From the NCBI RefSeq assembly GCF_000364625.1, contig NZ_KB822605.1, positions 1-64,000 of the forward strand: 64,000 nt of DNA. Reading direction: 5' to 3'. This DNA comes from Pseudomonas thermotolerans DSM 14292 (GTDB lineage: Bacteria; Pseudomonadota; Gammaproteobacteria; Pseudomonadales; Pseudomonadaceae). The stretch's first letter is position 1. Every line of letters begins with the position of its first letter. Positions 1 through 64,000 of the stretch are shown in pieces. A program made the translations under genes and the position numbers. The notes beneath the pieces are model-generated. The model was not told the DNA's origin. It was given only the letters and a program-made list of their open reading frames with translations, and ran no database searches.

Positions 1-280
1 TCAGCTTGTAGAGGAACACTGCGGCGACGATGATCCAGGCGATCGGCCAGAGGCCATAGGCGAAGCCGTAGGCGGCGGAGGCGAAGGCCATGTCGGCGGG
101 CATGCCGTAGACGAAGATGGCGACCAGCAACGACAGCGCCAGGGTGATGGTGCCGGCGACGTGGCCTTTGAGACGGAGAACCGCAAGAGCAAGGAAGAAG
201 AAGACGATCGGCACGAGGGCCGCAAGTGCCGACAGGCCGAGGCTGCCGAGGGGAGTGTAGAGCTGCTGCCAGGTATCCAT
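1..280 (-). CDS. glcA: Glycolate/L-lactate permease, N-terminal part (runs off window)
   Basis: Imports glycolate (and usually lactate) with protons across the inner membrane and supplies the Glc oxidase encoded alongside. The 93 visible residues begin MDTWQQLYTPLGSLGLSALA and show the LldP/GlcA family pattern: a first membrane segment (about residues 16-38), a positively charged break (LRLKGH), a second hydrophobic segment, and the motif YGLWPIAWIIVAAVFLYKL. The ATG at 280 is preceded by AAGGGA about 7 nt upstream, which overlaps the stop of a possible 31-codon leader ORF. The rest of the gene lies beyond base 1. It sits downstream of glcB but behind a strong terminator. LldP and GlcA paralogues are alike in sequence, so the name rests on the operon context. 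Confidence 0.9.
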   Translation of the reverse strand, partial: MDTWQQLYTPLGSLGLSALAALVPIVFFFLALAVLRLKGHVAGTITLALSLLVAIFVYGMPADMAFASAAYGFAYGLWPIAWIIVAAVFLYKL

Positions 281-291
281 GGGGTTGTCCC

Positions 292-387
292 TTATTCTTG
301 TGGATGTGGTTTCTTGTTGTGTTCTAGCGAGCCGGCCAGGGTGTCTGGCGGATCGGAGAGCAGCGGGGGAGGCAGTCGGGTGGACAT
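292..387 (-). CDS. Possible 31-aa leader peptide upstream of glcA
   Basis: This short ORF starts at ATG 387, after AGAGGA at about 7 nt spacing, and ends in TAA at 292-294, 11 nt before the glcA start. Its TAA is part of the TAAGGGA sequence that would serve as the glcA ribosome binding site, so translation of the two could be coupled. The peptide is Pro-rich (it starts MSTRLPPPLLSDPP) and ends HNKKPHPQE. No family is recognised. It may be a translational leader or a chance ORF; only its placement and Shine-Dalgarno support it. Confidence 0.3.
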   Translation of the reverse strand: MSTRLPPPLLSDPPDTLAGSLEHNKKPHPQE

Positions 388-433
388 GGGCTGTTCCTCT
401 TGTGGTGTGATGAAAGGGATTCAGCAGTTACGG

Positions 434-466
434 AAAAGCCCCGGTGCGGGTTGCGCACCGGGGCTT
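434..466 (-). terminator. Rho-independent terminator after glcB
   Basis: A perfect 13-bp stem (AAGCCCCGGTGCG at 436-448 with CGCACCGGGGCTT at 454-466) closes a 5-nt loop. On the minus strand it is followed by TTTTCC. It begins 5 nt after the glcB stop codon and separates glcB from glcA. Confidence 0.85.
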
Positions 467-470
467 GGGG

Positions 471-2648
471 TCAGGCTTCCTGCTTGAAGCGCAGGCGCCA
501 GGCATGCAGCAGCGGCTCGGTGTAGCCGCTGGGTTGCTCGCGGCCCTTGAAGACCAGATCGCTGGCGGCCCGGAACGCATGGGAGCGCTCGAAGTCCGGG
601 GCCATCGGCCGGTAGGCCGGATCGCCGGCGTTCTGGCTGTCCACCACCTTGGCCATGCGCTGCAGGGTCTCGCGGACCTGGGCCTCGCCGACCACGCCAT
701 GGTGCAGCCAGTTGGCGATGTGCTGGGCGGAGATGCGCAGGGTGGCACGGTCTTCCATCAGGCCGACGTTGTGGATGTCCGGCACCTTGGAGCAGCCGAC
801 GCCCTGTTCGACCCAGCGCACCACGTAGCCGAGGATGCCCTGGCAGTTGTTGTCGAGCTCCTGCTGGATCTCCTCGGCGCTCCAGTTGCGCTCGGCGGCC
901 ACCGGCACGCTGAGCAGGTCGTTGAGCAGGCTGTCGCGCTGGCTGGCCAGGTCGACCTGTTCCAGCTCGCGCTGCACGGCCTGGACGTCGACCTGGTGAT
1001 AGTGCAGGGCGTGCAGGGTGGCGGCGGTCGGCGAGGGCACCCAGGCGGTGTTGGCGCCGGCCTTGGGATGACCGATCTTCTGCTCCAGCATGGCGGCCAT
1101 CATGTCCGGCATGGCCCACATGCCCTTGCCGATCTGCGCCCGGCCGCGCAGGCCGCAGGCCAGGCCGACCAGCACGTTGTTGCGCTCGTAGGCCTGGATC
1201 CACGTGGTGCTCTTCATGTCCCCCTTGCGCAGCATGGCGCCGGCCTCCATGGCGGTGTGCATCTCGTCGCCGGTGCGATCGAGGAAGCCGGTGTTGATGA
1301 AGGCCACGCGGTCCTTGGCGGCGGCGATGCAGGCCTTGAGGTTGACGCTGGTGCGCCGCTCCTCGTCCATGATGCCCATCTTCAGGGTGTGGCGCGGCAG
1401 GCCGAGGAGGTCCTCGACGCGGCCGAACAGCTCGTCGGCGAAGGCCACTTCCTTGGGACCGTGCATCTTCGGCTTGACGATGTACACGCTGCCGGTGCGC
1501 GAGTTGCCGCGGCGCTGGAGGTCGTGCAGGGCGATGGTGCTGGTGACCACGGCGTCGAGAATGCCTTCCGGAATCTCGTTGCCTTCGCCGTCCAGGATGG
1601 TGGGGTTGGTCATCAGGTGACCGACGTTTCGCACGAACAGCAGGGAGCGGCCGTGCAGGGTCAGCGCCGAGCCGTCAGCGGCGGTGTAGGTGCGGTCCGG
1701 GTTCAGACGGCGGACGATGGTCTTTCCGCCTTTCTCCAGGGTTTCCTCCAGGTCGCCCTTCATCAGGCCCAGCCAGTTGCGGTAGACGACGATCTTGTCG
1801 TCGGCGTCCACGGCGGCCACCGAGTCCTCGCAGTCCATGATGGTGGTCAGCGCGGCTTCCACCACCACGTCCTTCACCCCGGCGGCGTCGCTGCTGCCGA
1901 TGGTGCTGGTGCGGTCGATCTGGATCTCGAAGTGCAGGCCGTTGTTCTTCAGCAGCACGGCGCTGGGGGCCGCGGCGTCGCCCTGGTAGGCGATGAACTT
2001 CTCCGGCTGGGCCAGGCCGGTGGTGCTGCCATTCTGCAAGGCCACCACCAGCTGGCCGCCTTCCACGCGGTAGGCGGTCGCCTCGGCGTGGCTGCCGCTG
2101 GCCAGGGGCGCGGCCTGGTCGAGGAAGTTGCGGGCGAAGGCGATCACCCGGGCACCACGCACCGGGTTGTAGCCCTGGCCTTTCTCGGCGCCGTCGTCCT
2201 CGGGGATGGCGTCGGTGCCGTACAGGGCGTCGTACAGCGAGCCCCAGCGGGCGTTGGCGGCGTTCAGCGCATAGCGGGCGTTCATCACCGGCACCACCAG
2301 CTGCGGGCCAGCCTGCACTGCGATCTCGCTGTCCACGTTGCTGGTGCCGACCTGTACCTGCTCCGGCTGCGGCAGCAGATAGCCGATGGATTCCAGGAAG
2401 GCGCGGTAGGCAGCCATGTCCTTGATGGGGCCGGGGTTGGCGCGGTGCCAGGCGTCCAGCTCGCTCTGCAGGCGGTCGCGCTCGGCCAGCAGCTCGCGGT
2501 TGCGCGGCGCCAGGTCATGCACCAGGGCATCGAATCCCGTCCAGAAGGCATCGGCGGCAATGCCGGTGCCCGGCAGCACTTCCTCTTCGATGAAGCGCTT
2601 GAAATGGCTGGCTACTTGCAGGCGTTGGCAGTTTACGCGCTCGGTCAT
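471..2648 (-). CDS. glcB: Malate synthase G
   Basis: Condenses glyoxylate with acetyl-CoA to malate, so that carbon from glycolate oxidation enters the TCA cycle. It is cytosolic and monomeric. The 725-residue length equals that of family members. Malate synthase G motifs are visible: [36 protein letters not shown], the acidic/metal-site region [20 protein letters not shown], and [14 protein letters not shown]. The ATG at 2648 follows AGGAGAAGAAAAGA. It is the last gene of the glcDEFGB transcript and is followed at once by a terminator. The gap to glcG holds a GC-rich hairpin. Confidence 0.97.
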
Positions 2649-2737
2649 TCTTTTCTTCTCCTGCTTCGTTGTGCCCTTCTTCGCGGGTAAGAGGGCCAGG
2701 GGAGGGATCGTGGTCCCTGTTCCGACAAACTCATCCG

Positions 2738-2760
2738 GCGGCGGCCGAGGTCGCCGCCGC
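2738..2760 (-). other. Intercistronic hairpin between glcG and glcB
   Basis: GCGGCGGC (2738-2745) and GCCGCCGC (2753-2760) form a perfect 8-bp stem with a 7-nt loop. There is no U-run on the minus strand, so it is more likely an mRNA-processing or attenuating structure than a full terminator. Confidence 0.5.
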
Positions 2761-2768
2761 GTTCAGCC

Positions 2769-3167
2769 TCAGAGCGCGGCGATGCCGGCCTTGGCCACCT
2801 GGGCGTCCTGCTCGGCCTTGACCCCGGAGACGCCCACCGCACCGATCACCTGGCCGTCGACCAGCACCGGCACGCCACCTTCCAGAGCGGTGACGATGGG
2901 CGCGGTGACGAAGGCGGTGCGGCCGCCGTTGACCATGTCTTCGTAGCCCTTGGTCTCGCGGCGGCCGAGGGCGGCGCTGCGGGCCTTCTCGGTGGCGATG
3001 TAGGCGCCGATCGGCGCGCAGCCGTCGAGACGTTCGAGGGCCAGGGGATGACCGCCGTCGTCGACCACCACGATGGCCACCGGCCAGCTGTTCTTCTCGG
3101 CCTCGGCGCGGGCGGCGGCGAGGATGCGGGTGACTTCGCTCTGGGTCAGGACTGCTTTCTGTTGCAT
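2769..3167 (-). CDS. glcG: GlcG family protein (HbpS-like)
   Basis: This 132-residue protein of the GlcG/HbpS (DUF336) family accompanies glycolate oxidase operons. Its exact role is not established; relatives bind haem or act as small ligand-binding proteins. Visible family features are VAIVVVDDGGHPLALERLDG near residues 30-50, the ATEKARSAA helix and the glycine-rich end VPVLVDGQVIGAVGVSG. No signal peptide is present. It lies between glcF and glcB, with stem-loops in both flanking gaps, as expected for a polycistronic mRNA with differential segment stability. Confidence 0.9.
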   Translation of the reverse strand: MQQKAVLTQSEVTRILAAARAEAEKNSWPVAIVVVDDGGHPLALERLDGCAPIGAYIATEKARSAALGRRETKGYEDMVNGGRTAFVTAPIVTALEGGVPVLVDGQVIGAVGVSGVKAEQDAQVAKAGIAAL

Positions 3168-3195
3168 GGCTTTACTCCGGTTGATTCGTGGCCGT

Positions 3196-3217
3196 GCCGG
3201 GACTTGCGTGTCCCGGC
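3196..3217 (-). other. Intercistronic hairpin between glcF and glcG
   Basis: GCCGGGAC (3196-3203) pairs perfectly with GTCCCGGC (3210-3217) around a 6-nt loop. No T-tract follows. It is probably an mRNA-stabilising or processing element within the glc transcript. Confidence 0.45.
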
Positions 3218-3257
3218 GCGGCGGTTGTCCGTGTCGCTCTGGGTAAAGAGGACGGGT

Positions 3258-4475
3258 TCAGTTGATGGCTTCTTCCACCAGTTCGATCCAGTGGCGAACC
3301 GGGGTCCGTCCGGCGCCGTCGAGGTGGGTCTGGCAGCCGATGTTGGCGGTGACGATGACTTCGGGCTTGCCGCTTTCCAGGGCATCCAGCTTGCGGTCGC
3401 GCAGCTGCCTGGAGAGCTCCGGCTGGGTCAGCGAGTAAGTGCCCGCCGAGCCGCAGCACAGGTGGCTGTCCGGCACGCTGGTGAGGTCGAAGCCGAGGCG
3501 CTTGAGCACATCCTCCACCGCGCCGCCGAGCTTCTGGGCGTGCTGCAGGGTGCAGGGGCAGTGGAAGGCCAGGCGCTTGTCGCCGCGGATGCCGAGCCGT
3601 TCCAGCGGCTCCTTGCGCAGCACCTCGACCAGGTCCAGGGCCAGTTCGCTGACCCGCTTGGCCTTGGCCGCGTACTGCGGGTCGTTCTCCAGCATGTGGC
3701 CGTAGTCGCGGACGAAGGCGCCGCAACCGCTGGCAGTCTGCACGATGGCCTCGGCACCGGCCTCGATGGCCGGCCACCAGGCGTCGATGTTGCGACGGGC
3801 GCGCTCCAGCCCCTGTTCCTGGGCGTTCAGGTGGTAGTCCACAGCGCCGCAGCAGCCGGCCTGCGGGGCGGCGATCACGCTGATGCCCAGGCGGTCGAGG
3901 ACGCGCGCGGCGGCGGCGTTGGTGTTTGGCGACAGGGACGGCTGCACGCAGCCTTCCAGCATCAGCACGCGGCGAGCATGGCGCGGCTCGGGACGCGGCT
4001 TGGCCGGGTGCGGCTGGCGTGGCAGCTTGTTCTGCAGGTTTTCCGGCAGCAGCGGGCGGAACACCTGGCCGGCGCGGGTCAGCGCCTTGAACAGCTTGGG
4101 TCGCGGCACCACGGCGCGCAGACCACTGCGCAGCATGCGCTCGCCGAGGGGGCGCGGCACGTACTCCTCGACCACCGCGCGGCCGATGTCCAGCAGGTTG
4201 TGGTAGTCCACGCCGGACGGGCAGGTGGTCTCGCAGTTGCGGCAGCTCAGGCAGCGGTCCAGGTGCAGCTGGGTCTTGGCGGTGACTTCCTGGCCTTCGA
4301 GAACCTGCTTGATCAGGTAGATGCGTCCGCGCGGGCCGTCCAGCTCGTCACCCAGCAGCTGGTAGGTGGGGCAGGTGGCGGTGCAGAAGCCGCAATGCAC
4401 GCAGGCGCGCAGGATACGTTCAGCCTCTTCGGCGCGGGGCAGGCGCTTGGCTTGTTCGCTCAGATTGGTTTGCAT
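3258..4475 (-). CDS. glcF: Glycolate oxidase iron-sulfur subunit
   Basis: The iron-sulfur subunit of the membrane-associated glycolate oxidase GlcDEF passes electrons from the flavin subunits to the quinone pool. The 405-residue product carries a [4Fe-4S] motif, CVHCGFCTATCP (Cys25, 28, 31, 35), and a second one, CLSCRNCETTCP, about 50 residues later. Two CCG domains follow (AGCCGAVDYH and HLCCGSAGTY). The ATG at 4475 gives MQTNLSEQAKRLP, matching the family N-terminus; the reading frame continues open upstream only as a shadow over glcE. It lies 8 bp after the glcE stop, which fits co-translation. Confidence 0.96.
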   Translation of the reverse strand: MQTNLSEQAKRLPRAEEAERILRACVHCGFCTATCPTYQLLGDELDGPRGRIYLIKQVLEGQEVTAKTQLHLDRCLSCRNCETTCPSGVDYHNLLDIGRAVVEEYVPRPLGERMLRSGLRAVVPRPKLFKALTRAGQVFRPLLPENLQNKLPRQPHPAKPRPEPRHARRVLMLEGCVQPSLSPNTNAAAARVLDRLGISVIAAPQAGCCGAVDYHLNAQEQGLERARRNIDAWWPAIEAGAEAIVQTASGCGAFVRDYGHMLENDPQYAAKAKRVSELALDLVEVLRKEPLERLGIRGDKRLAFHCPCTLQHAQKLGGAVEDVLKRLGFDLTSVPDSHLCCGSAGTYSLTQPELSRQLRDRKLDALESGKPEVIVTANIGCQTHLDGAGRTPVRHWIELVEEAIN

Positions 4476-4483
4476 GGCTGTTC

Positions 4484-5536
4484 TCAGACTTCCGCGTACA
4501 TGCGACCGGGGTTGAAGATGCCCTGGGGGTCGAGTTGGCGCTTGAGACTCTGGTGGTAGCGCAGCAGGGCCGCGGGCAACGGGTGGAAGGAGTCGTCGCC
4601 GGGCGCGTAGCGGGTGGCATGGCCGCCGACTGCGCTCACCACGCGGCGGATGGTCTCGGCGTCGGCCTCGGACTTCAGCCAGCGCTGCGCGCCGCCCCAG
4701 TCGATCAGTTGCTCGCCGGGCAGCTCCAGCGGCGGGGTGTTGTTGGGCAGCGACAGCCGCCACAGCGGCGCCGGGTTGGCGAAGAACGCCAGGCGCTGCT
4801 CGCGCAGGTCCTGCCAGAAGCCGTTGTCGAGGTGCTCGCCACCGAGACGTTGGCGGGCGGCCTGCACCGAGCCTTCACCACCTTCCAGGCGCAGGTGCAG
4901 GGCCTGGCCGTCGTAGCAGGCGGCGCTGATCGGCATCGGCTGCTGGCCCCAGATGGCCAGCTCGCGCAGGGCCTCGGCCACGCCCAGTTCCAGGCTTAGG
5001 CTGACGCACTGACGCGGCTTGGGCAGCACCTTGAGGGACACCTCGGTGATCAGCCCCAGGCAGCCGAAGCTGCCGGCCAGCAGGCGCGACAGGTCATAGC
5101 CGGCGACGTTCTTCATCACCTCGCCACCGAAGCGCAGCAGCTTGCCGTGGCCGGTGATCACCCGAGTGCCGAGGACGAAGTCGCGCACCGAGCCGGCCCA
5201 GGGGCGGCGCGGGCCGGACAGGCCGCTGGCGACCATGCCGCCCAGGGTGGCGCCGTCGCCTAGGTGCGGCGGCTCGCAGGGCAGCATCTGCCCGGCGGCG
5301 TCGAGGACTTCCTCGATTTCCTTCAGCGGGGTGCCGGCGCGGGCGGTGAGCACCAGCTCGGTGGGGTCGTAGCTGACGATGCCGTGGTGGATGCGGGTGT
5401 CCAGCACCTCGCCGTTCAGCGGACGGCCGAGAAGGCTCTTGGTGTTGCCGCCCTGGATGCGCAGGGCGACGCCCTCGTTGAGGGCATAGCTGACCTGTTC
5501 CAGCAGGGCGGTGCTGGCGTCGTAATCGGCTCGCAT
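4484..5536 (-). CDS. glcE: Glycolate oxidase FAD-binding subunit
   Basis: The second flavin (PCMH-type) subunit of glycolate oxidase, 350 residues, as in characterised GlcE. Visible elements are IQGGNTKSLLG near residue 30, the FAD-pyrophosphate loop GDGATLGGMVASGLSGPRR around residue 95-115, and GGEVMKNVAGYDLSRLLAGS. The C-terminus ends DPQGIFNPGRMY, typical of the family. The start ATG (5536-5534) overlaps the glcD stop by one base (TGATG), implying translational coupling. The much longer open frame upstream on this strand is a shadow of glcD. Confidence 0.96.
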   Translation of the reverse strand: MRADYDASTALLEQVSYALNEGVALRIQGGNTKSLLGRPLNGEVLDTRIHHGIVSYDPTELVLTARAGTPLKEIEEVLDAAGQMLPCEPPHLGDGATLGGMVASGLSGPRRPWAGSVRDFVLGTRVITGHGKLLRFGGEVMKNVAGYDLSRLLAGSFGCLGLITEVSLKVLPKPRQCVSLSLELGVAEALRELAIWGQQPMPISAACYDGQALHLRLEGGEGSVQAARQRLGGEHLDNGFWQDLREQRLAFFANPAPLWRLSLPNNTPPLELPGEQLIDWGGAQRWLKSEADAETIRRVVSAVGGHATRYAPGDDSFHPLPAALLRYHQSLKRQLDPQGIFNPGRMYAEV

Positions 5537-7035
5537 CAGAATCGCTCCAGTTCGGGGAAGGGCAACTGCCCGTGGTGCACGTGCATGGCGCCGAATTCGG
5601 CACAGCGGTGCAGGGTCGGGATGTTCTTGCCGGGGTTGAGCAGGCGCTGCGGGTCGAAGGCCGCTTTCACCGCGTGGAACAGGGTGATTTCGTCGCTGTT
5701 GAACTGGGCGCACATCTGGTTGATCTTCTCGCGGCCCACGCCGTGCTCGCCGGTGATGCTGCCGCCGACTTCCACGCAGAGCTCGAGGATCTTGCCGCCG
5801 ATGGCCTCGGCGCGTTCCAGCTCGCCGGGGACGTTGGCATCGAAGAGGATCAGCGGGTGCATGTTGCCGTCGCCGGCGTGGAACACGTTGGCCACCCGCA
5901 GGCCGAACTCTTCGGAGAGCTTGGCGATGCCGTTGAGCACGCGCGGCAGCTCGCGGCGCGGGATGGTGCCATCCATGCAGTAGTAGTCCGGGGAGATGCG
6001 GCCGACCGCCGGGAAGGCGTTCTTGCGGCCGGCCCAGAAGCGCGCCCGCTCGGCCTCGTCGCGGGCCAGGCGCACGTCGGTGGCGCCGGCGGCCTTGAGC
6101 ACCGCCTCCACCCGTGCGCAGTCTTCCTGCACGTCGGCCTCCACGCCGTCCAGCTCGCAGAGCAGGATGGCCGCGGCATCCACCGGGTAGCCGGCGTGGA
6201 TGAAGTCCTCGGCGGCGCGAATCGACAGATTGTCCATCATCTCCAGACCGCCGGGGATGATGCCCGCGGCGATGATGTCGCCCACCGCGCGGCCGGCCTT
6301 CTCCACCGAGTCGAAGGCGGCCAGCAGCACCTTGGCCACCTGCGGCTTGGGCAACAGCTTGACGGTCACCTCGGTGACCACCCCGAGCATGCCTTCGGAG
6401 CCGGTGAACAGCGCCAGCAGGTCGAAGCCAGGAGCATCCAGAGCGTCGCTGCCGAGGGTGATGCGCTCGCCCTCGATGGTGAGAATGTCCACCTTCAGCA
6501 GGTTGTGGACGGTCAGGCCGTACTTCAGGCAGTGCACGCCGCCGGCGTTTTCCGCCACGTTGCCGCCGATGGAGCAGGCGATCTGCGAGGAAGGGTCCGG
6601 GGCGTAATAAAGATCGTAGGGCGCTGCGGCCTGGGAGATGGCCAGGTTGCGTACGCCGGGCTGGACGCGGGCGAAGCGGCCCGCGGGGTTCACCTCGAGG
6701 ATGCGGTTGAAGCGCGCCATCACCAGCAGAATGCCCTGTTCCAGGGGCAGGGCGCCGCCGGACAGGCCGGTACCGGCGCCGCGGGCGACCACCGGCACGT
6801 TGCGGGCGTGACAGAGCTTGAGCAGGGTCTCGACCTGCTCGATGCGCTCCGGCAGAACTACCAGCATCGGCATGGTGCGATAGGCGGAAAGCCCGTCGCA
6901 TTCGTAGGGTTTCAGGTCTTCCTGGCTGTGCAGGATTTCCAGATCGGGCAGTGCCTCGCGCAGTTCCGCGAGCAGGGCGGCCTTGTCCACCTTGGGCAGG
7001 GCACCATCGAGGCGTTCGTCGTAAAGAATGTTCAT
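5536..7035 (-). CDS. glcD: Glycolate oxidase, FAD-linked catalytic subunit
   Basis: Oxidises glycolate (and D-lactate) to glyoxylate within GlcDEF. The 499-residue product has a PCMH-type FAD domain (ARGAGTGLSGGALPLEQGIL near residue 85; SSQIACSIGGNVAENAGG near 150) and an FAD-oxidase C-terminal domain with the metal/substrate His motif VFHAGDGNMHPL and GSITGEHGVGREK. It is the first gene of the minus-strand glc operon. The 263-bp gap to the divergent glcC contains two FadR-type operators. It overlaps glcE by one base. Confidence 0.97.
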   Translation of the reverse strand: MNILYDERLDGALPKVDKAALLAELREALPDLEILHSQEDLKPYECDGLSAYRTMPMLVVLPERIEQVETLLKLCHARNVPVVARGAGTGLSGGALPLEQGILLVMARFNRILEVNPAGRFARVQPGVRNLAISQAAAPYDLYYAPDPSSQIACSIGGNVAENAGGVHCLKYGLTVHNLLKVDILTIEGERITLGSDALDAPGFDLLALFTGSEGMLGVVTEVTVKLLPKPQVAKVLLAAFDSVEKAGRAVGDIIAAGIIPGGLEMMDNLSIRAAEDFIHAGYPVDAAAILLCELDGVEADVQEDCARVEAVLKAAGATDVRLARDEAERARFWAGRKNAFPAVGRISPDYYCMDGTIPRRELPRVLNGIAKLSEEFGLRVANVFHAGDGNMHPLILFDANVPGELERAEAIGGKILELCVEVGGSITGEHGVGREKINQMCAQFNSDEITLFHAVKAAFDPQRLLNPGKNIPTLHRCAEFGAMHVHHGQLPFPELERF

Positions 7036-7171
7036 GCGGGCTCTGGGTCGCGTTTTCGTGGTCCTCGGAACCGGCCCACTGCCGCTTGGCAGGAGGCGCT
7101 GGCCGGGCTCGTCGAGCTTCAGGCGGAATCAGGTTGGCCTCTTGGAGTGAACCTCGTCCACTTACTACATG

Positions 7172-7186
7172 ACTGGTCGGACCAGT
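7172..7186. promoter_or_regulatory. FadR/GlcC-type operator, copy 1
   Basis: ACTGGTCGGACCAGT is a 15-bp palindrome except for its centre. It fits the TGGTC-N-GACCA operator shape of FadR-subfamily GntR regulators. It lies 136 bp upstream of the glcD start and is the exact reverse complement of a second copy 99 bp away. GlcC is the obvious ligand-responsive binder. Confidence 0.8.
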
Positions 7187-7270
7187 TTTTTAGGCGCAAC
7201 CTTGAGTCACAGCCTGTAATTACGGGAGTTTATGGAGTAGTGTGTGTCCAGGTTTTTCACTTGTCCTACC

Positions 7271-7285
7271 ACTGGTCCGACCAGT
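7271..7285. promoter_or_regulatory. FadR/GlcC-type operator, copy 2
   Basis: ACTGGTCCGACCAGT lies 13 bp before the glcC ATG and is the reverse complement of the copy at 7172-7186. Its position over the start region of glcC suggests autoregulation, while the distal copy would act on glcD. Confidence 0.8.
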
Positions 7286-7298
7286 TAGCGAGGCTTTG

Positions 7299-8072
7299 AT
7301 GGACAGCGCTACTACACAGCAGAAACGCCGGGTCGCCGACGAGGTGGCAGAGCGCATCGAGCGCCTGATCGTCGACGGAGTACTCAAGGTAGGCCAGGCT
7401 CTGCCTTCCGAACGGCGCCTGGTGGAGAAGCTCGGCTGCTCGCGCTCGGCGCTGCGTGAGGGCCTGCGCATCCTGCGTGGGCGCGGAATCGTGGATACCG
7501 AGCAGGGCCGGGGCTCCTTCGTTGCCGACCTGAATCGTGGCAACGACATCACGCCGCTGATGCACCTGTTCAGCTCGCAGCCACGCACCCTCTACGACCT
7601 GCTGGAGGTGCGTGCGCTGCTGGAAGGGGAGTCGGCGCGCCTGGCGGCGATACGCGCTACCGACGTCGACCTGCTGATGATCAAGCGCCGCTACGAGGAC
7701 ATGCTGGCCGCCTACGACGAGCCGCAGCCCCTGGATCCCCGCGAGCATGCGCGGCGCGACCACGCCTTCCACCGGGCGATCAGCGAGGCCTCCCACAACC
7801 CGGTGCTGGTCCACACCCTGCAGTCGCTGAGCGAGCTGATGCTGAGCACGGTGTTCGCCTCGGTGAACAACCTCTACCACCGTCCCGCCCAGAAGCGGCA
7901 GATCGACCGCCAGCACACCCGGCTCTACCACGCGGTGATCGAACGCCTGCCCGAACAGGCCCAGCGTGCCGCCCGCGAGCACATCAACAGCATCCGTGAC
8001 AACCTGCGCGAGATCGAGCAGGAGGAACAGCGTCTGGTGCGCGCCACCATGCGTCTGGAGGGCTGGCAGTAG
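7299..8072 (+). CDS. glcC: GntR/FadR-family regulator of the glycolate operon
   Basis: Transcription factor that probably senses glycolate and activates the divergent glcDEFGB genes. The 257-residue protein starts MDSATTQQKRRVADEVAERI. It has an N-terminal winged helix (VGQALPSERRLVEKLGCSRSALREGLRIL, about residues 28-56, with the GntR signature PSER) and a C-terminal all-helical FCD effector domain containing the metal-binding pattern DHAFHRAISEASHN plus later His residues. ATG 7299 follows GCGAGG. An earlier in-frame ATG at 7242 would put the coding region over operator copy 2 and is not preferred. The closest relatives by organisation are GlcC, LldR and PdhR. Confidence 0.92.
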   Translation: MDSATTQQKRRVADEVAERIERLIVDGVLKVGQALPSERRLVEKLGCSRSALREGLRILRGRGIVDTEQGRGSFVADLNRGNDITPLMHLFSSQPRTLYDLLEVRALLEGESARLAAIRATDVDLLMIKRRYEDMLAAYDEPQPLDPREHARRDHAFHRAISEASHNPVLVHTLQSLSELMLSTVFASVNNLYHRPAQKRQIDRQHTRLYHAVIERLPEQAQRAAREHINSIRDNLREIEQEEQRLVRATMRLEGWQ

Positions 8073-8230
8073 CTGGCTGGGCCGAGGAGGAGGGGAGTAG
8101 TACCCCTGGTCCGCCCCTGCAGCCTGGCCAAAAAATCGCCTGTCAGGCTGAACCGCTGACGGCTTCCCCGCTCAAACCATCAAAAGGGCAGCCCTTCGGG
8201 CATGCCTTCACTACTGCAAGGGAGGACCTC

Positions 8231-8461
8231 ATGGCGAAGTGGCTCATCACCTTCAGCAAGGACAACGCGACGGATACCCTGGAGATCCACTCCGACCACA
8301 AGCCGAGCATGGAGGAGGCGGTGGTCCATGTACGGCAGTGGGCCGACCAGCATCTGGAGCGGGGTGATTTCGGCGACCGCGAGGACCGGCTCAGCGACGA
8401 GCCGGCGGTGGAACTGCTGCATCTGTACGGCATCACTATCACTGGCATTGCCAAGATCTGA
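8231..8461 (+). CDS. Small protein of unknown function (76 aa)
   Basis: The gene starts at ATG 8231 after a very good ribosome site, GGGAGGACCTC. The product begins MAKWLITFSKDNATDTLEIH and ends with a hydrophobic beta-like run (LLHLYGITITGIAKI). It has no signal peptide, no cysteine and a high acidic content. I do not recognise a family. The next gene (GFA protein) starts 13 bp after its stop, so the two are probably co-transcribed. Confidence 0.75.
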   Translation: MAKWLITFSKDNATDTLEIHSDHKPSMEEAVVHVRQWADQHLERGDFGDREDRLSDEPAVELLHLYGITITGIAKI

Positions 8462-8474
8462 CCGGGGCAGAGCG

Positions 8475-9416
8475 ATGCGGCTTTTCACCGGCGGTTGCCT
8501 GTGCGGCGCCGTGCGCATCCAGGCTACAGGCCGACCCTACCGGGTGGGGCTGTGCCACTGTCTGGATTGCCGCAAGCACCACGGCGCCCTGTTCTCCGCT
8601 TCGGCGATTTTTCCGCAGGACGCAGTGAGCATCGCAGGTGAAACCCGCAACTACGCCGGCCGCGCCTTCTGCCCGCGCTGCGGCTCATCCGTGTTCGCCC
8701 GCACCGGCGACGAAGTCGAGGTGCACCTGGGCGCGCTGGATGCCCCTGATCAGCTGCTGCCCACCTACGAAAGCTGGATCATCCGCCGGGAGTCCTGGCT
8801 GCCGGCGTTTCCGCTGGCCAGGCACTACCCGCGCGACAGGGCGGGCAAAGGGAGGACCGAGGATTGGCCTCCTGGCGATGCTTCAGCAGACGACCGGCCA
8901 AGCCTTTTCAGCAGATTCAGCAGAGGAGGACTCGCAATGACCAGCAAGAACACCATCTGTCTCTGGTACGACGGCACCGCCCTGGAGGCGGCGCAGTTCT
9001 ATGCCCGGACCTTTCCGGACAGCTCGATTGGCAGGGTCATCCATGCACCGGCCGACTATCCGGCAGGCAAGGAAGGCGATGTGATTCTGGTCGAGTTCAA
9101 CGTGGCCGGCATTCCCTGCATCGGACTGAACGGCGGGCCGGCATTCAGTCATAACGAGGCGTTTTCCTTCCAGATCGCCACGGAAGACCAGGAGGAAACC
9201 GACCGCCTGTGGAACGCCATCATCAGCAACGGCGGCCAGGAAAGCGAGTGCGGCTGGTGCAAGGACAAATGGGGCATTTCCTGGCAGATCACCCCGCGGG
9301 TGCTCAGCGAGGCACTGGCCAACCCGGATCGTGCTGCCGCACGCCGAGCCTTCGAAGCCATGCTGACCATGCGCAAGATCGACGTGGCGAAGATCGAGGC
9401 AGCGCTGAAGGGCTGA
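8475..9416 (+). CDS. GFA-family enzyme read through in frame into a VOC/PhnB-like protein
   Basis: Residues 1-130 form a glutathione-dependent formaldehyde-activating (GFA/CENP-V) Zn domain: GGCLCGAVRI, CHCLDCRKHHGALFSAS and FCPRCGSSVFAR supply the zinc cysteines. GFA proteins usually end soon after a DR.GxGRTE-like tail. Here GKGRTED is followed by TGG (8865-8867) instead of a stop, and the frame continues through 23 low-complexity codons into a 159-residue VOC/3-demethylubiquinone methyltransferase-like protein. An internal ATG with a strong ribosome site at 8937 suggests the second protein is also, or only, made separately. The simplest explanation is a TGA-to-TGG stop loss between two genes; a true fusion is possible. 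Confidence 0.65.
   Translation: MRLFTGGCLCGAVRIQATGRPYRVGLCHCLDCRKHHGALFSASAIFPQDAVSIAGETRNYAGRAFCPRCGSSVFARTGDEVEVHLGALDAPDQLLPTYESWIIRRESWLPAFPLARHYPRDRAGKGRTEDWPPGDASADDRPSLFSRFSRGGLAMTSKNTICLWYDGTALEAAQFYARTFPDSSIGRVIHAPADYPAGKEGDVILVEFNVAGIPCIGLNGGPAFSHNEAFSFQIATEDQEETDRLWNAIISNGGQESECGWCKDKWGISWQITPRVLSEALANPDRAAARRAFEAMLTMRKIDVAKIEAALKG
8937..9416 (+). other. VOC/PhnB-like protein with its own internal start (159 aa)
   Basis: ATG 8937 lies 7 nt after GGAGGA and begins MTSKNTICLWYDGTALEAA, the usual N-terminus of the PhnB/3-dmu-9_3-mt group of the VOC superfamily. Family motifs are AAQFYARTFPDSSI, EFNVAGIPCIGLNGGPAF, FSFQIATEDQEETDRLWNAI and the CGWCKDKWGISWQITP block. Substrate unknown; many members are of undetermined function. 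It is in frame with the upstream GFA gene with no intervening stop, and its length alone equals a complete family member. Confidence 0.7.
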
Positions 9417-9969
9417 AATCGGTTTACGGACGGATGATGGCTTTGCAGTTGCTGGTGGTTGCGGTTGATGAAGCAGCCCGAGATCAGAGAGACGCGAGGC
9501 TACGGGATGAGAGGCGCAGCCACGCCGGCTGACGAGGAGGACGACAGGCTGGCTTGGCGTATATACAATTTAACATAATATACATTATGCGAACTTTTGG
9601 GTTGCAGGATGTAGGTGAAGCCCAGCAGCATTTTTCGTCTGCAACACCGGCTTGGCGGACTTTTCTTTTATCCCAGGTTGCATTCAATGGTCACGCGCGC
9701 CAGAGAGCGCTCCGACCACCTCGGCTGACGATGGAACGCGCCGCGGAATTCCACGGCCAGAAAAAACCGGCCGCCGTATCGCGTGGATCGTGAGGCTCTT
9801 GGCCTGATCATCGAAGTGATCGTGATCCTCATGCACATACCGAGCTTCGAGCCGGCCTCGAGCAGCCAGTAAGGGCGCCTGCGCCATTCTCCCGGCTTCC
9901 GCCGGAGGGCTCTCGCCTGGGTCGGAAATGGCAGGCAAGATAGAGACTTTCCCCAGCAGAGGTCGCTTC
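9417..9969. other. Gene-free interval carrying the dif site
   Basis: No credible gene is seen in these 553 bases. A 79-codon plus-strand ORF at 9554-9793 begins inside the dif core, has no family resemblance and no good ribosome site. The only strong signal is the AT-rich XerC/XerD site at 9568-9595. The rest is ordinary GC-rich intergenic sequence. Confidence 0.7.
9568..9595 (-). other. dif: dif chromosome dimer resolution site (XerC/XerD)
   Basis: Read on the minus strand, this 28-bp element has an XerC arm AGTTCGCATAA (9595-9585), a central hexamer TGTATA (9584-9579) and an XerD arm TTATGTTAAAT (9578-9568). From memory, the XerD arm and central region are identical to the E. coli and Pseudomonas dif cores, and the XerC arm differs only at its outer end. 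It is the only AT-rich island in several kilobases and lies in a gene-free gap. XerCD recombine chromosome dimers here under FtsK control, so the site marks the replication terminus. Confidence 0.9.
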
Positions 9970-10509
9970 ATGTCCAGCATCCCGCCCGCCGAGCCGCCCC
10001 GCATCCGCTGGATCGAGAAGCTCAAGGACGGCAGCCATGTGCTGATCCGGCCGCTGCTGCCGGAGGACCGGGAGCGCGAGGCGGAATTCATCTCCAACCT
10101 GTCCCCGGAGGCGCGCTATTTCCGTTTCTTCCGCGCCTTCCAGGAACCCTCCCCCGGGCTGCTCGACTTCCTGATGAACCTGGACTACCGCAACACTATG
10201 GCCTTCGTGGCCCTGGTCCACCGCAACGGCCGGATAATCGAGGTAGGAATCGCCCGATACGGGGCCACGGCGCCGGACAGCTGCGAGTGCGCGGTGGTGG
10301 TGGCCGACGACTGGCGCCGCAAGGGCCTGGCCAGCCTGCTGATCCGCCATCTGCTCGACTACGCGCGCAGCCAGGGCTTCGCCCAGATGTACTCGGTGGA
10401 TGCGCCGACCAACCGTGCCGTCCAGTCCCTGGCCAGCTACCTGGGCTCGGAATGCCGCCGCGACCCGGACGACCCCGGGCAACTGATCCACAGCATGAAG
10501 CTGCGCTAG
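9970..10509 (+). CDS. GNAT-family N-acetyltransferase
   Basis: A 179-residue protein with a GNAT fold: an N-terminal LKDGSHVLIRPLLPEDRE (strand 1/helix 1), then a central VALVHRNGRIIEVGIARY, then the acetyl-CoA-binding loop VADDWRRKGLASLLIRHLLDYA (motif A, Q/RxxGxG/A type) and the C-terminal motif B region PTNRAVQSLASYLG. It resembles the GNAT domain found in protein acetyltransferases of the Pat type, but it stands alone. ATG 9970 after GCAGAGG is preferred; an in-frame ATG at 9928 would add 14 residues. Substrate unknown. It is convergent with the hydrolase gene downstream. Confidence 0.85.
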   Translation: MSSIPPAEPPRIRWIEKLKDGSHVLIRPLLPEDREREAEFISNLSPEARYFRFFRAFQEPSPGLLDFLMNLDYRNTMAFVALVHRNGRIIEVGIARYGATAPDSCECAVVVADDWRRKGLASLLIRHLLDYARSQGFAQMYSVDAPTNRAVQSLASYLGSECRRDPDDPGQLIHSMKLR

Positions 10510-10582
10510 CCAGAGCCCTCGCTCCGCCAGGCCAGTCGCCCGTTTCAGCCGCCCTGCCCATCCGCCATCGGCAATGCGTCAG

Positions 10583-11533
10583 CTAGGCAACACTCTGCTC
10601 CCGCCGCACTTCCCGGATCAGATTCAGGCTGCGCAGAAACTCCAGCTGCTTGCCAATCACCTCGCTGAACACCGGCTCGAAGTAGGGTTCGAAATGGTTG
10701 GCCTTGACCCTTTCCACCCGGATGCAGGGATTGTTCACCGCGCGGATCGCCGACTCCACGAAGGGCGCGACGGTATCCTCGCTGGCCTCCAGCAGCAGTG
10801 TGGGAACCCTGATTTCCTTCAGGCGCTTGAAGGGCCGATAGGGTCCCATGGTCAGCAGGGAACGCGCCGCGACGCGGTTGTCGTACCTGCGCTGCAGGCT
10901 GCGCTCGGCCAGCACCAGCGCCTTGTGGGCGTCATCCCTGTCCATCGAGGAAAAGGCCCCGGGCTCGCTGACCACCGGGATATAAATCGGCTTGCCCGGC
11001 TTGAACAGATCAGCCAGGCAGTAGAGGGCGAAGCGCAGCAGACGGAGGGGCGGCACGGCCCGCACCGTGGCGATGCCATCCAGCATGGGCACCTGGGCGA
11101 TCACCCCGGCCAGCTCGGGGTGATCCGCAGCCAGCTCCACCGCATGGCCGCCGCCGAACGAGGAACCCCAGATCACCACCTTGAGGGGATCGACGCCCGG
11201 CTGAGACTTCAGGAAGGCCAGTGCCGCATCGGCATCGCGCAGGCGCTGGCGGGCCGAGATGGTCTGCCGAGGTAGTCCGGCGCTTTCCCCCCAGCCACGG
11301 TAGTCGAAGGTCATGACCACGAACCCGGCACGGGTGAACTCTTCGTAGAAAGGCACCGTCAGGGCGTTCTGGATGCCGCCCCAGCCATGCACCATGAGAA
11401 TGGCCGGACGTTCCCCCTGGCAGGGGCTCGCCGGCCAATGCAGGGTTGCCGCGCACCAGACACCCTGTGAGTAGAAGCCTGTCCGTTCGCTGCGGCAGGT
11501 GAGGTCTTCGGGGCTATGTCTGAGCTTTTCCAT
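10583..11533 (-). CDS. Alpha/beta hydrolase
   Basis: A cytosolic serine hydrolase of 316 residues with no signal peptide. The fold is shown by ILMVHGWGGIQNAL (oxyanion loop, about residues 45-58), VVMTFDYRGWGES and the nucleophile elbow VIWGSSFGGGHAVE (Ser in GSSFGG). A late Asp (LLEASEDTVAPF) and His (KANHFEPYF) complete the probable triad. It is similar in outline to dienelactone hydrolase/YcjY-type esterases; substrate unknown. It diverges from the TetR gene 108 bp away, so that regulator probably controls it. Confidence 0.85.
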   Translation of the reverse strand: MEKLRHSPEDLTCRSERTGFYSQGVWCAATLHWPASPCQGERPAILMVHGWGGIQNALTVPFYEEFTRAGFVVMTFDYRGWGESAGLPRQTISARQRLRDADAALAFLKSQPGVDPLKVVIWGSSFGGGHAVELAADHPELAGVIAQVPMLDGIATVRAVPPLRLLRFALYCLADLFKPGKPIYIPVVSEPGAFSSMDRDDAHKALVLAERSLQRRYDNRVAARSLLTMGPYRPFKRLKEIRVPTLLLEASEDTVAPFVESAIRAVNNPCIRVERVKANHFEPYFEPVFSEVIGKQLEFLRSLNLIREVRREQSVA

Positions 11534-11641
11534 GGCGTGGCTCCGCGGGCAGAATTATCTTGTTCGGCATTCAAGAATCTCTAAGCTAACACTCCTGAAC
11601 ACGCTTCAAGATTGGCCTGAACGACCCAGGGAGCCGGCAGC

Positions 11642-12193
11642 ATGGCCAAGAACAAACGCGACATAGATCCGCAGATCAAAAAGCAGGAACTGGAAGAGAC
11701 CGCGGCCCGCCTGTTCCTCAGCTGTGGCTACGAGGCCACCTCCATGGGGCGGATCGCCGCAGAGCTGGGCGTCGCTCCCAACACTCTGTATTGGTACTAC
11801 GGCAGCAAGGACGAGCTGCTGGTCGGCGTGCTCAATCGCCTGCTCGCCGAGAGCCTCCGGCAGCTGCCCGCCATCATGGGGCTGCACCCCAGGGAGCAGA
11901 TGGACTGGGCGCTACGGCAGTTCGAAAAGAGCCGGCCGCTGGTCAATACGGTGCACGGCCGACTGAGTCAGTCTACGGTGATCCGAGACTGGCATGAGCG
12001 CTTTCACCAGGGCATGGAGGCTGCAGTGGTCCACGTCCTGCAAGCCAGGGGTATCAGCCACGAGCGGGCGCGGACACTGGCCACGGTGGCGACCTTTCTG
12101 GTGGAAGGGCTCCTGGCTCATCCCCACAGTGAGCGGCAAAGGGACGACATTCTCGACTGGTTTGCCCGCTGCGCCCTTGCAGAGCAGCCCTGA
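11642..12193 (+). CDS. TetR-family transcriptional regulator
   Basis: A 183-residue repressor-type protein. The N-terminal helix-turn-helix is ETAARLFLSCGYEATSMGRI followed by AAELGVAPNTLYWYYGSKDEL (residues about 20-60), the classic TetR signature. The C-terminal helices are divergent, as expected for the ligand-binding domain. The gene is divergent from the alpha/beta hydrolase. The intervening 108 bp contains two copies of TTCAAGA (near 11571 and 11607) that might be half-sites. It is convergent with opmB. Confidence 0.88.
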   Translation: MAKNKRDIDPQIKKQELEETAARLFLSCGYEATSMGRIAAELGVAPNTLYWYYGSKDELLVGVLNRLLAESLRQLPAIMGLHPREQMDWALRQFEKSRPLVNTVHGRLSQSTVIRDWHERFHQGMEAAVVHVLQARGISHERARTLATVATFLVEGLLAHPHSERQRDDILDWFARCALAEQP

Positions 12194-12279
12194 TCCCGAC
12201 GAGTCCGCTTCCGGTCAGTTAACGGCCCTGGCACTGGCTATGCTCGCCCTACCCCTCCTCCGCCAAGCCTGGCCCTGCC

Positions 12280-13746
12280 TTAGCGCTTTTCCGACACCTG
12301 CATCTGCGGCTCTTCCTGCAGCTGACTGGCGTCCCAGCCTCCGCCCAGGGCGGCGATCAGTTGCACACTGGCCAGCAGCCGGTTGCCGCGCAGGCTGAGC
12401 AAGGAGCGTTCGTTGGCGAGTGCGCTGGTCTGCACGCTGACCACGCTGTTGTAGTCCACGTGGCCGGCCTTGTACTGGTTCTCGATCAGCCGCAGGGATT
12501 CCCGGGCGGCCTCCAGGGCTTCCTGCTGCACTTCGGCCTCGCGCTCGTAGACCTTGAGCTGGATCAGGTAGTCCTCCACCTCGCGGAAGCCTTCCAGCAC
12601 GGTCTGCCGGTAGCTGGCCACGGTCTGGTCGTAGTTGGCCTCGGCCTGCTCGACGCGGGAGCGGATGATGCCGCCGTCGAACAGGGTCATGGCGAAGGCC
12701 GGGCCGATGGACCAGAAGCGGTTCGGCGTGCTGATCCAGTTGTCCAGGGCGCCGCTGCGGTAGCCGCCGGAGGCGGACAGGGTCAGGTCGGGGAAGTAGG
12801 CGGCCCTCTCCACGCCGATCGAGGCGTTGGCGGCCATCACCCGGCGCTCGGCGGCGGCGATGTCCGGGCGTCGCTCGAGCAGTGCCGAGGGCACGCTCAC
12901 CGGCACCTCGGGCAGCTCCGGCACCCGTTCCACCTCGGCCAGGCGGAACTCCGCCGGCGGCACGCCGATCAGCACGGCGATGGCATGCTCCAGCTGGGCA
13001 CGCTGGTATTCCAGGTCGATGGCCTGGGCTTCGGTGCTTTTCAGCTGGGTGCGCGCCTGGGTGACGTCGGACTTCGGCACTATGCCGGCTTTGTACTGGT
13101 TCTCGGTGAGTTTCAGGGAGCGCTGGTAGGCCTTCACGGTGGCGTCCAGCAGGCGTTTCTGCTCGTCCAGTACGCGCAGCTGCAGGTAGTTCTGCACCAG
13201 TTCCGCCTGCAAGCTCAGGCGCGCAGCGGCCAAATCGGCGGCGCTGGCCTCCAGGCTCGCGCTGTCGCCTTCCAGCTGGCGACGCAGGCGTCCCCAGAGA
13301 TCCAGCTCCCAGCTCACTCCGAGGCTGGCGTTGTAGCTCTTGGAGACGCTGGAGGCTGCGCTGGCATTGCTGTCATTGCCGATGCTGCCGCTGCCCTGCC
13401 CCGAGCGGGTCACGCCCACGTCGGCGCCCAGGCTGGGGAAGAAGGACGCCCGGGCGCCGCGTACCAGCGCCTTGGCCTGGCGGTACTGGGCCTCGGCGCT
13501 AGCCAGGTTCTGGTTGCTGGCGTTCAGGCGCTCGACCAGGCGGTTCAGCTCCTCGTCGCCATAGAGCTTCCACCACTCGCCGCCGATCAGCGCATCGGCC
13601 GGCGCGGTGGCCTTCCAGCCCTCGACCTGGCGGAAGGCGGCGCTGCTGGCCACCTCCGGGCGCTGGTAGTCGGGGCCGACGGCGCAGGCGCTCAGGGCCA
13701 GCGCCAGGGCCAGGGTGGTCAGGTAGGGTTTGGCGTGCGGAATCAT
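12280..13746 (-). CDS. opmB: Outer-membrane efflux channel lipoprotein (OpmB, NodT/TolC family)
   Basis: Outer-membrane duct of the MuxABC tripartite RND pump. The 488-residue product starts MIPHAKPYLTTLALALALSA and then CAVGPDY, a lipoprotein signal with lipobox LSAC. It shows two outer-membrane-efflux repeats (SYNASLGVSWELDLWGRLRR around residue 130; FWSIGPAFAMTLFDGG around 340). The ATG overlaps the muxC stop (ATGA, 13743-13746), so translation is coupled. The longer open frame extending to 14280 is a shadow over muxC. It is last in muxABC-opmB and no clear terminator follows before the convergent TetR gene. Confidence 0.95.
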   Translation of the reverse strand: MIPHAKPYLTTLALALALSACAVGPDYQRPEVASSAAFRQVEGWKATAPADALIGGEWWKLYGDEELNRLVERLNASNQNLASAEAQYRQAKALVRGARASFFPSLGADVGVTRSGQGSGSIGNDSNASAASSVSKSYNASLGVSWELDLWGRLRRQLEGDSASLEASAADLAAARLSLQAELVQNYLQLRVLDEQKRLLDATVKAYQRSLKLTENQYKAGIVPKSDVTQARTQLKSTEAQAIDLEYQRAQLEHAIAVLIGVPPAEFRLAEVERVPELPEVPVSVPSALLERRPDIAAAERRVMAANASIGVERAAYFPDLTLSASGGYRSGALDNWISTPNRFWSIGPAFAMTLFDGGIIRSRVEQAEANYDQTVASYRQTVLEGFREVEDYLIQLKVYEREAEVQQEALEAARESLRLIENQYKAGHVDYNSVVSVQTSALANERSLLSLRGNRLLASVQLIAALGGGWDASQLQEEPQMQVSEKR

Positions 13747-16700
13747 AGCGGCGTATCCAGTGCGGCATCGGTCTTCACACCGCGCCAGCGGTTGAAGCGG
13801 TGGCGCAGGCGATCGAAGTAGAGGTAGACCACCGGGGTGGTGTAGAGGGTGAGGATCTGGCTGAGGATCAGCCCGCCGACGATGCTCAGGCCCAGCGGCT
13901 GGCGCATCTCCGCGCCTTCGGTGCCGCCGATCAGCAGCGGTACGGCGCCGAGGATCGCCGCCAGGGTGGTCATCAGGATCGGCCGTAGGCGCTGCAGGCA
14001 GGCCTGGCGGATGGACTCGTCGGGCGGCAGGCCGTTCTCGCGCTCCAGCTGCAGGGCCAGGTCGATCATCAGGATGGCGTTCTTCTTGACTATGCCGATC
14101 AGCAGGAACAGGCCGAGCAGCGAGATCAGGCTGAACTGATCGCCGACCAGGAGAATCGCCAGCAGCGCCCCTACCCCTGCCGAGGGCAACGTGGAGAGGA
14201 TGGTCAGCGGATGCACGTAGCTCTCGTAGAGGATGCCCAGCACCAGGTAGACCAGCACCAGGGCGCCGAGGATCATCCACGGCTGGCTTTCCTGGGTCTG
14301 CTTGAAGGCATCGCCGGCGCCGCCCAGGCGGCCGATCACCTCGGTGGGCATGCCGATGGCCGCCACCGCGCGCTCGATGGCGCGGGTCGCCTGGTCGAGG
14401 CTGACCCCGGGGGCCAGGTCGAAGGAGATGCTTTCCGCGGCGAACTGCCCCTCATGGCTCACCCTATCCTCCTGCAGGCTGTACTCGTAGCTGGCGAAGG
14501 TGGACAGCGGCACCCGCTGTCCGTCGGTGGTGATCAGGTAGACCTGCTCCAGGGTGGTCGGGTCCTGGGCGTACTTGGGATTGACCTCCATCACCACCTG
14601 GTACTGGTTGAGGGTATCGTAGATGGTGGAGATCTGCCGCTGGCTGTAGGCGTTGTTCAGCACGCTGCTGACCATTTCCATGTCCACCCCCAGGCGTTTG
14701 GCCTGCTCGCGGTCGATCTTCAGGGTCACCTGCTGGGTGCCGCGGCCTTCGCGGGCGTCGATGGCGGTCAGTTCGGGCAGGGATTTCAGGGCCTCGGTGA
14801 CCTTCGGCAGCCACTCACGCAGCAGGGATAGCTCGCCGGTCTGCAGCACGTACTGGTACTGGGAGCTGTCGTCGCCGCGCGAGCCGCCGAACATCAGGTC
14901 CTGGTCGGGCATCAGCATCAGCCGTGCACCGGGTACCTTGGGCAGGTTCTGGCGCAGGCGCTGGATCACCTGCTGGGCATTCAGGTCGCGCTGGCTGCGC
15001 GGCTTGAGGCGGACGATCATGAAGGCGTTGTTGGTACCGCCGGAGCCGCCGATGAAGCCGGCCACGCTCTCCACGGCCGGATCCTTGAGCACGGCGCGGC
15101 GGAATATCTCCATCTTCGGCTGCATCACACTGAACGACAGGCCGTCGTCGCCACGGATGAAACCCATCAACTGGCCGGTGTCCTGGGTCGGCAGGAAGGT
15201 CTTGGGAATCACGATGTACAGGAACACGTTCAGCCCGATGGTCAGCAGCAGGCTGGCCAGGGTCAGCCGCGGATGGCGCAGCACCCAGCCCAGGGTGCGG
15301 TCGTAGAACGCCACCAGGCGCTCGTGCATGCGCTGGCTCCAGCGCTGCAGAGCGTTCTCGTCGCCGCTGTGGTGCGGCTTCAGCCAGCGCGCGCAGAGCA
15401 TCGGCGTGAGAGTCAGGGAGACCACCAGGGACACCAGGATGGCCGCCGCCAGGGTGATGGAGAACTCGCGGAACAGCTGGCCCACCACATCGCCCATGAA
15501 CAGGATGGAGACGAACACCGCCACCAGCGAGAGGTTCATGGACAGCAGGGTGAAGCCCACCTCGCGGCTGCCGAGCAGCGCGGCACGCAGCGGCTTCTCG
15601 CCGGCGTTGATGTGCCGGGCGATGTTCTCCAGCACCACGATGGCGTCGTCCACCACCAGGCCGGCGGCGAGGATTAGCGCCATCAGCGACAACACGTTGA
15701 GGGAAAAGCCCCACAGATACATCACCGCGAAGGTGCCGATCAGCGATATCGGCACCGCCAGGGCGGGAATCAGCGAGGCGCGTAGGTTGCCCAGGGAGAG
15801 GAACACCACGATGATCACCAGGGCCACGGCAATCAGCAGGGTGCGCTCGGCCTCGTGCAAGGTGGCGGTGATCACCGGCGAGCGGTCCGCGGCGATGCCC
15901 AGCTTGACGGTGGGCGGCAGAACCGCCTGGAGCGCCGGCAGCTGCGCCTTGATGGTGTTGATGGTCTCGATGATGTTGGCGCCGGCCTGGCGGTTGATCA
16001 CCAGCAGCACGGCGTCGCGATCGTTGAAGAAGCCGCTGTTGTAGCGGTTCTCCACCGCGTCGCGGACCCTGGCCACGTCGGACAGGCGCAGCGCGGCGCC
16101 ATCCTGATAGCGAATGATCAGCGGCTGGTAGTCCCTGGCGCGTTCCAGCTGGTCGTTGGCCTGCACCTGCCAGTGGCGCTCGCCGTCCTCCACCATGCCC
16201 TTGGGCCGGCGTACGTTGGCTTGGGAGATAGCGTTGCGCACCTCGTCGAGGCTGATGCCGTACTGGTTGAGCAGCTGCGGCTCGAGCTCGACGCGCACCG
16301 CCGGCAGCGAACTGCCGCCGACCTGCACCTCGCCGACGCCGGTCACCTGGGACAGGCTCTGCGCCAGGATGGTGTCGGCCAGGTCGTAGAGCTCGCCCTT
16401 GGAGAGCACGTCGGAGGTCAGCGAGAGCACCATGATCGGCGCCTGCGAGGGGTTGACCTTGCGATAGGTGGGCATGCTGCGCATGCCGCTGGGCAGCATG
16501 TTGCGCGCCGCGTTGATCGCCGCCTGCACGTCGCGGGCCGCGCCGTTGATGTCGCGGGTCGCCTCGAACTGCAGGATGATCCGCGTGTTGCCCTGGCTGG
16601 TCCGGCTGGTCATCTGGGTGATCCCGGAGATGGTGCCCAGGGAGCGTTCCAGCGGCGTGGTGACGCTGGAGGCCATGACTTCCGGGCTGGCTCCGGCCAG

Positions 16701-16850
16701 GCTGGCCTGCACGGTGATCACCGGGAAGTCCATCTGCGGCAGCGGCGACACCGGCAGCAGGCCGAAGCTGAGCCCGCCGAGCAGGAGGATCGCCAGGCTG
16801 AACAACATGGTCGCCACCGGGCGGGTGATGAAGGGGGCGGAGAGATTCAT
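13743..16850 (-). CDS. muxC: RND efflux transporter MuxC
   Basis: Inner-membrane RND pump subunit, 1035 residues. MuxB and MuxC together form a heteromeric pump like MdtBC. It begins MNLSAPFITRPVATMLFSLA (first membrane helix) and has the 12-TM RND layout with large periplasmic loops. The TM4 proton-relay pattern VVDDAIVVLENIARH is present, as is [16 protein letters not shown]. The two-halves symmetry shows in LVYLVLGILYESYVHPLTILS and [16 protein letters not shown]. It is separated from muxB by 100 bp with a CCCCTC/GAGGGG hairpin and overlaps opmB by 4 bp. Confidence 0.96.
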   Translation of the reverse strand: MNLSAPFITRPVATMLFSLAILLLGGLSFGLLPVSPLPQMDFPVITVQASLAGASPEVMASSVTTPLERSLGTISGITQMTSRTSQGNTRIILQFEATRDINGAARDVQAAINAARNMLPSGMRSMPTYRKVNPSQAPIMVLSLTSDVLSKGELYDLADTILAQSLSQVTGVGEVQVGGSSLPAVRVELEPQLLNQYGISLDEVRNAISQANVRRPKGMVEDGERHWQVQANDQLERARDYQPLIIRYQDGAALRLSDVARVRDAVENRYNSGFFNDRDAVLLVINRQAGANIIETINTIKAQLPALQAVLPPTVKLGIAADRSPVITATLHEAERTLLIAVALVIIVVFLSLGNLRASLIPALAVPISLIGTFAVMYLWGFSLNVLSLMALILAAGLVVDDAIVVLENIARHINAGEKPLRAALLGSREVGFTLLSMNLSLVAVFVSILFMGDVVGQLFREFSITLAAAILVSLVVSLTLTPMLCARWLKPHHSGDENALQRWSQRMHERLVAFYDRTLGWVLRHPRLTLASLLLTIGLNVFLYIVIPKTFLPTQDTGQLMGFIRGDDGLSFSVMQPKMEIFRRAVLKDPAVESVAGFIGGSGGTNNAFMIVRLKPRSQRDLNAQQVIQRLRQNLPKVPGARLMLMPDQDLMFGGSRGDDSSQYQYVLQTGELSLLREWLPKVTEALKSLPELTAIDAREGRGTQQVTLKIDREQAKRLGVDMEMVSSVLNNAYSQRQISTIYDTLNQYQVVMEVNPKYAQDPTTLEQVYLITTDGQRVPLSTFASYEYSLQEDRVSHEGQFAAESISFDLAPGVSLDQATRAIERAVAAIGMPTEVIGRLGGAGDAFKQTQESQPWMILGALVLVYLVLGILYESYVHPLTILSTLPSAGVGALLAILLVGDQFSLISLLGLFLLIGIVKKNAILMIDLALQLERENGLPPDESIRQACLQRLRPILMTTLAAILGAVPLLIGGTEGAEMRQPLGLSIVGGLILSQILTLYTTPVVYLYFDRLRHRFNRWRGVKTDAALDTPL

Positions 16851-16883
16851 CGCAGTCCCCCGGCTTGCGGCGCGCCGCTGCGT

Positions 16884-16922
16884 TCCCCTCTCCCCCGGCC
16901 CGTCTTTCCGCGGGTGAGGGGA
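16884..16922. repeat. Intergenic CCCCTC/GAGGGG hairpin between muxB and muxC
   Basis: TCCCCTC (16884-16890) pairs with GAGGGGA (16916-16922), with a further CCCG/CGGG inside. The same arm sequence forms a hairpin between liuA and liuB at 60167-60193, so this looks like a small dispersed extragenic repeat. It lies within the mux operon and may affect mRNA stability. Confidence 0.5.
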
Positions 16923-16950
16923 GCCAGGCCTTGTCCTGCTCCGCCACGGC

Positions 16951-19900
16951 TCATGCCAAGGCCTCCTCGCCTTCCTCGCGACGCTTGAAGCGGCGCGCCA
17001 GGCGGTCGAAGTACAGGTAGATCACCGGGGTGGTGAACAAAGTCAGCACCTGGCTGACCAGCAGGCCGCCGACCATCACCAGGCCCAGCGGCTGGCGCAG
17101 CTCGGCGCCGGAGCCGCTGGCGAGCATTAGCGGGATGGCGCCGAACAGCGCCGCGAAGGTGGTCATCAGGATCGGTCTGAAGCGCAGCAGCGCCGCCTGG
17201 TAGATGGCGTCGCGGGGGCTCAGGCCCTGGTTGCGCTCGGCCTCCAGGGCGAAGTCGATCATCATGATGGCGTTCTTCTTGACGATGCCGATCAAGAGGA
17301 TGATGCCGATGATGGCGATCAGCCCCAGGTCGTTGCCGGTCAGGAGCAGAGCCAGCAAGGCGCCGACGCCCGCCGAGGGCAGTGTGGAGAGGATGGTGAT
17401 CGGGTGGATGTAGCTCTCGTAGAGCACGCCCAGCACGATGTACATGGTCACCACCGCGGCGAGGATCAGCAGCAAGGTGCTCGACAGCGAGGCGCGGAAG
17501 GCCTCGGCGGCGCCCTGGAAGCGGCTCACCACGCCGGCCGGCATGCCGATTTCCTGCTGGGTGCTTTCGATCACCTCCACCGCCTCGCCGAGAGACACCC
17601 CGGGAGCCAGGTTGAACGACAGGTTGACCGCCGGGAACTGGCCGATGTGGTTGATCACCAGCTCGGCGTTGCGTTCCTCGATGGTCGCCAGACTGGACAG
17701 CGGAATCTGCTTGCCGCCGGCAGTCTTCACGTGGATCTGGCGTAGCGCCTGCGGGCCGATATCCGCGCCGCTGGCCGACTGCAGCACCACCCGGTACTGG
17801 CTGGCCTGGGTGAAGATGGTGGAGATCTGCCGCTGGCCGAAGGCGTCGTAGAGCGCGTCGGTGATGCTCGACACGTTGACGCCGAGGCGTCCGGCCAGGT
17901 CGCGGTCGATGTTCAGGTAGACCTGCAGGCCCTGGTCCTGCAGGTCGCTGGCCACGTCGCGCAGCTGCGGCTTCTCGCGCAGGGCGTCAACCAGCTTGCG
18001 GGTCCACTCGCTGAGCAGCGCCTTGTCCGGCGACTCCAGGCTGAACTGGTACTGGGTGCGGCTGACCCGGTCCTCGATGGTCAGATCCTGCACCGGCTGC
18101 ATGTACAGGCGGATGCCGCTCAGGCGGTCGACCTGCGGCTGCAGGCGTTGGATCACCTCGCTGGCGGTGACGTCGCGCTCGCCGTGGGGCTTGAGGTTGA
18201 TCAGCAGGCGCCCGCTGTTCAGGGTGACGTTGTCGCCGTCCACGCCGATGTAGGAGCTCAGGCTCTCCACCGCCGGATCCTGGAGGATCACCTCGGCCAG
18301 TTCCTGCTGACGGGCGCTCATGGCGCGGAAGGAGATCGACTGCGGCGCCTCGGAGATGGCCTGGATCAGCCCGGTGTCCTGCACCGGGAAGAAGCCCTTG
18401 GGCACCGCTAGGTAGAGCAGCACGGTCAGCCCCAGGGTGGCGATGGCCACCAGCAGGGTCAGCGGCTGGTGGCGCAGCACCCACTGCAGCTGGCGCCCAT
18501 AGCCGGCGATCAGCCGCTCGAACCATTCGCCGCTGACTCGGTAGAACCAGCCCTGCTCGCTCTTCTCCGCCTCGCGCTTAAGCAGCCGGCCGCACATCAT
18601 CGGCGTCAGGGTCAGGGACACCACCAGGGAGATCAGGATGGCCACCGCCAGGGTGATGGCGAACTCGCGGAACAGCCGGCCCACCACGTCGGCCATGAAC
18701 AGCAGGGGGATCAGCACGGCGATCAGCGAGAAGGTCAGCGAGACCAGGGTGAAGCCGATCTGCCGGGCGCCCTTGAGCGCGGCATTGAGCGGCGTCTCAC
18801 CCTCCTCCAGGTGGCGGGCGATGTTCTCCAGCATGACGATGGCGTCGTCGATCACGAAGCCGGTGGCGATGGTCAGCGCCATCAGGGTCAGGTTGTTGAT
18901 CGAGAAGCCGGCTAGGTACATGACCGCGAAGGTGCCGATCAGCGACAGCGGCACCGCCACCGAGGGAATGATGGTGGCGGACAGCTTGCGCAGGAACAGG
19001 AAGGTCACCAGCACCACCAGGATCACCGAGAGCAGCAGCTCGTGCTGCACGTCCTCGACCGAGGCGCGGATGGTCTGGGTGCGGTCGCTGAGGATGCGCA
19101 CGTCGACGCCCGAGGGCATGGTGGAGGCGATCGCCGGAAGCATCTTCTCGATGCGGTCGACCACCTCGATGACGTTGGCTCCCGGCTGGCGCTGGATGTT
19201 GATCAGCACCGCCTGCTGGCGGTCGGCCCAGGCCGCCAGGCGCTCGTTCTCGGCGCCCATCTCGATATCGGCGACGTCCTTCAGGCGCAGCGCGGCACCG
19301 TCGTTGTAGGCAAGGATGAGGTTGGCGTACTCCTCGGGGGACTTCAGCTGGTCGTTGGCGTCGAGCATCGACACTCGGGTCGGGCCGTCGAAGTTGCCCT
19401 TCGGCTGGTTGACGTTGGCCGAGGTGATCAGCGCGCGCACGTCGGAGAGATTCAGGCCGTTGGCCGCCAGGGCCTCGGGATTGACCCGCACGCGCACCGC
19501 CTGGCGCTGGCCGCCGGCCAGGCTGACCATGCCCACGCCGCTGATTTGCGCCAGTTTCTGCGCCATACGGGTGTCCACCAGGTCATGCAGGCGCGGCAGC
19601 GGGATGGTCGGCGAACTGACCGCCACGGTGAGCACCGGGGTGTCGGCCGGGTTGACCTTGTTGTACACCGGCGGCGCCGGCAGGTCGTTGGGCAGCAGGT
19701 TGTTGGCCGCATTGATCGCCGCCTGGACTTCCTGTTCGGCGACGTCCAGGCCCATTTCCAGAGTGAAGCGCAGGGTGATCACCGAGGCGCCACCGGAGCT
19801 GGTCGAGGACATCTGCGCCAGGCCCGGCATCTGCCCGAACTGGCGCTCCAGGGGAGCAGTCACCGCGCTGCTCATCACCTCGGGGCTGGCCCCCGGGTAG

Positions 19901-20049
19901 AGGGTCATGACGCGGATGGTCGGGTAGTCCACCTGGGGCAGCGCGGCGACCGGCAGCAGCCGATAGGCGATCAGCCCGGCAAGGAGGATCGCCACCATGC
20001 TCAGGGTGGTGGCGACCGGCCGGAGGATGAAGATCCGCGAGAGGTTCAT
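16951..20049 (-). CDS. muxB: RND efflux transporter MuxB
   Basis: 1032-residue RND pump subunit, the partner of MuxC in the inner membrane. It begins [22 protein letters not shown]4 carries [18 protein letters not shown], the family proton-relay aspartates. The second half shows [20 protein letters not shown] and [16 protein letters not shown]. The start ATG (20049) overlaps the muxA stop by 4 bp (ATGA). Related MdtB/MuxB pumps export novobiocin, bile salts and some beta-lactams; substrates of this copy cannot be read from the sequence. Confidence 0.96.
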
Positions 20050-21389
20050 ACGCCAGGCTTGCCGTTAGCGTCGCCCAGGCGGCCCGGGCGGGAGGAACCG
20101 TTGTCGCTGCCCTGCAGCTGCTCGCCGGGCAGGCTGGGGATGCTCTGGTCGCCGCTGACCACTTCCACCTCGCTGCCGTCGCGCAGGCGGTCGGTGCCTT
20201 CCAGTACCACGCGCTCGCCGGCCTTCAGGCCGTCACGGATCACGGTAGTCTCGCCGTCGCTCGGGCCGAGCTGCAGGTTGCGCACGCGCGCCTTGTTGTC
20301 GGCATCCACCACGTAGACGAAGGCGCCTTCGCTGCCGTGCTGTACCGCCGAGCTGGAGAGCAGCACCGCCTTGTCCAGGGTGGCGGCGCGCAGGCGCACG
20401 TTGACGAACTGGTTGGGGAACAGGGTTTCCTTCTCGTTGGCGAAGCGCGCCTTGAGCTTCAGGGTGCCGGTGGTGGTGTCGATCTGGTTGTCCAGGCTGT
20501 GCAGCACGCCCTCGGCCAGCTTCCGGGTGTCATTGCGGTCCCAGGCCTCTACCAGCAGCCGATCGCCGGCGCGGTAGCGCTCCAGCACCTCCGGCAGGTC
20601 GCGCTCCGGCAGGGTGAAGGCCACGCTGATCGGCTGGGTCTGGGTGATCACCACCAGCGGGGTGGCGTCGCTGGAGTTGACCAGATTGCCGACGTCCACC
20701 TGGCGCAGACCGAGACGCCCGGAAATCGGCGCCTTGACGCGGGTGAACTCCAGGTTCAGGCGCGCCTCGGCGACCGCCGCCTGGTTGCTCTTCAGGGTGC
20801 CTCGGTACTGGGCGACCAGAGCCTCCTGGGTGTCCAGGGTCTGCTTGGCGATGCTGTCCTCGGCGTACAGGTCGCGGTAGCGCTTGAGGTCCAGCTCGGC
20901 GTTGCGCAGTTGCGCCAGATTCTGGGCCAGGGCGCCCTCGGCCTGCTGCAGGGCCACCTCGAAGGGGCGCGGGTCGATCACCGCAAGCACGTCGCCCTCC
21001 TTGACCAGCTGCCCTTCCTCGAAGGCCAGCTTGACCAGCTGGCCGCTGACCCGACCGCGCACGTTCACCGTGTTGAGCGCGGTCACCGTGCCCAGCGCCT
21101 TGTAATAGACGGAGAAGTCGCCCTCGGTGGCGGCGGTGACCCGGACCGGGGTCGGACCGGAATCGAAGCCGCCGAAGCCGGGCGGGCCGCCACGCCGGCG
21201 CGGGCCCTGGGGCTGGGTCAGCGAACTGCCCTGCTGGGGCTTGAACCTCTGCCCGCTCGCCTGCTGGTCGGGGTTGGCGGATGGCCACAGCCACCAGGCC
21301 AGCAGGGCCACGACGACGGCGACCAGAAGGAACAACGGCCAGTAGCGACGGATTCGGGAAGCGGAGTTGTTGGTAGGGAAGTCGGCCAT
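20046..21389 (-). CDS. muxA: RND efflux periplasmic adaptor MuxA
   Basis: Membrane-fusion protein that couples MuxBC to OpmB. The 447-residue product has one N-terminal membrane anchor ([20 protein letters not shown], about residues 15-34). A low-complexity linker follows, then the biotinyl-lipoyl-like half [20 protein letters not shown], an alpha-hairpin coiled region and the second lipoyl half [20 protein letters not shown]. The C-terminal beta-barrel ends with [20 protein letters not shown]. It is the first gene of the operon. No lipobox is present, unlike many adaptors. Confidence 0.95.
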
Positions 21390-21601
21390 GATGGACAGTC
21401 AGAATTTTCGGAAGGCTGCACGATAAGCACAGCGGGTCGTCAAGCAAAGTCTCTTTACCGGCTTTTTACCTAAAGCTGACGTTGCTAACCCACTGACGGG
21501 CAATGAAAAGCTGCAGGGATGGTGATCCGGGACGGCGGTACAAGGCATTTCCGGCCATGTCAGGGGCGGGCCCCTGCCCTTCGCGTTCCGCCGGCACGGG
21601 A

Positions 21602-21625
21602 AAACGGCCTGACGGGCAGGCCGTT
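21602..21625 (-). terminator. Terminator after tpx
   Basis: AACGGCCTG (21603-21611) and CAGGCCGTT (21617-21625) form a perfect 9-bp stem with a 5-nt loop. On the minus strand it is followed by TTCCC after the terminal TT of the stem. It lies 15 nt after the tpx stop. Confidence 0.75.
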
Positions 21626-21639
21626 CTCGCAGGGAGGAA

Positions 21640-22143
21640 TTACTTCTGCAGGGCCGCCAGGGCGGCATCGTAGTTCGGCTCGTTGGCGATCTCGCCGACC
21701 AGTTCGCTGTGCAGCACTCGATCGTGCTCGTCCAGCACCACCACGGCACGGGCGGCCAGGCCGGCCAGCGGTCCGCTGGTGATGGCCACGCCGTAGTTCC
21801 TGAGGAATTCGCTGCCGCGCAGGGTCGACAGGGTCATCACGTTGGTCAGACCCTCGGCGCCGCAGAAGCGCGACTGGGCGAACGGCAGGTCGGCGGAGAT
21901 GCACAGCACCAGGGTGTTGGCCAACTGGCTGGCCTTCTCGTTGAATTTGCGCACCGAGGTGGCGCAGGTTGGGGTATCGATGCTCGGGAAGATGTTCAAC
22001 ACCTTGCGCTTGCCGGCCAGGCTGGCCAGGGTCACGTCGGCCAGGTCCTTGCCGACCAGGCTGAACGCCGGCGCCTGCTGGCCAGGCTGCGGCAGCTGAC
22101 CGGCAACTTCGACCGGGTTGCCCTTGAGGGTCACTTGAGTCAT
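21640..22143 (-). CDS. tpx: Thiol peroxidase (2-Cys peroxiredoxin, Tpx type)
   Basis: Reduces hydrogen and alkyl peroxides using thioredoxin. The 167-residue product has the peroxidatic cysteine in [16 protein letters not shown] (Cys60) and the resolving cysteine in [12 protein letters not shown] (Cys94), the atypical 2-Cys Tpx spacing. [12 protein letters not shown] and the C-terminal [10 protein letters not shown] are also family-typical. It is a single gene between muxA and tamB with its own downstream terminator. In-frame upstream codons give no better start. Confidence 0.96.
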
Positions 22144-22325
22144 GAGACGGGTCCTTCTTGTTTACCTGAGTGAATGAGTCGGTCTTGCTCGAAAAGTTAA
22201 ACATGCCCGGGAGCAAATGTCCTGAGCAACCTGTGGCAGGTATGCGGTTTGATTTGCCGAACGACGGCTGCCCCGCTCTCCCCGCCCACTGAGAAGCCGG
22301 AAGGCCGCCAAGGTTCCCCGCCGGT

Positions 22326-25300
22326 TCAGAAATCCCGGCGGTAGAAGATGTCCAGGGAACTGGCCAGGCCGCTGGCCGCCTCCAGGTACAGCTGGCGGGT
22401 CAGCTCATAGCGCAGGGCGATGGTGTTGGCCGGCTCGAATACCCCCACCCCGTAGCGCAGGCTGAGCCGATCGGTGATCCGCCCACTGGCCACCACGCTG
22501 GTCTGCTGTCCGGTGCCGCTGGTGTCCAGCTGGAAGTCACTGATGCCGAGGCTCTGCGCCAGGCTGCCGGCCACCGAGGAACCACCGGCCAGGCCCAGGC
22601 CGAGAGCCGCCTGGGCCAGCAGGTTGGTCTCCTCGCCGGTGCCGCCGCCCAGTGGCCGGCCGAGCACCAGGTAGGACAGCGCCTGTTCCTCACCCATCGC
22701 CGGTTCGGAGAACACCTGGGTGCGCGGCTGCGCGGCACTGCCGCTGACTCGAAGGCCGGCGACCACGTCGTCGACCCGGCGGATCGCCTCGATGTCCAGG
22801 TACGGCTGGTCGATCGGCCCGGTGAACAGCAGGCGTGCGCGGCGGATGTTGAGGCGCTGGCCGTAGGCGCGGTAGCGCCCCTTGTCGAGGCGCAGCTCGC
22901 CGCGGGTGTCCAGATCGTCGCCGATCTTCAGGTTGCCGAGCAGCTCGGCGGTCAGGCCGAACCCCTTGAAGGTCAGCTTGTCGCTGCCGACGCTCACGTC
23001 GATGTCCATGTCCATCTGCAGCTGCTGCTTCTCCTCCTGGGCACGGCCGACCACCACGGCGTCGTCGGAGACCTTCACGGTGGAAGCCGGTAGCTGGCGG
23101 ATCTCGATGGCTCCGCGCGGCACCCGCACCTGCCCGGCCACCGCCAGCCGTCCCTCGGCGAGGCGCGCCACCAGGTTAGGCTCCACCTCGAGCGCGGCGT
23201 AGGGCTCGACGTTCACCGGCAGACGCTCGCCGCGCAGGTGCAGGTCGCCTTCCGGTTCTCCGATCCAGTTCAGCTGGCCGCTCAGGCTACCTCGGCCCTG
23301 CTCGCCGCTGCGCCAGTCACCGGCCAGCTGCAGCTGCTCACCGGCCACCTGCACGCGCAACTGCAGGCCCTCGAAGGATGTCGGCAGCAGCGTGCCGTCG
23401 ATCTCGCCGCCGCTCAGGGTCAAGGCGCCGTCGATGCGCGGTGCCAGCAGGCCGCCGGAGATCCGCCCGCTGCCGTTCAGTTGGCCGGCCAGGTGCTCGA
23501 CCAGCGGCAGGAAGGGCCGCACCACCGCCAGATCCAGACCGCTCAGGCGGAAGTCGCCGGCAAGCGGCCTGTCCGCCGGACGTGGGTCGAGGCTGAGCTG
23601 CGCGGTCAATTCGCCGAGGCGCTCGCCCTGGAAATCGAGACGGCTGTCGATGCGCCGCGGCGCCAGAGTGCTGTCCAACAGCAGGCGGCCATAGGGGAAC
23701 TCCAGCCACTGTTCCTGCTCACGGACCCTGAACACGCCGCTGCCGGCATCCACTCGCACCAGGCCCTTGGGTCCGCCAGCCGGCAGGTCAAGCTGCAGGT
23801 CGGCGGTGAGACTGCCGTCCCAGGCGAAGTCGTCGGGCAGCCAGGGCGCCAGGTCGGCCAGCGGGAAGTCGCGCAGGCGAAAGCGCAGCTTCGGCTCGGG
23901 CTGCAGTCGGGACTCCTCGCCACACAGGCTGGCCGCACCGGAGCGCCAGCAGTGCGCGCCCAGGTTGATGCGGCCGTCGGCCAGGCGCTCCAGGCGCGCC
24001 GGCTGCTGCAGCACCCAGTCCATCTGCCCGGCGCTGAGCTCGCCGCGGGCCAGCTGGCCGCGCCAGTCCCAGCCCCCGCGCTGCTCCTCCAGCCTGCCGT
24101 CGAAGGCCAGGCTGCCCTGTAGCCTGGGCCCCCTGAGCTGCAGTTCCAGGCGTTGGTGACGAATATCGCCGTCGCCCTGGGCGCTGAGGCTGCCGAATAG
24201 GCTGTCGCCGCTGCGGATGCCGCTGGCCGTCAGGTTCAGACGGGCACGCTGGGCGGCGTCGAGGCTGGCGTCCAGATCGAGGCGGCGCAGTTGCAGATCC
24301 TCCAGGCCGAGGCGCTGGCCCTCCAGCTTGAGTGTCCCCTGGGGAGCGGCAGCGCTGCCGGCAAGGTCCAAGCGACCGCCAAGCTGTCCGCGCAGGCCGG
24401 GCCACAGCTGGCCGAGACGTGGTAGGGCGAGGTCCAGCTGGCCGCGCAGCTGTCGGTTCAGCTCACCGCTGCCCTGGATACGGTTGTCGCCGAGGTGCAC
24501 TTCCAGGCGCGGTACCTGCCACAGGTTGCCGGCGCCCTGGGCCTGGAGGTGTAACGCCGCCGGCTGACCGCGCAGGCGCCCGTCGAGGTTGAGGTCGGCG
24601 GCCAGATCTAGCTGCTGGTCGCGCAGGCTGCCATGGCTGCGCAGGGTGCCGGCCAGCCTGCCGGGTAGCTCCTCGAACCAGTAGGCCGGATCCAGGGCGC
24701 TGAAGGTCAGGTCCGCCTCCCAGGCCAGCCCGGCGGCGAAGCGCAGGCCGAGCTTGCCCTCCGCCTTGCCCTGCCCGGCCGCGAGCTCAAGGGCTGGCAG
24801 ATGGATCTGCTGCAGGTCGCCGCTGACCGGGCTATGCAGACTGAAGGCGCCGGCCGGTCCGTCCAGCTCGGCGGCGAAGTTGCCCAGGTAGTTGCCGTCG
24901 TGGTAGGCGACTTCCGCCTTCAGGCGCCGCAGGTTGACCGGCGGCGGCTCCTCCAGCGGATAGAGGCGCATCCAGGGGAAGTCCTGCCAGTCGAGGCGGC
25001 CGTCGACGGCGAAGCCATCCTGCCAGTCGAGGCGGCCGTCGAGGCTCAGGCGCTGCTGGGCGCCGGCCTCCAGGACCAGGCTGGCGATGTCGGCCCCTTC
25101 GGCATCCACCCGGCCGTCCAGGCGCAGGGCCACCTCGCCGCCCTCGCCCGGCAGCGTCGCCCGGCCCTTCACCCGGTAGCCGGCGGCCAGGTCGCCCTCG
25201 CCGGTCAGCTGCACGGCATTCAGCACCAGGGGATCCGGCAGCCCGGCGGCGGCGCGGAAGCCGTCGGCGCGAATCTCCAGCTTCGCCGGTAGGTGCTCGG

Positions 25301-26009
25301 CCAGCGGCTGCAGCTCGCCTGCCAGGGTGCCGGCCAGATAGCCGCTGCTCCTGCCGCTCAGCTCGAGAGTGCCCTGCAGGTCGCCATTGGCTTGCAGCTC
25401 CAGGCGCCAGGACTGGGCGCCCGCGGCCGGCAGGTCCAGGCTGCCGGCCAGTTCCATGGGCCAGTCGCCCTCGGGGCGCAGACTGCCCTGCAGGTCGAGG
25501 GCCAGACTGCCCTGGCGTAGCTGCAGGCGCTCGATACGTAGCCCGGCGGCGGTCCAACTGGCCCGCAGCTCGGCGTCGTCCAGCAGGGGCGCGCCATTCA
25601 GCCGGATGGCGCCGATGCGCACCTCGCCCAGCTCCAGGGCCAGCGGCAGGCGCAGGCTGGGCAGTCGGAAGGGGCCGGCGTCGTCCGGCTCCTCGCCAGG
25701 CGGGAAGCCGAGTTCGAGACGTTCGGCCTGCAGCCGCTCCAGGCACAGGGTCAGGCGCAGCAGGCAGGCCGGTGACCAGGCGAAGCGCGGCGCCTGCACC
25801 TCGACCCGCTGCCCGTCCTGCCGCCAGGCGAGGCGCTCGGCCTGCCAGGCTCCGCCGAGGCGCCCCGTGAAGTCTTCGATCTCGACGCCGGGCAGCATCC
25901 CCAGCAGCCAGCGACTGCCCGCCGCGGTGCCGAACAGCAGGGCCAGCGCCAGGGCGACGGTCAGCAGCAGGGCCAGCAAGCCCCAAGCGATGCGCTTGGC
26001 CGCCCTCAT
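22326..26009 (-). CDS. tamB: TamB-like translocation/assembly and lipid-transport protein
   Basis: A large AsmA-superfamily bridge protein of 1227 residues. It is anchored by one N-terminal inner-membrane helix (IAWGLLALLLTVALALALLF) and spans the periplasm as a long beta-taco groove. The sequence is rich in repeated 'dLdLsGrl..' beta-strand pairs. The conserved C-terminal DUF490/TamB domain is seen as VNVEPYAALEVEPNLVARLA, LRLDKGRYRAYGQRLNIRRA and GEEQALSYLVLGRPL, ending SSLDIFYRRDF. It works with TamA in autotransporter assembly and is implicated in phospholipid transport. Its start overlaps the tamA stop by 4 bp. Confidence 0.93.
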   Translation of the reverse strand: MRAAKRIAWGLLALLLTVALALALLFGTAAGSRWLLGMLPGVEIEDFTGRLGGAWQAERLAWRQDGQRVEVQAPRFAWSPACLLRLTLCLERLQAERLELGFPPGEEPDDAGPFRLPSLRLPLALELGEVRIGAIRLNGAPLLDDAELRASWTAAGLRIERLQLRQGSLALDLQGSLRPEGDWPMELAGSLDLPAAGAQSWRLELQANGDLQGTLELSGRSSGYLAGTLAGELQPLAEHLPAKLEIRADGFRAAAGLPDPLVLNAVQLTGEGDLAAGYRVKGRATLPGEGGEVALRLDGRVDAEGADIASLVLEAGAQQRLSLDGRLDWQDGFAVDGRLDWQDFPWMRLYPLEEPPPVNLRRLKAEVAYHDGNYLGNFAAELDGPAGAFSLHSPVSGDLQQIHLPALELAAGQGKAEGKLGLRFAAGLAWEADLTFSALDPAYWFEELPGRLAGTLRSHGSLRDQQLDLAADLNLDGRLRGQPAALHLQAQGAGNLWQVPRLEVHLGDNRIQGSGELNRQLRGQLDLALPRLGQLWPGLRGQLGGRLDLAGSAAAPQGTLKLEGQRLGLEDLQLRRLDLDASLDAAQRARLNLTASGIRSGDSLFGSLSAQGDGDIRHQRLELQLRGPRLQGSLAFDGRLEEQRGGWDWRGQLARGELSAGQMDWVLQQPARLERLADGRINLGAHCWRSGAASLCGEESRLQPEPKLRFRLRDFPLADLAPWLPDDFAWDGSLTADLQLDLPAGGPKGLVRVDAGSGVFRVREQEQWLEFPYGRLLLDSTLAPRRIDSRLDFQGERLGELTAQLSLDPRPADRPLAGDFRLSGLDLAVVRPFLPLVEHLAGQLNGSGRISGGLLAPRIDGALTLSGGEIDGTLLPTSFEGLQLRVQVAGEQLQLAGDWRSGEQGRGSLSGQLNWIGEPEGDLHLRGERLPVNVEPYAALEVEPNLVARLAEGRLAVAGQVRVPRGAIEIRQLPASTVKVSDDAVVVGRAQEEKQQLQMDMDIDVSVGSDKLTFKGFGLTAELLGNLKIGDDLDTRGELRLDKGRYRAYGQRLNIRRARLLFTGPIDQPYLDIEAIRRVDDVVAGLRVSGSAAQPRTQVFSEPAMGEEQALSYLVLGRPLGGGTGEETNLLAQAALGLGLAGGSSVAGSLAQSLGISDFQLDTSGTGQQTSVVASGRITDRLSLRYGVGVFEPANTIALRYELTRQLYLEAASGLASSLDIFYRRDF

Positions 26010-27739
26010 AGCTCAGGCCCCATGGAGAAGTGCAGGCGGAAACCGCCGTCGCCATCCAGCGCATGGGCCAGGTCGAGGCGCAGCGGCCCCACCGGCGATA
26101 TCCAGCGCAGGCCCAGGCCGACACCAGTCTTCAGGGTCGGGAAGTCCAGGGAATCGAAGGCGTTGCCTTGGTCGACGAAGCTGGCTAGCCGCCATTTCTC
26201 GGCGAAGGTGTATTGGTACTCGACGCTGCCGGCCACCAGGTAGCGGCCGCCGACCCGATCGCCGCGCCTGTCCTGGGGAGACAGCAACTGGTAGTCGTAG
26301 CCGCGCACGCTTTGGTCGCCACCGGCGTAGTAGCGCAGCGACGGCGGGATGGAGGCGTAGTCGGTGGTTTCGGTACCGCCTAGCTGCAGGCGGCCGAGCA
26401 GGCGGTGGCGCTCCCAGAGGGTGGTCAGCCCCTTGAGCAGCAGGTTGGCGTGCACCAGGTCGGCGTCCGAGACCAACCCCTCCTTGGCCACCGCCACGTC
26501 GAACTGGATGCGGTAGCCGTTCTGTGGGTCCAGGTTGTGGTCGCTCTGCAGGTAGCTGTAGCTGATCCCCGGCATCAGCAGGTTGCTGATCCCCGAGTCG
26601 TCACCGAGGCGGTATTCCTCGCGCCGCCAGGTGAGCGAGAGAACCTGCTGCCAGCCGCTGTCCAGGCGGTGGTGCCATTCCGGGCCGAGCTTGATCAGCC
26701 GGCTCAGGCTGTCGGTGTCGGCGATCTCCTCGTACTGGTAGCCGCCGGCGAAGCGCAGCTTGTCGGTGAGCGGCGGATCGAGGGGCACGTCGTACCAGAG
26801 CCCGACGTTCTGCCGCGGCGCCGACAGTTCGCTTTCCAGACCGTAGCTGTGCCCCTGCGGGTTGACCCAGTGGCGAGTCCAGTTGAAGCGCCCGCGCGGG
26901 CCTACGTCGGTGGAGAAGCCCAGGCCGATGCCGAAGGTGCGTGGCTTGCGGGTGGTCAGGTGGACCTCCACCGGGATGTTCTCGCCGCCGCCCTCCAGCG
27001 GCACGGCGTCCACCCGCACGCCCTCGAAATAACCGCTGGACAGCAGCGACTGGTAGAGGTCGGCGATCAGTTCCGAGTCGTAAGGCGTGCCAGGCTCGAA
27101 CGGCACCATGCGCTGCAGCAGCTCCTCGTCGAACGGCGCGTCGCCGGCGAAGCGCACCTCGCCCAGCCGGTAGCGCGGGCCGCTGTCGTATACCAGTTCG
27201 ATGTCCGCACTACCGGCCGCCGGATCAATTTCCAGACGCTGGCGGATGAACCGGCCGTGAAAGAAGCCGTAGCGCAAGGCGAGGTTCTGGATGAGCCGCT
27301 TGGTGTCCTCGTAATGCCCGTGGTTGAGCTGCGCGCCGGGTTTCAGGTGCTTGCTGGTCGGGACCCGGAAGCCCTTGAGCTGGCTGGCCGGCCCTTCGAT
27401 GCGCACGCTGACGTTGCGCAGGCGCACCGGCTCGCCGGAGGTGATGTGCAGGACCAGGCGCGGCTGCCCATTCTTGTCCGTGCCAGCTTCGGGACGGATG
27501 CGTGCCTGGTAGTAACCCAGCGCCTCGGCGGCCCGCCGCGCCTGGCGCATGACGGAGCGGCTCAGGCGGTAGAGGGCCTGCACGTCTTCCGCCTCGACGG
27601 TTCCGACATAGCCTTCCACGTTGGCCTTGAGCGCACTGTTGGCCGGTTCGATGCGCACGTCCAGTTGACCCTGTGCCAGCGCGCTGGTGGCAACGGCCAG
27701 CAGAATCAGGGCCGTGCCTATCTTTCCTTGGAAACTCAT
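26006..27739 (-). CDS. tamA: TamA-like outer-membrane assembly protein (Omp85 family)
   Basis: An outer-membrane Omp85 protein of 577 residues that partners TamB. It starts MSFQGKIGTALILLAVATSA, a signal peptide cleaved near ALA-QGQLDV. Three POTRA domains follow (about 25-260; e.g. YRLGEVRFAGDAPFDEELLQ), then a 16-strand barrel with the Omp85 motif region YYAGGDQSVRGYDYQLLSP (the RGY motif of loop 6) and VGLGLRWISPVGPLRLDLAH. An upstream in-frame start at 27757 would precede the signal sequence awkwardly. It is translationally coupled to tamB (ATGA). Confidence 0.93.
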   Translation of the reverse strand: MSFQGKIGTALILLAVATSALAQGQLDVRIEPANSALKANVEGYVGTVEAEDVQALYRLSRSVMRQARRAAEALGYYQARIRPEAGTDKNGQPRLVLHITSGEPVRLRNVSVRIEGPASQLKGFRVPTSKHLKPGAQLNHGHYEDTKRLIQNLALRYGFFHGRFIRQRLEIDPAAGSADIELVYDSGPRYRLGEVRFAGDAPFDEELLQRMVPFEPGTPYDSELIADLYQSLLSSGYFEGVRVDAVPLEGGGENIPVEVHLTTRKPRTFGIGLGFSTDVGPRGRFNWTRHWVNPQGHSYGLESELSAPRQNVGLWYDVPLDPPLTDKLRFAGGYQYEEIADTDSLSRLIKLGPEWHHRLDSGWQQVLSLTWRREEYRLGDDSGISNLLMPGISYSYLQSDHNLDPQNGYRIQFDVAVAKEGLVSDADLVHANLLLKGLTTLWERHRLLGRLQLGGTETTDYASIPPSLRYYAGGDQSVRGYDYQLLSPQDRRGDRVGGRYLVAGSVEYQYTFAEKWRLASFVDQGNAFDSLDFPTLKTGVGLGLRWISPVGPLRLDLAHALDGDGGFRLHFSMGPEL

Positions 27740-27757
27740 GGGGGCGGATGCTAACAC

Positions 27758-27789
27758 GGCGGGAGCCGCAGACCAGTACGGCTCCCGCC
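27758..27789 (-). terminator. Strong hairpin between the GNAT gene and tamA
   Basis: GGCGGGAGCCG (27758-27768) and CGGCTCCCGCC (27779-27789) form a perfect 11-bp stem with a 10-nt loop directly after the GNAT stop. No U-tract follows on the minus strand, so it may be an attenuator or a weak terminator. Confidence 0.55.
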
Positions 27790-27796
27790 CATCGTC

Positions 27797-28450
27797 TCAG
27801 GCGCTCAGGCTGACCGGTTGGGGATTGGGGTGGAAGAACACGTGCTCGCAGATCGGCCCCAAGGCTACCTCGCCGATCTCCTCGTAGCCCTGGCGGACGT
27901 AGAAGTCCAGGTAGCGGGGGTTGCCGGTGTCCAACACTATGCCCTGCGAACTGGTGTCCTGGGCGCACCAGTCGTGCAGCGCGGCGAGCAGTTGCTCGCC
28001 GAGACGCAGGCCCTGGAATTCCGGGTGCACGCCGAGCAGCGGCAGCACATGGTAGGGCCCCGGCGGCAGGCAGGCGAGCACAGCGTCGTGATAGTCCAGA
28101 TAGCGGCGGGTGCAGCGGAAGCCGGTGGTCAGCAACATGCGCAGGCGCCAGCCCCAGCTCTCGGTGATGTCCAGACGGCGCTGCGGCGGGGCGATCAGGG
28201 CGACGCCCACCAGGCGGTCGTCGATCAGCAGGCCGATGGCCGGCAGATCCTCGGAGAAGTGCTGGTCCACCAGTTCGCGGATGGTGGCGCGCACCCGATG
28301 GTCGTAGCCGGGCCGTTCGGCCTCGAACAGGTAGGCGAAGGTGGGCTCGTGGCGATAGGCGTGATACAGCAGTGAGCGCGCCTCGCGGGAATAGCCGTCG
28401 TCGAGCATGCGGACTTCGGCAGGGGCTGTGGGACGTTGGGCATTCGGCAT
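27797..28450 (-). CDS. GNAT-family acetyltransferase
   Basis: A 217-residue GNAT protein. The acetyl-CoA motif A region is HPEFQGLRLGEQLLAALHDW (Q-x-x-G/R-x-G type), followed by GIVLDTGNPRYLDFYVRQGYEEIGEVALG, a typical motif B with the NxxxxxFYxxxGF-like end. The N-terminus (MPNAQRPTAPAEVRMLDDG) is probably disordered. Substrate unknown. It is on the same strand as tamA, 57 bp upstream, but separated from it by an 11-bp hairpin. Confidence 0.85.
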   Translation of the reverse strand: MPNAQRPTAPAEVRMLDDGYSREARSLLYHAYRHEPTFAYLFEAERPGYDHRVRATIRELVDQHFSEDLPAIGLLIDDRLVGVALIAPPQRRLDITESWGWRLRMLLTTGFRCTRRYLDYHDAVLACLPPGPYHVLPLLGVHPEFQGLRLGEQLLAALHDWCAQDTSSQGIVLDTGNPRYLDFYVRQGYEEIGEVALGPICEHVFFHPNPQPVSLSA

Positions 28451-28561
28451 TCGCGATCGACCTCTTTGTTATTGTTGTCCATGACTTCCGGGCCCGGCCC
28501 GGAGAGGCCCTCAGCCACGTTAGCACCGCCCCCGCGCCACCGCCAGACACCAGGCCCTTGC

Positions 28562-28590
28562 TTGCACAGGTGCCGGCAGCGCCCTAGCAT
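28562..28590 (+). promoter_or_regulatory. Candidate sigma70 promoter of xthA
   Basis: TTGCAC (28562-28567) and TAGCAT (28585-28590) are separated by exactly 17 bp. Each matches about four of six consensus bases. Transcription would begin near 28597, leaving a leader of about 18 nt before ATG 28615. Confidence 0.45.
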
Positions 28591-28614
28591 CGGCGTTTTC
28601 CCAGGATGCCCGCT

Positions 28615-29427
28615 ATGAAGATCGTTTCTTTCAACATCAACGGCTTGCGTGCCCGTCCGCACCAGTTGGCGGCGCTGATCGAGAAGCACCGGCCTGACGT
28701 GATCGGCCTGCAGGAAACCAAGGTCAGCGACGACCAGTTCCCCGAGGCGGAGATCCGCCAACTCGGCTACCACGTGCACTACCACGGCCAGAAGGGTCAC
28801 TATGGCGTCGCCCTGCTCTCACGTCAGGCGCCCCTGGAGGTGCACAAAGGCTTCCCCGGCGACGACGAGGAGGCGCAACGGCGCTTCATCTGGGCCACCT
28901 TCGCCGATGCTCAGGGGGAGCCGATCACCGTGATGAACGGCTATTTCCCGCAGGGCGAGAGCCGCGACCATCCGGTCAAGTTCCCCGCCAAGCAGCGCTT
29001 CTACGCCGACCTGCAGCAGCTTCTGGAGACCCGCTTCAGCCCCGAGCAGCCGCTGGTGGTGATGGGCGACATGAACATCTCCCCGGAGGACTGCGACATC
29101 GGCATCGGTGAGGAGAACCGCAAGCGCTGGCTGCGCACCGGCAAGTGCAGCTTCCTGCCCGAGGAGCGCGAGTGGATGGCCCGGCTGAAGGGCTGGGGGC
29201 TGGTGGACAGCTTCCGCCACCTCAACCCCGGGGTGAACGACCGCTTCAGCTGGTTCGACTACCGCAGCCGAGGCTTCGAGGACGATCCCAAACGTGGCCT
29301 ACGCATCGACATCATCCTCGCCACCAACCCGCTGTTGCCGCGCTTCAAGGACGCCGGCGTGGACTACGAGCTGCGCGGCATGGAGAGGCCCTCCGACCAC
29401 GCGCCGATCTGGCTGGAGATTGACTGA
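28615..29427 (+). CDS. xthA: Exodeoxyribonuclease III
   Basis: Class II AP endonuclease and 3'-5' exonuclease of base-excision repair. The 270-residue product matches the usual length. Exo III family motifs are present: [17 protein letters not shown] at the N-terminus (Asn metal ligand), VIGLQETKV (catalytic Glu), [23 protein letters not shown] (catalytic Asp/Asn), [12 protein letters not shown] and the C-terminal [14 protein letters not shown] with the catalytic SDH. The ATG at 28615 after CAGGA is preferred over ATG 28606, which would add MPA. Confidence 0.96.
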
Positions 29428-29463
29428 GGCGCTCTGCCCCGCGCTTTTGCGGCGCGGGTTCCG

Positions 29464-29497
29464 CTGTAACGCGACCGTCATGAAGCGGCCCTAGCCT
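29464..29497 (+). promoter_or_regulatory. Candidate Pho box and -10 region
   Basis: CTGTAAC (29464-29470) and CCGTCAT (29475-29481) are two CTGTCAT-like heptamers separated by 4 bp, the PhoB-binding layout (11-bp period). A weak -10, TAGCCT (29492-29497), lies 10 bp after the box, where it should be when PhoB replaces the -35. It precedes a PstS-like gene by 31 bp. Confidence 0.5.
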
Positions 29498-29528
29498 GTG
29501 CGCGGTCTCAATCCGCCGGAGTTGCCGC

Positions 29529-30902
29529 ATGACGCTGTCGCGTGCCTTTCTCGCCATTTTTCTGCTGTCCGCCGCGCTGAGCAGCCACGGCGACCCTGCG
29601 TCGCTGTTGCGCATCCAGGGTTCCAACACCATCGGCGCCGCCCTGGCTCCCGCGTTGATGGAAGGGCTGCTGCGTCAGCAGGGCTTCAGCGACATCGCCC
29701 GACAACCGGGGGATGAGGAGAACGAGCTGATCCTGCTGGCACGCCGGCCCGATGGGGTTCGCGTGCAGATGACCATCGCCGCCCATGGTTCGAGCACCGG
29801 TTTTCGTGCCCTGCGCGAAGGTCGCGCCGAGCTGGCCGCCGCGTCCCGGCCAGTCAGGGACAGCGAGGTGGCGGCCCTTGCCGAACGCGGGGACCTGCGC
29901 TCGGCCGCCGCCGAACAGGTGATCGCCATCGATGGCCTGGCCATCATCGTGCATCCGACCAATCCGCTGCGCAGCCTGACCATCGACCAACTGGCCGCGC
30001 TGTTCTCCGGGAAGCTGCGCAACTGGCGCCAGGTGGGCGGCGAGGACGCGCCGGTGCGCCTGTATGCCCGCGATGACCGCTCCGGCACCTTCGACACCTT
30101 CAACGAGTTGGTGCTGGCGCCCCGGGGCGACGCGCTGGCCAGCACGGCACAACGTTTCGAGTCCAATGACCGGCTGGCCGAGGCGGTGCTGAAGGATCCC
30201 CATGGCATCGGCTTCGTCGGCCTGGCCTCGGTGGGCGGCGCCCGCGCCCTGGCGGTGTCTTCCGGGGGCGCGCAGGCACTGCCGCCAACCCCCGACAGCA
30301 TTGCCACCGAGGATTATCCCCTGGCCCGTCGCCTGTTCCTCTACCGCGCGCCGGGAGATGCCAGCCCCTGGGCCCAGGCACTGCTGGACTTCGCCCAGAG
30401 CCGCGAGGGCCAGCGGATCGTCGAACAGGTGGGCTTCGTTGGCCAGAACCTGCGCCTGGTGCCGGTCCAGGCGGACCCGCGCATGCCGGCGGCCTACCGC
30501 GACCTGGCCGGTGGCGCGCGGCGCCTGTCGGTCAACTTCCGCTTTCACGAAGGCAGCGCGCAGCTGGACAACAAGGCCCTGCGGGACCTGGAGCGGGTAC
30601 GCGATCACGTGCGGGAAACCGGAGCGCAACTGGTGCTGGTGGGCTTCGGCGACACCAAGGACGACCCCGCGCGCGCCCGGCTGCTGTCGCGCCTGCGGGC
30701 CGAAACGGTGCGCCAGGCGCTGTTCCGTGCCGGCGTGACCGCCGTGCAGACCCTGGGCATCGGCGACGACCTGCCGGTGGCCGACAACCACGATCCGGCC
30801 GGGCGACTGCGCAACCGGCGGGTGGAGATCTGGGTACGCCAGGGGCGAGCCAGGGACCGTTGCACTCGACGGCCAACAGGCATAGCCTATTGCGCGCAGT
30901 GA
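29529..30902 (+). CDS. PstS-like phosphate-binding protein with C-terminal OmpA domain
   Basis: An exported protein of 457 residues. The signal peptide (MTLSRAFLAIFLLSAALSSHG) is followed by a PstS/PBP-like domain: IQGSNTIGAALAPALMEGLL, GSSTGFRALREGRAELAAAS, FSGKLRNWRQVGG, YARDDRSGTFDTFNELVL and a later GIGFVGLASVGGA. From about residue 335 it becomes an OmpA/MotB peptidoglycan-binding domain (VNFRFHEGSAQLDNKALRDL; the end NRRVEIWV). This architecture could tether a phosphate-binding protein to the cell wall. No pst permease genes adjoin. The upstream Pho box suggests phosphate-starvation control. The last 21 residues are an Arg-rich tail with two Cys. Confidence 0.88.
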   Translation: MTLSRAFLAIFLLSAALSSHGDPASLLRIQGSNTIGAALAPALMEGLLRQQGFSDIARQPGDEENELILLARRPDGVRVQMTIAAHGSSTGFRALREGRAELAAASRPVRDSEVAALAERGDLRSAAAEQVIAIDGLAIIVHPTNPLRSLTIDQLAALFSGKLRNWRQVGGEDAPVRLYARDDRSGTFDTFNELVLAPRGDALASTAQRFESNDRLAEAVLKDPHGIGFVGLASVGGARALAVSSGGAQALPPTPDSIATEDYPLARRLFLYRAPGDASPWAQALLDFAQSREGQRIVEQVGFVGQNLRLVPVQADPRMPAAYRDLAGGARRLSVNFRFHEGSAQLDNKALRDLERVRDHVRETGAQLVLVGFGDTKDDPARARLLSRLRAETVRQALFRAGVTAVQTLGIGDDLPVADNHDPAGRLRNRRVEIWVRQGRARDRCTRRPTGIAYCAQ

Positions 30903-30988
30903 CTACCGGGCCCCTCTGGCGGTGGGTTTCCCCACCGTGATGTCGGAGTCAGCTGTTTTCGACAATCCGATGCTGGAGGGCCTGACCG

Positions 30989-31975
30989 ATGCATCCGTTC
31001 GACTTTCTGACAACCCCCTTCCTGGGAACTCCCGCCTGGTTCTGGCTGGGCTTTCTCGTCATCGTGCTGGCCCTGTTGATCCTCGACCTGGGCGTGTTGC
31101 ACCGCGACAACCGTGAAATCGAAATGCGCGAAAGCCTGCTGCTGTACGCCGGCTACTTCGTCGTGGGCGTACTGTTCGGCGGCTGGGTGTGGTACGAGCT
31201 GGGCGCCCACAGCGCCCTGGACTTCTACACGGGCTTCCTGGTCGAGCAATCGCTGTCCATGGACAACGTGTTCGTGATGGCGATGATCCTCGGCTTCTTC
31301 GGCATCCCCCGCCGCTACCAGCACCGCGTGCTGTTCTGGGGCATTCTCGGAGTGATCGTCCTGCGCGCCATCATGATCGGCCTGGGCACCGCGCTGGTGA
31401 AGGAGTTCGAGTGGGTGCTCTACCTGTTCGGCGTCTTCCTGCTGTTCACCGGGGTGAAGATGCTGTTCGTCAAGGAGGAAGCCCACCCCGACCTGGCGCA
31501 CAATCCAGTGCTGGGCTTCCTGCGCCGGCACATCCGGGTGAGCGACCAGCTGCATGACGGACGCTTCTTCGTGCGCCTGCCGCACGCCGCGGGTCGACCG
31601 CTGCTCTACGCCACCCCGCTGTTCCTGGCCCTGGTGCTGATCGAGCTGGCCGACCTGATGTTCGCGGTGGACAGCGTGCCGGCGGTGTTCGCCATCACCC
31701 AGGACCCCTACATCGTCTACACCTCGAACATCTTCGCGATCCTCGGCCTGCGCTCCCTGTACTTCGCCCTGGCCGCGCTGATGCACCGCTTCGTGTACCT
31801 CAAGTACGCCCTGGCACTCGTGCTGATCTTCATCGGCGGCAAGATCTTCGCCCACGGTTTCGTCGGCCAGATCCCGGCGCTGCTGTCCCTGAGCGTGACC
31901 CTCGGCCTGCTGGCTGGCGGGGTGATCCTCTCCCTGATCAAGACCCGCCGGCAGGCCGCCGACGCCGAGTCCTGA
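30989..31975 (+). CDS. TerC-family integral membrane protein
   Basis: A polytopic membrane protein of 328 residues. TerC/Alx proteins are implicated in manganese export and metal loading at the membrane; 'tellurite resistance' is a historical label. Visible: LGFLVIVLALLILDLGVLHR (TM1), FYTGFLVEQSLSMDNVFVMA with the conserved acidic ExSLSxDN motif, RYQHRVLFWGILGVIVLRAI, a cytosolic loop of about 50 residues, and LVLIELADLMFAVDSVPAVF with the second conserved acidic motif. ATG 30989 follows GGAGG at a rather long spacing. A 7-bp hairpin (CGGTGGG/CCCACCG) precedes it, but no yybP-ykoY riboswitch core was recognised. Confidence 0.92.
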   Translation: MHPFDFLTTPFLGTPAWFWLGFLVIVLALLILDLGVLHRDNREIEMRESLLLYAGYFVVGVLFGGWVWYELGAHSALDFYTGFLVEQSLSMDNVFVMAMILGFFGIPRRYQHRVLFWGILGVIVLRAIMIGLGTALVKEFEWVLYLFGVFLLFTGVKMLFVKEEAHPDLAHNPVLGFLRRHIRVSDQLHDGRFFVRLPHAAGRPLLYATPLFLALVLIELADLMFAVDSVPAVFAITQDPYIVYTSNIFAILGLRSLYFALAALMHRFVYLKYALALVLIFIGGKIFAHGFVGQIPALLSLSVTLGLLAGGVILSLIKTRRQAADAES

Positions 31976-31978
31976 GCC

Positions 31979-33208
<1,230 letters not shown>

Positions 33209-33292
33209 GGGGCACCTTTCTGGCTGGCAATGATTGGGGGCGGACTGATGCTAGAGCAGCGGTCTTGATTTATCGAGCCAATTTTCGTTGTG

Positions 33293-33306
33293 TATGAACA
33301 TTCATA
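33293..33306. promoter_or_regulatory. Candidate LysR operator in the divergent promoter region
   Basis: TATGAACATTCATA is a perfect inverted repeat (TATGAA-CA-TTCATA) and the most AT-rich stretch in the 143-bp acyl-CoA dehydrogenase/LysR gap. It has the interrupted-dyad form of LysR-type binding sites and lies 46 bp before the LysR start. Confidence 0.55.
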
Positions 33307-33351
33307 AATGATATGTAAGCCCTCTCCCCTTTCTCACTGGAGCGTGCCGAC

Positions 33352-34290
33352 ATGAGCCTCAACAAGGTGGATCTCAACCTGTTCGTCGTCTTCGACGCCA
33401 TCTACACCGAAGGCAACCTGACTCGCGCCGGGCAGATCGTCGGCATCACCCAGCCAGCCGTGTCCAACGCCCTCGCCCGCCTGCGCGAGACCTTCAACGA
33501 CCCGCTGTTCGTGCGTACCGCCCAGGGCATGGTGCCCACGCCCATGGCGCAGAACATCATCGGTCCGGTTCGCAACGCCCTGCAGCTGCTGCGCGTGTCT
33601 GTGCAGGAAAGCCGCGTCTTCAACCCGGCCCAGGCCAGCAAGACCTTCCGCATCAGCATGACCGACCTCAGCGAGGAGATCCTCCTGCCGCCGCTGTTCC
33701 AGCGCCTGCGCCGCCAGGCCCCCGGAGTGCGCATCGAGAGCTTCCTGGCCAAGCGCCGCGAGACCACCAGCGAACTGGCCGCCGGACGCCTGGACTTCGC
33801 CGTGGACGCGCCGCTCAACACCGATCCCCAGGTGCGCCACGTCAAGCTGCTGGACGACCGCTACGTGTGCGTGATGCGCAAGGGGCATCCGCTAGCCAAG
33901 GACAAACTCAGCCTCGACGAATACCTGTCGCTGACCCACATCCACATTTCCAGCCGGCGCAGCGGCCTCGGCTACGTGGACCTGGCCCTCGGCAAGATGG
34001 GCATCCAGCGCAAGATCGCCCTGCGCTCCCAGCACTACCTGATGGCCACCATGGTGCTGCGCGAAACCGACATGGCGATGACCGTGCCGGAACGCCTGGC
34101 CCGCCGCCACGACCTGCACTTCGTAGAGCTGCCGGTGAGTGACGTGCCCCCTCTGGAAACCCACCTGTACTGGCACGAGAGCACCGACCAAGACCCGGCC
34201 AACCGGTGGATGCGCGAGCAGCTCATCGAGCTGTCCCGGCAGATCGCCCAGAAGGAGAAGGAAGCCGCTCCGCGCAGCCCGGCAGGTTGA
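33352..34290 (+). CDS. LysR-family transcriptional regulator
   Basis: A 312-residue LTTR. The N-terminal winged helix is seen in VDLNLFVVFDAIYTEGNLTR followed by AGQIVGITQPAVSNALARLRETFNDPLFVR (residues about 4-55). The C-terminal effector domain (about 90-300) includes FRISMTDLSEEILLPPLFQR and LAAGRLDFAVDAPLNTDP, the NodD/PcpR-like subgroup. It is divergent from the acyl-CoA dehydrogenase with a dyad between them, so it probably controls that gene. A toxin-antitoxin pair follows on the same strand with its own promoter. Confidence 0.92.
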   Translation: MSLNKVDLNLFVVFDAIYTEGNLTRAGQIVGITQPAVSNALARLRETFNDPLFVRTAQGMVPTPMAQNIIGPVRNALQLLRVSVQESRVFNPAQASKTFRISMTDLSEEILLPPLFQRLRRQAPGVRIESFLAKRRETTSELAAGRLDFAVDAPLNTDPQVRHVKLLDDRYVCVMRKGHPLAKDKLSLDEYLSLTHIHISSRRSGLGYVDLALGKMGIQRKIALRSQHYLMATMVLRETDMAMTVPERLARRHDLHFVELPVSDVPPLETHLYWHESTDQDPANRWMREQLIELSRQIAQKEKEAAPRSPAG

Positions 34291-34300
34291 ACCCCGGCGG

Positions 34301-34343
34301 TTGTCGCTTGTCCATATCTGGACTAACATCGATTCAGAGTCCA
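34301..34343 (+). promoter_or_regulatory. Promoter and operator of the RES/Xre toxin-antitoxin pair
   Basis: -35 TTGTCG (34301-34306) and -10 TAACAT (34324-34329) are spaced by 17 bp. The spacer contains the inverted repeat GTCCA-TATC-TGGAC (34310-34323), which ends exactly at the -10. A further GTCCA half-site lies at 34339-34343. Binding there by the antitoxin or the toxin-antitoxin complex would block RNA polymerase. Confidence 0.65.
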
Positions 34344-34359
34344 TTCGTGGAGAAGCGCC

Positions 34360-34764
34360 ATGACCAACGCCGCCCGCAAGCCTGATCCGCTCGCCGACCT
34401 CGATTCCCCGAAGGCCGGCCAGGTGGCGCTCAAGTTCTTCTTCAGTCTGATGGACAAGTGGCGCTGCTCGGTCGAGGAACAGATGGTGCTCCTCGGCTCC
34501 ATCGGTCGCAGCACCCTCTACAAGTACCGCCAGCTACCGGAGATCCGTCTGCCGCGTGACACCCTGGAGCGGGTCTCCTACCTGATGGGCATCCACAAGT
34601 CACTGCGTATCCTGTTCGGCGACAAGCCGTCCACCTACGAATGGGTGCGCAAGCCCAACAGCGAAGCCCCCTTCAACGGCAAGAGCGCCCTCGAGCTGAT
34701 GCTTGCCGGCAGCGTGGTCGACCTGGCCACCGTGCGCCGCTACCTGGACGGGGTTCGCGGTTGA
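34360..34764 (+). CDS. Antitoxin, Xre/MbcA/ParS family (DUF2384)
   Basis: A 134-residue antitoxin of the RES-Xre type. An N-terminal Xre-like helical DNA-binding region (FFSLMDKWRCSVEEQMVLLG, then SIGRSTLYKYRQLPEIRLPR) precedes the MbcA/ParS C-terminal domain (LERVSYLMGIHKSLRILFG, then WVRKPNSEAPFNGKSALELM with the conserved P-F-x-G-K/R-S motif), which in relatives plugs the toxin active site. ATG 34360 follows GTGGAGAAG. The stop TGA overlaps the TTG start of the toxin. It is probably autoregulated through the dyad in its promoter. Confidence 0.9.
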   Translation: MTNAARKPDPLADLDSPKAGQVALKFFFSLMDKWRCSVEEQMVLLGSIGRSTLYKYRQLPEIRLPRDTLERVSYLMGIHKSLRILFGDKPSTYEWVRKPNSEAPFNGKSALELMLAGSVVDLATVRRYLDGVRG

Positions 34765-35438
34765 AGCGTGAAACCCTCCCGGCCTGGCCCCGGGCCTACC
34801 GCATCGTCTCCAGCGCCTTCCCGCCGATCTCGGTGTTCGAGGACGTGCTCGATCCGGCCGACCTGGAGCAGGCCTATCTGATCGAGGGGCTGACCAACGA
34901 CCGCCTGCGCGAGCAGGCCGGCCTGCTCGCCCTGGTGGCGCCGGAGGATCGGGTCTCTGGCCCCGGCTCCTCGCCGCTGATGGCCGCCTTCACCCACATC
35001 GGCCACCCCAGTCGCTTCAGCGATGGCCAGTATGGCGTCTACTACTGTGGCGACAGCCTGCCGACCGCCATCGCCGAGACCCGTTACCACAAGGAGCGTT
35101 TCCTGCGCGCCACCCACGAGCCGAGCCTGGAACTGACCATGCGCAGCTACGTGTGCCAGGTGGTCAAGCCACTGGTGGACATTCGCGACGGCCACGACGA
35201 GCTGCACGACCCAGACCCGGCCAGCTACCCGCTCGCCCAGCGCTTCGCCGCCGAGCAGCGCAAGGCCCGCGCCTGGGGCCTGCTGTACCGCAGCGTGCGG
35301 CATCCCGGCGGGGAATGCGCGGCGCTGTTTCGTCCGCCGGCAGCGACCATCCCGCTGCAGGGCGTGCACCTGCGCTACGTCTGGGACGGCAAGCTGCAGA
35401 AGATCGTCAACGTCTTCGAAATCAGGCAGTTGGAATGA
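34761..35438 (+). CDS. RES-domain toxin (NAD+-degrading ParT/MbcT family)
   Basis: Toxin of 225 residues. The three family-defining residues are visible: Arg14 in AYRIVSSAF, Glu in PTAIAETRYHKERFL and Ser in WGLLYRSVRHPGG. RES toxins deplete cellular NAD+ or ADP-ribosylate targets. The start is TTG at 34761, overlapping the antitoxin stop (TTGA), which keeps the toxin at or below the antitoxin level. No in-frame ATG or GTG near it fits. The longer frame open from 34641 is a shadow inside the antitoxin. The pair looks intact. Confidence 0.9.
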   Translation: MKRETLPAWPRAYRIVSSAFPPISVFEDVLDPADLEQAYLIEGLTNDRLREQAGLLALVAPEDRVSGPGSSPLMAAFTHIGHPSRFSDGQYGVYYCGDSLPTAIAETRYHKERFLRATHEPSLELTMRSYVCQVVKPLVDIRDGHDELHDPDPASYPLAQRFAAEQRKARAWGLLYRSVRHPGGECAALFRPPAATIPLQGVHLRYVWDGKLQKIVNVFEIRQLE

Positions 35439-35513
35439 ACTACTGAGCCTTCGCCAAAGGGAAACACCCGCCGCGCGACCGCGCTCGCAACAGGACCACC
35501 AGGACGCCCTGCC

Positions 35514-36194
35514 ATGCTGAAAAAAGGTTTCAACTCTCTGCTCACTACCTGGCTGACCGGCCTGCTGGTGCTGCTGCCCCTGACCCTGACGCTGATCCTG
35601 AGCGCCTGGCTGTTCGGGCTGATCAACAGCCTGGTCGGCCCGGCCACCCCCATCGGGCGGATGTTCGCCGCCCTCGGCCAGCCGTTTGCCCATTCGCCCT
35701 CACTGTCCTACCTGCTCGGCACCCTGATCCTGCTCGCTGCCATCTACGCGGTGGGCCTGGCGGTGCAGCTGGGCCTGCGCCGACCGCTGCGCAGGGTCAC
35801 CGACCTGACCCTGCGACGCATCCCGGTGTTCAACAAGCTCTACACCCTGGCCGAGCGCTTCGTCGCCCTGCTCGACAAGCGCGAGGGCGTCGGCATCGAG
35901 GCCATGAGTCCGGTGTGGTGCTTCTTCGGCGGCCAGGGCGCGGCGGTGCTGGCTCTGTTGCCCAACCCCGAGCCGGTGGAGATCGACGGCCGCGCCTACT
36001 TCGCGGTGCTGGTGCCCACCGCGCCCATTCCGGTGGGCGGCGGCCTGCTCTACGTACCCTGCGACTGGGTGAAGCCGGCCAACATGGGGATCGAGGCTTT
36101 CACCAGCATCTACGTGTCCATGGGCATCACCCCGCCGGCCGTAGCGCCAGTGAAGGAAGCCGCGGTGCCCGAGCAGGCACCGCTGCGGGAATAA
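35514..36194 (+). CDS. DUF502-family membrane protein
   Basis: A 226-residue inner-membrane protein with two N-terminal membrane segments (LTTWLTGLLVLLPLTLTLIL at about 9-35 and LSYLLGTLILLAAIYAVGLA at about 60-85). A cytosolic beta-rich DUF502 domain follows (RIPVFNKLYTLAERFVALLD, then FAVLVPTAPIPVGGGLLYVP with the conserved PTxPxPxxG motif, CDWVKPANMGIEAFTSIYVS). Function unknown; relatives are widespread in proteobacteria. It stands alone and converges with the acyl-CoA dehydrogenase gene downstream. Confidence 0.88.
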   Translation: MLKKGFNSLLTTWLTGLLVLLPLTLTLILSAWLFGLINSLVGPATPIGRMFAALGQPFAHSPSLSYLLGTLILLAAIYAVGLAVQLGLRRPLRRVTDLTLRRIPVFNKLYTLAERFVALLDKREGVGIEAMSPVWCFFGGQGAAVLALLPNPEPVEIDGRAYFAVLVPTAPIPVGGGLLYVPCDWVKPANMGIEAFTSIYVSMGITPPAVAPVKEAAVPEQAPLRE

Positions 36195-36272
36195 AAGTCC
36201 GCCCTCCCGTACCGACAGGGAGCCAGGGCTCATGGGGCAGGCCGATGCGCCTGCACGGCGGCAAGGGGGATT

Positions 36273-37400
36273 CTAGAGACTGCGGGCGATCACCATGCGC
36301 TGTACGTCGCTGGTGCCTTCGTAGATCTGGCACACGCGCACATCGCGGTAGATGCGCTCCACCGGAAAGTCCTTGAGATAGCCGTAGCCGCCCAGAGTCT
36401 GGATGGCCGCGGAGCAGACCTGCTCGGCCATCTCCGAGGCGAACAGCTTGGCCATCGAAGCCTCGGTCAGGCACGGCAGGCCGGCTTCGCGCAGGCTGGC
36501 GGCGTGGTGGACCATCTGCCGCGCCACGGCGATGCGGGTAGCCATGTCGGCGAGACGGAAGGCCACCGCCTGGTGCTCGATGATCGGCTTGCCGAAGGTG
36601 CGCCGCTCGTGGGCATAGTCGCGGGCGGCCTCGAAGGCCGCGCGGGCCATGCCTACCGCCTGGGCAGCGATGCCGATGCGTCCTCCCTCCAGGTTGGCCA
36701 GGGCGATGCGGTAGCCCTCGCCCTCCTCGCCCAGCCGATAGGCGGTCGGGACGCGCACGCCGTCCAGCTGGATCTGGCAGGTGTCCGAGGCGTGCTGGCC
36801 GAGCTTCTCCTCGACGCGCACCACCTGATAGCCGGGGGTGTCGGTGGGCACGATGAAGGCACTGATGCCCTTCTTGCCAGCCTGCGGATCGGTGACCGCG
36901 AAGACGATGGCGACGCCGGCATGGCTGCCGGAGGTAATGAACTGCTTGCTGCCGTCCAGCACGTAGTGATCGCTATCACGCCGAGCCCGGGTGCGCAGGT
37001 CGCTGGCATCCGAGCCGGCCTGCGGCTCGGTGAGTGCGAAGGCGCCGAGCAGCTCGCCACGGGCCAGCGGGCGCAGGAAGCGCTCCTTCTGTTCCTCGCT
37101 GCCGAACTTGAGGATCGGCATGCAGGCTACCGAATTGTGCACGCTCATGATGGTCGAGCAGGCGCCGTCGCCGGCGGCGATCTCCTCCAGGGCCAGGGCG
37201 TAGGCCAGGTGGCTGGTCTGCGCGCCGTCCCAGTCCTCCGGCACCAGCATGCCGAGGAAGCCCAGCTCGGCCATCTCGCGCAGGGCCTCGGCGGGGAAAC
37301 GGTGCTCGCGGTCCCAGTCGGCGGCGAACGGTTTGAGGCGTTCCTGGGCGAACTGGCGGGCCATGTCGCGGATCTGCAGCTCTTCTTCAGAGGGGATCAT
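36273..37400 (-). CDS. Short/branched-chain acyl-CoA dehydrogenase
   Basis: A 375-residue FAD enzyme introducing the alpha-beta double bond into acyl-CoA. Motifs are [20 protein letters not shown] (flavin loop), [40 protein letters not shown] and the catalytic-base segment [20 protein letters not shown] (Glu of YEG). The closest type is the ACADSB/2-methylbutyryl group, which matches the SDR and thiolase partners upstream. It is the last gene of the minus-strand catabolic block (PA2552-like), separated from the thiolase by 84 bp with a 10-bp hairpin. Confidence 0.92.
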
Positions 37401-37447
37401 TCTTCTCGAGCCTTCTTTAGGAGTCTTTGATAACTGTTTGTTTTATT

Positions 37448-37476
37448 GAAAGAGCGGAAAGCGGATCCGCTCTTTC
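37448..37476 (-). other. Hairpin between the thiolase and acyl-CoA dehydrogenase genes
   Basis: GAAAGAGCGG (37448-37457) pairs perfectly with CCGCTCTTTC (37467-37476) around a 9-nt loop, just after the thiolase stop. The sequence following on the minus strand is A-rich, not U-rich, so attenuation or mRNA processing is likelier than full termination. Confidence 0.5.
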
Positions 37477-37484
37477 GGCAAGGC

Positions 37485-38675
37485 TCACAGGCACTCGATA
37501 GCCAGGGCCGTGGCCTCGCCGCCACCGATGCACAGCGAGGCGATGCCGCGCTTCAGACCGTACTGGCGCAGCGCGGCCAGCAGGGTCACCAGCACCCGCG
37601 CCCCGGAAGCACCGATGGGGTGGCCGAGGGCGCAGGCGCCGCCGTGCACGTTGAGCTTCTCGTGGGGGATGTCCAGATCGCGCATGGCGACCATGGCCAC
37701 CACGGCGAAGGCTTCGTTGACCTCGAACAGGTCCACGTCGCCCAGCTGCCAGCCGGTACGCTGCAGGACGCGACGAATCGCTCCCACTGGCGCGGTGGTG
37801 AACAGGTTCGGCGCCTGGGCGAAGCTGGCATGTCCGGCGATCCGCGCCAGCGGGGTCAGACCGCGGCGCTCGGCCTCGGACTGGCGCATCAGCACCAGGG
37901 CAGCTGCACCGTCGGAGATGGAGCTGGAGTTGGCCGCGGTGACGGTACCGCCCTCGCGGAACGCCGGCTTGAGGGTGGGGATCTTGTCCAGGCGGGCCTT
38001 CGGCGGCTGTTCGTCGCTGTCGATGGTCCGTACTTCCCGGCCGATGCGTGCCTGCACCGCCACCAGTTCCTCGGCGAAGCGGCCCTCGGCCATGGCCTTC
38101 TGGGCGCGGCTCAGCGAGGCGATGGCGAAGGCGTCCTGTTCCTCGCGGCTGAAGCCGTAGGCCTGGGCGCAATCCTCGGCGAAGGTGCCCATCAGGCGGC
38201 CCTTGTCGTAGGCATCCTCGAGGCCGTCGAGGAACATGTGGTCGATCACCCGACCATGTCCCATGCGGTAGCCGCTGCGCGCGCGCTCCAGCAGGTAGGG
38301 AGCGTTGGACATGCTCTCCATGCCACCGGCTACCAGCACGCTGGCGCTGCCGGCGAGCAGCTGGTCGTGGCCGGCCATCACCGCCTTCATGCCTGAGCCG
38401 CACATCTTGTTCAGGGTGGTGCACACCACCGACTGCGGCAATCCGGCACCCAGCGCCGCCTGGCGCGCCGGCGCCTGGCCCTGTCCGGCCTGCAGCACGC
38501 AGCCCATCAACGCCTCGTCCACCGCATCGGCGGAGATGCCGGCCCGCTCCACAGCGGCGCGGATGGCCGCGGCGCCCAGTTCGGCGGCGCTCAGGCCGGA
38601 CAGTTCGCCCAGGAAGCCGCCCATGGGGGTGCGGGCGGCGCCGACGATGACCACGGGATCCTTTGCAATGCTCAT
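37485..38675 (-). CDS. Acetyl-CoA C-acyltransferase (thiolase)
   Basis: A 396-residue thiolase cleaving 3-ketoacyl-CoA (or 2-methylacetoacetyl-CoA) with CoA. Key sites: nucleophile Cys92 in TLNKMCGSGMKAVM, GGMESMSNAPYLL, EVNEAFAVVAM, NVHGGACALGHPIGASGARV (active His) and the second Cys in ASLCIGGGEATAL. The catalytic set appears intact. It lies between the SDR and acyl-CoA dehydrogenase genes in a PA2553-like position. Confidence 0.95.
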   Translation of the reverse strand: MSIAKDPVVIVGAARTPMGGFLGELSGLSAAELGAAAIRAAVERAGISADAVDEALMGCVLQAGQGQAPARQAALGAGLPQSVVCTTLNKMCGSGMKAVMAGHDQLLAGSASVLVAGGMESMSNAPYLLERARSGYRMGHGRVIDHMFLDGLEDAYDKGRLMGTFAEDCAQAYGFSREEQDAFAIASLSRAQKAMAEGRFAEELVAVQARIGREVRTIDSDEQPPKARLDKIPTLKPAFREGGTVTAANSSSISDGAAALVLMRQSEAERRGLTPLARIAGHASFAQAPNLFTTAPVGAIRRVLQRTGWQLGDVDLFEVNEAFAVVAMVAMRDLDIPHEKLNVHGGACALGHPIGASGARVLVTLLAALRQYGLKRGIASLCIGGGEATALAIECL

Positions 38676-38754
38676 GCTGTATTCCTCATCGATTCGTTGC
38701 TGGCTCCCCTCAGGGAGCGCTGGCCGGGCCCTGGCCCGGTCGCGGTATCTAGGC

Positions 38755-39522
38755 TTACTTGGCTCCCATCCGCAGGGCGCCGTCCAGGCGGATGACCTCG
38801 CCGTTGAGCATGGAGTTCTCGACGATGTGCCGGACCAGCGCGGCGTATTCCTCCGGCCGGCCGAGGCGCGGCGGGAAAGGCACGTTGGCGGCCAGGGAGT
38901 CGCGCACCTCCTGGGGCATGCCGGCCATCATCGGTGTCTCGAACACCCCGGGGGCGATGCACATCACCCGGATGCCATTGCGCGCCAGCTCGCGGGCCAG
39001 CGGCAGGGTCATGCCCACCACGCCGCCCTTCGAGGCGGCATAGGCGGCCTGGCCGATCTGCCCATCGAAGGCCGCCACCGAGGCGGTGTTGACGATCACC
39101 CCACGCTCGCCCTCGGCGTCCGCCGCGTTGCGGGCCATGGCTTCGGCAGCCAGGCGCAGGCAGTTGAAGCTGCCCACCAGGTTGATGTCGATCACCCGGC
39201 GGAAGCTCTCCAGGCCATGCACGCCGTTGCGGCCGAGGAGCCGCTCGGCGGGGGCCACGCCGGCACAGTTGACCAGTCCGTGGAGGGCGCCGAAGGCTTC
39301 CAGGGCAGTCTCCACGGCACGGCGCACTTCTTCCTCGCGGGTGATGTCGGTAGCCACGAAGCGGACCTGCTCGCCCAACTCGCGGGCCTGGGCCTCGCCG
39401 GCGGCGGCGTTGATGTCGGCCAGCACCACCTTGGCGCCCTGGGCCAGCAGTTCACGGGCAGCGGCCAGGCCCAGCCCGGAGCTGCCGCCAGTGACCAGAA
39501 ATACGCGGTCCTGGATACGCAT
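38755..39522 (-). CDS. SDR-family 3-hydroxyacyl-CoA dehydrogenase (HSD10-like)
   Basis: A 255-residue short-chain dehydrogenase. The Rossmann motif [10 protein letters not shown] (residues 11-20) and [12 protein letters not shown] (NAD preference by the Asp) are followed by [11 protein letters not shown] and [20 protein letters not shown] with the YxxxK catalytic pair (YAASKGG). The C-terminus [12 protein letters not shown] fits the type II 3-hydroxyacyl/2-methyl-3-hydroxybutyryl-CoA dehydrogenase group. ATG 39522 ([10 protein letters not shown]) is the family start; the frame open further upstream is a shadow. It is 22 bp from the acyl-CoA synthetase stop. Confidence 0.92.
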
Positions 39523-39544
39523 GAAGTTAATCCTCTTGGTTCGA

Positions 39545-41173
39545 TCAGTGGGCGGCAGAGGCCTTGGCGACTTCCTGGTTACGCAGCAGGAAGCGCTGGA
39601 TCTTGCCGCTGGGGGTCTTGGGCAGCTCGGCGACGAACTCGATCTCCCGCGGATAGGCATGGGCAGAGAGGCGCTTGCGCACGTACTGCTGCAGCTCCTC
39701 GACCAACTGCGGACCCGGGTTGGCATGTCCGTGCAGCACTACGAAGGCCTTGACCAGCTCGGTGCGCTCCGGATCGGGCTTGCCGATCACCGCCGCCTCG
39801 ATCACCGCGGGATGCTCGATCAGCGCGCTTTCCACGTCGAAAGGGCCGACCCGGTAGCCGGAGGTGGTGATCACGTCGTCGGCGCGACCGACGAAGCTGA
39901 TGCTGCCGTCTTCATTGAGTTCCACGGTGTCACCGCTCAAGTAGTAGTCGCCGGCGAAGGACGAGGTCTCCATGTCGCGGTAGCCACGGAACCAGAACAG
40001 CGGCGAGCGCGGCCGGTCCACGGCGAGGATTCCCGGCTGGCCGGGCGGCAGCTCGCGGAGCTGCTCGTCGACCACCACCACGCGGTGCCCGGGGACGGCG
40101 TAGCCGGCGGCGCCGAGGCGCACAGGATGGGCCAGGGCGTGGTGGTTGCAGAGCACCATGCCCAGCTCGGTCTGCCCGTAGTGGTCATGGATGGTGACGC
40201 CCAGTCCTTCGGCGAACCAGCGGATCACCTCCGGGGTAAGCGGCTCACCGGCGCTGCTCACCGCGCGCAGGCGGCCCTTGAGCTGTGCCTCCACCTCCTC
40301 CTTCGCGGCTAGCAACAGACGGTAGGCGGTAGGTGAGCCGGCCAGGTTGCTGATGCCGTACTGGCGGATGATCCGGCAGGTGCTTTCCACGCTGAACGGG
40401 CCTTCGTAGAAAGTGGTGGCGTGGCCCATGGCCAGAGGACCGGTGACCGCATAGTAGAGACCGTAGGCCCAACCCGGATCGGCCAGGTTCCAGAAGGCGT
40501 CCTCGGGACGCAGGTCCACGGCATGGCGCATGTAGCCGACGAAGGCGGCGATGGCCTTGAGGGGGACTTCCAGGGGCTTGGGCAGGCCGGTGGTGCCCGA
40601 GGTGAACATCAGCAGGAAGGCGTCCTCGCCTGTGCGCAGCACCGGTTCGAAGCGGCTCGACTGGCCTTCCAGCTCGCTCCAGAAGTCCGCCTGGCCGGCC
40701 GGGGCACCGACGCAGAGCACCGGCGGCGCCTGCTCCACCTCGTCCAGCTTGGGCCGGTTGCCGGCGTCGGTGACCACCAGCCTGGAACCGGCCAAGCGCA
40801 CCCGGTGCTCGATGGCCTTGGGCCCGAAGGCGGTGAACAGCGGCTGGTAGATGGCCCCCAGGCGCCAGGTGCCGAGGATGGTCACCAGCAGTTCAGGGGT
40901 TCGCGGCAGCAGGCCGGAGACACAGTCGCCGGGACGCACGCCACGGCTGTAAAGCAGATTGGCGAAGCGTGCGGAGGCTTCCTGCAGCTGCTCGAAGGTC
41001 CAGCTGGCGCGCCGACCATCGACGCCTTCCCAGTACAGGGCGACGCGCTGCGCGCCGACGTGGCGGTCGCAGCACTCGATGCAGGCATTGATGGCTTCCA
41101 GGGAGCCGGCCAGGGTTTCTTCGAGGGTGCGTTGGTAGTCGAATTCGCGGGCGGCAGTCTGATAATCGCGCAT
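39545..41173 (-). CDS. Acyl-CoA synthetase (AMP-forming), PA2555-like
   Basis: Activates a carboxylic acid to its CoA ester via an acyl-adenylate. The 542-residue product has the P-loop-like A3 motif [17 protein letters not shown], the A5 motif [17 protein letters not shown]7 [15 protein letters not shown]8 [20 protein letters not shown] and the catalytic Lys in [13 protein letters not shown]. The N-terminus and the [14 protein letters not shown] block place it with medium-chain/acetyl-CoA-synthetase-like ligases. The substrate is unknown; the context suggests a short or branched acid. It is in the same block as a second, different ligase. Confidence 0.92.
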
Positions 41174-41257
41174 GAGCTTGAGTCCCGTCTTGTTGTTCTT
41201 GTGCTGGCGGGATCTTCGCCCTCGCCCAGGTGCCGAACAATGGCGAAAGGCTTCAAG

Positions 41258-42301
41258 CTATTCGAGCGTTTTGGACAACGCCTCGGGATGCAGCAGCTCA
41301 CGGTACTGGCCGGGGGTGGAGCCGGTCCACTTGCGGAACGCCTTGTAGAAGGAGCTGCTGTCGGAGAAGCCCAGCTCGAAGGCCAGCTCGGTGAAGTTGC
41401 CCTCCCCGGCCTGCAGGCGCGCCAGGCACAGGTCGCGGCGCACCTGATCCTTGAGCCCCTGGTAGGACTGGCCCTCCAGGGCCAGCTTGCGGCGCAGGGT
41501 GGAGGGTGCCATGTAGAAGTGCCCGGAGAGCGCCTCCAGGTCCGGCCAGCGCTCCGGCTTGAGGCTGCGCAAGTAGGCCTTGATGCGCGCCGCCAGGCTC
41601 TGCGGGTCGCGGTAGCGCACCAGGATGTTGGCCGGGGCGCCGGCCAGAAAGCGCTTGAGATCGCGCTCGCCACGCAGCACCGGCAGCTCCAGGCAGTCGG
41701 CGTTGAGCAGCAGGCGGCTATGCGCACTGGCGAAGTGCAGGTTGTCGCTGAACATTACCCGGTAGTCGGCGATGTACTCCGGCTGGGGACAGCGCAGCTC
41801 CACGGCGAGGATCGGCAGGCGCCGCCCGGCCAGCCAGCAGCACAGGCCGTGGAGGATCATCCACAGGGTGAAGTGGCCGAAGGCGCGCAGGCGCGCCTCT
41901 CCCGGCTCGTGGAGGACGATGGCGGCCATCCCGCCGCTGTGTTCCAGACGCAGTGACAGGTCGTCGAAACTCAGGTTGAGAAAGCGCAGCATGCCCTGCA
42001 GCGCGGCGCCGATGGTCGGCTCCTTGACCGCCGTACGGGCCATGAAGGCGAAGCTGCCGGACTTCAGCCGCCGGCTGTCCATGCCGAAGAACTCGTCGTC
42101 CATCCGCTCGGCGAGCTGTAGCCAGAGCCGCGCGTAGGCCTGCGAGGAGACCCGCGCGCGCGGCGAGGCCAGCAGCCTGGCGTCGATGCCCGCTGCGGCC
42201 AGCAGGGCGTCCACCGCCTCGCCGCGGCGACGCAGAGCCAGCAGGGCCTCCTCCACCAGACGGACGGAGATGGTGCCTTTTTCGTGGCCCTGGACGTTCA
42301 T
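41258..42301 (-). CDS. AraC-family transcriptional regulator (OruR/ArgR-like architecture)
   Basis: A 347-residue protein. An N-terminal 'Arabinose-binding' domain of the OruR type (VEEALLALRRRGEAVDALLA, YARLWLQLAERMDDEFFGMD, LRFLNLSFDDLSLRLEHSGG) is followed by a C-terminal AraC double helix-turn-helix (FYMAPSTLRRKLALEGQSYQ, FTELAFELGFSDSSSFYKAF, RKWTGSTPGQYR). It lies between two acyl-CoA synthetase genes, 18 bp after the upstream ligase stop, so it is co-transcribed and probably a pathway-specific activator for this block. Confidence 0.93.
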   Translation of the reverse strand: MNVQGHEKGTISVRLVEEALLALRRRGEAVDALLAAAGIDARLLASPRARVSSQAYARLWLQLAERMDDEFFGMDSRRLKSGSFAFMARTAVKEPTIGAALQGMLRFLNLSFDDLSLRLEHSGGMAAIVLHEPGEARLRAFGHFTLWMILHGLCCWLAGRRLPILAVELRCPQPEYIADYRVMFSDNLHFASAHSRLLLNADCLELPVLRGERDLKRFLAGAPANILVRYRDPQSLAARIKAYLRSLKPERWPDLEALSGHFYMAPSTLRRKLALEGQSYQGLKDQVRRDLCLARLQAGEGNFTELAFELGFSDSSSFYKAFRKWTGSTPGQYRELLHPEALSKTLE

Positions 42302-42319
42302 CGCAATCAGGGGTGGCGC

Positions 42320-44005
42320 TCAGGCCGCGCCCTGCCCGGCTGCCAGCTCCTCCAGGGTGATCTCGCGCATGCGGAACTTCTGGATCTTGCCGGTCACGGT
42401 CATCGGGAATCCGTCGACGAAGCGGATGTACCGCGGGATCTTGAAGTGAGCGATACGCCCCTTGCACCACTCGCGCAGCTCTTCGGCGCTGAGGCTCTGC
42501 CCAGGGTGCAGCTTGATCCAGGCGACGATCTCCTCGCCGTACTTCTCGTCGGGGATGCCGATCACCTGCGCGTCGGCGACCGCCGGATGGGTGAAGAAGA
42601 ACTCCTCCAGTTCTCGCGGATAGATGTTCTCGCCGCCGCGGATGATCATGTCCTTGCTGCGCCCGACGATGCGCACGTAGCCGTTGTCGTCCATCACCGC
42701 AAGGTCGCCAGTGTGCATCCAGCGTGCCCGGTCGATGGCTTCGGCGGTGGCCTCGGGGTTGTTCCAGTAGCCGAGCATCACGCTGTAGCCGCGGGTGCAC
42801 AGCTCGCCCACCTGGCCGCGCGGCACCATGCGGCCGTGCTCGTCGACGATCTTGGTCTCCAGGTGCGGCTGAGTGCGCCCCACGGTGGTGACGCGCAGTT
42901 CCAGTTCGTCGTCCGGGCCGGTCTGCAGGGATACCGGGCTGGTTTCAGTCATGCCGTAGGCGATCTGCACCTCGGCCATGTGCATCTCGCTGATCACCCG
43001 GCGCATCACCTCGATCGGGCAGGTGGCGCCGGCCATGATTCCGGTGCGCAGGCTGGACAGGTCGAATTCGCCGCGTCGCGGGTGGTCCAGCTCGGCGATG
43101 AACATGGTGGGCACGCCGTACAGCGCGGTGGCCTTCTCCTCGGCCACCGCCTGCAGGGTGAGCAGCGGGTCGAAGGCGTCGCCCGGATAGATCATGGTGG
43201 CGCCGTGGGTCAGGCAGCCGAGGTTGCCCATCACCATGCCGAAGCAGTGGTACAGCGGCACCGGGATCACCAGGCGGTCGTGCTCGGTGAGGCCCAGGCT
43301 CTCGCCGACCATGTAGCCGTTGTTGAGGATGTTGTAGTGGCTGAGGGTGGCGCCCTTGGGGAAGCCGGTGGTCCCCGAGGTGTACTGGATGTTGATGGGA
43401 TCGTCGAACTGCAGCGACGCCTGGCGCTCGGCGAGGGCCTGGCTGCTGATCTCGGCGGCCCTGGCGGGCAGTTCGCGCCAGGCCAGGAAACCGGCCGGCG
43501 GGGTCGCCGACAGGCTGATCGCCCCACGCAGATCGGGCAGCCGCTCGCTGCACAGTTCACCGGGTCGGCTGGTAGCCAGTTCGGGCACCAGCTCCAGGAG
43601 CATAGCGTGGTAGTCAGAGGTCTTGAAGGCGTCGGCGCAGATGATCCAGCTGCAGCCGGACTGGCGCAGCGCGTATTCCAGCTCGCTGAGGCGATAGGCC
43701 GGGTTGATGTTGACCAGGATGGCGCCGACCTTGGCGCTGGCGAACTGAGTGATGCACCACTCGGCGCAGTTCGGCGCCCAGATCCCCAGACGGTCGCCGG
43801 CCTGGATGCCCAGGGCCAGCAGCGCGCGCGCGCACTGGTCGACCTGCTCGGCCAGTCCTGCCCAGCTGTAGCGCAGGTTCTGGTGACGGACCACCAGGGC
43901 ATCGCGCTCGGCGAAGCGCGCCACGGTGGCGTCGAAGGCCTGGCCAATGGTCATCGCCAGCAGCGGCTTGTCCTGGGGACCTCGGGTGTAACTGCGGTCA
44001 TTCAT
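42320..44005 (-). CDS. Acyl-CoA synthetase (AMP-forming), PA2557-like, LiuR-controlled
   Basis: A 561-residue fatty-acyl-CoA synthetase: A3 [21 protein letters not shown]5 [16 protein letters not shown]7 [21 protein letters not shown]8 [20 protein letters not shown] and the terminal catalytic Lys [17 protein letters not shown]. It belongs to the ACSF2/medium-chain group. It is the first gene of the minus-strand block. A perfect 18-bp LiuR-type palindrome lies 74 bp upstream of its start, the same core found before liuR. This suggests it activates a branched or short acid feeding the same catabolism as the liu genes. Confidence 0.93.
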
Positions 44006-44078
44006 GAGGCTTTCCCTTCTTGTGCTTGTTGTGGGAATGGTTGCCGTCGAGCCGCTTCGTCCCGCGACGAAGCATGCC

Positions 44079-44096
44079 GTTTACGTTAACGTAAAC
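44079..44096. promoter_or_regulatory. LiuR operator upstream of the acyl-CoA synthetase block
   Basis: GTTTACGTTAACGTAAAC is a perfect 18-bp palindrome. Its 16-bp core is identical to the palindrome in the liuR promoter at 58488-58503 and fits known LiuR (MerR-family) sites. It lies 74 bp upstream of the ligase start codon. Confidence 0.85.
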
Positions 44097-44160
44097 CTAA
44101 ACAACCTTTGAGACCCTTGTCCAGTGACCCATTGGCCGCATACGCGCCAATCGGTCGAAC

Positions 44161-44188
44161 GGCAGGCGGCCCAGACAGGCCGCCTGCC
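44161..44188 (-). terminator. Hairpin terminator after qhpB
   Basis: GGCAGGCGGCC (44161-44171) and GGCCGCCTGCC (44178-44188) form a perfect 11-bp stem with a 6-nt loop, 8 nt after the qhpB stop. The U-tract is poor on the minus strand. Confidence 0.6.
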
Positions 44189-44196
44189 CCTTTCGC

Positions 44197-45315
44197 TCAG
44201 CGGATGAACACCTGGGTAGTGGACACGGCCATGTCGCCGCCGGGCAGCTTGATGCTGCCGATCTTCTCCAGGGACTCGGCGTCGTGGATGCCGATGTCGT
44301 TGAAGGTTCCGGCCAGGTAGACCTTGTCGCCGGCATGGTTGAAGGCGATGCAGTAGTAGGAGTGGTCCAGCTCCTGCGCCTTGATCAGCTGCTGCTTGGC
44401 GATGTCGTACTTGGTCAGGCGGTTGAGCACGCCGTACATCAGGTTCGGGTCCTTCGGCGAGCGCAGGCCGGTGAAGTACAGCTCGGTCAGCGGCGCGAAG
44501 TCGCGGACCTCGGTCTTGCCGGTCTTCAGGTTGATGTTCATGTAGCCGTAGAGGTACTCAGCGGTCTCAGGGTCCTGCTTCTCGTCGGCGAAGCGCGCCG
44601 CGGTGTAGAGCAGGGTGAAGTCGCGATTCGGCTGCTGGTGCGGCCAGAAGTACAGTACGTCGGGCGCGCTGTAGCCCGGACGCTGCCAGTTCCGGCTCGC
44701 CAGGGCCACGGTCCGCTCGCCGGTCTTCGGGTCGATCTTGTAGATGTCCGGACCGGCCAGGTACAGGGAGCCGTCGTCTGCCGCCTGCATCACGTAACTC
44801 TGTCGCGGCACCGGGAAGCTGCGCAGCAGCTTGGCGTCCAGACCGGCATCAGTGCTGTAGACCTGCATGCGCGGCTCGCCCACCACGTAGTGGTCGATGG
44901 CCCGCTGCATGGGGTTGGCCACCGCGTAGAGCTCCTTGCCGTCGGCGCTGACGGTGAAGGAGAACATGGAGCGGGCGTCCTCGCCGGCCTTCTGCGCCAG
45001 ACGGGCATGGAATACCTGCTTGCAGGTATCCAGCTCGACGCCGTAGATGTCCCGGTAGTTGTTGTTCAGTACGTAGGCACGGGTCTTGTCCGGGCTGATG
45101 AACAGGGTCCCGGGCCCGAAGCGGTCGGGCATCTCGCAGGTCTTGTAGACGCTCTCGGTCTTCAGGTCGATCAGGTGCAGGTTGTTGGGCGTGTTGGTGA
45201 CCGCCATGTACTCGTGGCCTTTGACCAGCGCCTTGCCGGAAGTGTCGGCGTGGGCCTGCAGCGCGGCCAGCAGGGCCAGGGTGGAGACCAGGGCGAAACG
45301 GTTCTTGTTGTTCAT
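44197..45315 (-). CDS. qhpB: Quinohemoprotein amine dehydrogenase beta subunit
   Basis: Seven-bladed beta-propeller subunit of the periplasmic amine dehydrogenase, contributing to the active-site cleft around the CTQ-bearing gamma subunit. The 372-residue precursor has a signal peptide (MNNKNRFALVSTLALLAALQ, cleaved after AHA). Propeller repeats of YVTN type recur (YMAVTNTPNNLHLIDLKTES, TRAYVLNNNYRDIYGVELD, AGDKVYLAGTFNDIGIHDAE). It is the last of qhpA-D-C-B, 21 bp after the qhpC stop, and is followed by a strong hairpin. Also known as a pea gene in P. putida phenylethylamine catabolism. Confidence 0.95.
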   Translation of the reverse strand: MNNKNRFALVSTLALLAALQAHADTSGKALVKGHEYMAVTNTPNNLHLIDLKTESVYKTCEMPDRFGPGTLFISPDKTRAYVLNNNYRDIYGVELDTCKQVFHARLAQKAGEDARSMFSFTVSADGKELYAVANPMQRAIDHYVVGEPRMQVYSTDAGLDAKLLRSFPVPRQSYVMQAADDGSLYLAGPDIYKIDPKTGERTVALASRNWQRPGYSAPDVLYFWPHQQPNRDFTLLYTAARFADEKQDPETAEYLYGYMNINLKTGKTEVRDFAPLTELYFTGLRSPKDPNLMYGVLNRLTKYDIAKQQLIKAQELDHSYYCIAFNHAGDKVYLAGTFNDIGIHDAESLEKIGSIKLPGGDMAVSTTQVFIR

Positions 45316-45336
45316 GGGAATGCTCTCTCCTGCCCC

Positions 45337-45660
45337 TTACTTGTCTTTCGGGAAAACCGCATTGAGGTTGCGCCAGCTCTCTGCCGAGCTGAGGGCGTCC
45401 TTGTTCCAGTCCGGATAGGTGCTCATCAGGTCGGGCACCTGGGCCGGCCACCAGCAGGGGTCGGCGCAGCCGTAGAGGTCGGCTTCCATCGGCTGGCACA
45501 GGGAGGTCACGCCACCGAAGGCGTCCACTTCCCAGCCCGGGTCGGTCGTTGCGGTGCAGCCAGCCACCGAAGTCATGGCCAGCACTTCCTCGATACGGTC
45601 CTCGCTGGAGGCTTGCTGGAGTTTGCGGGCTTTGTCGTTGATCGGTTTGAGGTGTTTCAT
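45337..45660 (-). CDS. qhpC: Quinohemoprotein amine dehydrogenase gamma subunit (CTQ-bearing)
   Basis: Small catalytic subunit of 107 residues that carries the cysteine tryptophylquinone cofactor. Removing a 28-residue leader makes mature numbering coincide with the published P. putida/Paracoccus structures: Cys7-Glu16 (precursor 35/44), Cys27-Asp33 (55/61), Cys41-Asp49 (69/77) thioether pairs and the CTQ pair Cys37-Trp43 (65/71) are all present. The leader ([20 protein letters not shown]...) has no Sec-type hydrophobic core. That agrees with a dedicated route: cross-linking by QhpD, processing by QhpE, export by QhpF. It starts 2 bp before the qhpD stop region ends (1-bp gap). Confidence 0.97.
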
Positions 45661-45661
45661 G

Positions 45662-47089
45662 TCAGTGAGCCTTCCGCGGAGTGATGTAGCGGCTGATGAA
45701 GGCCGGGTTCTCGGCCATGATGCGGCTGTAGACCTCGATGCCGAAGTCCACCCAGTCGCGCATCAGTTCGCAGTAGTGATAGGTCGGATGGGTCGGGTCG
45801 CCGTAGCGCGCATAGCTCTCGTGGTAGCAGCCACCGGAGCACAGGTTGCGGATGCGGCAGCTGGCGCAGCCGGTATTGGTGCGGTCCAGGCGCTGGGAGA
45901 GGAAGTCGTTGAGCGCCTCCTGCTTCAGCTCGCCATGCACGTTGCCGAAGGTCGGCAGGCTGGAGCCAGTGAAACGGTGGCAGAGGTTCAGCTCGCCCTT
46001 GTGGTCCACCGCCAGCATCTTCAGCCCGGCGCCGCACGGCAGGGCCTTCTTGTGCCCTTCGTGGAGGTCGGTGATCAGCTGGTGGAGGTTGGAAAAACCG
46101 ATATTACGGTTCTCCAGGGCTGCCTCCAGGTAGCGACGGCCCAGCGCCTTCATGTTGGCGAACACATCCACCAGCTCCTCGCTGGTGAGGTTGAAGGCGC
46201 TGATGTCGCCGGAGGTGACCGGAGCGAAGCCGACTTCGGCGAACCCCAGCTCGTTGAACAGGTGATCCCAGATGGTCTCGACATCGGTGATGCCCCGGGT
46301 CAGGGTGACCCGGGCGCCAACCGGACGGCTGTCGTAGCGCGCCAGGAGCATTTCCACCTTGCGCCGCACCACGTCATAGGTGCCCTGCCCGCCCACGGTG
46401 ATGCGGTTGCGGTCGTGCACCGCCTTCGGCCCGTCGATGCTCACCGACAACCCGAAGCGGTGAGCGTTCAGGTAGTCGACGATCTCCTCGGTGAGCAGGG
46501 TGGCGTTGGTGGTCATCACGAACTCCACCTGCTTGCCCTCCTCCGCGAAACGCCGCTCGCAGTAATCGACCATATGCTCGATCAGCGGACGGTTGGAGAG
46601 CGGCTCGCCACCGAAGAACACCACGGTGTAGCGCTGTTCGTCCGGCGACTCCCGGAGCAGCATCTCCACCGAGGCCTCGGCGGTTTCCGCGTTCATCCTC
46701 TTGCCGGCGGAGGGCTTGTCGAGGTCCTCCTTGTAGCAATAGGTGCAGCTCAGGTTGCAGCCGGTGTTGACGTTGAGCACCACGGTGTTCAGCGCCGTGC
46801 GTTCGACCCGCTTGAGTCCGATTTCCGGCGTCAGCGGCGAGCCGTCGCTGACCACCTCGAGGGCGATCAGCTCGCGCAGCGTTTCGTTCACCGCCTGGCC
46901 ATCGAAATGGTTCAGACGCTGTAGCAGCTCTTCCGAGGAGCAGCCCTGCTCGCGCAGGGTATCGATGATGCTGCCGATCAGTTCATCGGCGGCGAACAGC
47001 GAGCTACTCGGGATGTGGAACAGCAGGCGGTCGGCGTCCACCCGCACTTCGTGCAGGTTGCGCTCCACCAGATTCAAGATTGCGCCCAT
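45662..47089 (-). CDS. qhpD: Radical SAM/SPASM maturase for QhpC thioether cross-links
   Basis: Forms the three Cys-to-Asp/Glu thioether bonds in QhpC using SAM radical chemistry. The 475-residue enzyme has the [4Fe-4S] motif CNLSCTYC (Cys111, 115, 118), the sequence [12 protein letters not shown] (GGE SAM motif) and a SPASM-type C-terminus with clustered cysteines ([43 protein letters not shown]) for auxiliary clusters. An N-terminal region of about 100 residues resembles a peptide-recognition domain. It lies between qhpA and qhpC, 72 bp from qhpA and one base from qhpC. Confidence 0.96.
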
Positions 47090-47161
47090 GGCGACCTCCC
47101 GGAATTCATCCCAATTCGGCCTTGCCGATCCGGGCGGAGCGAACCCCGCCCGGGCCTTGCC

Positions 47162-48733
47162 TTACGGCAGCGGCGGGTTGTTCCAGCGCTGAACGGTAAC
47201 GATCAGCTGGCCTTCGCCCTTGAGGGTCTGGCCGCCGTCCTCGACCTCGGCGATGACCTTGAGGTTGCCGGCATTGTTGGTGGACATGCGGCGGGCCGGG
47301 TTGGGGCCGGCATCACCGGGCAGGAAGACACCATCCTTCTGCATGACCCCGGCGAACTTCACGTCCTCGTCCTCGGCGGCACGCTCGTTGAACGGCTCCA
47401 CCGACCAACTGGCAGGCAGGATGCCGACGCGGTAGGCCTTGCCGGCGGCGTCGGTAGCCCAGCCCTCGGCTTCGAAGCGGCCCTGCACCTTGGGCGTGGC
47501 GCCGCCGTTGTCGCCGATGCGGGCGATGGCGTAGCCGGGCACTACCTTGACCTCGTCAATGCGCTTGTAGACAGCCAGGCTCGGGCCGGAAAGCTTGCCG
47601 AGCTTGACCTCGCGGCTGCCCGGGGCGGCATCGGCGGCGGCACGCACCTTGACCACGAGGCGCTCGGGGGACTGTTCCAGGACCTTGACCAGCTGCACGC
47701 CCGGGCCGAAATCCGGTTTGCCGGACAGGCCGCTGCCCACCAGGGTCAGCTCGGCTTCTTCGCCGGCCTTGAGGAATTCCGGCTGCACGGCCAGCAGCCT
47801 GGCCTGGTCGCTCTTCGCCGCGACGAAGTCCAGGCCGCGCTCGTCATGCTCGGTCTCGAACATGCGGCCCTTCATCTCGCCGTTGACCACGCTGAACACC
47901 TGACGCATGGCCACGCCGTCGATCTCCACGTTGGCGCGCCATTCGTGGCCGGTGAAGAGGATCGCGCTGCCCTTGCCCTTGAACGGCTTGCCGTCGGCAT
48001 AGCGGCCATCCAGGCTGATGCGGAAGTTGTCACCCTCACCGCCTTCCACGCTCATCACCCCGTGCAGATCGCCACGGGTCGGCATGTGGCCGCTGAAGCT
48101 CCAGCGTCCGACCAGCGCGGTGGGCGCCGGACGTTCCTGCTGCCACTTGCTCCAGGCCGGATCGTCCAAGCCATAGCGCTCGGCTAGGGTCGGCACCATT
48201 TCCTTGAGGGCCAGTTCCAGCCAGTCGCGGTCGCGGGACATGGCCTGGTATTCGAGGGACGGCCACTGGCCGAGGTGGAAGTGCACCAGATGCTCCCACT
48301 CCTTGGCCGTGCGCCGCTGCAGGGCGAAGCGCGAGGGGGAGTGGCAACGACCGCACATTTCCTTGGACTGGGTGTCGAACTCTTCGATGGTGTTCAGGCG
48401 ACGCTCCATGGCGTAGCGCAGTCCCTCGGCCTCCGCCGGCGCCAGGCCCTGGGTATCGGCCAGGTACTTGACCAGGGTGCGACGGTCGTCGTCGCTGATC
48501 TCCAGGCCATGCATGATCTGCATCCGGGCGATGGTCATCAGCCAGCCCTCGGGGGTCTTGCGCTGGTAACCGATACGACGCTGCACGCCATTGTCATCCG
48601 GCAAATGGCATACCTTGCACTTGGCTTCTAGGAGCGCTTTGCCATCCGCCGCCAGCGCCGGCTGTAGCACGCCAAAGGCCGTCATGGCCAGGGCACCGGC
48701 ACTCAGGTATCGCCAGATTCTTGTTGCTTTCAA
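47162..48733 (-). CDS. qhpA: Quinohemoprotein amine dehydrogenase alpha subunit (dihaem cytochrome c)
   Basis: Electron-transfer subunit of the periplasmic amine dehydrogenase. The 523-residue precursor has a signal peptide (RYLSAGALAMTAFGVLQPALA, cleaved near residue 28). It has two c-type haem motifs, CKVCH (Cys39, Cys42, His43) and CGRCH (Cys127, Cys130, His131), followed by immunoglobulin-like domains in the C-terminal two-thirds. The start is an unusual TTG (48733) preceded by GGAGG at 7 nt; no in-frame ATG upstream is free of a stop. It is the first gene of the structural operon, behind a sigma54-type promoter at 48798-48814. It passes electrons to a periplasmic cytochrome or azurin not encoded here. 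Confidence 0.96.
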   Translation of the reverse strand: MKATRIWRYLSAGALAMTAFGVLQPALAADGKALLEAKCKVCHLPDDNGVQRRIGYQRKTPEGWLMTIARMQIMHGLEISDDDRRTLVKYLADTQGLAPAEAEGLRYAMERRLNTIEEFDTQSKEMCGRCHSPSRFALQRRTAKEWEHLVHFHLGQWPSLEYQAMSRDRDWLELALKEMVPTLAERYGLDDPAWSKWQQERPAPTALVGRWSFSGHMPTRGDLHGVMSVEGGEGDNFRISLDGRYADGKPFKGKGSAILFTGHEWRANVEIDGVAMRQVFSVVNGEMKGRMFETEHDERGLDFVAAKSDQARLLAVQPEFLKAGEEAELTLVGSGLSGKPDFGPGVQLVKVLEQSPERLVVKVRAAADAAPGSREVKLGKLSGPSLAVYKRIDEVKVVPGYAIARIGDNGGATPKVQGRFEAEGWATDAAGKAYRVGILPASWSVEPFNERAAEDEDVKFAGVMQKDGVFLPGDAGPNPARRMSTNNAGNLKVIAEVEDGGQTLKGEGQLIVTVQRWNNPPLP

Positions 48734-48797
48734 GGTCAGGCCTCCAGGTTCTTGTTATTGAAATCCATGCCTCGGGCAGGGACTCTGTCCAGGTGGT

Positions 48798-48814
48798 GGC
48801 ACATTGCGTGCCAG
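48798..48814 (-). promoter_or_regulatory. Sigma54 (-24/-12) promoter of qhpADCB
   Basis: On the minus strand CTGGCACG (48814-48807), four bases, then GTGCC (48802-48798). The -24 GG and -12 GC have the required 12-bp separation. Two outer bases of the -12 element deviate from TTGCA. Predicted start near 48787, about 54 nt before qhpA. Confidence 0.7.
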
Positions 48815-48900
48815 TCTCAATAAATCCTTTACAAACAATCACTTACGAGCTTTTACGGGTTCTACTCAGGGGACTTCTGCGTCTAATTTCGCGAATTGGC

Positions 48901-48917
48901 TGTCTAACTCTGAGACA
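48901..48917. promoter_or_regulatory. Candidate enhancer (UAS) for the qhpA sigma54 promoter
   Basis: TGTCTAACTCTGAGACA is an imperfect palindrome (TGTCTAA / TGAGACA, 6 of 7 matching, 3-bp centre). It lies 87 bp upstream of the minus-strand -24 element, where activators of sigma54 RNA polymerase usually bind. Confidence 0.5.
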
Positions 48918-49017
48918 ACCTCCTTCGGTATAGCCCGCCAGCACCAGAACAGTGCAGCCGCCCCGCCAGCTCCGGCTGGAGCGGCTCCCTCACACTAGAC
49001 CGCGACTGTCCCGCCGC

Positions 49018-49034
49018 TGTCTCAGGCCGTCTCA
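49018..49034. promoter_or_regulatory. Candidate enhancer (UAS) for the aldehyde dehydrogenase sigma54 promoter
   Basis: TGTCTCA-GGC-CGTCTCA is a direct repeat of the TGTCTCA half-site with a 10-bp period. It ends 86 bp upstream of the plus-strand -24 element and shares its half-site with the element at 48901-48917. Confidence 0.45.
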
Positions 49035-49118
49035 AAGTGCAACAGCAAGGAATTGCCGGACGCCTCTGAATTCCGGAAAAATTCCTTTTATTTCAATTGG
49101 TTGGAATGACGCTGCCGG

Positions 49119-49135
49119 TTGGCATGACGGTTGCC
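49119..49135 (+). promoter_or_regulatory. Sigma54 (-24/-12) promoter of the aldehyde dehydrogenase gene
   Basis: TTGGCATG, four bases ACGG, then TTGCC closely match the YTGGCACG-N4-TTGCW consensus with correct GG-to-GC spacing. The transcript would start near 49146, leaving a leader of about 27 nt before ATG 49173. This rules out the alternative TTG start at 49131. Confidence 0.8.
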
Positions 49136-49172
49136 GAAGCCCTCGGCAGTATTCGAAAAAGAGGCTTCGACC

Positions 49173-50666
49173 ATGCTTTCTGAACTGCCTATCCTGCCCC
49201 AGACCCGGGAATTCGTCGCCCGTCGCCAGCGCATGCTGATCGGTGACCAGTGGCTGGAGTCCTCCAGCGGAGAAACCCTGGACATCCGAAACCCGGCCAC
49301 CGGGGAAATCCTCGGTCAGGTGCCGGCGGCCACCGCCGAGGACGTGGACCGCGCCGTGCAAGCGGCCCGCCAGGCTTTCGAGGACTCGGCGTGGAGCCGC
49401 ATGCGCCCGCGGGATCGGCAGAATCTGCTGTGGCGCCTGGCCGATCTGATGGAGCGCGACGCCCGCCATCTGGCCGAGCTGGAATGCCTGAACAACGGCA
49501 AGAGCGCCGCCGTGGCTCAGGCCATGGACGTGCAACTGGCCGTCGACTTCCTTCGCTACATGGCCGGCTGGGCCACCAAGATCGAGGGCCTGAGCGTCGA
49601 ACCCTCCCTGCCGCTGATGCCCGACGACCAGTTCCACGCCTACGTGCGCCGCGAGCCGGTGGGCGTGGTGGGTGCCATCGTCGCTTGGAACTTCCCGCTG
49701 CTGCTGGCCTGCTGGAAGCTCGGCCCGGCCCTGGCCACTGGCTGCACGGTGGTGCTCAAGCCGGCCGACGAGACCCCGCTGACCGCCCTGCGCCTGGCCG
49801 AACTGGTCCTCGAGGCCGGCTACCCGGCCGGGGTGTTCAACGTAGTCACCGGTACCGGCGTACGGGCCGGCGCGGCGCTCAGCGCCCATCCGGGGGTGAA
49901 TAAGCTGACCTTCACCGGCTCCACCGAGGTAGGCAAGCTGATCGGCAAGGCCGCCATGGACAATATGACCCGGGTAACCCTGGAACTGGGCGGCAAGTCC
50001 CCGACCATCGTACTGGCCGACGCCGACCTGCAGCAGGCCGCCACCGGCGCCGCCCAGGCGATCTTCTTCAACCAGGGCCAGGTGTGCTGCGCCGGTTCGC
50101 GCCTCTACGCGCACCGCAAGCACTTCGACAACCTGGTCGCCGACATCGCCGGCATCGCCAACTCCATGAAGCTCGGCAACGGCCTCGACCCGAGCGTGGA
50201 CATGGGCCCGCTGATCTCCGCCAAACAGCAGAGCCGAGTCGCCGGCTACATCGACCTGGGCCGCCAGCTCGGCTCGACCATCGTCTGCGGCGGCGAGGCC
50301 TTCGGCCCCGGCTACTTCGTCAGGCCCACGGTGATCGCCGACGTGGACCAGAAGCACCGCCTGGTGCAGGAGGAAATCTTCGGTCCGGTGCTGGTGGCCA
50401 TGCCCTTCGACGATCTCGACGAAGTGGTGCGCCTGGCCAACGACAATCCCTACGGACTGGGCGCGAGCATCTGGTCCAACGACCTCGCCGCGGTGCACAG
50501 GCTGGTTCCGCGCATCCAATCCGGCTCGGTGTGGGTGAACTGCCACAGCGCCCTCGACCCGGCCCTGCCCTTCGGTGGCTACAAGATGTCCGGCCTGGGC
50601 CGCGAAATGGGCGCCGCGGCCATCGAGCACTACACCGAGCTGAAGTCGGTACTGATCCGTCTCTGA
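49173..50666 (+). CDS. peaE: Aldehyde dehydrogenase (phenylacetaldehyde dehydrogenase-like)
   Basis: NAD(P)-dependent cytosolic oxidation of the aldehyde released by the amine dehydrogenase. The 497-residue ALDH has VGAIVAWNFPLLLACWKLGP (cofactor pocket), FTGSTEVGKLIG, the general base in VTLELGGKSPTIV and the nucleophile Cys in FNQGQVCCAGSRLYAH. ATG 49173 follows AGAGG and lies downstream of the sigma54 start site. It is divergent from qhpA and 72 bp from a barrel protein gene on the same strand. The symbol follows P. putida pea usage; the true aldehyde range is not visible. Confidence 0.92.
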   Translation: MLSELPILPQTREFVARRQRMLIGDQWLESSSGETLDIRNPATGEILGQVPAATAEDVDRAVQAARQAFEDSAWSRMRPRDRQNLLWRLADLMERDARHLAELECLNNGKSAAVAQAMDVQLAVDFLRYMAGWATKIEGLSVEPSLPLMPDDQFHAYVRREPVGVVGAIVAWNFPLLLACWKLGPALATGCTVVLKPADETPLTALRLAELVLEAGYPAGVFNVVTGTGVRAGAALSAHPGVNKLTFTGSTEVGKLIGKAAMDNMTRVTLELGGKSPTIVLADADLQQAATGAAQAIFFNQGQVCCAGSRLYAHRKHFDNLVADIAGIANSMKLGNGLDPSVDMGPLISAKQQSRVAGYIDLGRQLGSTIVCGGEAFGPGYFVRPTVIADVDQKHRLVQEEIFGPVLVAMPFDDLDEVVRLANDNPYGLGASIWSNDLAAVHRLVPRIQSGSVWVNCHSALDPALPFGGYKMSGLGREMGAAAIEHYTELKSVLIRL

Positions 50667-50738
50667 TCCTGCTCATCCGGCGGGCGGCCCGGCCGTCCGC
50701 CTTTCCACAAAAACAACAAACCAGGAGCAAGTCCCCGT

Positions 50739-52079
50739 ATGAAACGTCCTCACCGTGATCGACTGAGCCATTCCCTTCTCGCCCTGGCCATCGGCTGGGC
50801 CATCGGCGCCAGTCCGGTCGTCGCCCACGAGCTCTACAACCAGGGCGAGAGCGTCCTCAACGCCGACCTCGAAGCCGTGTTCGCGGCCATCCGCAGCAGC
50901 GAGAACTACGCCCTGATGGGCAACCGCAGCGCCGGTAGCTCCAGCTGGCGCGAGGGCTACGTCAAATACGGGCTGAGCGGCAGCCAGGGGCTGGGCGGCA
51001 ACGGCACGCTCTACGGCGCCTTCAATCTGGTCAGCTCCGGCACCTGGGGCGACGGTGACGCAGCCGGCGTGACCCTCGGCAGCGAACGCCGCACCGCAGT
51101 GGAAGATGCCTACCTCGGCTGGCGTTCCGGCAACCTGTTCCCCGCCCTGGGCGAAGACGGCGTGGACATCTCCGGCGGCCGGCAGGTCATCGTCATCGGC
51201 GACGGTTTCCTGATCCAGGGCGACCCGGTGAACTTCGGCGACGTCGACCTGGGGGCCGACTTCGACCGCGGCGGCGCCTACTACCTGGCCGCGCGCAAGG
51301 CCTTCGATCAGACCGCAGCGCTGCGCCTGGGCGGCAACCAGGGGCTGCGCGGTGACCTGATCTGGCTGAAATCGGATAACCGCTACCAGGCGGAAACCGA
51401 ACTGGCCATCGGCAACCTCGAACACGTCTCCGAGGCCGGCACCCTCGGCCTGACCTGGATCCGCGCCCTGGACGTCAACCAGCGCTACGCCGAGATCCTC
51501 GGCCTGGAAGAGCGCGACGACATGGACACCGTGAGCCTGCGCGGCCGCGGCAGCCTGGGCGTGGAAAATCTCGAGCTGGCTGCTGAATACGTCACTCAGG
51601 ACAAGGACAGCGGCGACGAGAACGCCTGGTACCTGGAAGGCTCCTGGACCTTCGCCGACCTGCCCTGGTCGCCCACCGCCACCTACCGCTACAGCCGCTT
51701 CTCGGAAGCCTTCGACCCGCTGTTCTACGGCTTCAGCCGCGGCTACGGCACCTGGTTCCAGGGCGAAGTGGCGGCCAACTACTCTGGCCCCTTCAACAGC
51801 AACGCCCAGGTCCACCATGTCGGCCTGAAGGCCACGCCCCGCGACAACCTGACCCTGGGTGCGCTGTACTTCGACTTCAACACCCTGGACGACGAGCGCG
51901 GCAACCTCGGCGGCCGCGAGCTGGACCTCTACGCGGAATGGATGGTCAACGACCACCTGCTGATCAGCCCGCTGATCGGCTTCTACCAGCCCGATCGCAG
52001 TGCCGAGGAAGGCGGCCTGCAGCTGGGTGGCAAGGGGACCAATACCTACCTGCAGCTGGTGGTTGGCACCTTCTTCTGA
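50739..52079 (+). CDS. Outer-membrane beta-barrel protein of the amine island
   Basis: A 446-residue exported protein, probably a substrate-specific porin. The signal peptide (RDRLSHSLLALAIGWAIGA... cleaved after VVA-HELYN) is followed by many short amphipathic strands with aromatic girdles (ENAWYLEGSWTFADLPW, SPTATYRYSRFSEAFDPLFY, DLYAEWMVNDHLLISPLIGF), and the chain ends in VVGTFF, a C-terminal Phe as required by the BAM signal. It lies behind the aldehyde dehydrogenase with AGGAG before ATG 50739 and a terminator after it. It may admit amines through the outer membrane; that is inferred only from context. Confidence 0.85.
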   Translation: MKRPHRDRLSHSLLALAIGWAIGASPVVAHELYNQGESVLNADLEAVFAAIRSSENYALMGNRSAGSSSWREGYVKYGLSGSQGLGGNGTLYGAFNLVSSGTWGDGDAAGVTLGSERRTAVEDAYLGWRSGNLFPALGEDGVDISGGRQVIVIGDGFLIQGDPVNFGDVDLGADFDRGGAYYLAARKAFDQTAALRLGGNQGLRGDLIWLKSDNRYQAETELAIGNLEHVSEAGTLGLTWIRALDVNQRYAEILGLEERDDMDTVSLRGRGSLGVENLELAAEYVTQDKDSGDENAWYLEGSWTFADLPWSPTATYRYSRFSEAFDPLFYGFSRGYGTWFQGEVAANYSGPFNSNAQVHHVGLKATPRDNLTLGALYFDFNTLDDERGNLGGRELDLYAEWMVNDHLLISPLIGFYQPDRSAEEGGLQLGGKGTNTYLQLVVGTFF

Positions 52080-52097
52080 TCACTGGCGACTGGAAGT

Positions 52098-52127
52098 CAA
52101 CGGGGCCCCATGGCCCCGTTGGCTTTT
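52098..52127 (+). terminator. Rho-independent terminator after the barrel protein gene
   Basis: CAACGGGGCC (52098-52107) and GGCCCCGTTG (52112-52121) form a perfect 10-bp stem with loop CCAT, followed by GCTTTT. It is 18 nt after the stop codon. Confidence 0.85.
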
Positions 52128-52196
52128 GGGATCAACAACGCTCGCTGCCTTTTCGGCGATGGTCGACGCCCGAAAGGCAACGGCCACCCAGCCCGC

Positions 52197-52610
52197 TCAG
52201 GAATGCCCGTGCCTGTTGCGGCTGGCCTGGACGATGCGCTGGGCCGGTACCCGCAACTGGGTGAGCAGATACTCGGCGAATTCCGGGGCATAGTCCTGGC
52301 AAGCGATGGCCTGGGCCATGCAGTCCAGCCAGGCCTGGCTCAGGGCCTCGCCGATCGGCCACTGGGCGTGGAAGGCGGGGATGGCGATGGGGCCGTACTT
52401 CTCGGCGAACAGCTTCGGGCCGCCCAGCCAGCCGCTCAGGAAGCAGGCCAGCTTGTCGCGGGACAGGCTGAGGTCTGCGGGATGCAGGCGGCGCAGCTCG
52501 GCCATGGCCGGCGTCTCGTCCATGATCCGGTAGAAGTCGTCGACCAGCCGGCGGATGCCCTCGATACCGCCTGCGGCCCGGTAGGATGCGTCGCCTTCGC
52601 CGAAGGTCAT
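52197..52610 (-). CDS. Group II truncated haemoglobin (trHbO-like)
   Basis: A 137-residue globin with the group II 2/2 pattern: Tyr27 at B10 (RLVDDFYRIMD), LHPADLSLSRDKLACFLSGW, LGGPKLFAEKYG, proximal His81 in AFHAQWPIG and Trp94 at G8. Group II globins bind O2 or NO and some act as peroxidases. ATG 52610 gives MTFGEGDASYRAAGG; the frame open further upstream overlaps qhpG and is a shadow. It starts 40 bp after the qhpG stop on the same strand, so it is probably the last gene of qhpR-F-E-G. It is not among the described qhp maturation proteins. Confidence 0.92.
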   Translation of the reverse strand: MTFGEGDASYRAAGGIEGIRRLVDDFYRIMDETPAMAELRRLHPADLSLSRDKLACFLSGWLGGPKLFAEKYGPIAIPAFHAQWPIGEALSQAWLDCMAQAIACQDYAPEFAEYLLTQLRVPAQRIVQASRNRHGHS

Positions 52611-52650
52611 GCCGGGTACTCCAGGGAAAAGTCCGATTCTAGCGGCAATC

Positions 52651-53964
52651 TCAGCTCCGCGGGACGGCCAGGCCCTGGCTGACCAGCCAGCTGCGCAGCA
52701 TCGGGCGCAGTTCCGGGGCCTGCTCCAGAAGCAGCTCATCCAGCATCCTGCCGTCCTGCACGGCACGTACCAGCGGCGCCAGCGCCACCCCCTGGAGGTG
52801 CCAGATGCCCAGCGGCTGGTCGGCGGTGACCACCACCTCGGCCTCTTCGATCAGCCCGTCGCGGATAACCGGCAGGCGCTCCACCCGCACCTGGCTGGCA
52901 TCCACGGCAGCGTGCATGGGCTCGCTGTCCGGCCAGGCGCTGCGCTTATGCCAGAACGGCTGCGCCGCCCAGCGCTGCTCCAGGGCGTAGAAATCCCGCC
53001 CGGTGCGGGCGAAGCGCAGGAACAGATGCTCCACCCGGCGCTGGTGGAAGCCCAGCGCCAGCTCGGCGCGCTCGGGATGACGCAGCAGGGTGTTGATCAC
53101 CGCCGGAGCCTGCAGGGCCGAGGACAGCGACTGGAAGATGCCGTTGCCGGACAGCGGATCCACCGCCATGGCTGCATCGCCCACACGCAGCCAGTTGGCC
53201 CCGCCGCAATCGTGGAAGAGGATCGCCGTGCTGCTGCGAGCATGCACCTCCGCCGGCTGCAGGGCCGCGGCGCCGAAGATCTCCGCCACCAGGGCGGAGT
53301 GCCGGCGGCGCTCCGCGCAGTAGGCCGGCAGCTGCTCGCGGGGCGGCAGGCCGGCGCTGGCCACGTCCAAGGTGATCTGCCAGTAGCAGCGACCGTCGGC
53401 CAGGCGCGCCATCCAGGCCCAGCCGTCGGACAGGCTTTCCACCGCCGAGGCGGCCACTCCGGGCGCCTGGCGCCAGAAATTGAGCAGGCTGACGGTTTCC
53501 GGGCCGCGCAGGCGCCCGGCGGCCAGCGGCGCCTGACGGCCGCGGGCCTCCACCAGAAAGTCGGCGTGCTGCACGCCACCCGGCTCGAGATACAGGCGAT
53601 GGCCGGCGGCGCTGCTCTCCACGCTGCGCACCCGCGCCTCGATGAGTTCGACGCCGGCCCGGCGCAGATCCTCGCGCAGCGCCGCGTCGAACACCGGGCG
53701 ATCCACCAGGCATTCCTGGTTGACCCCGTGGGCGTCGCCGTTCCAGTGCACCCGCCGTGGCGCGGGCGGCGCGGCGCTGGCCATGGCATGCACTAGTCCG
53801 GCATGGCGCAGCCCTTCGAGCACCCGCTGGGAGACTCCTTCCACTGCGGCGAAGCGTCGCCATTCGCTGATCACGGCGACCGAATAGCCCAGACGGCGCA
53901 GCCCGATGGCCGCGGCAGCCCCCGCAGGTCCGGCGCCCAGCACCAGGATGCGCGGCTCAGCCAT
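52651..53964 (-). CDS. qhpG: FAD-dependent monooxygenase for QhpC tryptophan hydroxylation
   Basis: Flavoprotein of 437 residues that, in Paracoccus, dihydroxylates the tryptophan of QhpC on the way to CTQ. It has the dinucleotide fold ILVLGAGPAGAAAAIGLRRL (residues 6-25), the middle region GGVQHADFLVEARGRQAPLA, and GGANWLRVGDAAMAVDPLSG with the GDA(A) FAD motif before NGIFQSLSSALQ. This is the tryptophan-halogenase-like/geranylgeranyl-reductase-like class. The start overlaps the qhpE stop by 8 bp. Confidence 0.94.
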   Translation of the reverse strand: MAEPRILVLGAGPAGAAAAIGLRRLGYSVAVISEWRRFAAVEGVSQRVLEGLRHAGLVHAMASAAPPAPRRVHWNGDAHGVNQECLVDRPVFDAALREDLRRAGVELIEARVRSVESSAAGHRLYLEPGGVQHADFLVEARGRQAPLAAGRLRGPETVSLLNFWRQAPGVAASAVESLSDGWAWMARLADGRCYWQITLDVASAGLPPREQLPAYCAERRRHSALVAEIFGAAALQPAEVHARSSTAILFHDCGGANWLRVGDAAMAVDPLSGNGIFQSLSSALQAPAVINTLLRHPERAELALGFHQRRVEHLFLRFARTGRDFYALEQRWAAQPFWHKRSAWPDSEPMHAAVDASQVRVERLPVIRDGLIEEAEVVVTADQPLGIWHLQGVALAPLVRAVQDGRMLDELLLEQAPELRPMLRSWLVSQGLAVPRS

Positions 53965-54637
53965 GGCTCACCCCCTTGCGTTCGGGGCCTATGAAGGCCG
54001 CTCCGCGGCGCAGATGCGTCAGCACCGCCTCGCGGTCGGCTTCCGGATGATCCTGCAGGAAGGCGCCGATCAGTCCGCTCAAGGCCGCGCAGGCGACGCT
54101 GGCCCCGGCCATTCCGCAGGGTGCCACTACATGGGCGCCGAAATCCGCCTGCGGGCTGTCCAGCCAGGACCACTGCCCTGCCGCGCAGCGGGCATCGCCG
54201 CTGACCCGGATCACCCCTGGGTAGCTGGCGGGAAACACCGGCTCGCCACGTGCCGGGCTGGAGGCGCAGAGCAGCACCCCAGCGTCCAAGGCGCGACCGC
54301 AGGCCTCGCGCAGCGCTGGGCGGTCGTGGCGCAGGCCCAGGCTGAGGTTGACCAGCTGCACGCCCTGCGCGACCAGCCAGTCCAGCGCCGCCGCCACCTG
54401 CAGCGGCGTGGTGGCCCAGCGCTCGGTGAACACCTGGGCGATCAGCACCTCGGCGCCGGCCACCTGGGCCTGCAGGATATCCAGCAGCGCGGTGCCGTGG
54501 CCGAGACGGTCGGGCAGCACCTCGCCACTGCGCAGTTCGCCATCTTCCAGCCAGAAGCGTCGGGCAGCCGCCAGGCGCTCCAGCTGGGCCGGCGTGCAGC
54601 CGCTGTCGATCAGGCCGACGCGTACCTCATGCGTCAT
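53957..54637 (-). CDS. qhpE: Subtilisin-like protease for the QhpC leader
   Basis: S8-family serine protease of 226 residues without signal peptide, expected to cut the 28-residue leader from cross-linked QhpC in the cytosol. The catalytic triad is visible: Asp11 (GLIDSGCTP), His47 (RLGHGTALLD), Ser180 (CGMAGASVACAAL, in place of the usual GTSMA). The short length compared with secreted subtilisins matches QhpE. It overlaps qhpF by 11 bp and qhpG by 8 bp, giving a tightly coupled F-E-G group. Confidence 0.94.
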   Translation of the reverse strand: MTHEVRVGLIDSGCTPAQLERLAAARRFWLEDGELRSGEVLPDRLGHGTALLDILQAQVAGAEVLIAQVFTERWATTPLQVAAALDWLVAQGVQLVNLSLGLRHDRPALREACGRALDAGVLLCASSPARGEPVFPASYPGVIRVSGDARCAAGQWSWLDSPQADFGAHVVAPCGMAGASVACAALSGLIGAFLQDHPEADREAVLTHLRRGAAFIGPERKGVSHG

Positions 54638-56360
54638 GATCCAGGGTCTCTCCTTCCAGTACGCGCAGCTGGCCGTCGCGCAGCTGCAGATGCAGATCGG
54701 TTTCCGCCAAGGTCGAGGCGCGGTGGCTGATCAGGATCCGGGTACGCCCGGCGAACAGTTGGTCGATGGCGGCGATCACCTCGCGCTCGGTGGCCTCGTC
54801 CACTGCCGAGGTGGCCTCGTCGAGGACCAGGATCGCCGGGTCCTGCAGCAGCGCTCGGGCGATGGCGATGCGCTGCTTCTGCCCACCGGACAGCTGCTGG
54901 CCGCGCTCGCCGAGCAGGCTGTCCAGGCCGTTCGGCAGCGCCGCCACCAGGGCGTCGAGACGGGCCAGGCGCACCACCGCCTCCAGCTGCTCGCGGTTGG
55001 CGCCGGGCGCGCCATAGGCCAGGTTGTCAGCCAGGCTGCCGCGGAACAGCACGATCTCCTGGCTGACCACCGCGATGCGTCGGCGCAGGGCGGCCAGGTC
55101 CAGCTCGCGCAGGTCCGTGCCATCAAGCAGGATGCGCCCCCGCTCGGGGTCGTAGAAGCGCTGCAGCAGGTCGATCAGGGTCGACTTGCCCACCCCGGAG
55201 GCGCCGCTGATAGCCACCTTGCAGCCGCCCGGGATACGCAGGTCGACGCCCCGGAGGATCGCCTCGGCACGCCCTTCGTGGGCGAACCAGACGCCCTCGA
55301 GACACAGCTCGCCCGGCCCCTCCGGGAAAGGTCTGGGGGTTGCCGGGGATTCCACCCGGGCCGGCTCGTCGCGCAGTTCGGCAACTCGACCGAGGCTCAC
55401 GGTCATCCTCTGCAGCGCCACATAGAGGCCGAGCAGACTCTGCACCGGGCCCACCGCCATGCCCAGATAGGTGGAGAAGGCAATCAGCGCGCCCAGCTGC
55501 CAGCTCCCCTGCACCACCCAGTAACCGCCGACGATGAAGGCGCAGGCCCGTGACAGCGAGGTCAGGGTGCCCGGCACCGCCTGGGTGAGGAACTCGGTGA
55601 CCTGCAGCTTGAGCAGTTGGCGCATGTAGCCCTGGCCGAGGCCCTCCAGGCGTTGCGCCTCGCGCTGCTGCTGGCCGAGCGACTGGATGAACTTCATCGC
55701 CGGCAGGGTTTCCACCAGGAAGGACGACACGTCCGCCGAGCGTTCGCGCAGGGCGCGGGTCTCACGCTCCACCTTGCGGCGCATCCAGCGCAACCAGAGC
55801 ACCTCGATGGGCACCAGCACGGCGAGCAGCAGCGACAGCTGCCAGGACAGGCTGAGCATCAGCGCCACCGCTCCGACCAGGCCGATCACGCTGGACAGCC
55901 CGGCGAACAGAGAGTCCACCGCGAAGCGCTGGATCTCCGCCACGTCGCCGTCCAGTCGGGACAGCAGGTCGCCGCCCCGGCGCCTGGCGTAGAAGCCCGG
56001 CGAGAGGCGCTGCAGGTGACGGTACAGGGCATCGCGCAGGGCGAACAGGATGCGCCCGGACAGGCGGGTGTGCAGGTAGCGATTCAACCCGCTGAGCAGG
56101 GTGCCGAGGATGCCCACCAGGATCATCGCCACGGCGATCTTCACCAGCGCGGGGAAGTCGCCGGCCAAGAGGCCGTCGTCGATCAGCATCTTGGTCAGCC
56201 AGGGCTGGGCGAGGACCAGCAGAGAGGCGCACAGGGACAGACCGAGCAGGCCGAGGATGGCGCCGCGCTGCGGGCGCACGAAGCCGTACAGCCAGTGCAG
56301 GGCGCGACGCAGGCGGTCCGGGTCGGAGGACTCGACCAGGCGCAGAAGCAGGCCGATCAT
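54627..56360 (-). CDS. qhpF: ABC transporter exporting QhpC
   Basis: A 577-residue half-transporter with a six-helix ABC transmembrane domain (about 20-310) and a C-terminal ATPase. Walker A is ISGASGVGKSTLIDLL, the Q-loop AVVSQEIVLFRGSL, the signature QLSGGQKQRIAIARALL, Walker B ILVLDEATSAVDE and the H-loop ISHRAST. Relatives carry the cross-linked QhpC into the periplasm. It is probably a homodimer. It starts 27 bp after the regulator stop, so it is in the same transcript. Confidence 0.94.
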   Translation of the reverse strand: MIGLLLRLVESSDPDRLRRALHWLYGFVRPQRGAILGLLGLSLCASLLVLAQPWLTKMLIDDGLLAGDFPALVKIAVAMILVGILGTLLSGLNRYLHTRLSGRILFALRDALYRHLQRLSPGFYARRRGGDLLSRLDGDVAEIQRFAVDSLFAGLSSVIGLVGAVALMLSLSWQLSLLLAVLVPIEVLWLRWMRRKVERETRALRERSADVSSFLVETLPAMKFIQSLGQQQREAQRLEGLGQGYMRQLLKLQVTEFLTQAVPGTLTSLSRACAFIVGGYWVVQGSWQLGALIAFSTYLGMAVGPVQSLLGLYVALQRMTVSLGRVAELRDEPARVESPATPRPFPEGPGELCLEGVWFAHEGRAEAILRGVDLRIPGGCKVAISGASGVGKSTLIDLLQRFYDPERGRILLDGTDLRELDLAALRRRIAVVSQEIVLFRGSLADNLAYGAPGANREQLEAVVRLARLDALVAALPNGLDSLLGERGQQLSGGQKQRIAIARALLQDPAILVLDEATSAVDEATEREVIAAIDQLFAGRTRILISHRASTLAETDLHLQLRDGQLRVLEGETLDHDA

Positions 56361-56387
56361 GCTCGGCCACCAGTGTGTCCGGCCATC

Positions 56388-58292
<1,905 letters not shown>

Positions 58293-58401
58293 GCATCGCT
58301 CCCGGCGACCCGCGATCCAGAGCGGCCGGCATGGCCGCCTGGGGTACGCGGAAGGAAGAGTGACAGCCTGCATGTCTACACCCCTTGCCGCCGCCCGTAA
58401 A

Positions 58402-58421
58402 GGCAAGAATCGGCAAGAGTC
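58402..58421. repeat. Tandem 10-bp direct repeat between qhpR and liuR
   Basis: GGCAAGAATC and GGCAAGAGTC lie head to tail, one helical turn apart, 110 bp upstream of the qhpR start. They could be a binding site for control of qhpR. Confidence 0.35.
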
Positions 58422-58465
58422 CAGGCCGGCGGCCATCGGCGCTCCGAACGCGACGATGGAGATTG

Positions 58466-58503
58466 TTGACAGGGAGATTGGCACAGGTTTACGTTAACGT
58501 AAA
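58466..58503 (+). promoter_or_regulatory. liuR promoter with LiuR operator
   Basis: A perfect -35 TTGACA (58466-58471) precedes the palindrome TTTACGTTAACGTAAA (58488-58503). A -10 (TACGTT at 58490-58495 at 18 bp, or an overlapping hexamer) falls inside the palindrome, so bound LiuR would cover the -10. A GTAAAC half-copy follows directly. Confidence 0.8.
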
Positions 58504-58526
58504 GGTAAACGAAACGGGATCTGCCC

Positions 58527-58916
58527 ATGCCCTCCATCACCTACAGCATTTCCGACCTTGCTCGCGAACTGGATGTCACCACCCGTGCCATCCGCTTCTA
58601 CGAGGAACAGGGCATGCTCAGCCCCGAACGCCGCGGCCAGGAGCGCATCTACCGACCCAAGGACCTGGTGACCCTCAAGCTGATCCTGCGCGGCAAGCGC
58701 CTTGGCTTCTCGCTGGCCGAATGCAAGGAGCTGATCGACCTCTACGACCCGAGCAGCGGCAACCGCAAGCAGTTGGAGACCTTCCTGGAGAAAATCCAGG
58801 CACGCCGCGCCCAGCTCGAGCAGCAACTGCTGGACATCCGCCAGATGCAGCTGGAGCTGGATACCGCCGAGGAGCGCTGCCGTACTGCCCTCGCGGAAAC
58901 CGAAAGCCAGACCTGA
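58527..58916 (+). CDS. liuR: MerR-family regulator of branched-chain catabolism
   Basis: A 129-residue MerR-type protein: winged helix YSISDLARELDVTTRAIRFY (residues 4-24) with EEQGMLSPERRGQERIYRPK as the wing, then a C-terminal coiled coil (about 75-120) for dimerisation. LiuR usually represses the liu operon and is relieved by pathway acyl-CoA intermediates. It sits first in liuRABCD. A perfect palindrome overlies its promoter, and the same palindrome occurs upstream of the acyl-CoA synthetase at 44005. Confidence 0.93.
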   Translation: MPSITYSISDLARELDVTTRAIRFYEEQGMLSPERRGQERIYRPKDLVTLKLILRGKRLGFSLAECKELIDLYDPSSGNRKQLETFLEKIQARRAQLEQQLLDIRQMQLELDTAEERCRTALAETESQT

Positions 58917-58982
58917 CCGGCAGGCCAGTGCCTGCTGCCAGCATCCCCGACTTCGACAAGAACAAGACCCACAGGTGACCCC

Positions 58983-60146
58983 ATGAGCTATCCGAGCCTC
59001 AACTTCGCCCTCGGCGAAACCATCGACATGCTGCGCGAGCAGGTCCGCGCCTTCGTGGCCTCCGAACTGGCGCCGCGCGCCGCCGAGATCGACAGCAGCA
59101 ACCAGTTCCCCATGGACATGTGGCGCAAGTTCGGCGACATGGGCCTGCTCGGCATCACCGTCGAGGAAGAATACGGCGGCGCCAACCTGGGCTACCTGGC
59201 CCACGTGGTAGCCATGGAGGAGATCAGTCGCGGCTCGGCCTCCGTGGCCCTCTCCTACGGCGCCCACTCCAACCTGTGCGTCAACCAGATCCGCCGCAAC
59301 GGCACCGCCGAGCAGAAGGCCAGGTACCTGCCCAAGCTGATCAGCGGCGAACACGTCGGCGCCCTGGCGATGAGCGAGCCGAACGCTGGCTCCGACGTGG
59401 TTTCCATGAAGCTGCGTGCCGAGAAGAAAGGTGACCGCTACGTGCTCAACGGCAGCAAGACCTGGATCACCAACGGCCCGGACGCCAACACCTACGTGAT
59501 TTACGCCAAGACCGAGCCGGAGAAGGGCCCCCACGGCATCACCGCGTTCATCGTCGAACGCGACTGGAAGGGTTTCAGCCGCAGCGAGAAGTTCGACAAG
59601 CTGGGCATGCGCGGCTCCAACACTTGCCAGCTGTTCTTCGACGACGTGGAAGTCCCGGAAGAGAACGTCCTGGGCCAGGTCAACGGCGGCGTGCGGGTAC
59701 TGATGAGCGGCCTGGACTACGAGCGCGTGGTGCTCTCTGGCGGCCCGGTGGGCATCATGCAGGCCTGCATGGACGTGATTGTCCCCTACATCCACGACCG
59801 CAAGCAGTTCGGCCAGAGCATCGGCGAATTCCAGCTGATCCAGGGCAAGGTGGCCGACATGTACACCCAACTGAACGCTAGCCGCGCCTACCTGTACGCT
59901 GTGGCCCAGGCCTGCGACCGTGGCGAGACCACCCGCAAGGACGCCGCCGGGGTGATCCTCTACACCGCCGAGCGTGCCACCCAGATGGCCCTGGACGCCA
60001 TCCAGATTCTCGGCGGCAACGGCTACATCAACGAGTTCCCCACCGGCCGCCTGCTGCGCGACGCCAAGCTCTACGAGATCGGTGCCGGCACCAGCGAGAT
60101 CCGCCGCATGCTGATCGGCCGCGAGCTGTTCAACGAGACCAAGTAG
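58983..60146 (+). CDS. liuA: Isovaleryl-CoA dehydrogenase
   Basis: Oxidises isovaleryl-CoA to 3-methylcrotonyl-CoA in leucine catabolism. The 387-residue ACAD has the flavin loop [60 protein letters not shown] and the C-terminal [34 protein letters not shown] segment. The catalytic Glu of isovaleryl-CoA dehydrogenases lies in the [12 protein letters not shown] helix, as here, rather than in the usual YEGT position (here IGAGTS). That supports the specific assignment. Confidence 0.96.
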
Positions 60147-60166
60147 CCCTTAGCCATGGGGAAAGT

Positions 60167-60193
60167 CCCCTCTCCCCGCGCGGAGGAGAGGGG
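60167..60193. repeat. Intergenic CCCCTCTCC/GGAGAGGGG hairpin between liuA and liuB
   Basis: CCCCTCTCC (60167-60175) and GGAGAGGGG (60185-60193) form a perfect 9-bp stem, and the loop can pair further (CCGCGCGG). The same arm occurs in the muxB-muxC gap. Confidence 0.5.
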
Positions 60194-60223
60194 GGCCAAA
60201 GTCTGCAATCCGGAGTGCGCCAA

Positions 60224-61831
60224 ATGGCCATCCTGCATACCCAGATCAATACCCGTTCGCCGGAGTTCATCGCCAACAGCGCGGCCATGCGCGCCCAGGT
60301 CGAGGACCTGCGCGCCCTACTCGCCCGCGTTCACGAAGGCGGCGGCGCCAAGGCCCAGGAACGCCACGTATCGCGGGGCAAGCTGCTGCCCCGGGAACGC
60401 ATCAACCGCCTGCTCGACCCCGGTTCGCCGTTCCTGGAAATCGGCCAGCTGGCTGCCCATGAGGTGTACGGCGAGGACGTACCCGCCGCCGGGATGATCG
60501 CCGGCATCGGTCGGATCGAAGGCGTCGAGTGCATGATCGTCGCCAACGACGCCACGGTGAAAGGCGGCAGCTACTACCCGCTGACCGTCAAGAAGCACCT
60601 GCGCGCCCAGGCCATCGCCCGGGAGAACCGCCTGCCGTGCATCTACCTGGTGGACTCCGGCGGCGCCAACCTGCCGCGCCAGGACGAAGTGTTCCCGGAC
60701 CGCGAGCACTTCGGACGGATCTTCTTCAACCAGGCCAACATGAGCGCCATGGGCATTCCGCAGATCGCTGTGGTCATGGGCTCCTGCACCGCCGGCGGGG
60801 CCTATGTGCCGGCGATGAGCGACGAAACCATCATGGTCCGCAACCAGGCCACCATCTTCCTCGCCGGCCCGCCCCTGGTGCGCGCCGCCACCGGTGAAGT
60901 GGTCAGCGCCGAGGATCTCGGCGGCGCCGACGTGCACTGCCGGACCAGCGGGGTGGCCGACCACTACGCGGAGAACGACGAGCACGCCCTGGCCCTGGCG
61001 CGCCGCTGCGTGGCCAACCTCAACTGGCGCAAGCTCGGCCAGCTGCAGTGCCGCCAGCCCATCGCCCCGCGCTATGCCGCCGAGGAGCTGTACGGGGTGA
61101 TCCCCAGCGACAGCAAGCAGCCCTTCGACGTGCGCGAGGTGATTGCCCGGCTGGTCGACGACTCGGCCTTCGACGAGTTCAAGGCGCTGTTCGGCCCCAC
61201 CCTGGTGTGCGGCTTCGCCCACCTGCACGGCTATCCCATCGGGATCATCGCCAACAACGGCATCCTCTTCGCCGAATCTGCGCAGAAAGGCGCGCATTTC
61301 ATCGAGCTGGCCTGCCAGCGCGGCATTCCGCTGTTGTTCCTGCAGAACATCACCGGCTTCATGGTCGGCAAGAAATACGAAGAGGGCGGCATCGCCAAGC
61401 ACGGCGCCAAGCTGGTCACCGCGGTGGCCTGTGCCAGGGTGCCGAAGTTCACGGTGATCATCGGCGGCAGCTTCGGCGCCGGCAACTACGGCATGTGTGG
61501 CCGCGCCTACGACCCACGCTTCCTGTGGATGTGGCCCAACGCGCGGATCGCCGTGATGGGCGGTGAACAGGCCGCCGGGGTGCTCGCCCAGGTCAAGCGC
61601 GAGCAGGCCGAGCGCGCCGGCCAGGTGCTATCCGCCGAAGAAGAAGCGAAGATCAAGCAGCCGATCCTCGACCAGTACGAGCGCCAGGGGCATCCCTACT
61701 ACTCCAGCGCCCGGCTGTGGGACGACGGCGTGATCGACCCGGCGCAGACCCGCGAGGTGCTGGCCCTGGCGCTGTCAGCCAGCTTGAACGCGCCCATCGA
61801 GGCAACCCGCTTCGGGGTCTTCCGCATGTAA
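60224..61831 (+). CDS. liuB: Methylcrotonyl-CoA carboxylase, carboxyltransferase (beta) subunit
   Basis: Transfers the carboxyl group from biotin to 3-methylcrotonyl-CoA. The 535-residue length is that of LiuB. Carboxyltransferase motifs are [60 protein letters not shown], the C-terminal [20 protein letters not shown] and [23 protein letters not shown] 60224 ([12 protein letters not shown]) is preferred over the in-frame upstream codon at 60215. It works with LiuD, whose gene follows liuC. Confidence 0.96.
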
Positions 61832-61897
61832 GACCGCAGGCCCGGACGGCCGGCACGCGCTGCCTGCCACCCGCCCCTGCCGCTGCAAGGAACATTC

Positions 61898-62689
61898 ATG
61901 AGCGACTTCACCACCATCCAACTCGAGAAAGACCAGCGCGGCGTCGCCACCCTCTGGCTCAACCGCCCGGAGAAGAACAACGCCTTCAACGCCGAGACCA
62001 TCCGCGAGCTGATCGCCGCCCTGGATACGGTCACCGACGACAAGGCGATCCGCCTGCTGGTCCTCCGCGGCCGCGGCAGGCACTTCTGCGCCGGCGGCGA
62101 CCTGGCCTGGATGCAGCAGGCCGCCGAGCTGGACTACAACGGCAACCTGGAGGACGCCCGGCTGCTCGCCGAGTTGCTCCACAACCTCTACCACCTGAAG
62201 GTCCCCACCCTCGCCGTGGTGCAGGGTGCAGCCTTTGCCGGCGGTCTGGGGCTGGTCAGCTGCTGCGACCTGGCGATCGGCGCCGCCGACGCCCAGTTCA
62301 GCCTCTCCGAGGTGCGCATCGGCCTGGTGCCGGCGACCATCGGGCCCTTCGTCGTCAAGGCCATCGGCCAGCGCGCCGCCAGCCGCTACGCGCTGACTGC
62401 CGAGCGCTTCGGCGCCGAGCGTGCGGTACAGCTCGGTCTGCTCTGCGAGGCCTACCCGGTCGAGGAGCTGGACGCCCAGGCCGAGGCCTGGATCACCAAC
62501 CTGCTGCTCAACGGCCCAGCCGCCATGGTGGCCTGCAAGGCGCTGTTCCACGAGATCGGTGGCGGCGAACTGACCCCGGCGCTGCGTCGCTACACAGAAA
62601 GCGCCATCGCCCGCATCCGCATCAGTCCGGAAGGCCAGGAAGGTCTGCGCGCCTTCTTGGAGAAGCGCAAGCCGGCCTGGCAGCAATGA
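61898..62689 (+). CDS. liuC: 3-Methylglutaconyl-CoA hydratase
   Basis: Crotonase-superfamily hydratase of 263 residues acting after the carboxylase in leucine/isovalerate breakdown. The oxyanion-hole segments are LRGRGRHFCAGGDLAWMQQA (first loop, near residue 60) and VQGAAFAGGLGLVSCCDLAI (second, near 110), followed by FSLSEVRIGLVPATIGPFVV with the catalytic Glu region. ATG 61898 follows AAGGAAC. It is in the operon between liuB and liuD. Confidence 0.95.
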   Translation: MSDFTTIQLEKDQRGVATLWLNRPEKNNAFNAETIRELIAALDTVTDDKAIRLLVLRGRGRHFCAGGDLAWMQQAAELDYNGNLEDARLLAELLHNLYHLKVPTLAVVQGAAFAGGLGLVSCCDLAIGAADAQFSLSEVRIGLVPATIGPFVVKAIGQRAASRYALTAERFGAERAVQLGLLCEAYPVEELDAQAEAWITNLLLNGPAAMVACKALFHEIGGGELTPALRRYTESAIARIRISPEGQEGLRAFLEKRKPAWQQ

Positions 62690-62767
62690 GCCTCAGCCTG
62701 CGGCCCAGCTGATGCCGGGCCGCGGAGCAGAACAAGAACAACAGCAAAATTCCTGGAGCCCAGCCCC

Positions 62768-64000
62768 ATGATCACCACCCTCCTCGTCGCCAACCGTGGC
62801 GAAATCGCCTGCCGGGTGATGCGCACCGCCAAGGCCCTGGGTCTGAAGACCGTCGCCGTGCACAGCGCCATCGACCGCGCCGCCCGCCACGTGCGCGAAG
62901 CCGACCTAGCCGTGGACCTCGGCGGCGCCAAGCCGGCGGAAAGCTACCTGCTGGTGGACAAGCTGATCGCCGCCGCCAGGGCCAGCGGCGCCCAGGCCAT
63001 CCATCCCGGCTACGGCTTCCTCTCCGAGAACGCCGGCTTCGCCCGTGCCGTGGAGGACGCCGGGCTGATCTTCCTCGGCCCGCCCGCATCGGCCATCGAG
63101 GCGATGGGCAGCAAGTCCGCGGCCAAGGCGCTGATGGAAGAAGCCGGCGTGCCCCTGGTGCCCGGTTATCACGGCGAGGCCCAGGACCTGGCGACCTTCC
63201 GTGCCGCCGCCGAGCGTATCGGCTACCCGGTACTCCTCAAGGCCGCCGCCGGCGGTGGCGGCAAGGGCATGAAGGTGGTGGAACGCGAGGCCGACCTGGC
63301 CGAAGCCCTGGCCTCCGCCCAGCGCGAAGCCCAGGCGGCGTTCGGCGATGCGCGCATGCTGATCGAGAAGTACCTCCTCAAGCCGCGTCACGTGGAGATC
63401 CAGGTGTTCGCCGACCGCCACGGCAACTGTCTGTACCTCAACGAGCGCGACTGCTCCATCCAGCGGCGCCACCAGAAGGTGGTCGAGGAAGCTCCCGCTC
63501 CCGGCCTGAGCCCGGAACTGCGCCGCGCCATGGGCGAGGCGGCGGTCAAGGCGGCCCAGGCCATCGGCTACGTCGGCGCCGGCACCGTGGAGTTCCTGCT
63601 CGACGAGCGCGGCGACTTCTACTTCATGGAGATGAACACCCGCCTGCAGGTGGAGCACCCGGTCACCGAAGCGATCACCGGCCTCGACCTGGTCGCCTGG
63701 CAGATCCGAGTGGCCCGCGGCGAACCCCTGCCGATCACCCAGGAGCAGGTACCGCTGCACGGCCACGCCATTGAGGTGCGTCTCTACGCGGAGGACCCGG
63801 ACAACGACTTCCTGCCCGCCACCGGCACCCTCGAGCTGTACCGCGAACCGGCCCCCGGCCCGGGCCGCCGGGTGGACAGCGGGGTCAGCGAGGGCGACCT
63901 GGTCTCGCCCTTCTACGACCCCATGCTCGGCAAGCTGATCGCCTGGGGCGAGACCCGCGAGGAGGCCCGCCAGCGCCTGCTGGCCATGCTCGACGAAACC
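62768..64000 (+). CDS. liuD: Methylcrotonyl-CoA carboxylase, biotin-carboxylase (alpha) subunit, 5' part
   Basis: Carboxylates its own biotin with ATP and bicarbonate for transfer by LiuB. The 411 visible codons cover the biotin-carboxylase domain: TLLVANRGEIACRVMRTAKA at the N-terminus, AIHPGYGFLSENAGFARAVE, the ATP-grasp loop KAAAGGGGKGMKVVERE, HVEIQVFADRHGNCLYLNER, DCSIQRRHQKVVEEAPAP, FYFMEMNTRLQVEHPVTEAI and AIEVRLYAEDP. The biotinyl-lysine domain lies beyond the window end. ATG 62768 is the family start. It is the fourth gene of liuABCD; liuE would be expected next. Confidence 0.95.
   Translation, partial: MITTLLVANRGEIACRVMRTAKALGLKTVAVHSAIDRAARHVREADLAVDLGGAKPAESYLLVDKLIAAARASGAQAIHPGYGFLSENAGFARAVEDAGLIFLGPPASAIEAMGSKSAAKALMEEAGVPLVPGYHGEAQDLATFRAAAERIGYPVLLKAAAGGGGKGMKVVEREADLAEALASAQREAQAAFGDARMLIEKYLLKPRHVEIQVFADRHGNCLYLNERDCSIQRRHQKVVEEAPAPGLSPELRRAMGEAAVKAAQAIGYVGAGTVEFLLDERGDFYFMEMNTRLQVEHPVTEAITGLDLVAWQIRVARGEPLPITQEQVPLHGHAIEVRLYAEDPDNDFLPATGTLELYREPAPGPGRRVDSGVSEGDLVSPFYDPMLGKLIAWGETREEARQRLLAMLDET

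Follow-up and report, generated by a model that had tools for sequence, protein, structure and literature searches.

The 64,000-nucleotide stretch analysed here (the window) corresponds to positions 1–64,000 of contig C7, a 168-kb piece of the 3.75-Mb draft genome of Pseudomonas thermotolerans DSM 14292, which is divided into 75 contigs. Near its left end it contains a short sequence resembling dif, the site where joined sister chromosomes get separated before cell division. This locus raises the question of whether it is the host's own dif, what it says about the replication terminus, and whether the site really ends at its 28 bp.

A single chromosomal dif site

The minus strand of 9595..9568 reads AGTTCGCATAA-TGTATA-TTATGTTAAAT, a 28-bp sequence divided into 11+6+11 bases, whose arms we assign to XerC and XerD following established dif anatomy:

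9568..9595, minus strand: dif site, 28 bp, recognised by its sequence, its uniqueness in the draft and the occurrence of one per genome in 59 of 59 genus genomes
9585..9595, minus strand: XerC arm AGTTCGCATAA, read from the sequence
9579..9584, minus strand: central hexamer TGTATA, read likewise
9568..9578, minus strand: XerD arm TTATGTTAAAT, read likewise

The gene-free gap of 553 bp (9417–9969) in which the preliminary description placed this sequence has that length if the acetyltransferase starts at the ATG at 9970, and measures 511 bp if the start is at 9928.

The full 28-mer, with up to three mismatches, matched the draft genome once (the search covering the 75 contigs, with the sequence between them outside it), and a better dif elsewhere, which the preliminary description had considered as a counter-sign, was not found in the draft at this tolerance. 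The reversed 28-mer, used as a control under the same limit, had zero matches there. A 28-bp pattern in which three positions were free and up to three mismatches allowed had one match in the window and none in 100 shuffles, and it retrieved exactly one dif per genome in all 59 genus genomes, the own genome included. In a wider draw, a 24-bp pattern at up to three mismatches detected dif in 212 of 219 genus genomes and nothing in the other seven. The sole genome of the 219 with two sites was the relative G203, whose second dif-like sequence is located on another contig (G203:C2:94801-94824). Across the species-genome collection, 86 stretches carry the exact 28-mer. Of the 80 that came back as loci, 13 are titled Pseudomonas or Azotobacter and 67 are others, these last including Halomonas, Pectobacterium, Methylomonas, Neisseria and many MAGs.

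The arrangement of the FtsK-orienting octamer GGGNAGGG provided a further line of evidence. In the window it forms two series:

2699..7001, plus strand: four GGGNAGGG octamers left of dif (2699, 5555, 6745, 6994), all toward dif
10147..50570, minus strand: thirteen GGGNAGGG octamers right of dif, 11 of them toward dif (exceptions at 14775 and 48774)

All seven octamers listed earlier exist, and the full window count (15/17 toward dif; 4/4 on the left and 11/13 on the right) agrees with the earlier remark, made from a partial reading, that they mostly face the site. Their number is not raised (17 found versus 19.9 expected), their polarity being the striking part. Over the entire contig C7, 35 of 38 octamers point to dif (binomial p 6.7e-8), with a switch of polarity at the site: 4/4 are oriented toward it on the left and 31/34 on the right (strands 4+/0− and 3+/31−, the left arm comprising only 9.5 kb and four octamers). 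Genome-wide, GGGNAGGG occurs 724 times (384 + 340) and the backward-read pattern 425 times (222 + 203). The same convergence was observed in 20 samples of 20 kb from the single-contig relative G012, with octamers distributed 26+/6− before dif and 1+/20− after it. Since the reversed octamer GGGANGGG, used as a control, leans the same way, more weakly, on C7 (left 1+/0−, right 3+/7−), part of the far-side bias may be general strand bias; in G012 this control gave 7+/7− before dif and 1+/5− after.

The genome also encodes the expected machinery: XerD (389.5 bits versus an NCBIfam cut-off of 329.6), XerC (353.8 bits versus 335.15) and an FtsK_gamma domain (98.9 bits) found once in the genome, at 127.8 kb of C7 and, therefore, 118 kb from dif. 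Two more recombinase-like frames with equal scores lie near contig ends (G000:C32:16498-16965 and G000:C34:183-650) and are perhaps copies of one integrase. Following the established pathway, septal FtsK would be steered along the polar GGGNAGGG octamers toward dif and would activate XerD on the XerD arm, and XerCD would then resolve chromosome dimers at the central hexamer. Binding and recombination by XerCD at the window dif are thus expected from established knowledge of this system.

One might ask whether 9568–9595 is instead a copy of dif carried by a phage or island, that is, the attachment remnant of an element using XerCD. Such elements are known to target dif (PMC2731167), and the 26-bp core of the site occurs exactly in 62 viral contigs. 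However, the site is single in the draft genome, none of nine neighbouring or nearby proteins scanned in Pfam is phage-like (six proteins were scanned in NCBIfam), and the octamer polarity switches at 9568–9595, all of which makes this origin very improbable. The sequence itself, its single genome match, its conservation, the octamer convergence and the presence of the machinery genes bear out the near-canonical dif recognised in the preliminary description. We consider it almost certain that 9568–9595 is the host's own dif, on the chromosome of a bacterium of the genus Pseudomonas (a genus assignment supported by the dif type it shares with its named relatives), and as an XerC/XerD site it is canonical, of the ordinary, textbook kind. 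It marks where segregation should end in the Pseudomonas thermotolerans DSM 14292 genome.

GC skew, the terminus and gene order near dif

The cumulative G−C curve of C7 rises, dips near 40 kb, peaks at 46,348 and from there declines as far as the contig end. This maximum is 37 kb to the right of dif, ~1.0% of the genome (on a contig where the left arm has only 9.5 kb). In G012, 10 of the 11 samples preceding the dif sample showed positive GC skew (the exception being the first, at the contig start), the dif sample itself (2.365–2.385 Mb) was weakly positive and 8/8 samples after it were negative, which locates the sign change between the dif sample and 2.53 Mb. In published work, the average distance from skew switch to dif is 13 kb (PMC6199493) and one standard deviation covers distances of 0.00–1.39% (PMC3025954). 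The 37-kb distance is somewhat loose compared with these values and does not contradict them, so that a skew inflection far from 9.6 kb, which had been named beforehand as evidence against the site, is a borderline matter here.

The preliminary description also took the window to span the replication terminus. For P. aeruginosa it is reported that dif is the end point of segregation and that replication finishes opposite oriC; in strain PAO1-UW, dif is located at 2.4 Mb and the end of replication at 3.2 Mb, the skew switch being 682 kb away from the latter (PMC6199493). The statement is best read as 'the window spans dif', which is correct; 'terminus' was an overstatement, given that the PAO1-UW forks meet elsewhere (PMC6199493).

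It had further been proposed that glc, mux and liu, loci far apart in other pseudomonads, meet here. We searched 19 relatives for malate synthase G, LiuB and MuxB and used 17 of them (G023 and G052 were dropped as not single-contig). The muxB gene was found 90–409 kb from dif (3–13% of the half-chromosome) and liuB 109–1333 kb from it (4–40%). Since both are nearer to dif than to the opposite point in 17/17 relatives, a position in the dif half of the chromosome is, as a rule of the genus, usual for mux and liu, and this part of the proposal does not seem to hold. The best malate synthase G match was 763–3209 kb from dif (28–98% of the half-chromosome, median 82%); it was at 1.77–2.34 Mb in the three relatives where its identity is 80% or higher and at 28–29% of the half-chromosome in G018 and G020 (72–73% identity), and in G012 a glcC match stood beside it. 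As the own genome has two malate synthase G genes, the best match may be a paralogue in many relatives; the second gene (G000:C3:143054-145216) shares 74% identity with the copy beside dif. Here, the distance from muxB to dif is ~7 kb, closer than in any of the 17 relatives. The glc cluster thus looks displaced, as the proposal had it: most likely it moved next to dif in this genome, and the muxB–dif distance most likely shrank. A mis-assembly may produce the same picture; glcC and dif are 1.5 kb apart inside one contig. We regard glc beside dif as one example of gene order change near the terminus.

Several other features of the window deserve mention. An Rfam search of the whole window at the gathering threshold detected a terC RNA (RF03067) at 30897–30955 on the plus strand, with 53.7 bits versus a gathering score of 39.9, and nothing besides, with no match at dif. 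Positions 8202–9416 (plus strand) form one 404-aa frame in which a GFA domain is combined with a PhnB-like (3-dmu-9_3-mt) domain; the DNA matches of these two domains are 6.5 kb apart in the relative G007, and this is either a fusion or a pair of genes sharing a single frame. Finally, window positions 1–273, the start of C7, match C31:19144-19416 at 93%, beside a GntR-type regulator frame, and we read this segment as part of a glycolate/lactate permease paralogue. Because of this match, the start of C7 looks like a repeat break; the contig adjoining C7 on the left was sought in the draft and not found.

Conserved flanks beside the 28 bp

From the 212 genus genomes with a match we took 93 distinct dif loci, one per genome, and aligned them ungapped on the 28-mer (99 rows less six duplicates; 12 rows had been hand-picked for small genomes or odd arms). 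Column identity was computed from the 4225 of 4278 locus pairs whose far flanks were less than 31% identical. Conservation reaches past the 28 bp, from about −43 to +38 (the XerC side being left and negative). Against a mean pair identity of 0.252 in 600 far columns (sd 0.010, maximum 0.309), the left flank attains 0.55/0.57 at −37/−36, 0.49 at −18 and 0.61/0.49 at −7/−6, and the right flank 0.53 at +29, 0.55/0.64 at +31/+32 and 0.57 at +34. The columns −39, −32, −12, −10 and −9, interleaved with them, are at background (0.25–0.27). When the loci were divided into four ad hoc groups by XerC arm, positions −37, −36, −18, −7, +29, +31, +32 and +34 kept one commonest base across all groups, and −6 did not.

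Part of this pattern is mirrored. The commonest bases at −8..−5 are AATA, followed by C or T equally at −4, a mirror of GTATT at +31..+35 (with G nearly as common at +33). With at most one mismatch, a left outer box ATAC (−7..−4) is present in 42/93 loci, a right outer box GTAT (+31..+34) in 55/93 and both together in 27/93, compared with a mean of 3.6% (maxima 13% and 10%) at control offsets. These boxes came originally from the same loci; when derived from a random half of them, they were found in 48% and 56% of the other half. An A-run near −37 and a GC-rich stretch at −22..−18 have no mirror on the other side. In the window, the two flanks are:

9596..9638, minus strand: XerC-side flank (dif −1 to −43), fitting the genus pattern with an A-run at −40 to −36 and A at −8/−7
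9557..9567, minus strand: XerD-side flank (dif +28 to +38), matching the genus pattern weakly

Scored with a leave-one-out profile, the window XerC-side flank is equalled by 0.1% of 1000 own shuffles, and its outer box is ACCC, two mismatches from ATAC. The XerD-side flank, with ATAT one mismatch from GTAT, has an own-shuffle fraction of 0.065, which is not significant. This test at 5% or less was passed by 82/93 left and 71/93 right flanks, the genus loci being the only ones covered. Three known kinds of element were considered for the XerC-side flank and set aside on inspection by eye: a Fis site (the pyrimidine/purine pair of that motif is absent), an IHF site (its core is absent) and a promoter (a −10-like box is clear in one arm group only). 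Also by eye, loci L011 and L188 have the left flank beyond about −30 replaced by a common sequence, insertion-like in appearance.

Where loci of other families carry the identical 28-mer, conservation next to it is much weaker. The left pattern appears in the consensus of the 13 Pseudomonadaceae loci with this 28-mer (three of which repeat rows of the 93), and among the 67 other loci only +33A and +34T reach a flank consensus. With leave-one-out profiles, the 99% level of the contig background was exceeded on the left by 77/93 genus loci versus 18/65 others (the 67 less two with short flanks) and on the right by 79/93 versus 22/65; at the 95% level the counts were 87/93 versus 36/65 and 87/93 versus 39/65. 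Because the contig background is GC-rich, AT-richness alone lifts the score of any dif flank in this comparison, and the own-shuffle test is the fairer one. Gapped local alignment of 700 pairs placed 17% of them above the shuffled 95% level at −60..−1 and 13% at +28..+87, with 4–11% in six other segments (10–11% in two far segments). The gapped signal near dif is thus slight, and the argument for the flank is based on the column counts.

Readings of the flank and comparison with known sites

From these alignments, the Pseudomonas dif appears to be embedded in a longer stretch of conserved sequence, which may have a role. Selection on the flanks is plausible, a lead and not a result. We give roughly even odds to an extended dif of ~80 bp, composed of the mirrored outer boxes and a one-sided A-run element on the XerC side and kept by selection despite the turnover around it. 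The boxes ATAC and GTAT might extend the contacts that XerC and XerD make, or be bound by a symmetric helper protein, and the A-run near −37 might offer a further protein an accessory contact confined to the XerC side. Flank columns at 0.49–0.64 pair identity against a far-column maximum of 0.309, outer boxes in 42 and 55 of 93 loci against 3.6% at control offsets that hold in split halves, the left pattern shared by the 13 Pseudomonadaceae loci and absent from the 67 others, and the excess of genus loci above the 99% background level on both sides all point in this direction. However, the pattern is only partly genus-specific, as about half of the other loci pass the 95% level and AT-rich outer bases and +33A/+34T occur in other families too. 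In addition, the locus counts ignore kinship and are not independent, three of the 13 Pseudomonadaceae rows repeat rows of the 93, gapped alignment contributes little (17% and 13% near dif versus 10–11% in two far segments), and the window's own boxes are two and one mismatches off.

The flank could alternatively be functionless, reflecting common ancestry beside an immobile anchor or the debris of past insertions at dif, a reading that we find quite possible if somewhat doubtful. The loci do form groups with common flanks. The XerD arm ends in TTAAAC in 20/93, and a right-hand block with ATGTTCAT follows in 12 of these 20 versus 5 of the 73 others, a partly similar TGCTATGTTAGAA being found after dif in 12 of 62 viral contigs. 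Mere inheritance or debris sits less well with the interleaving of background-level and conserved columns, and with the eight conserved columns that keep their commonest base in all four arm groups. The block with ATGTTCAT was observed in L004, L007, L015, L017, L161, L163, L183, L185, L186, L190, L216 and L217, and was possibly left by dif-using phages; in its Pseudomonas form, at up to five substitutions, it had one match in the 62 viral contigs. If the flank is functional, as in an extended dif, the minimal 28-bp site used in Pseudomonas work would miss part of it and dif-targeting phages would have more to match.

The 28 bp themselves have the architecture and XerD arm of E. coli dif, with an XerC arm differing at two bases. 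The PAO1 dif of P. aeruginosa, listed as GATTCGCATAATGTATATTATGTTAAAT in a table of PMC2731167, is likewise 28 bp long and identical at 26/28 bases, including the central hexamer and the XerD arm; it differs in its first two bases, GA, where the window dif has AG. In P. aeruginosa, GGGNAGGG converges on dif (PMC6199493), as it does at the window dif; unlike the contig peak 37 kb away, the PAO1 skew switch is within 15 kb of dif. The XerCD attachment sites of filamentous phages resemble the window dif in that 62 viral contigs share its 26-bp core, and differ in that the window site is single-copy, with no phage gene among the scanned neighbours. Concerning the flanks, a survey of open-licence papers by title and abstract opening yielded none on conservation outside the 28 bp in Pseudomonas; a figure of PMC2731167 plots bases outside dif, so that this conservation may already be partly in print. 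Lastly, the outer region of difH is reported to have a bearing on the order in which XerH binds and cleaves (PMC5357621), which constitutes a partial precedent for an extended Pseudomonas dif.
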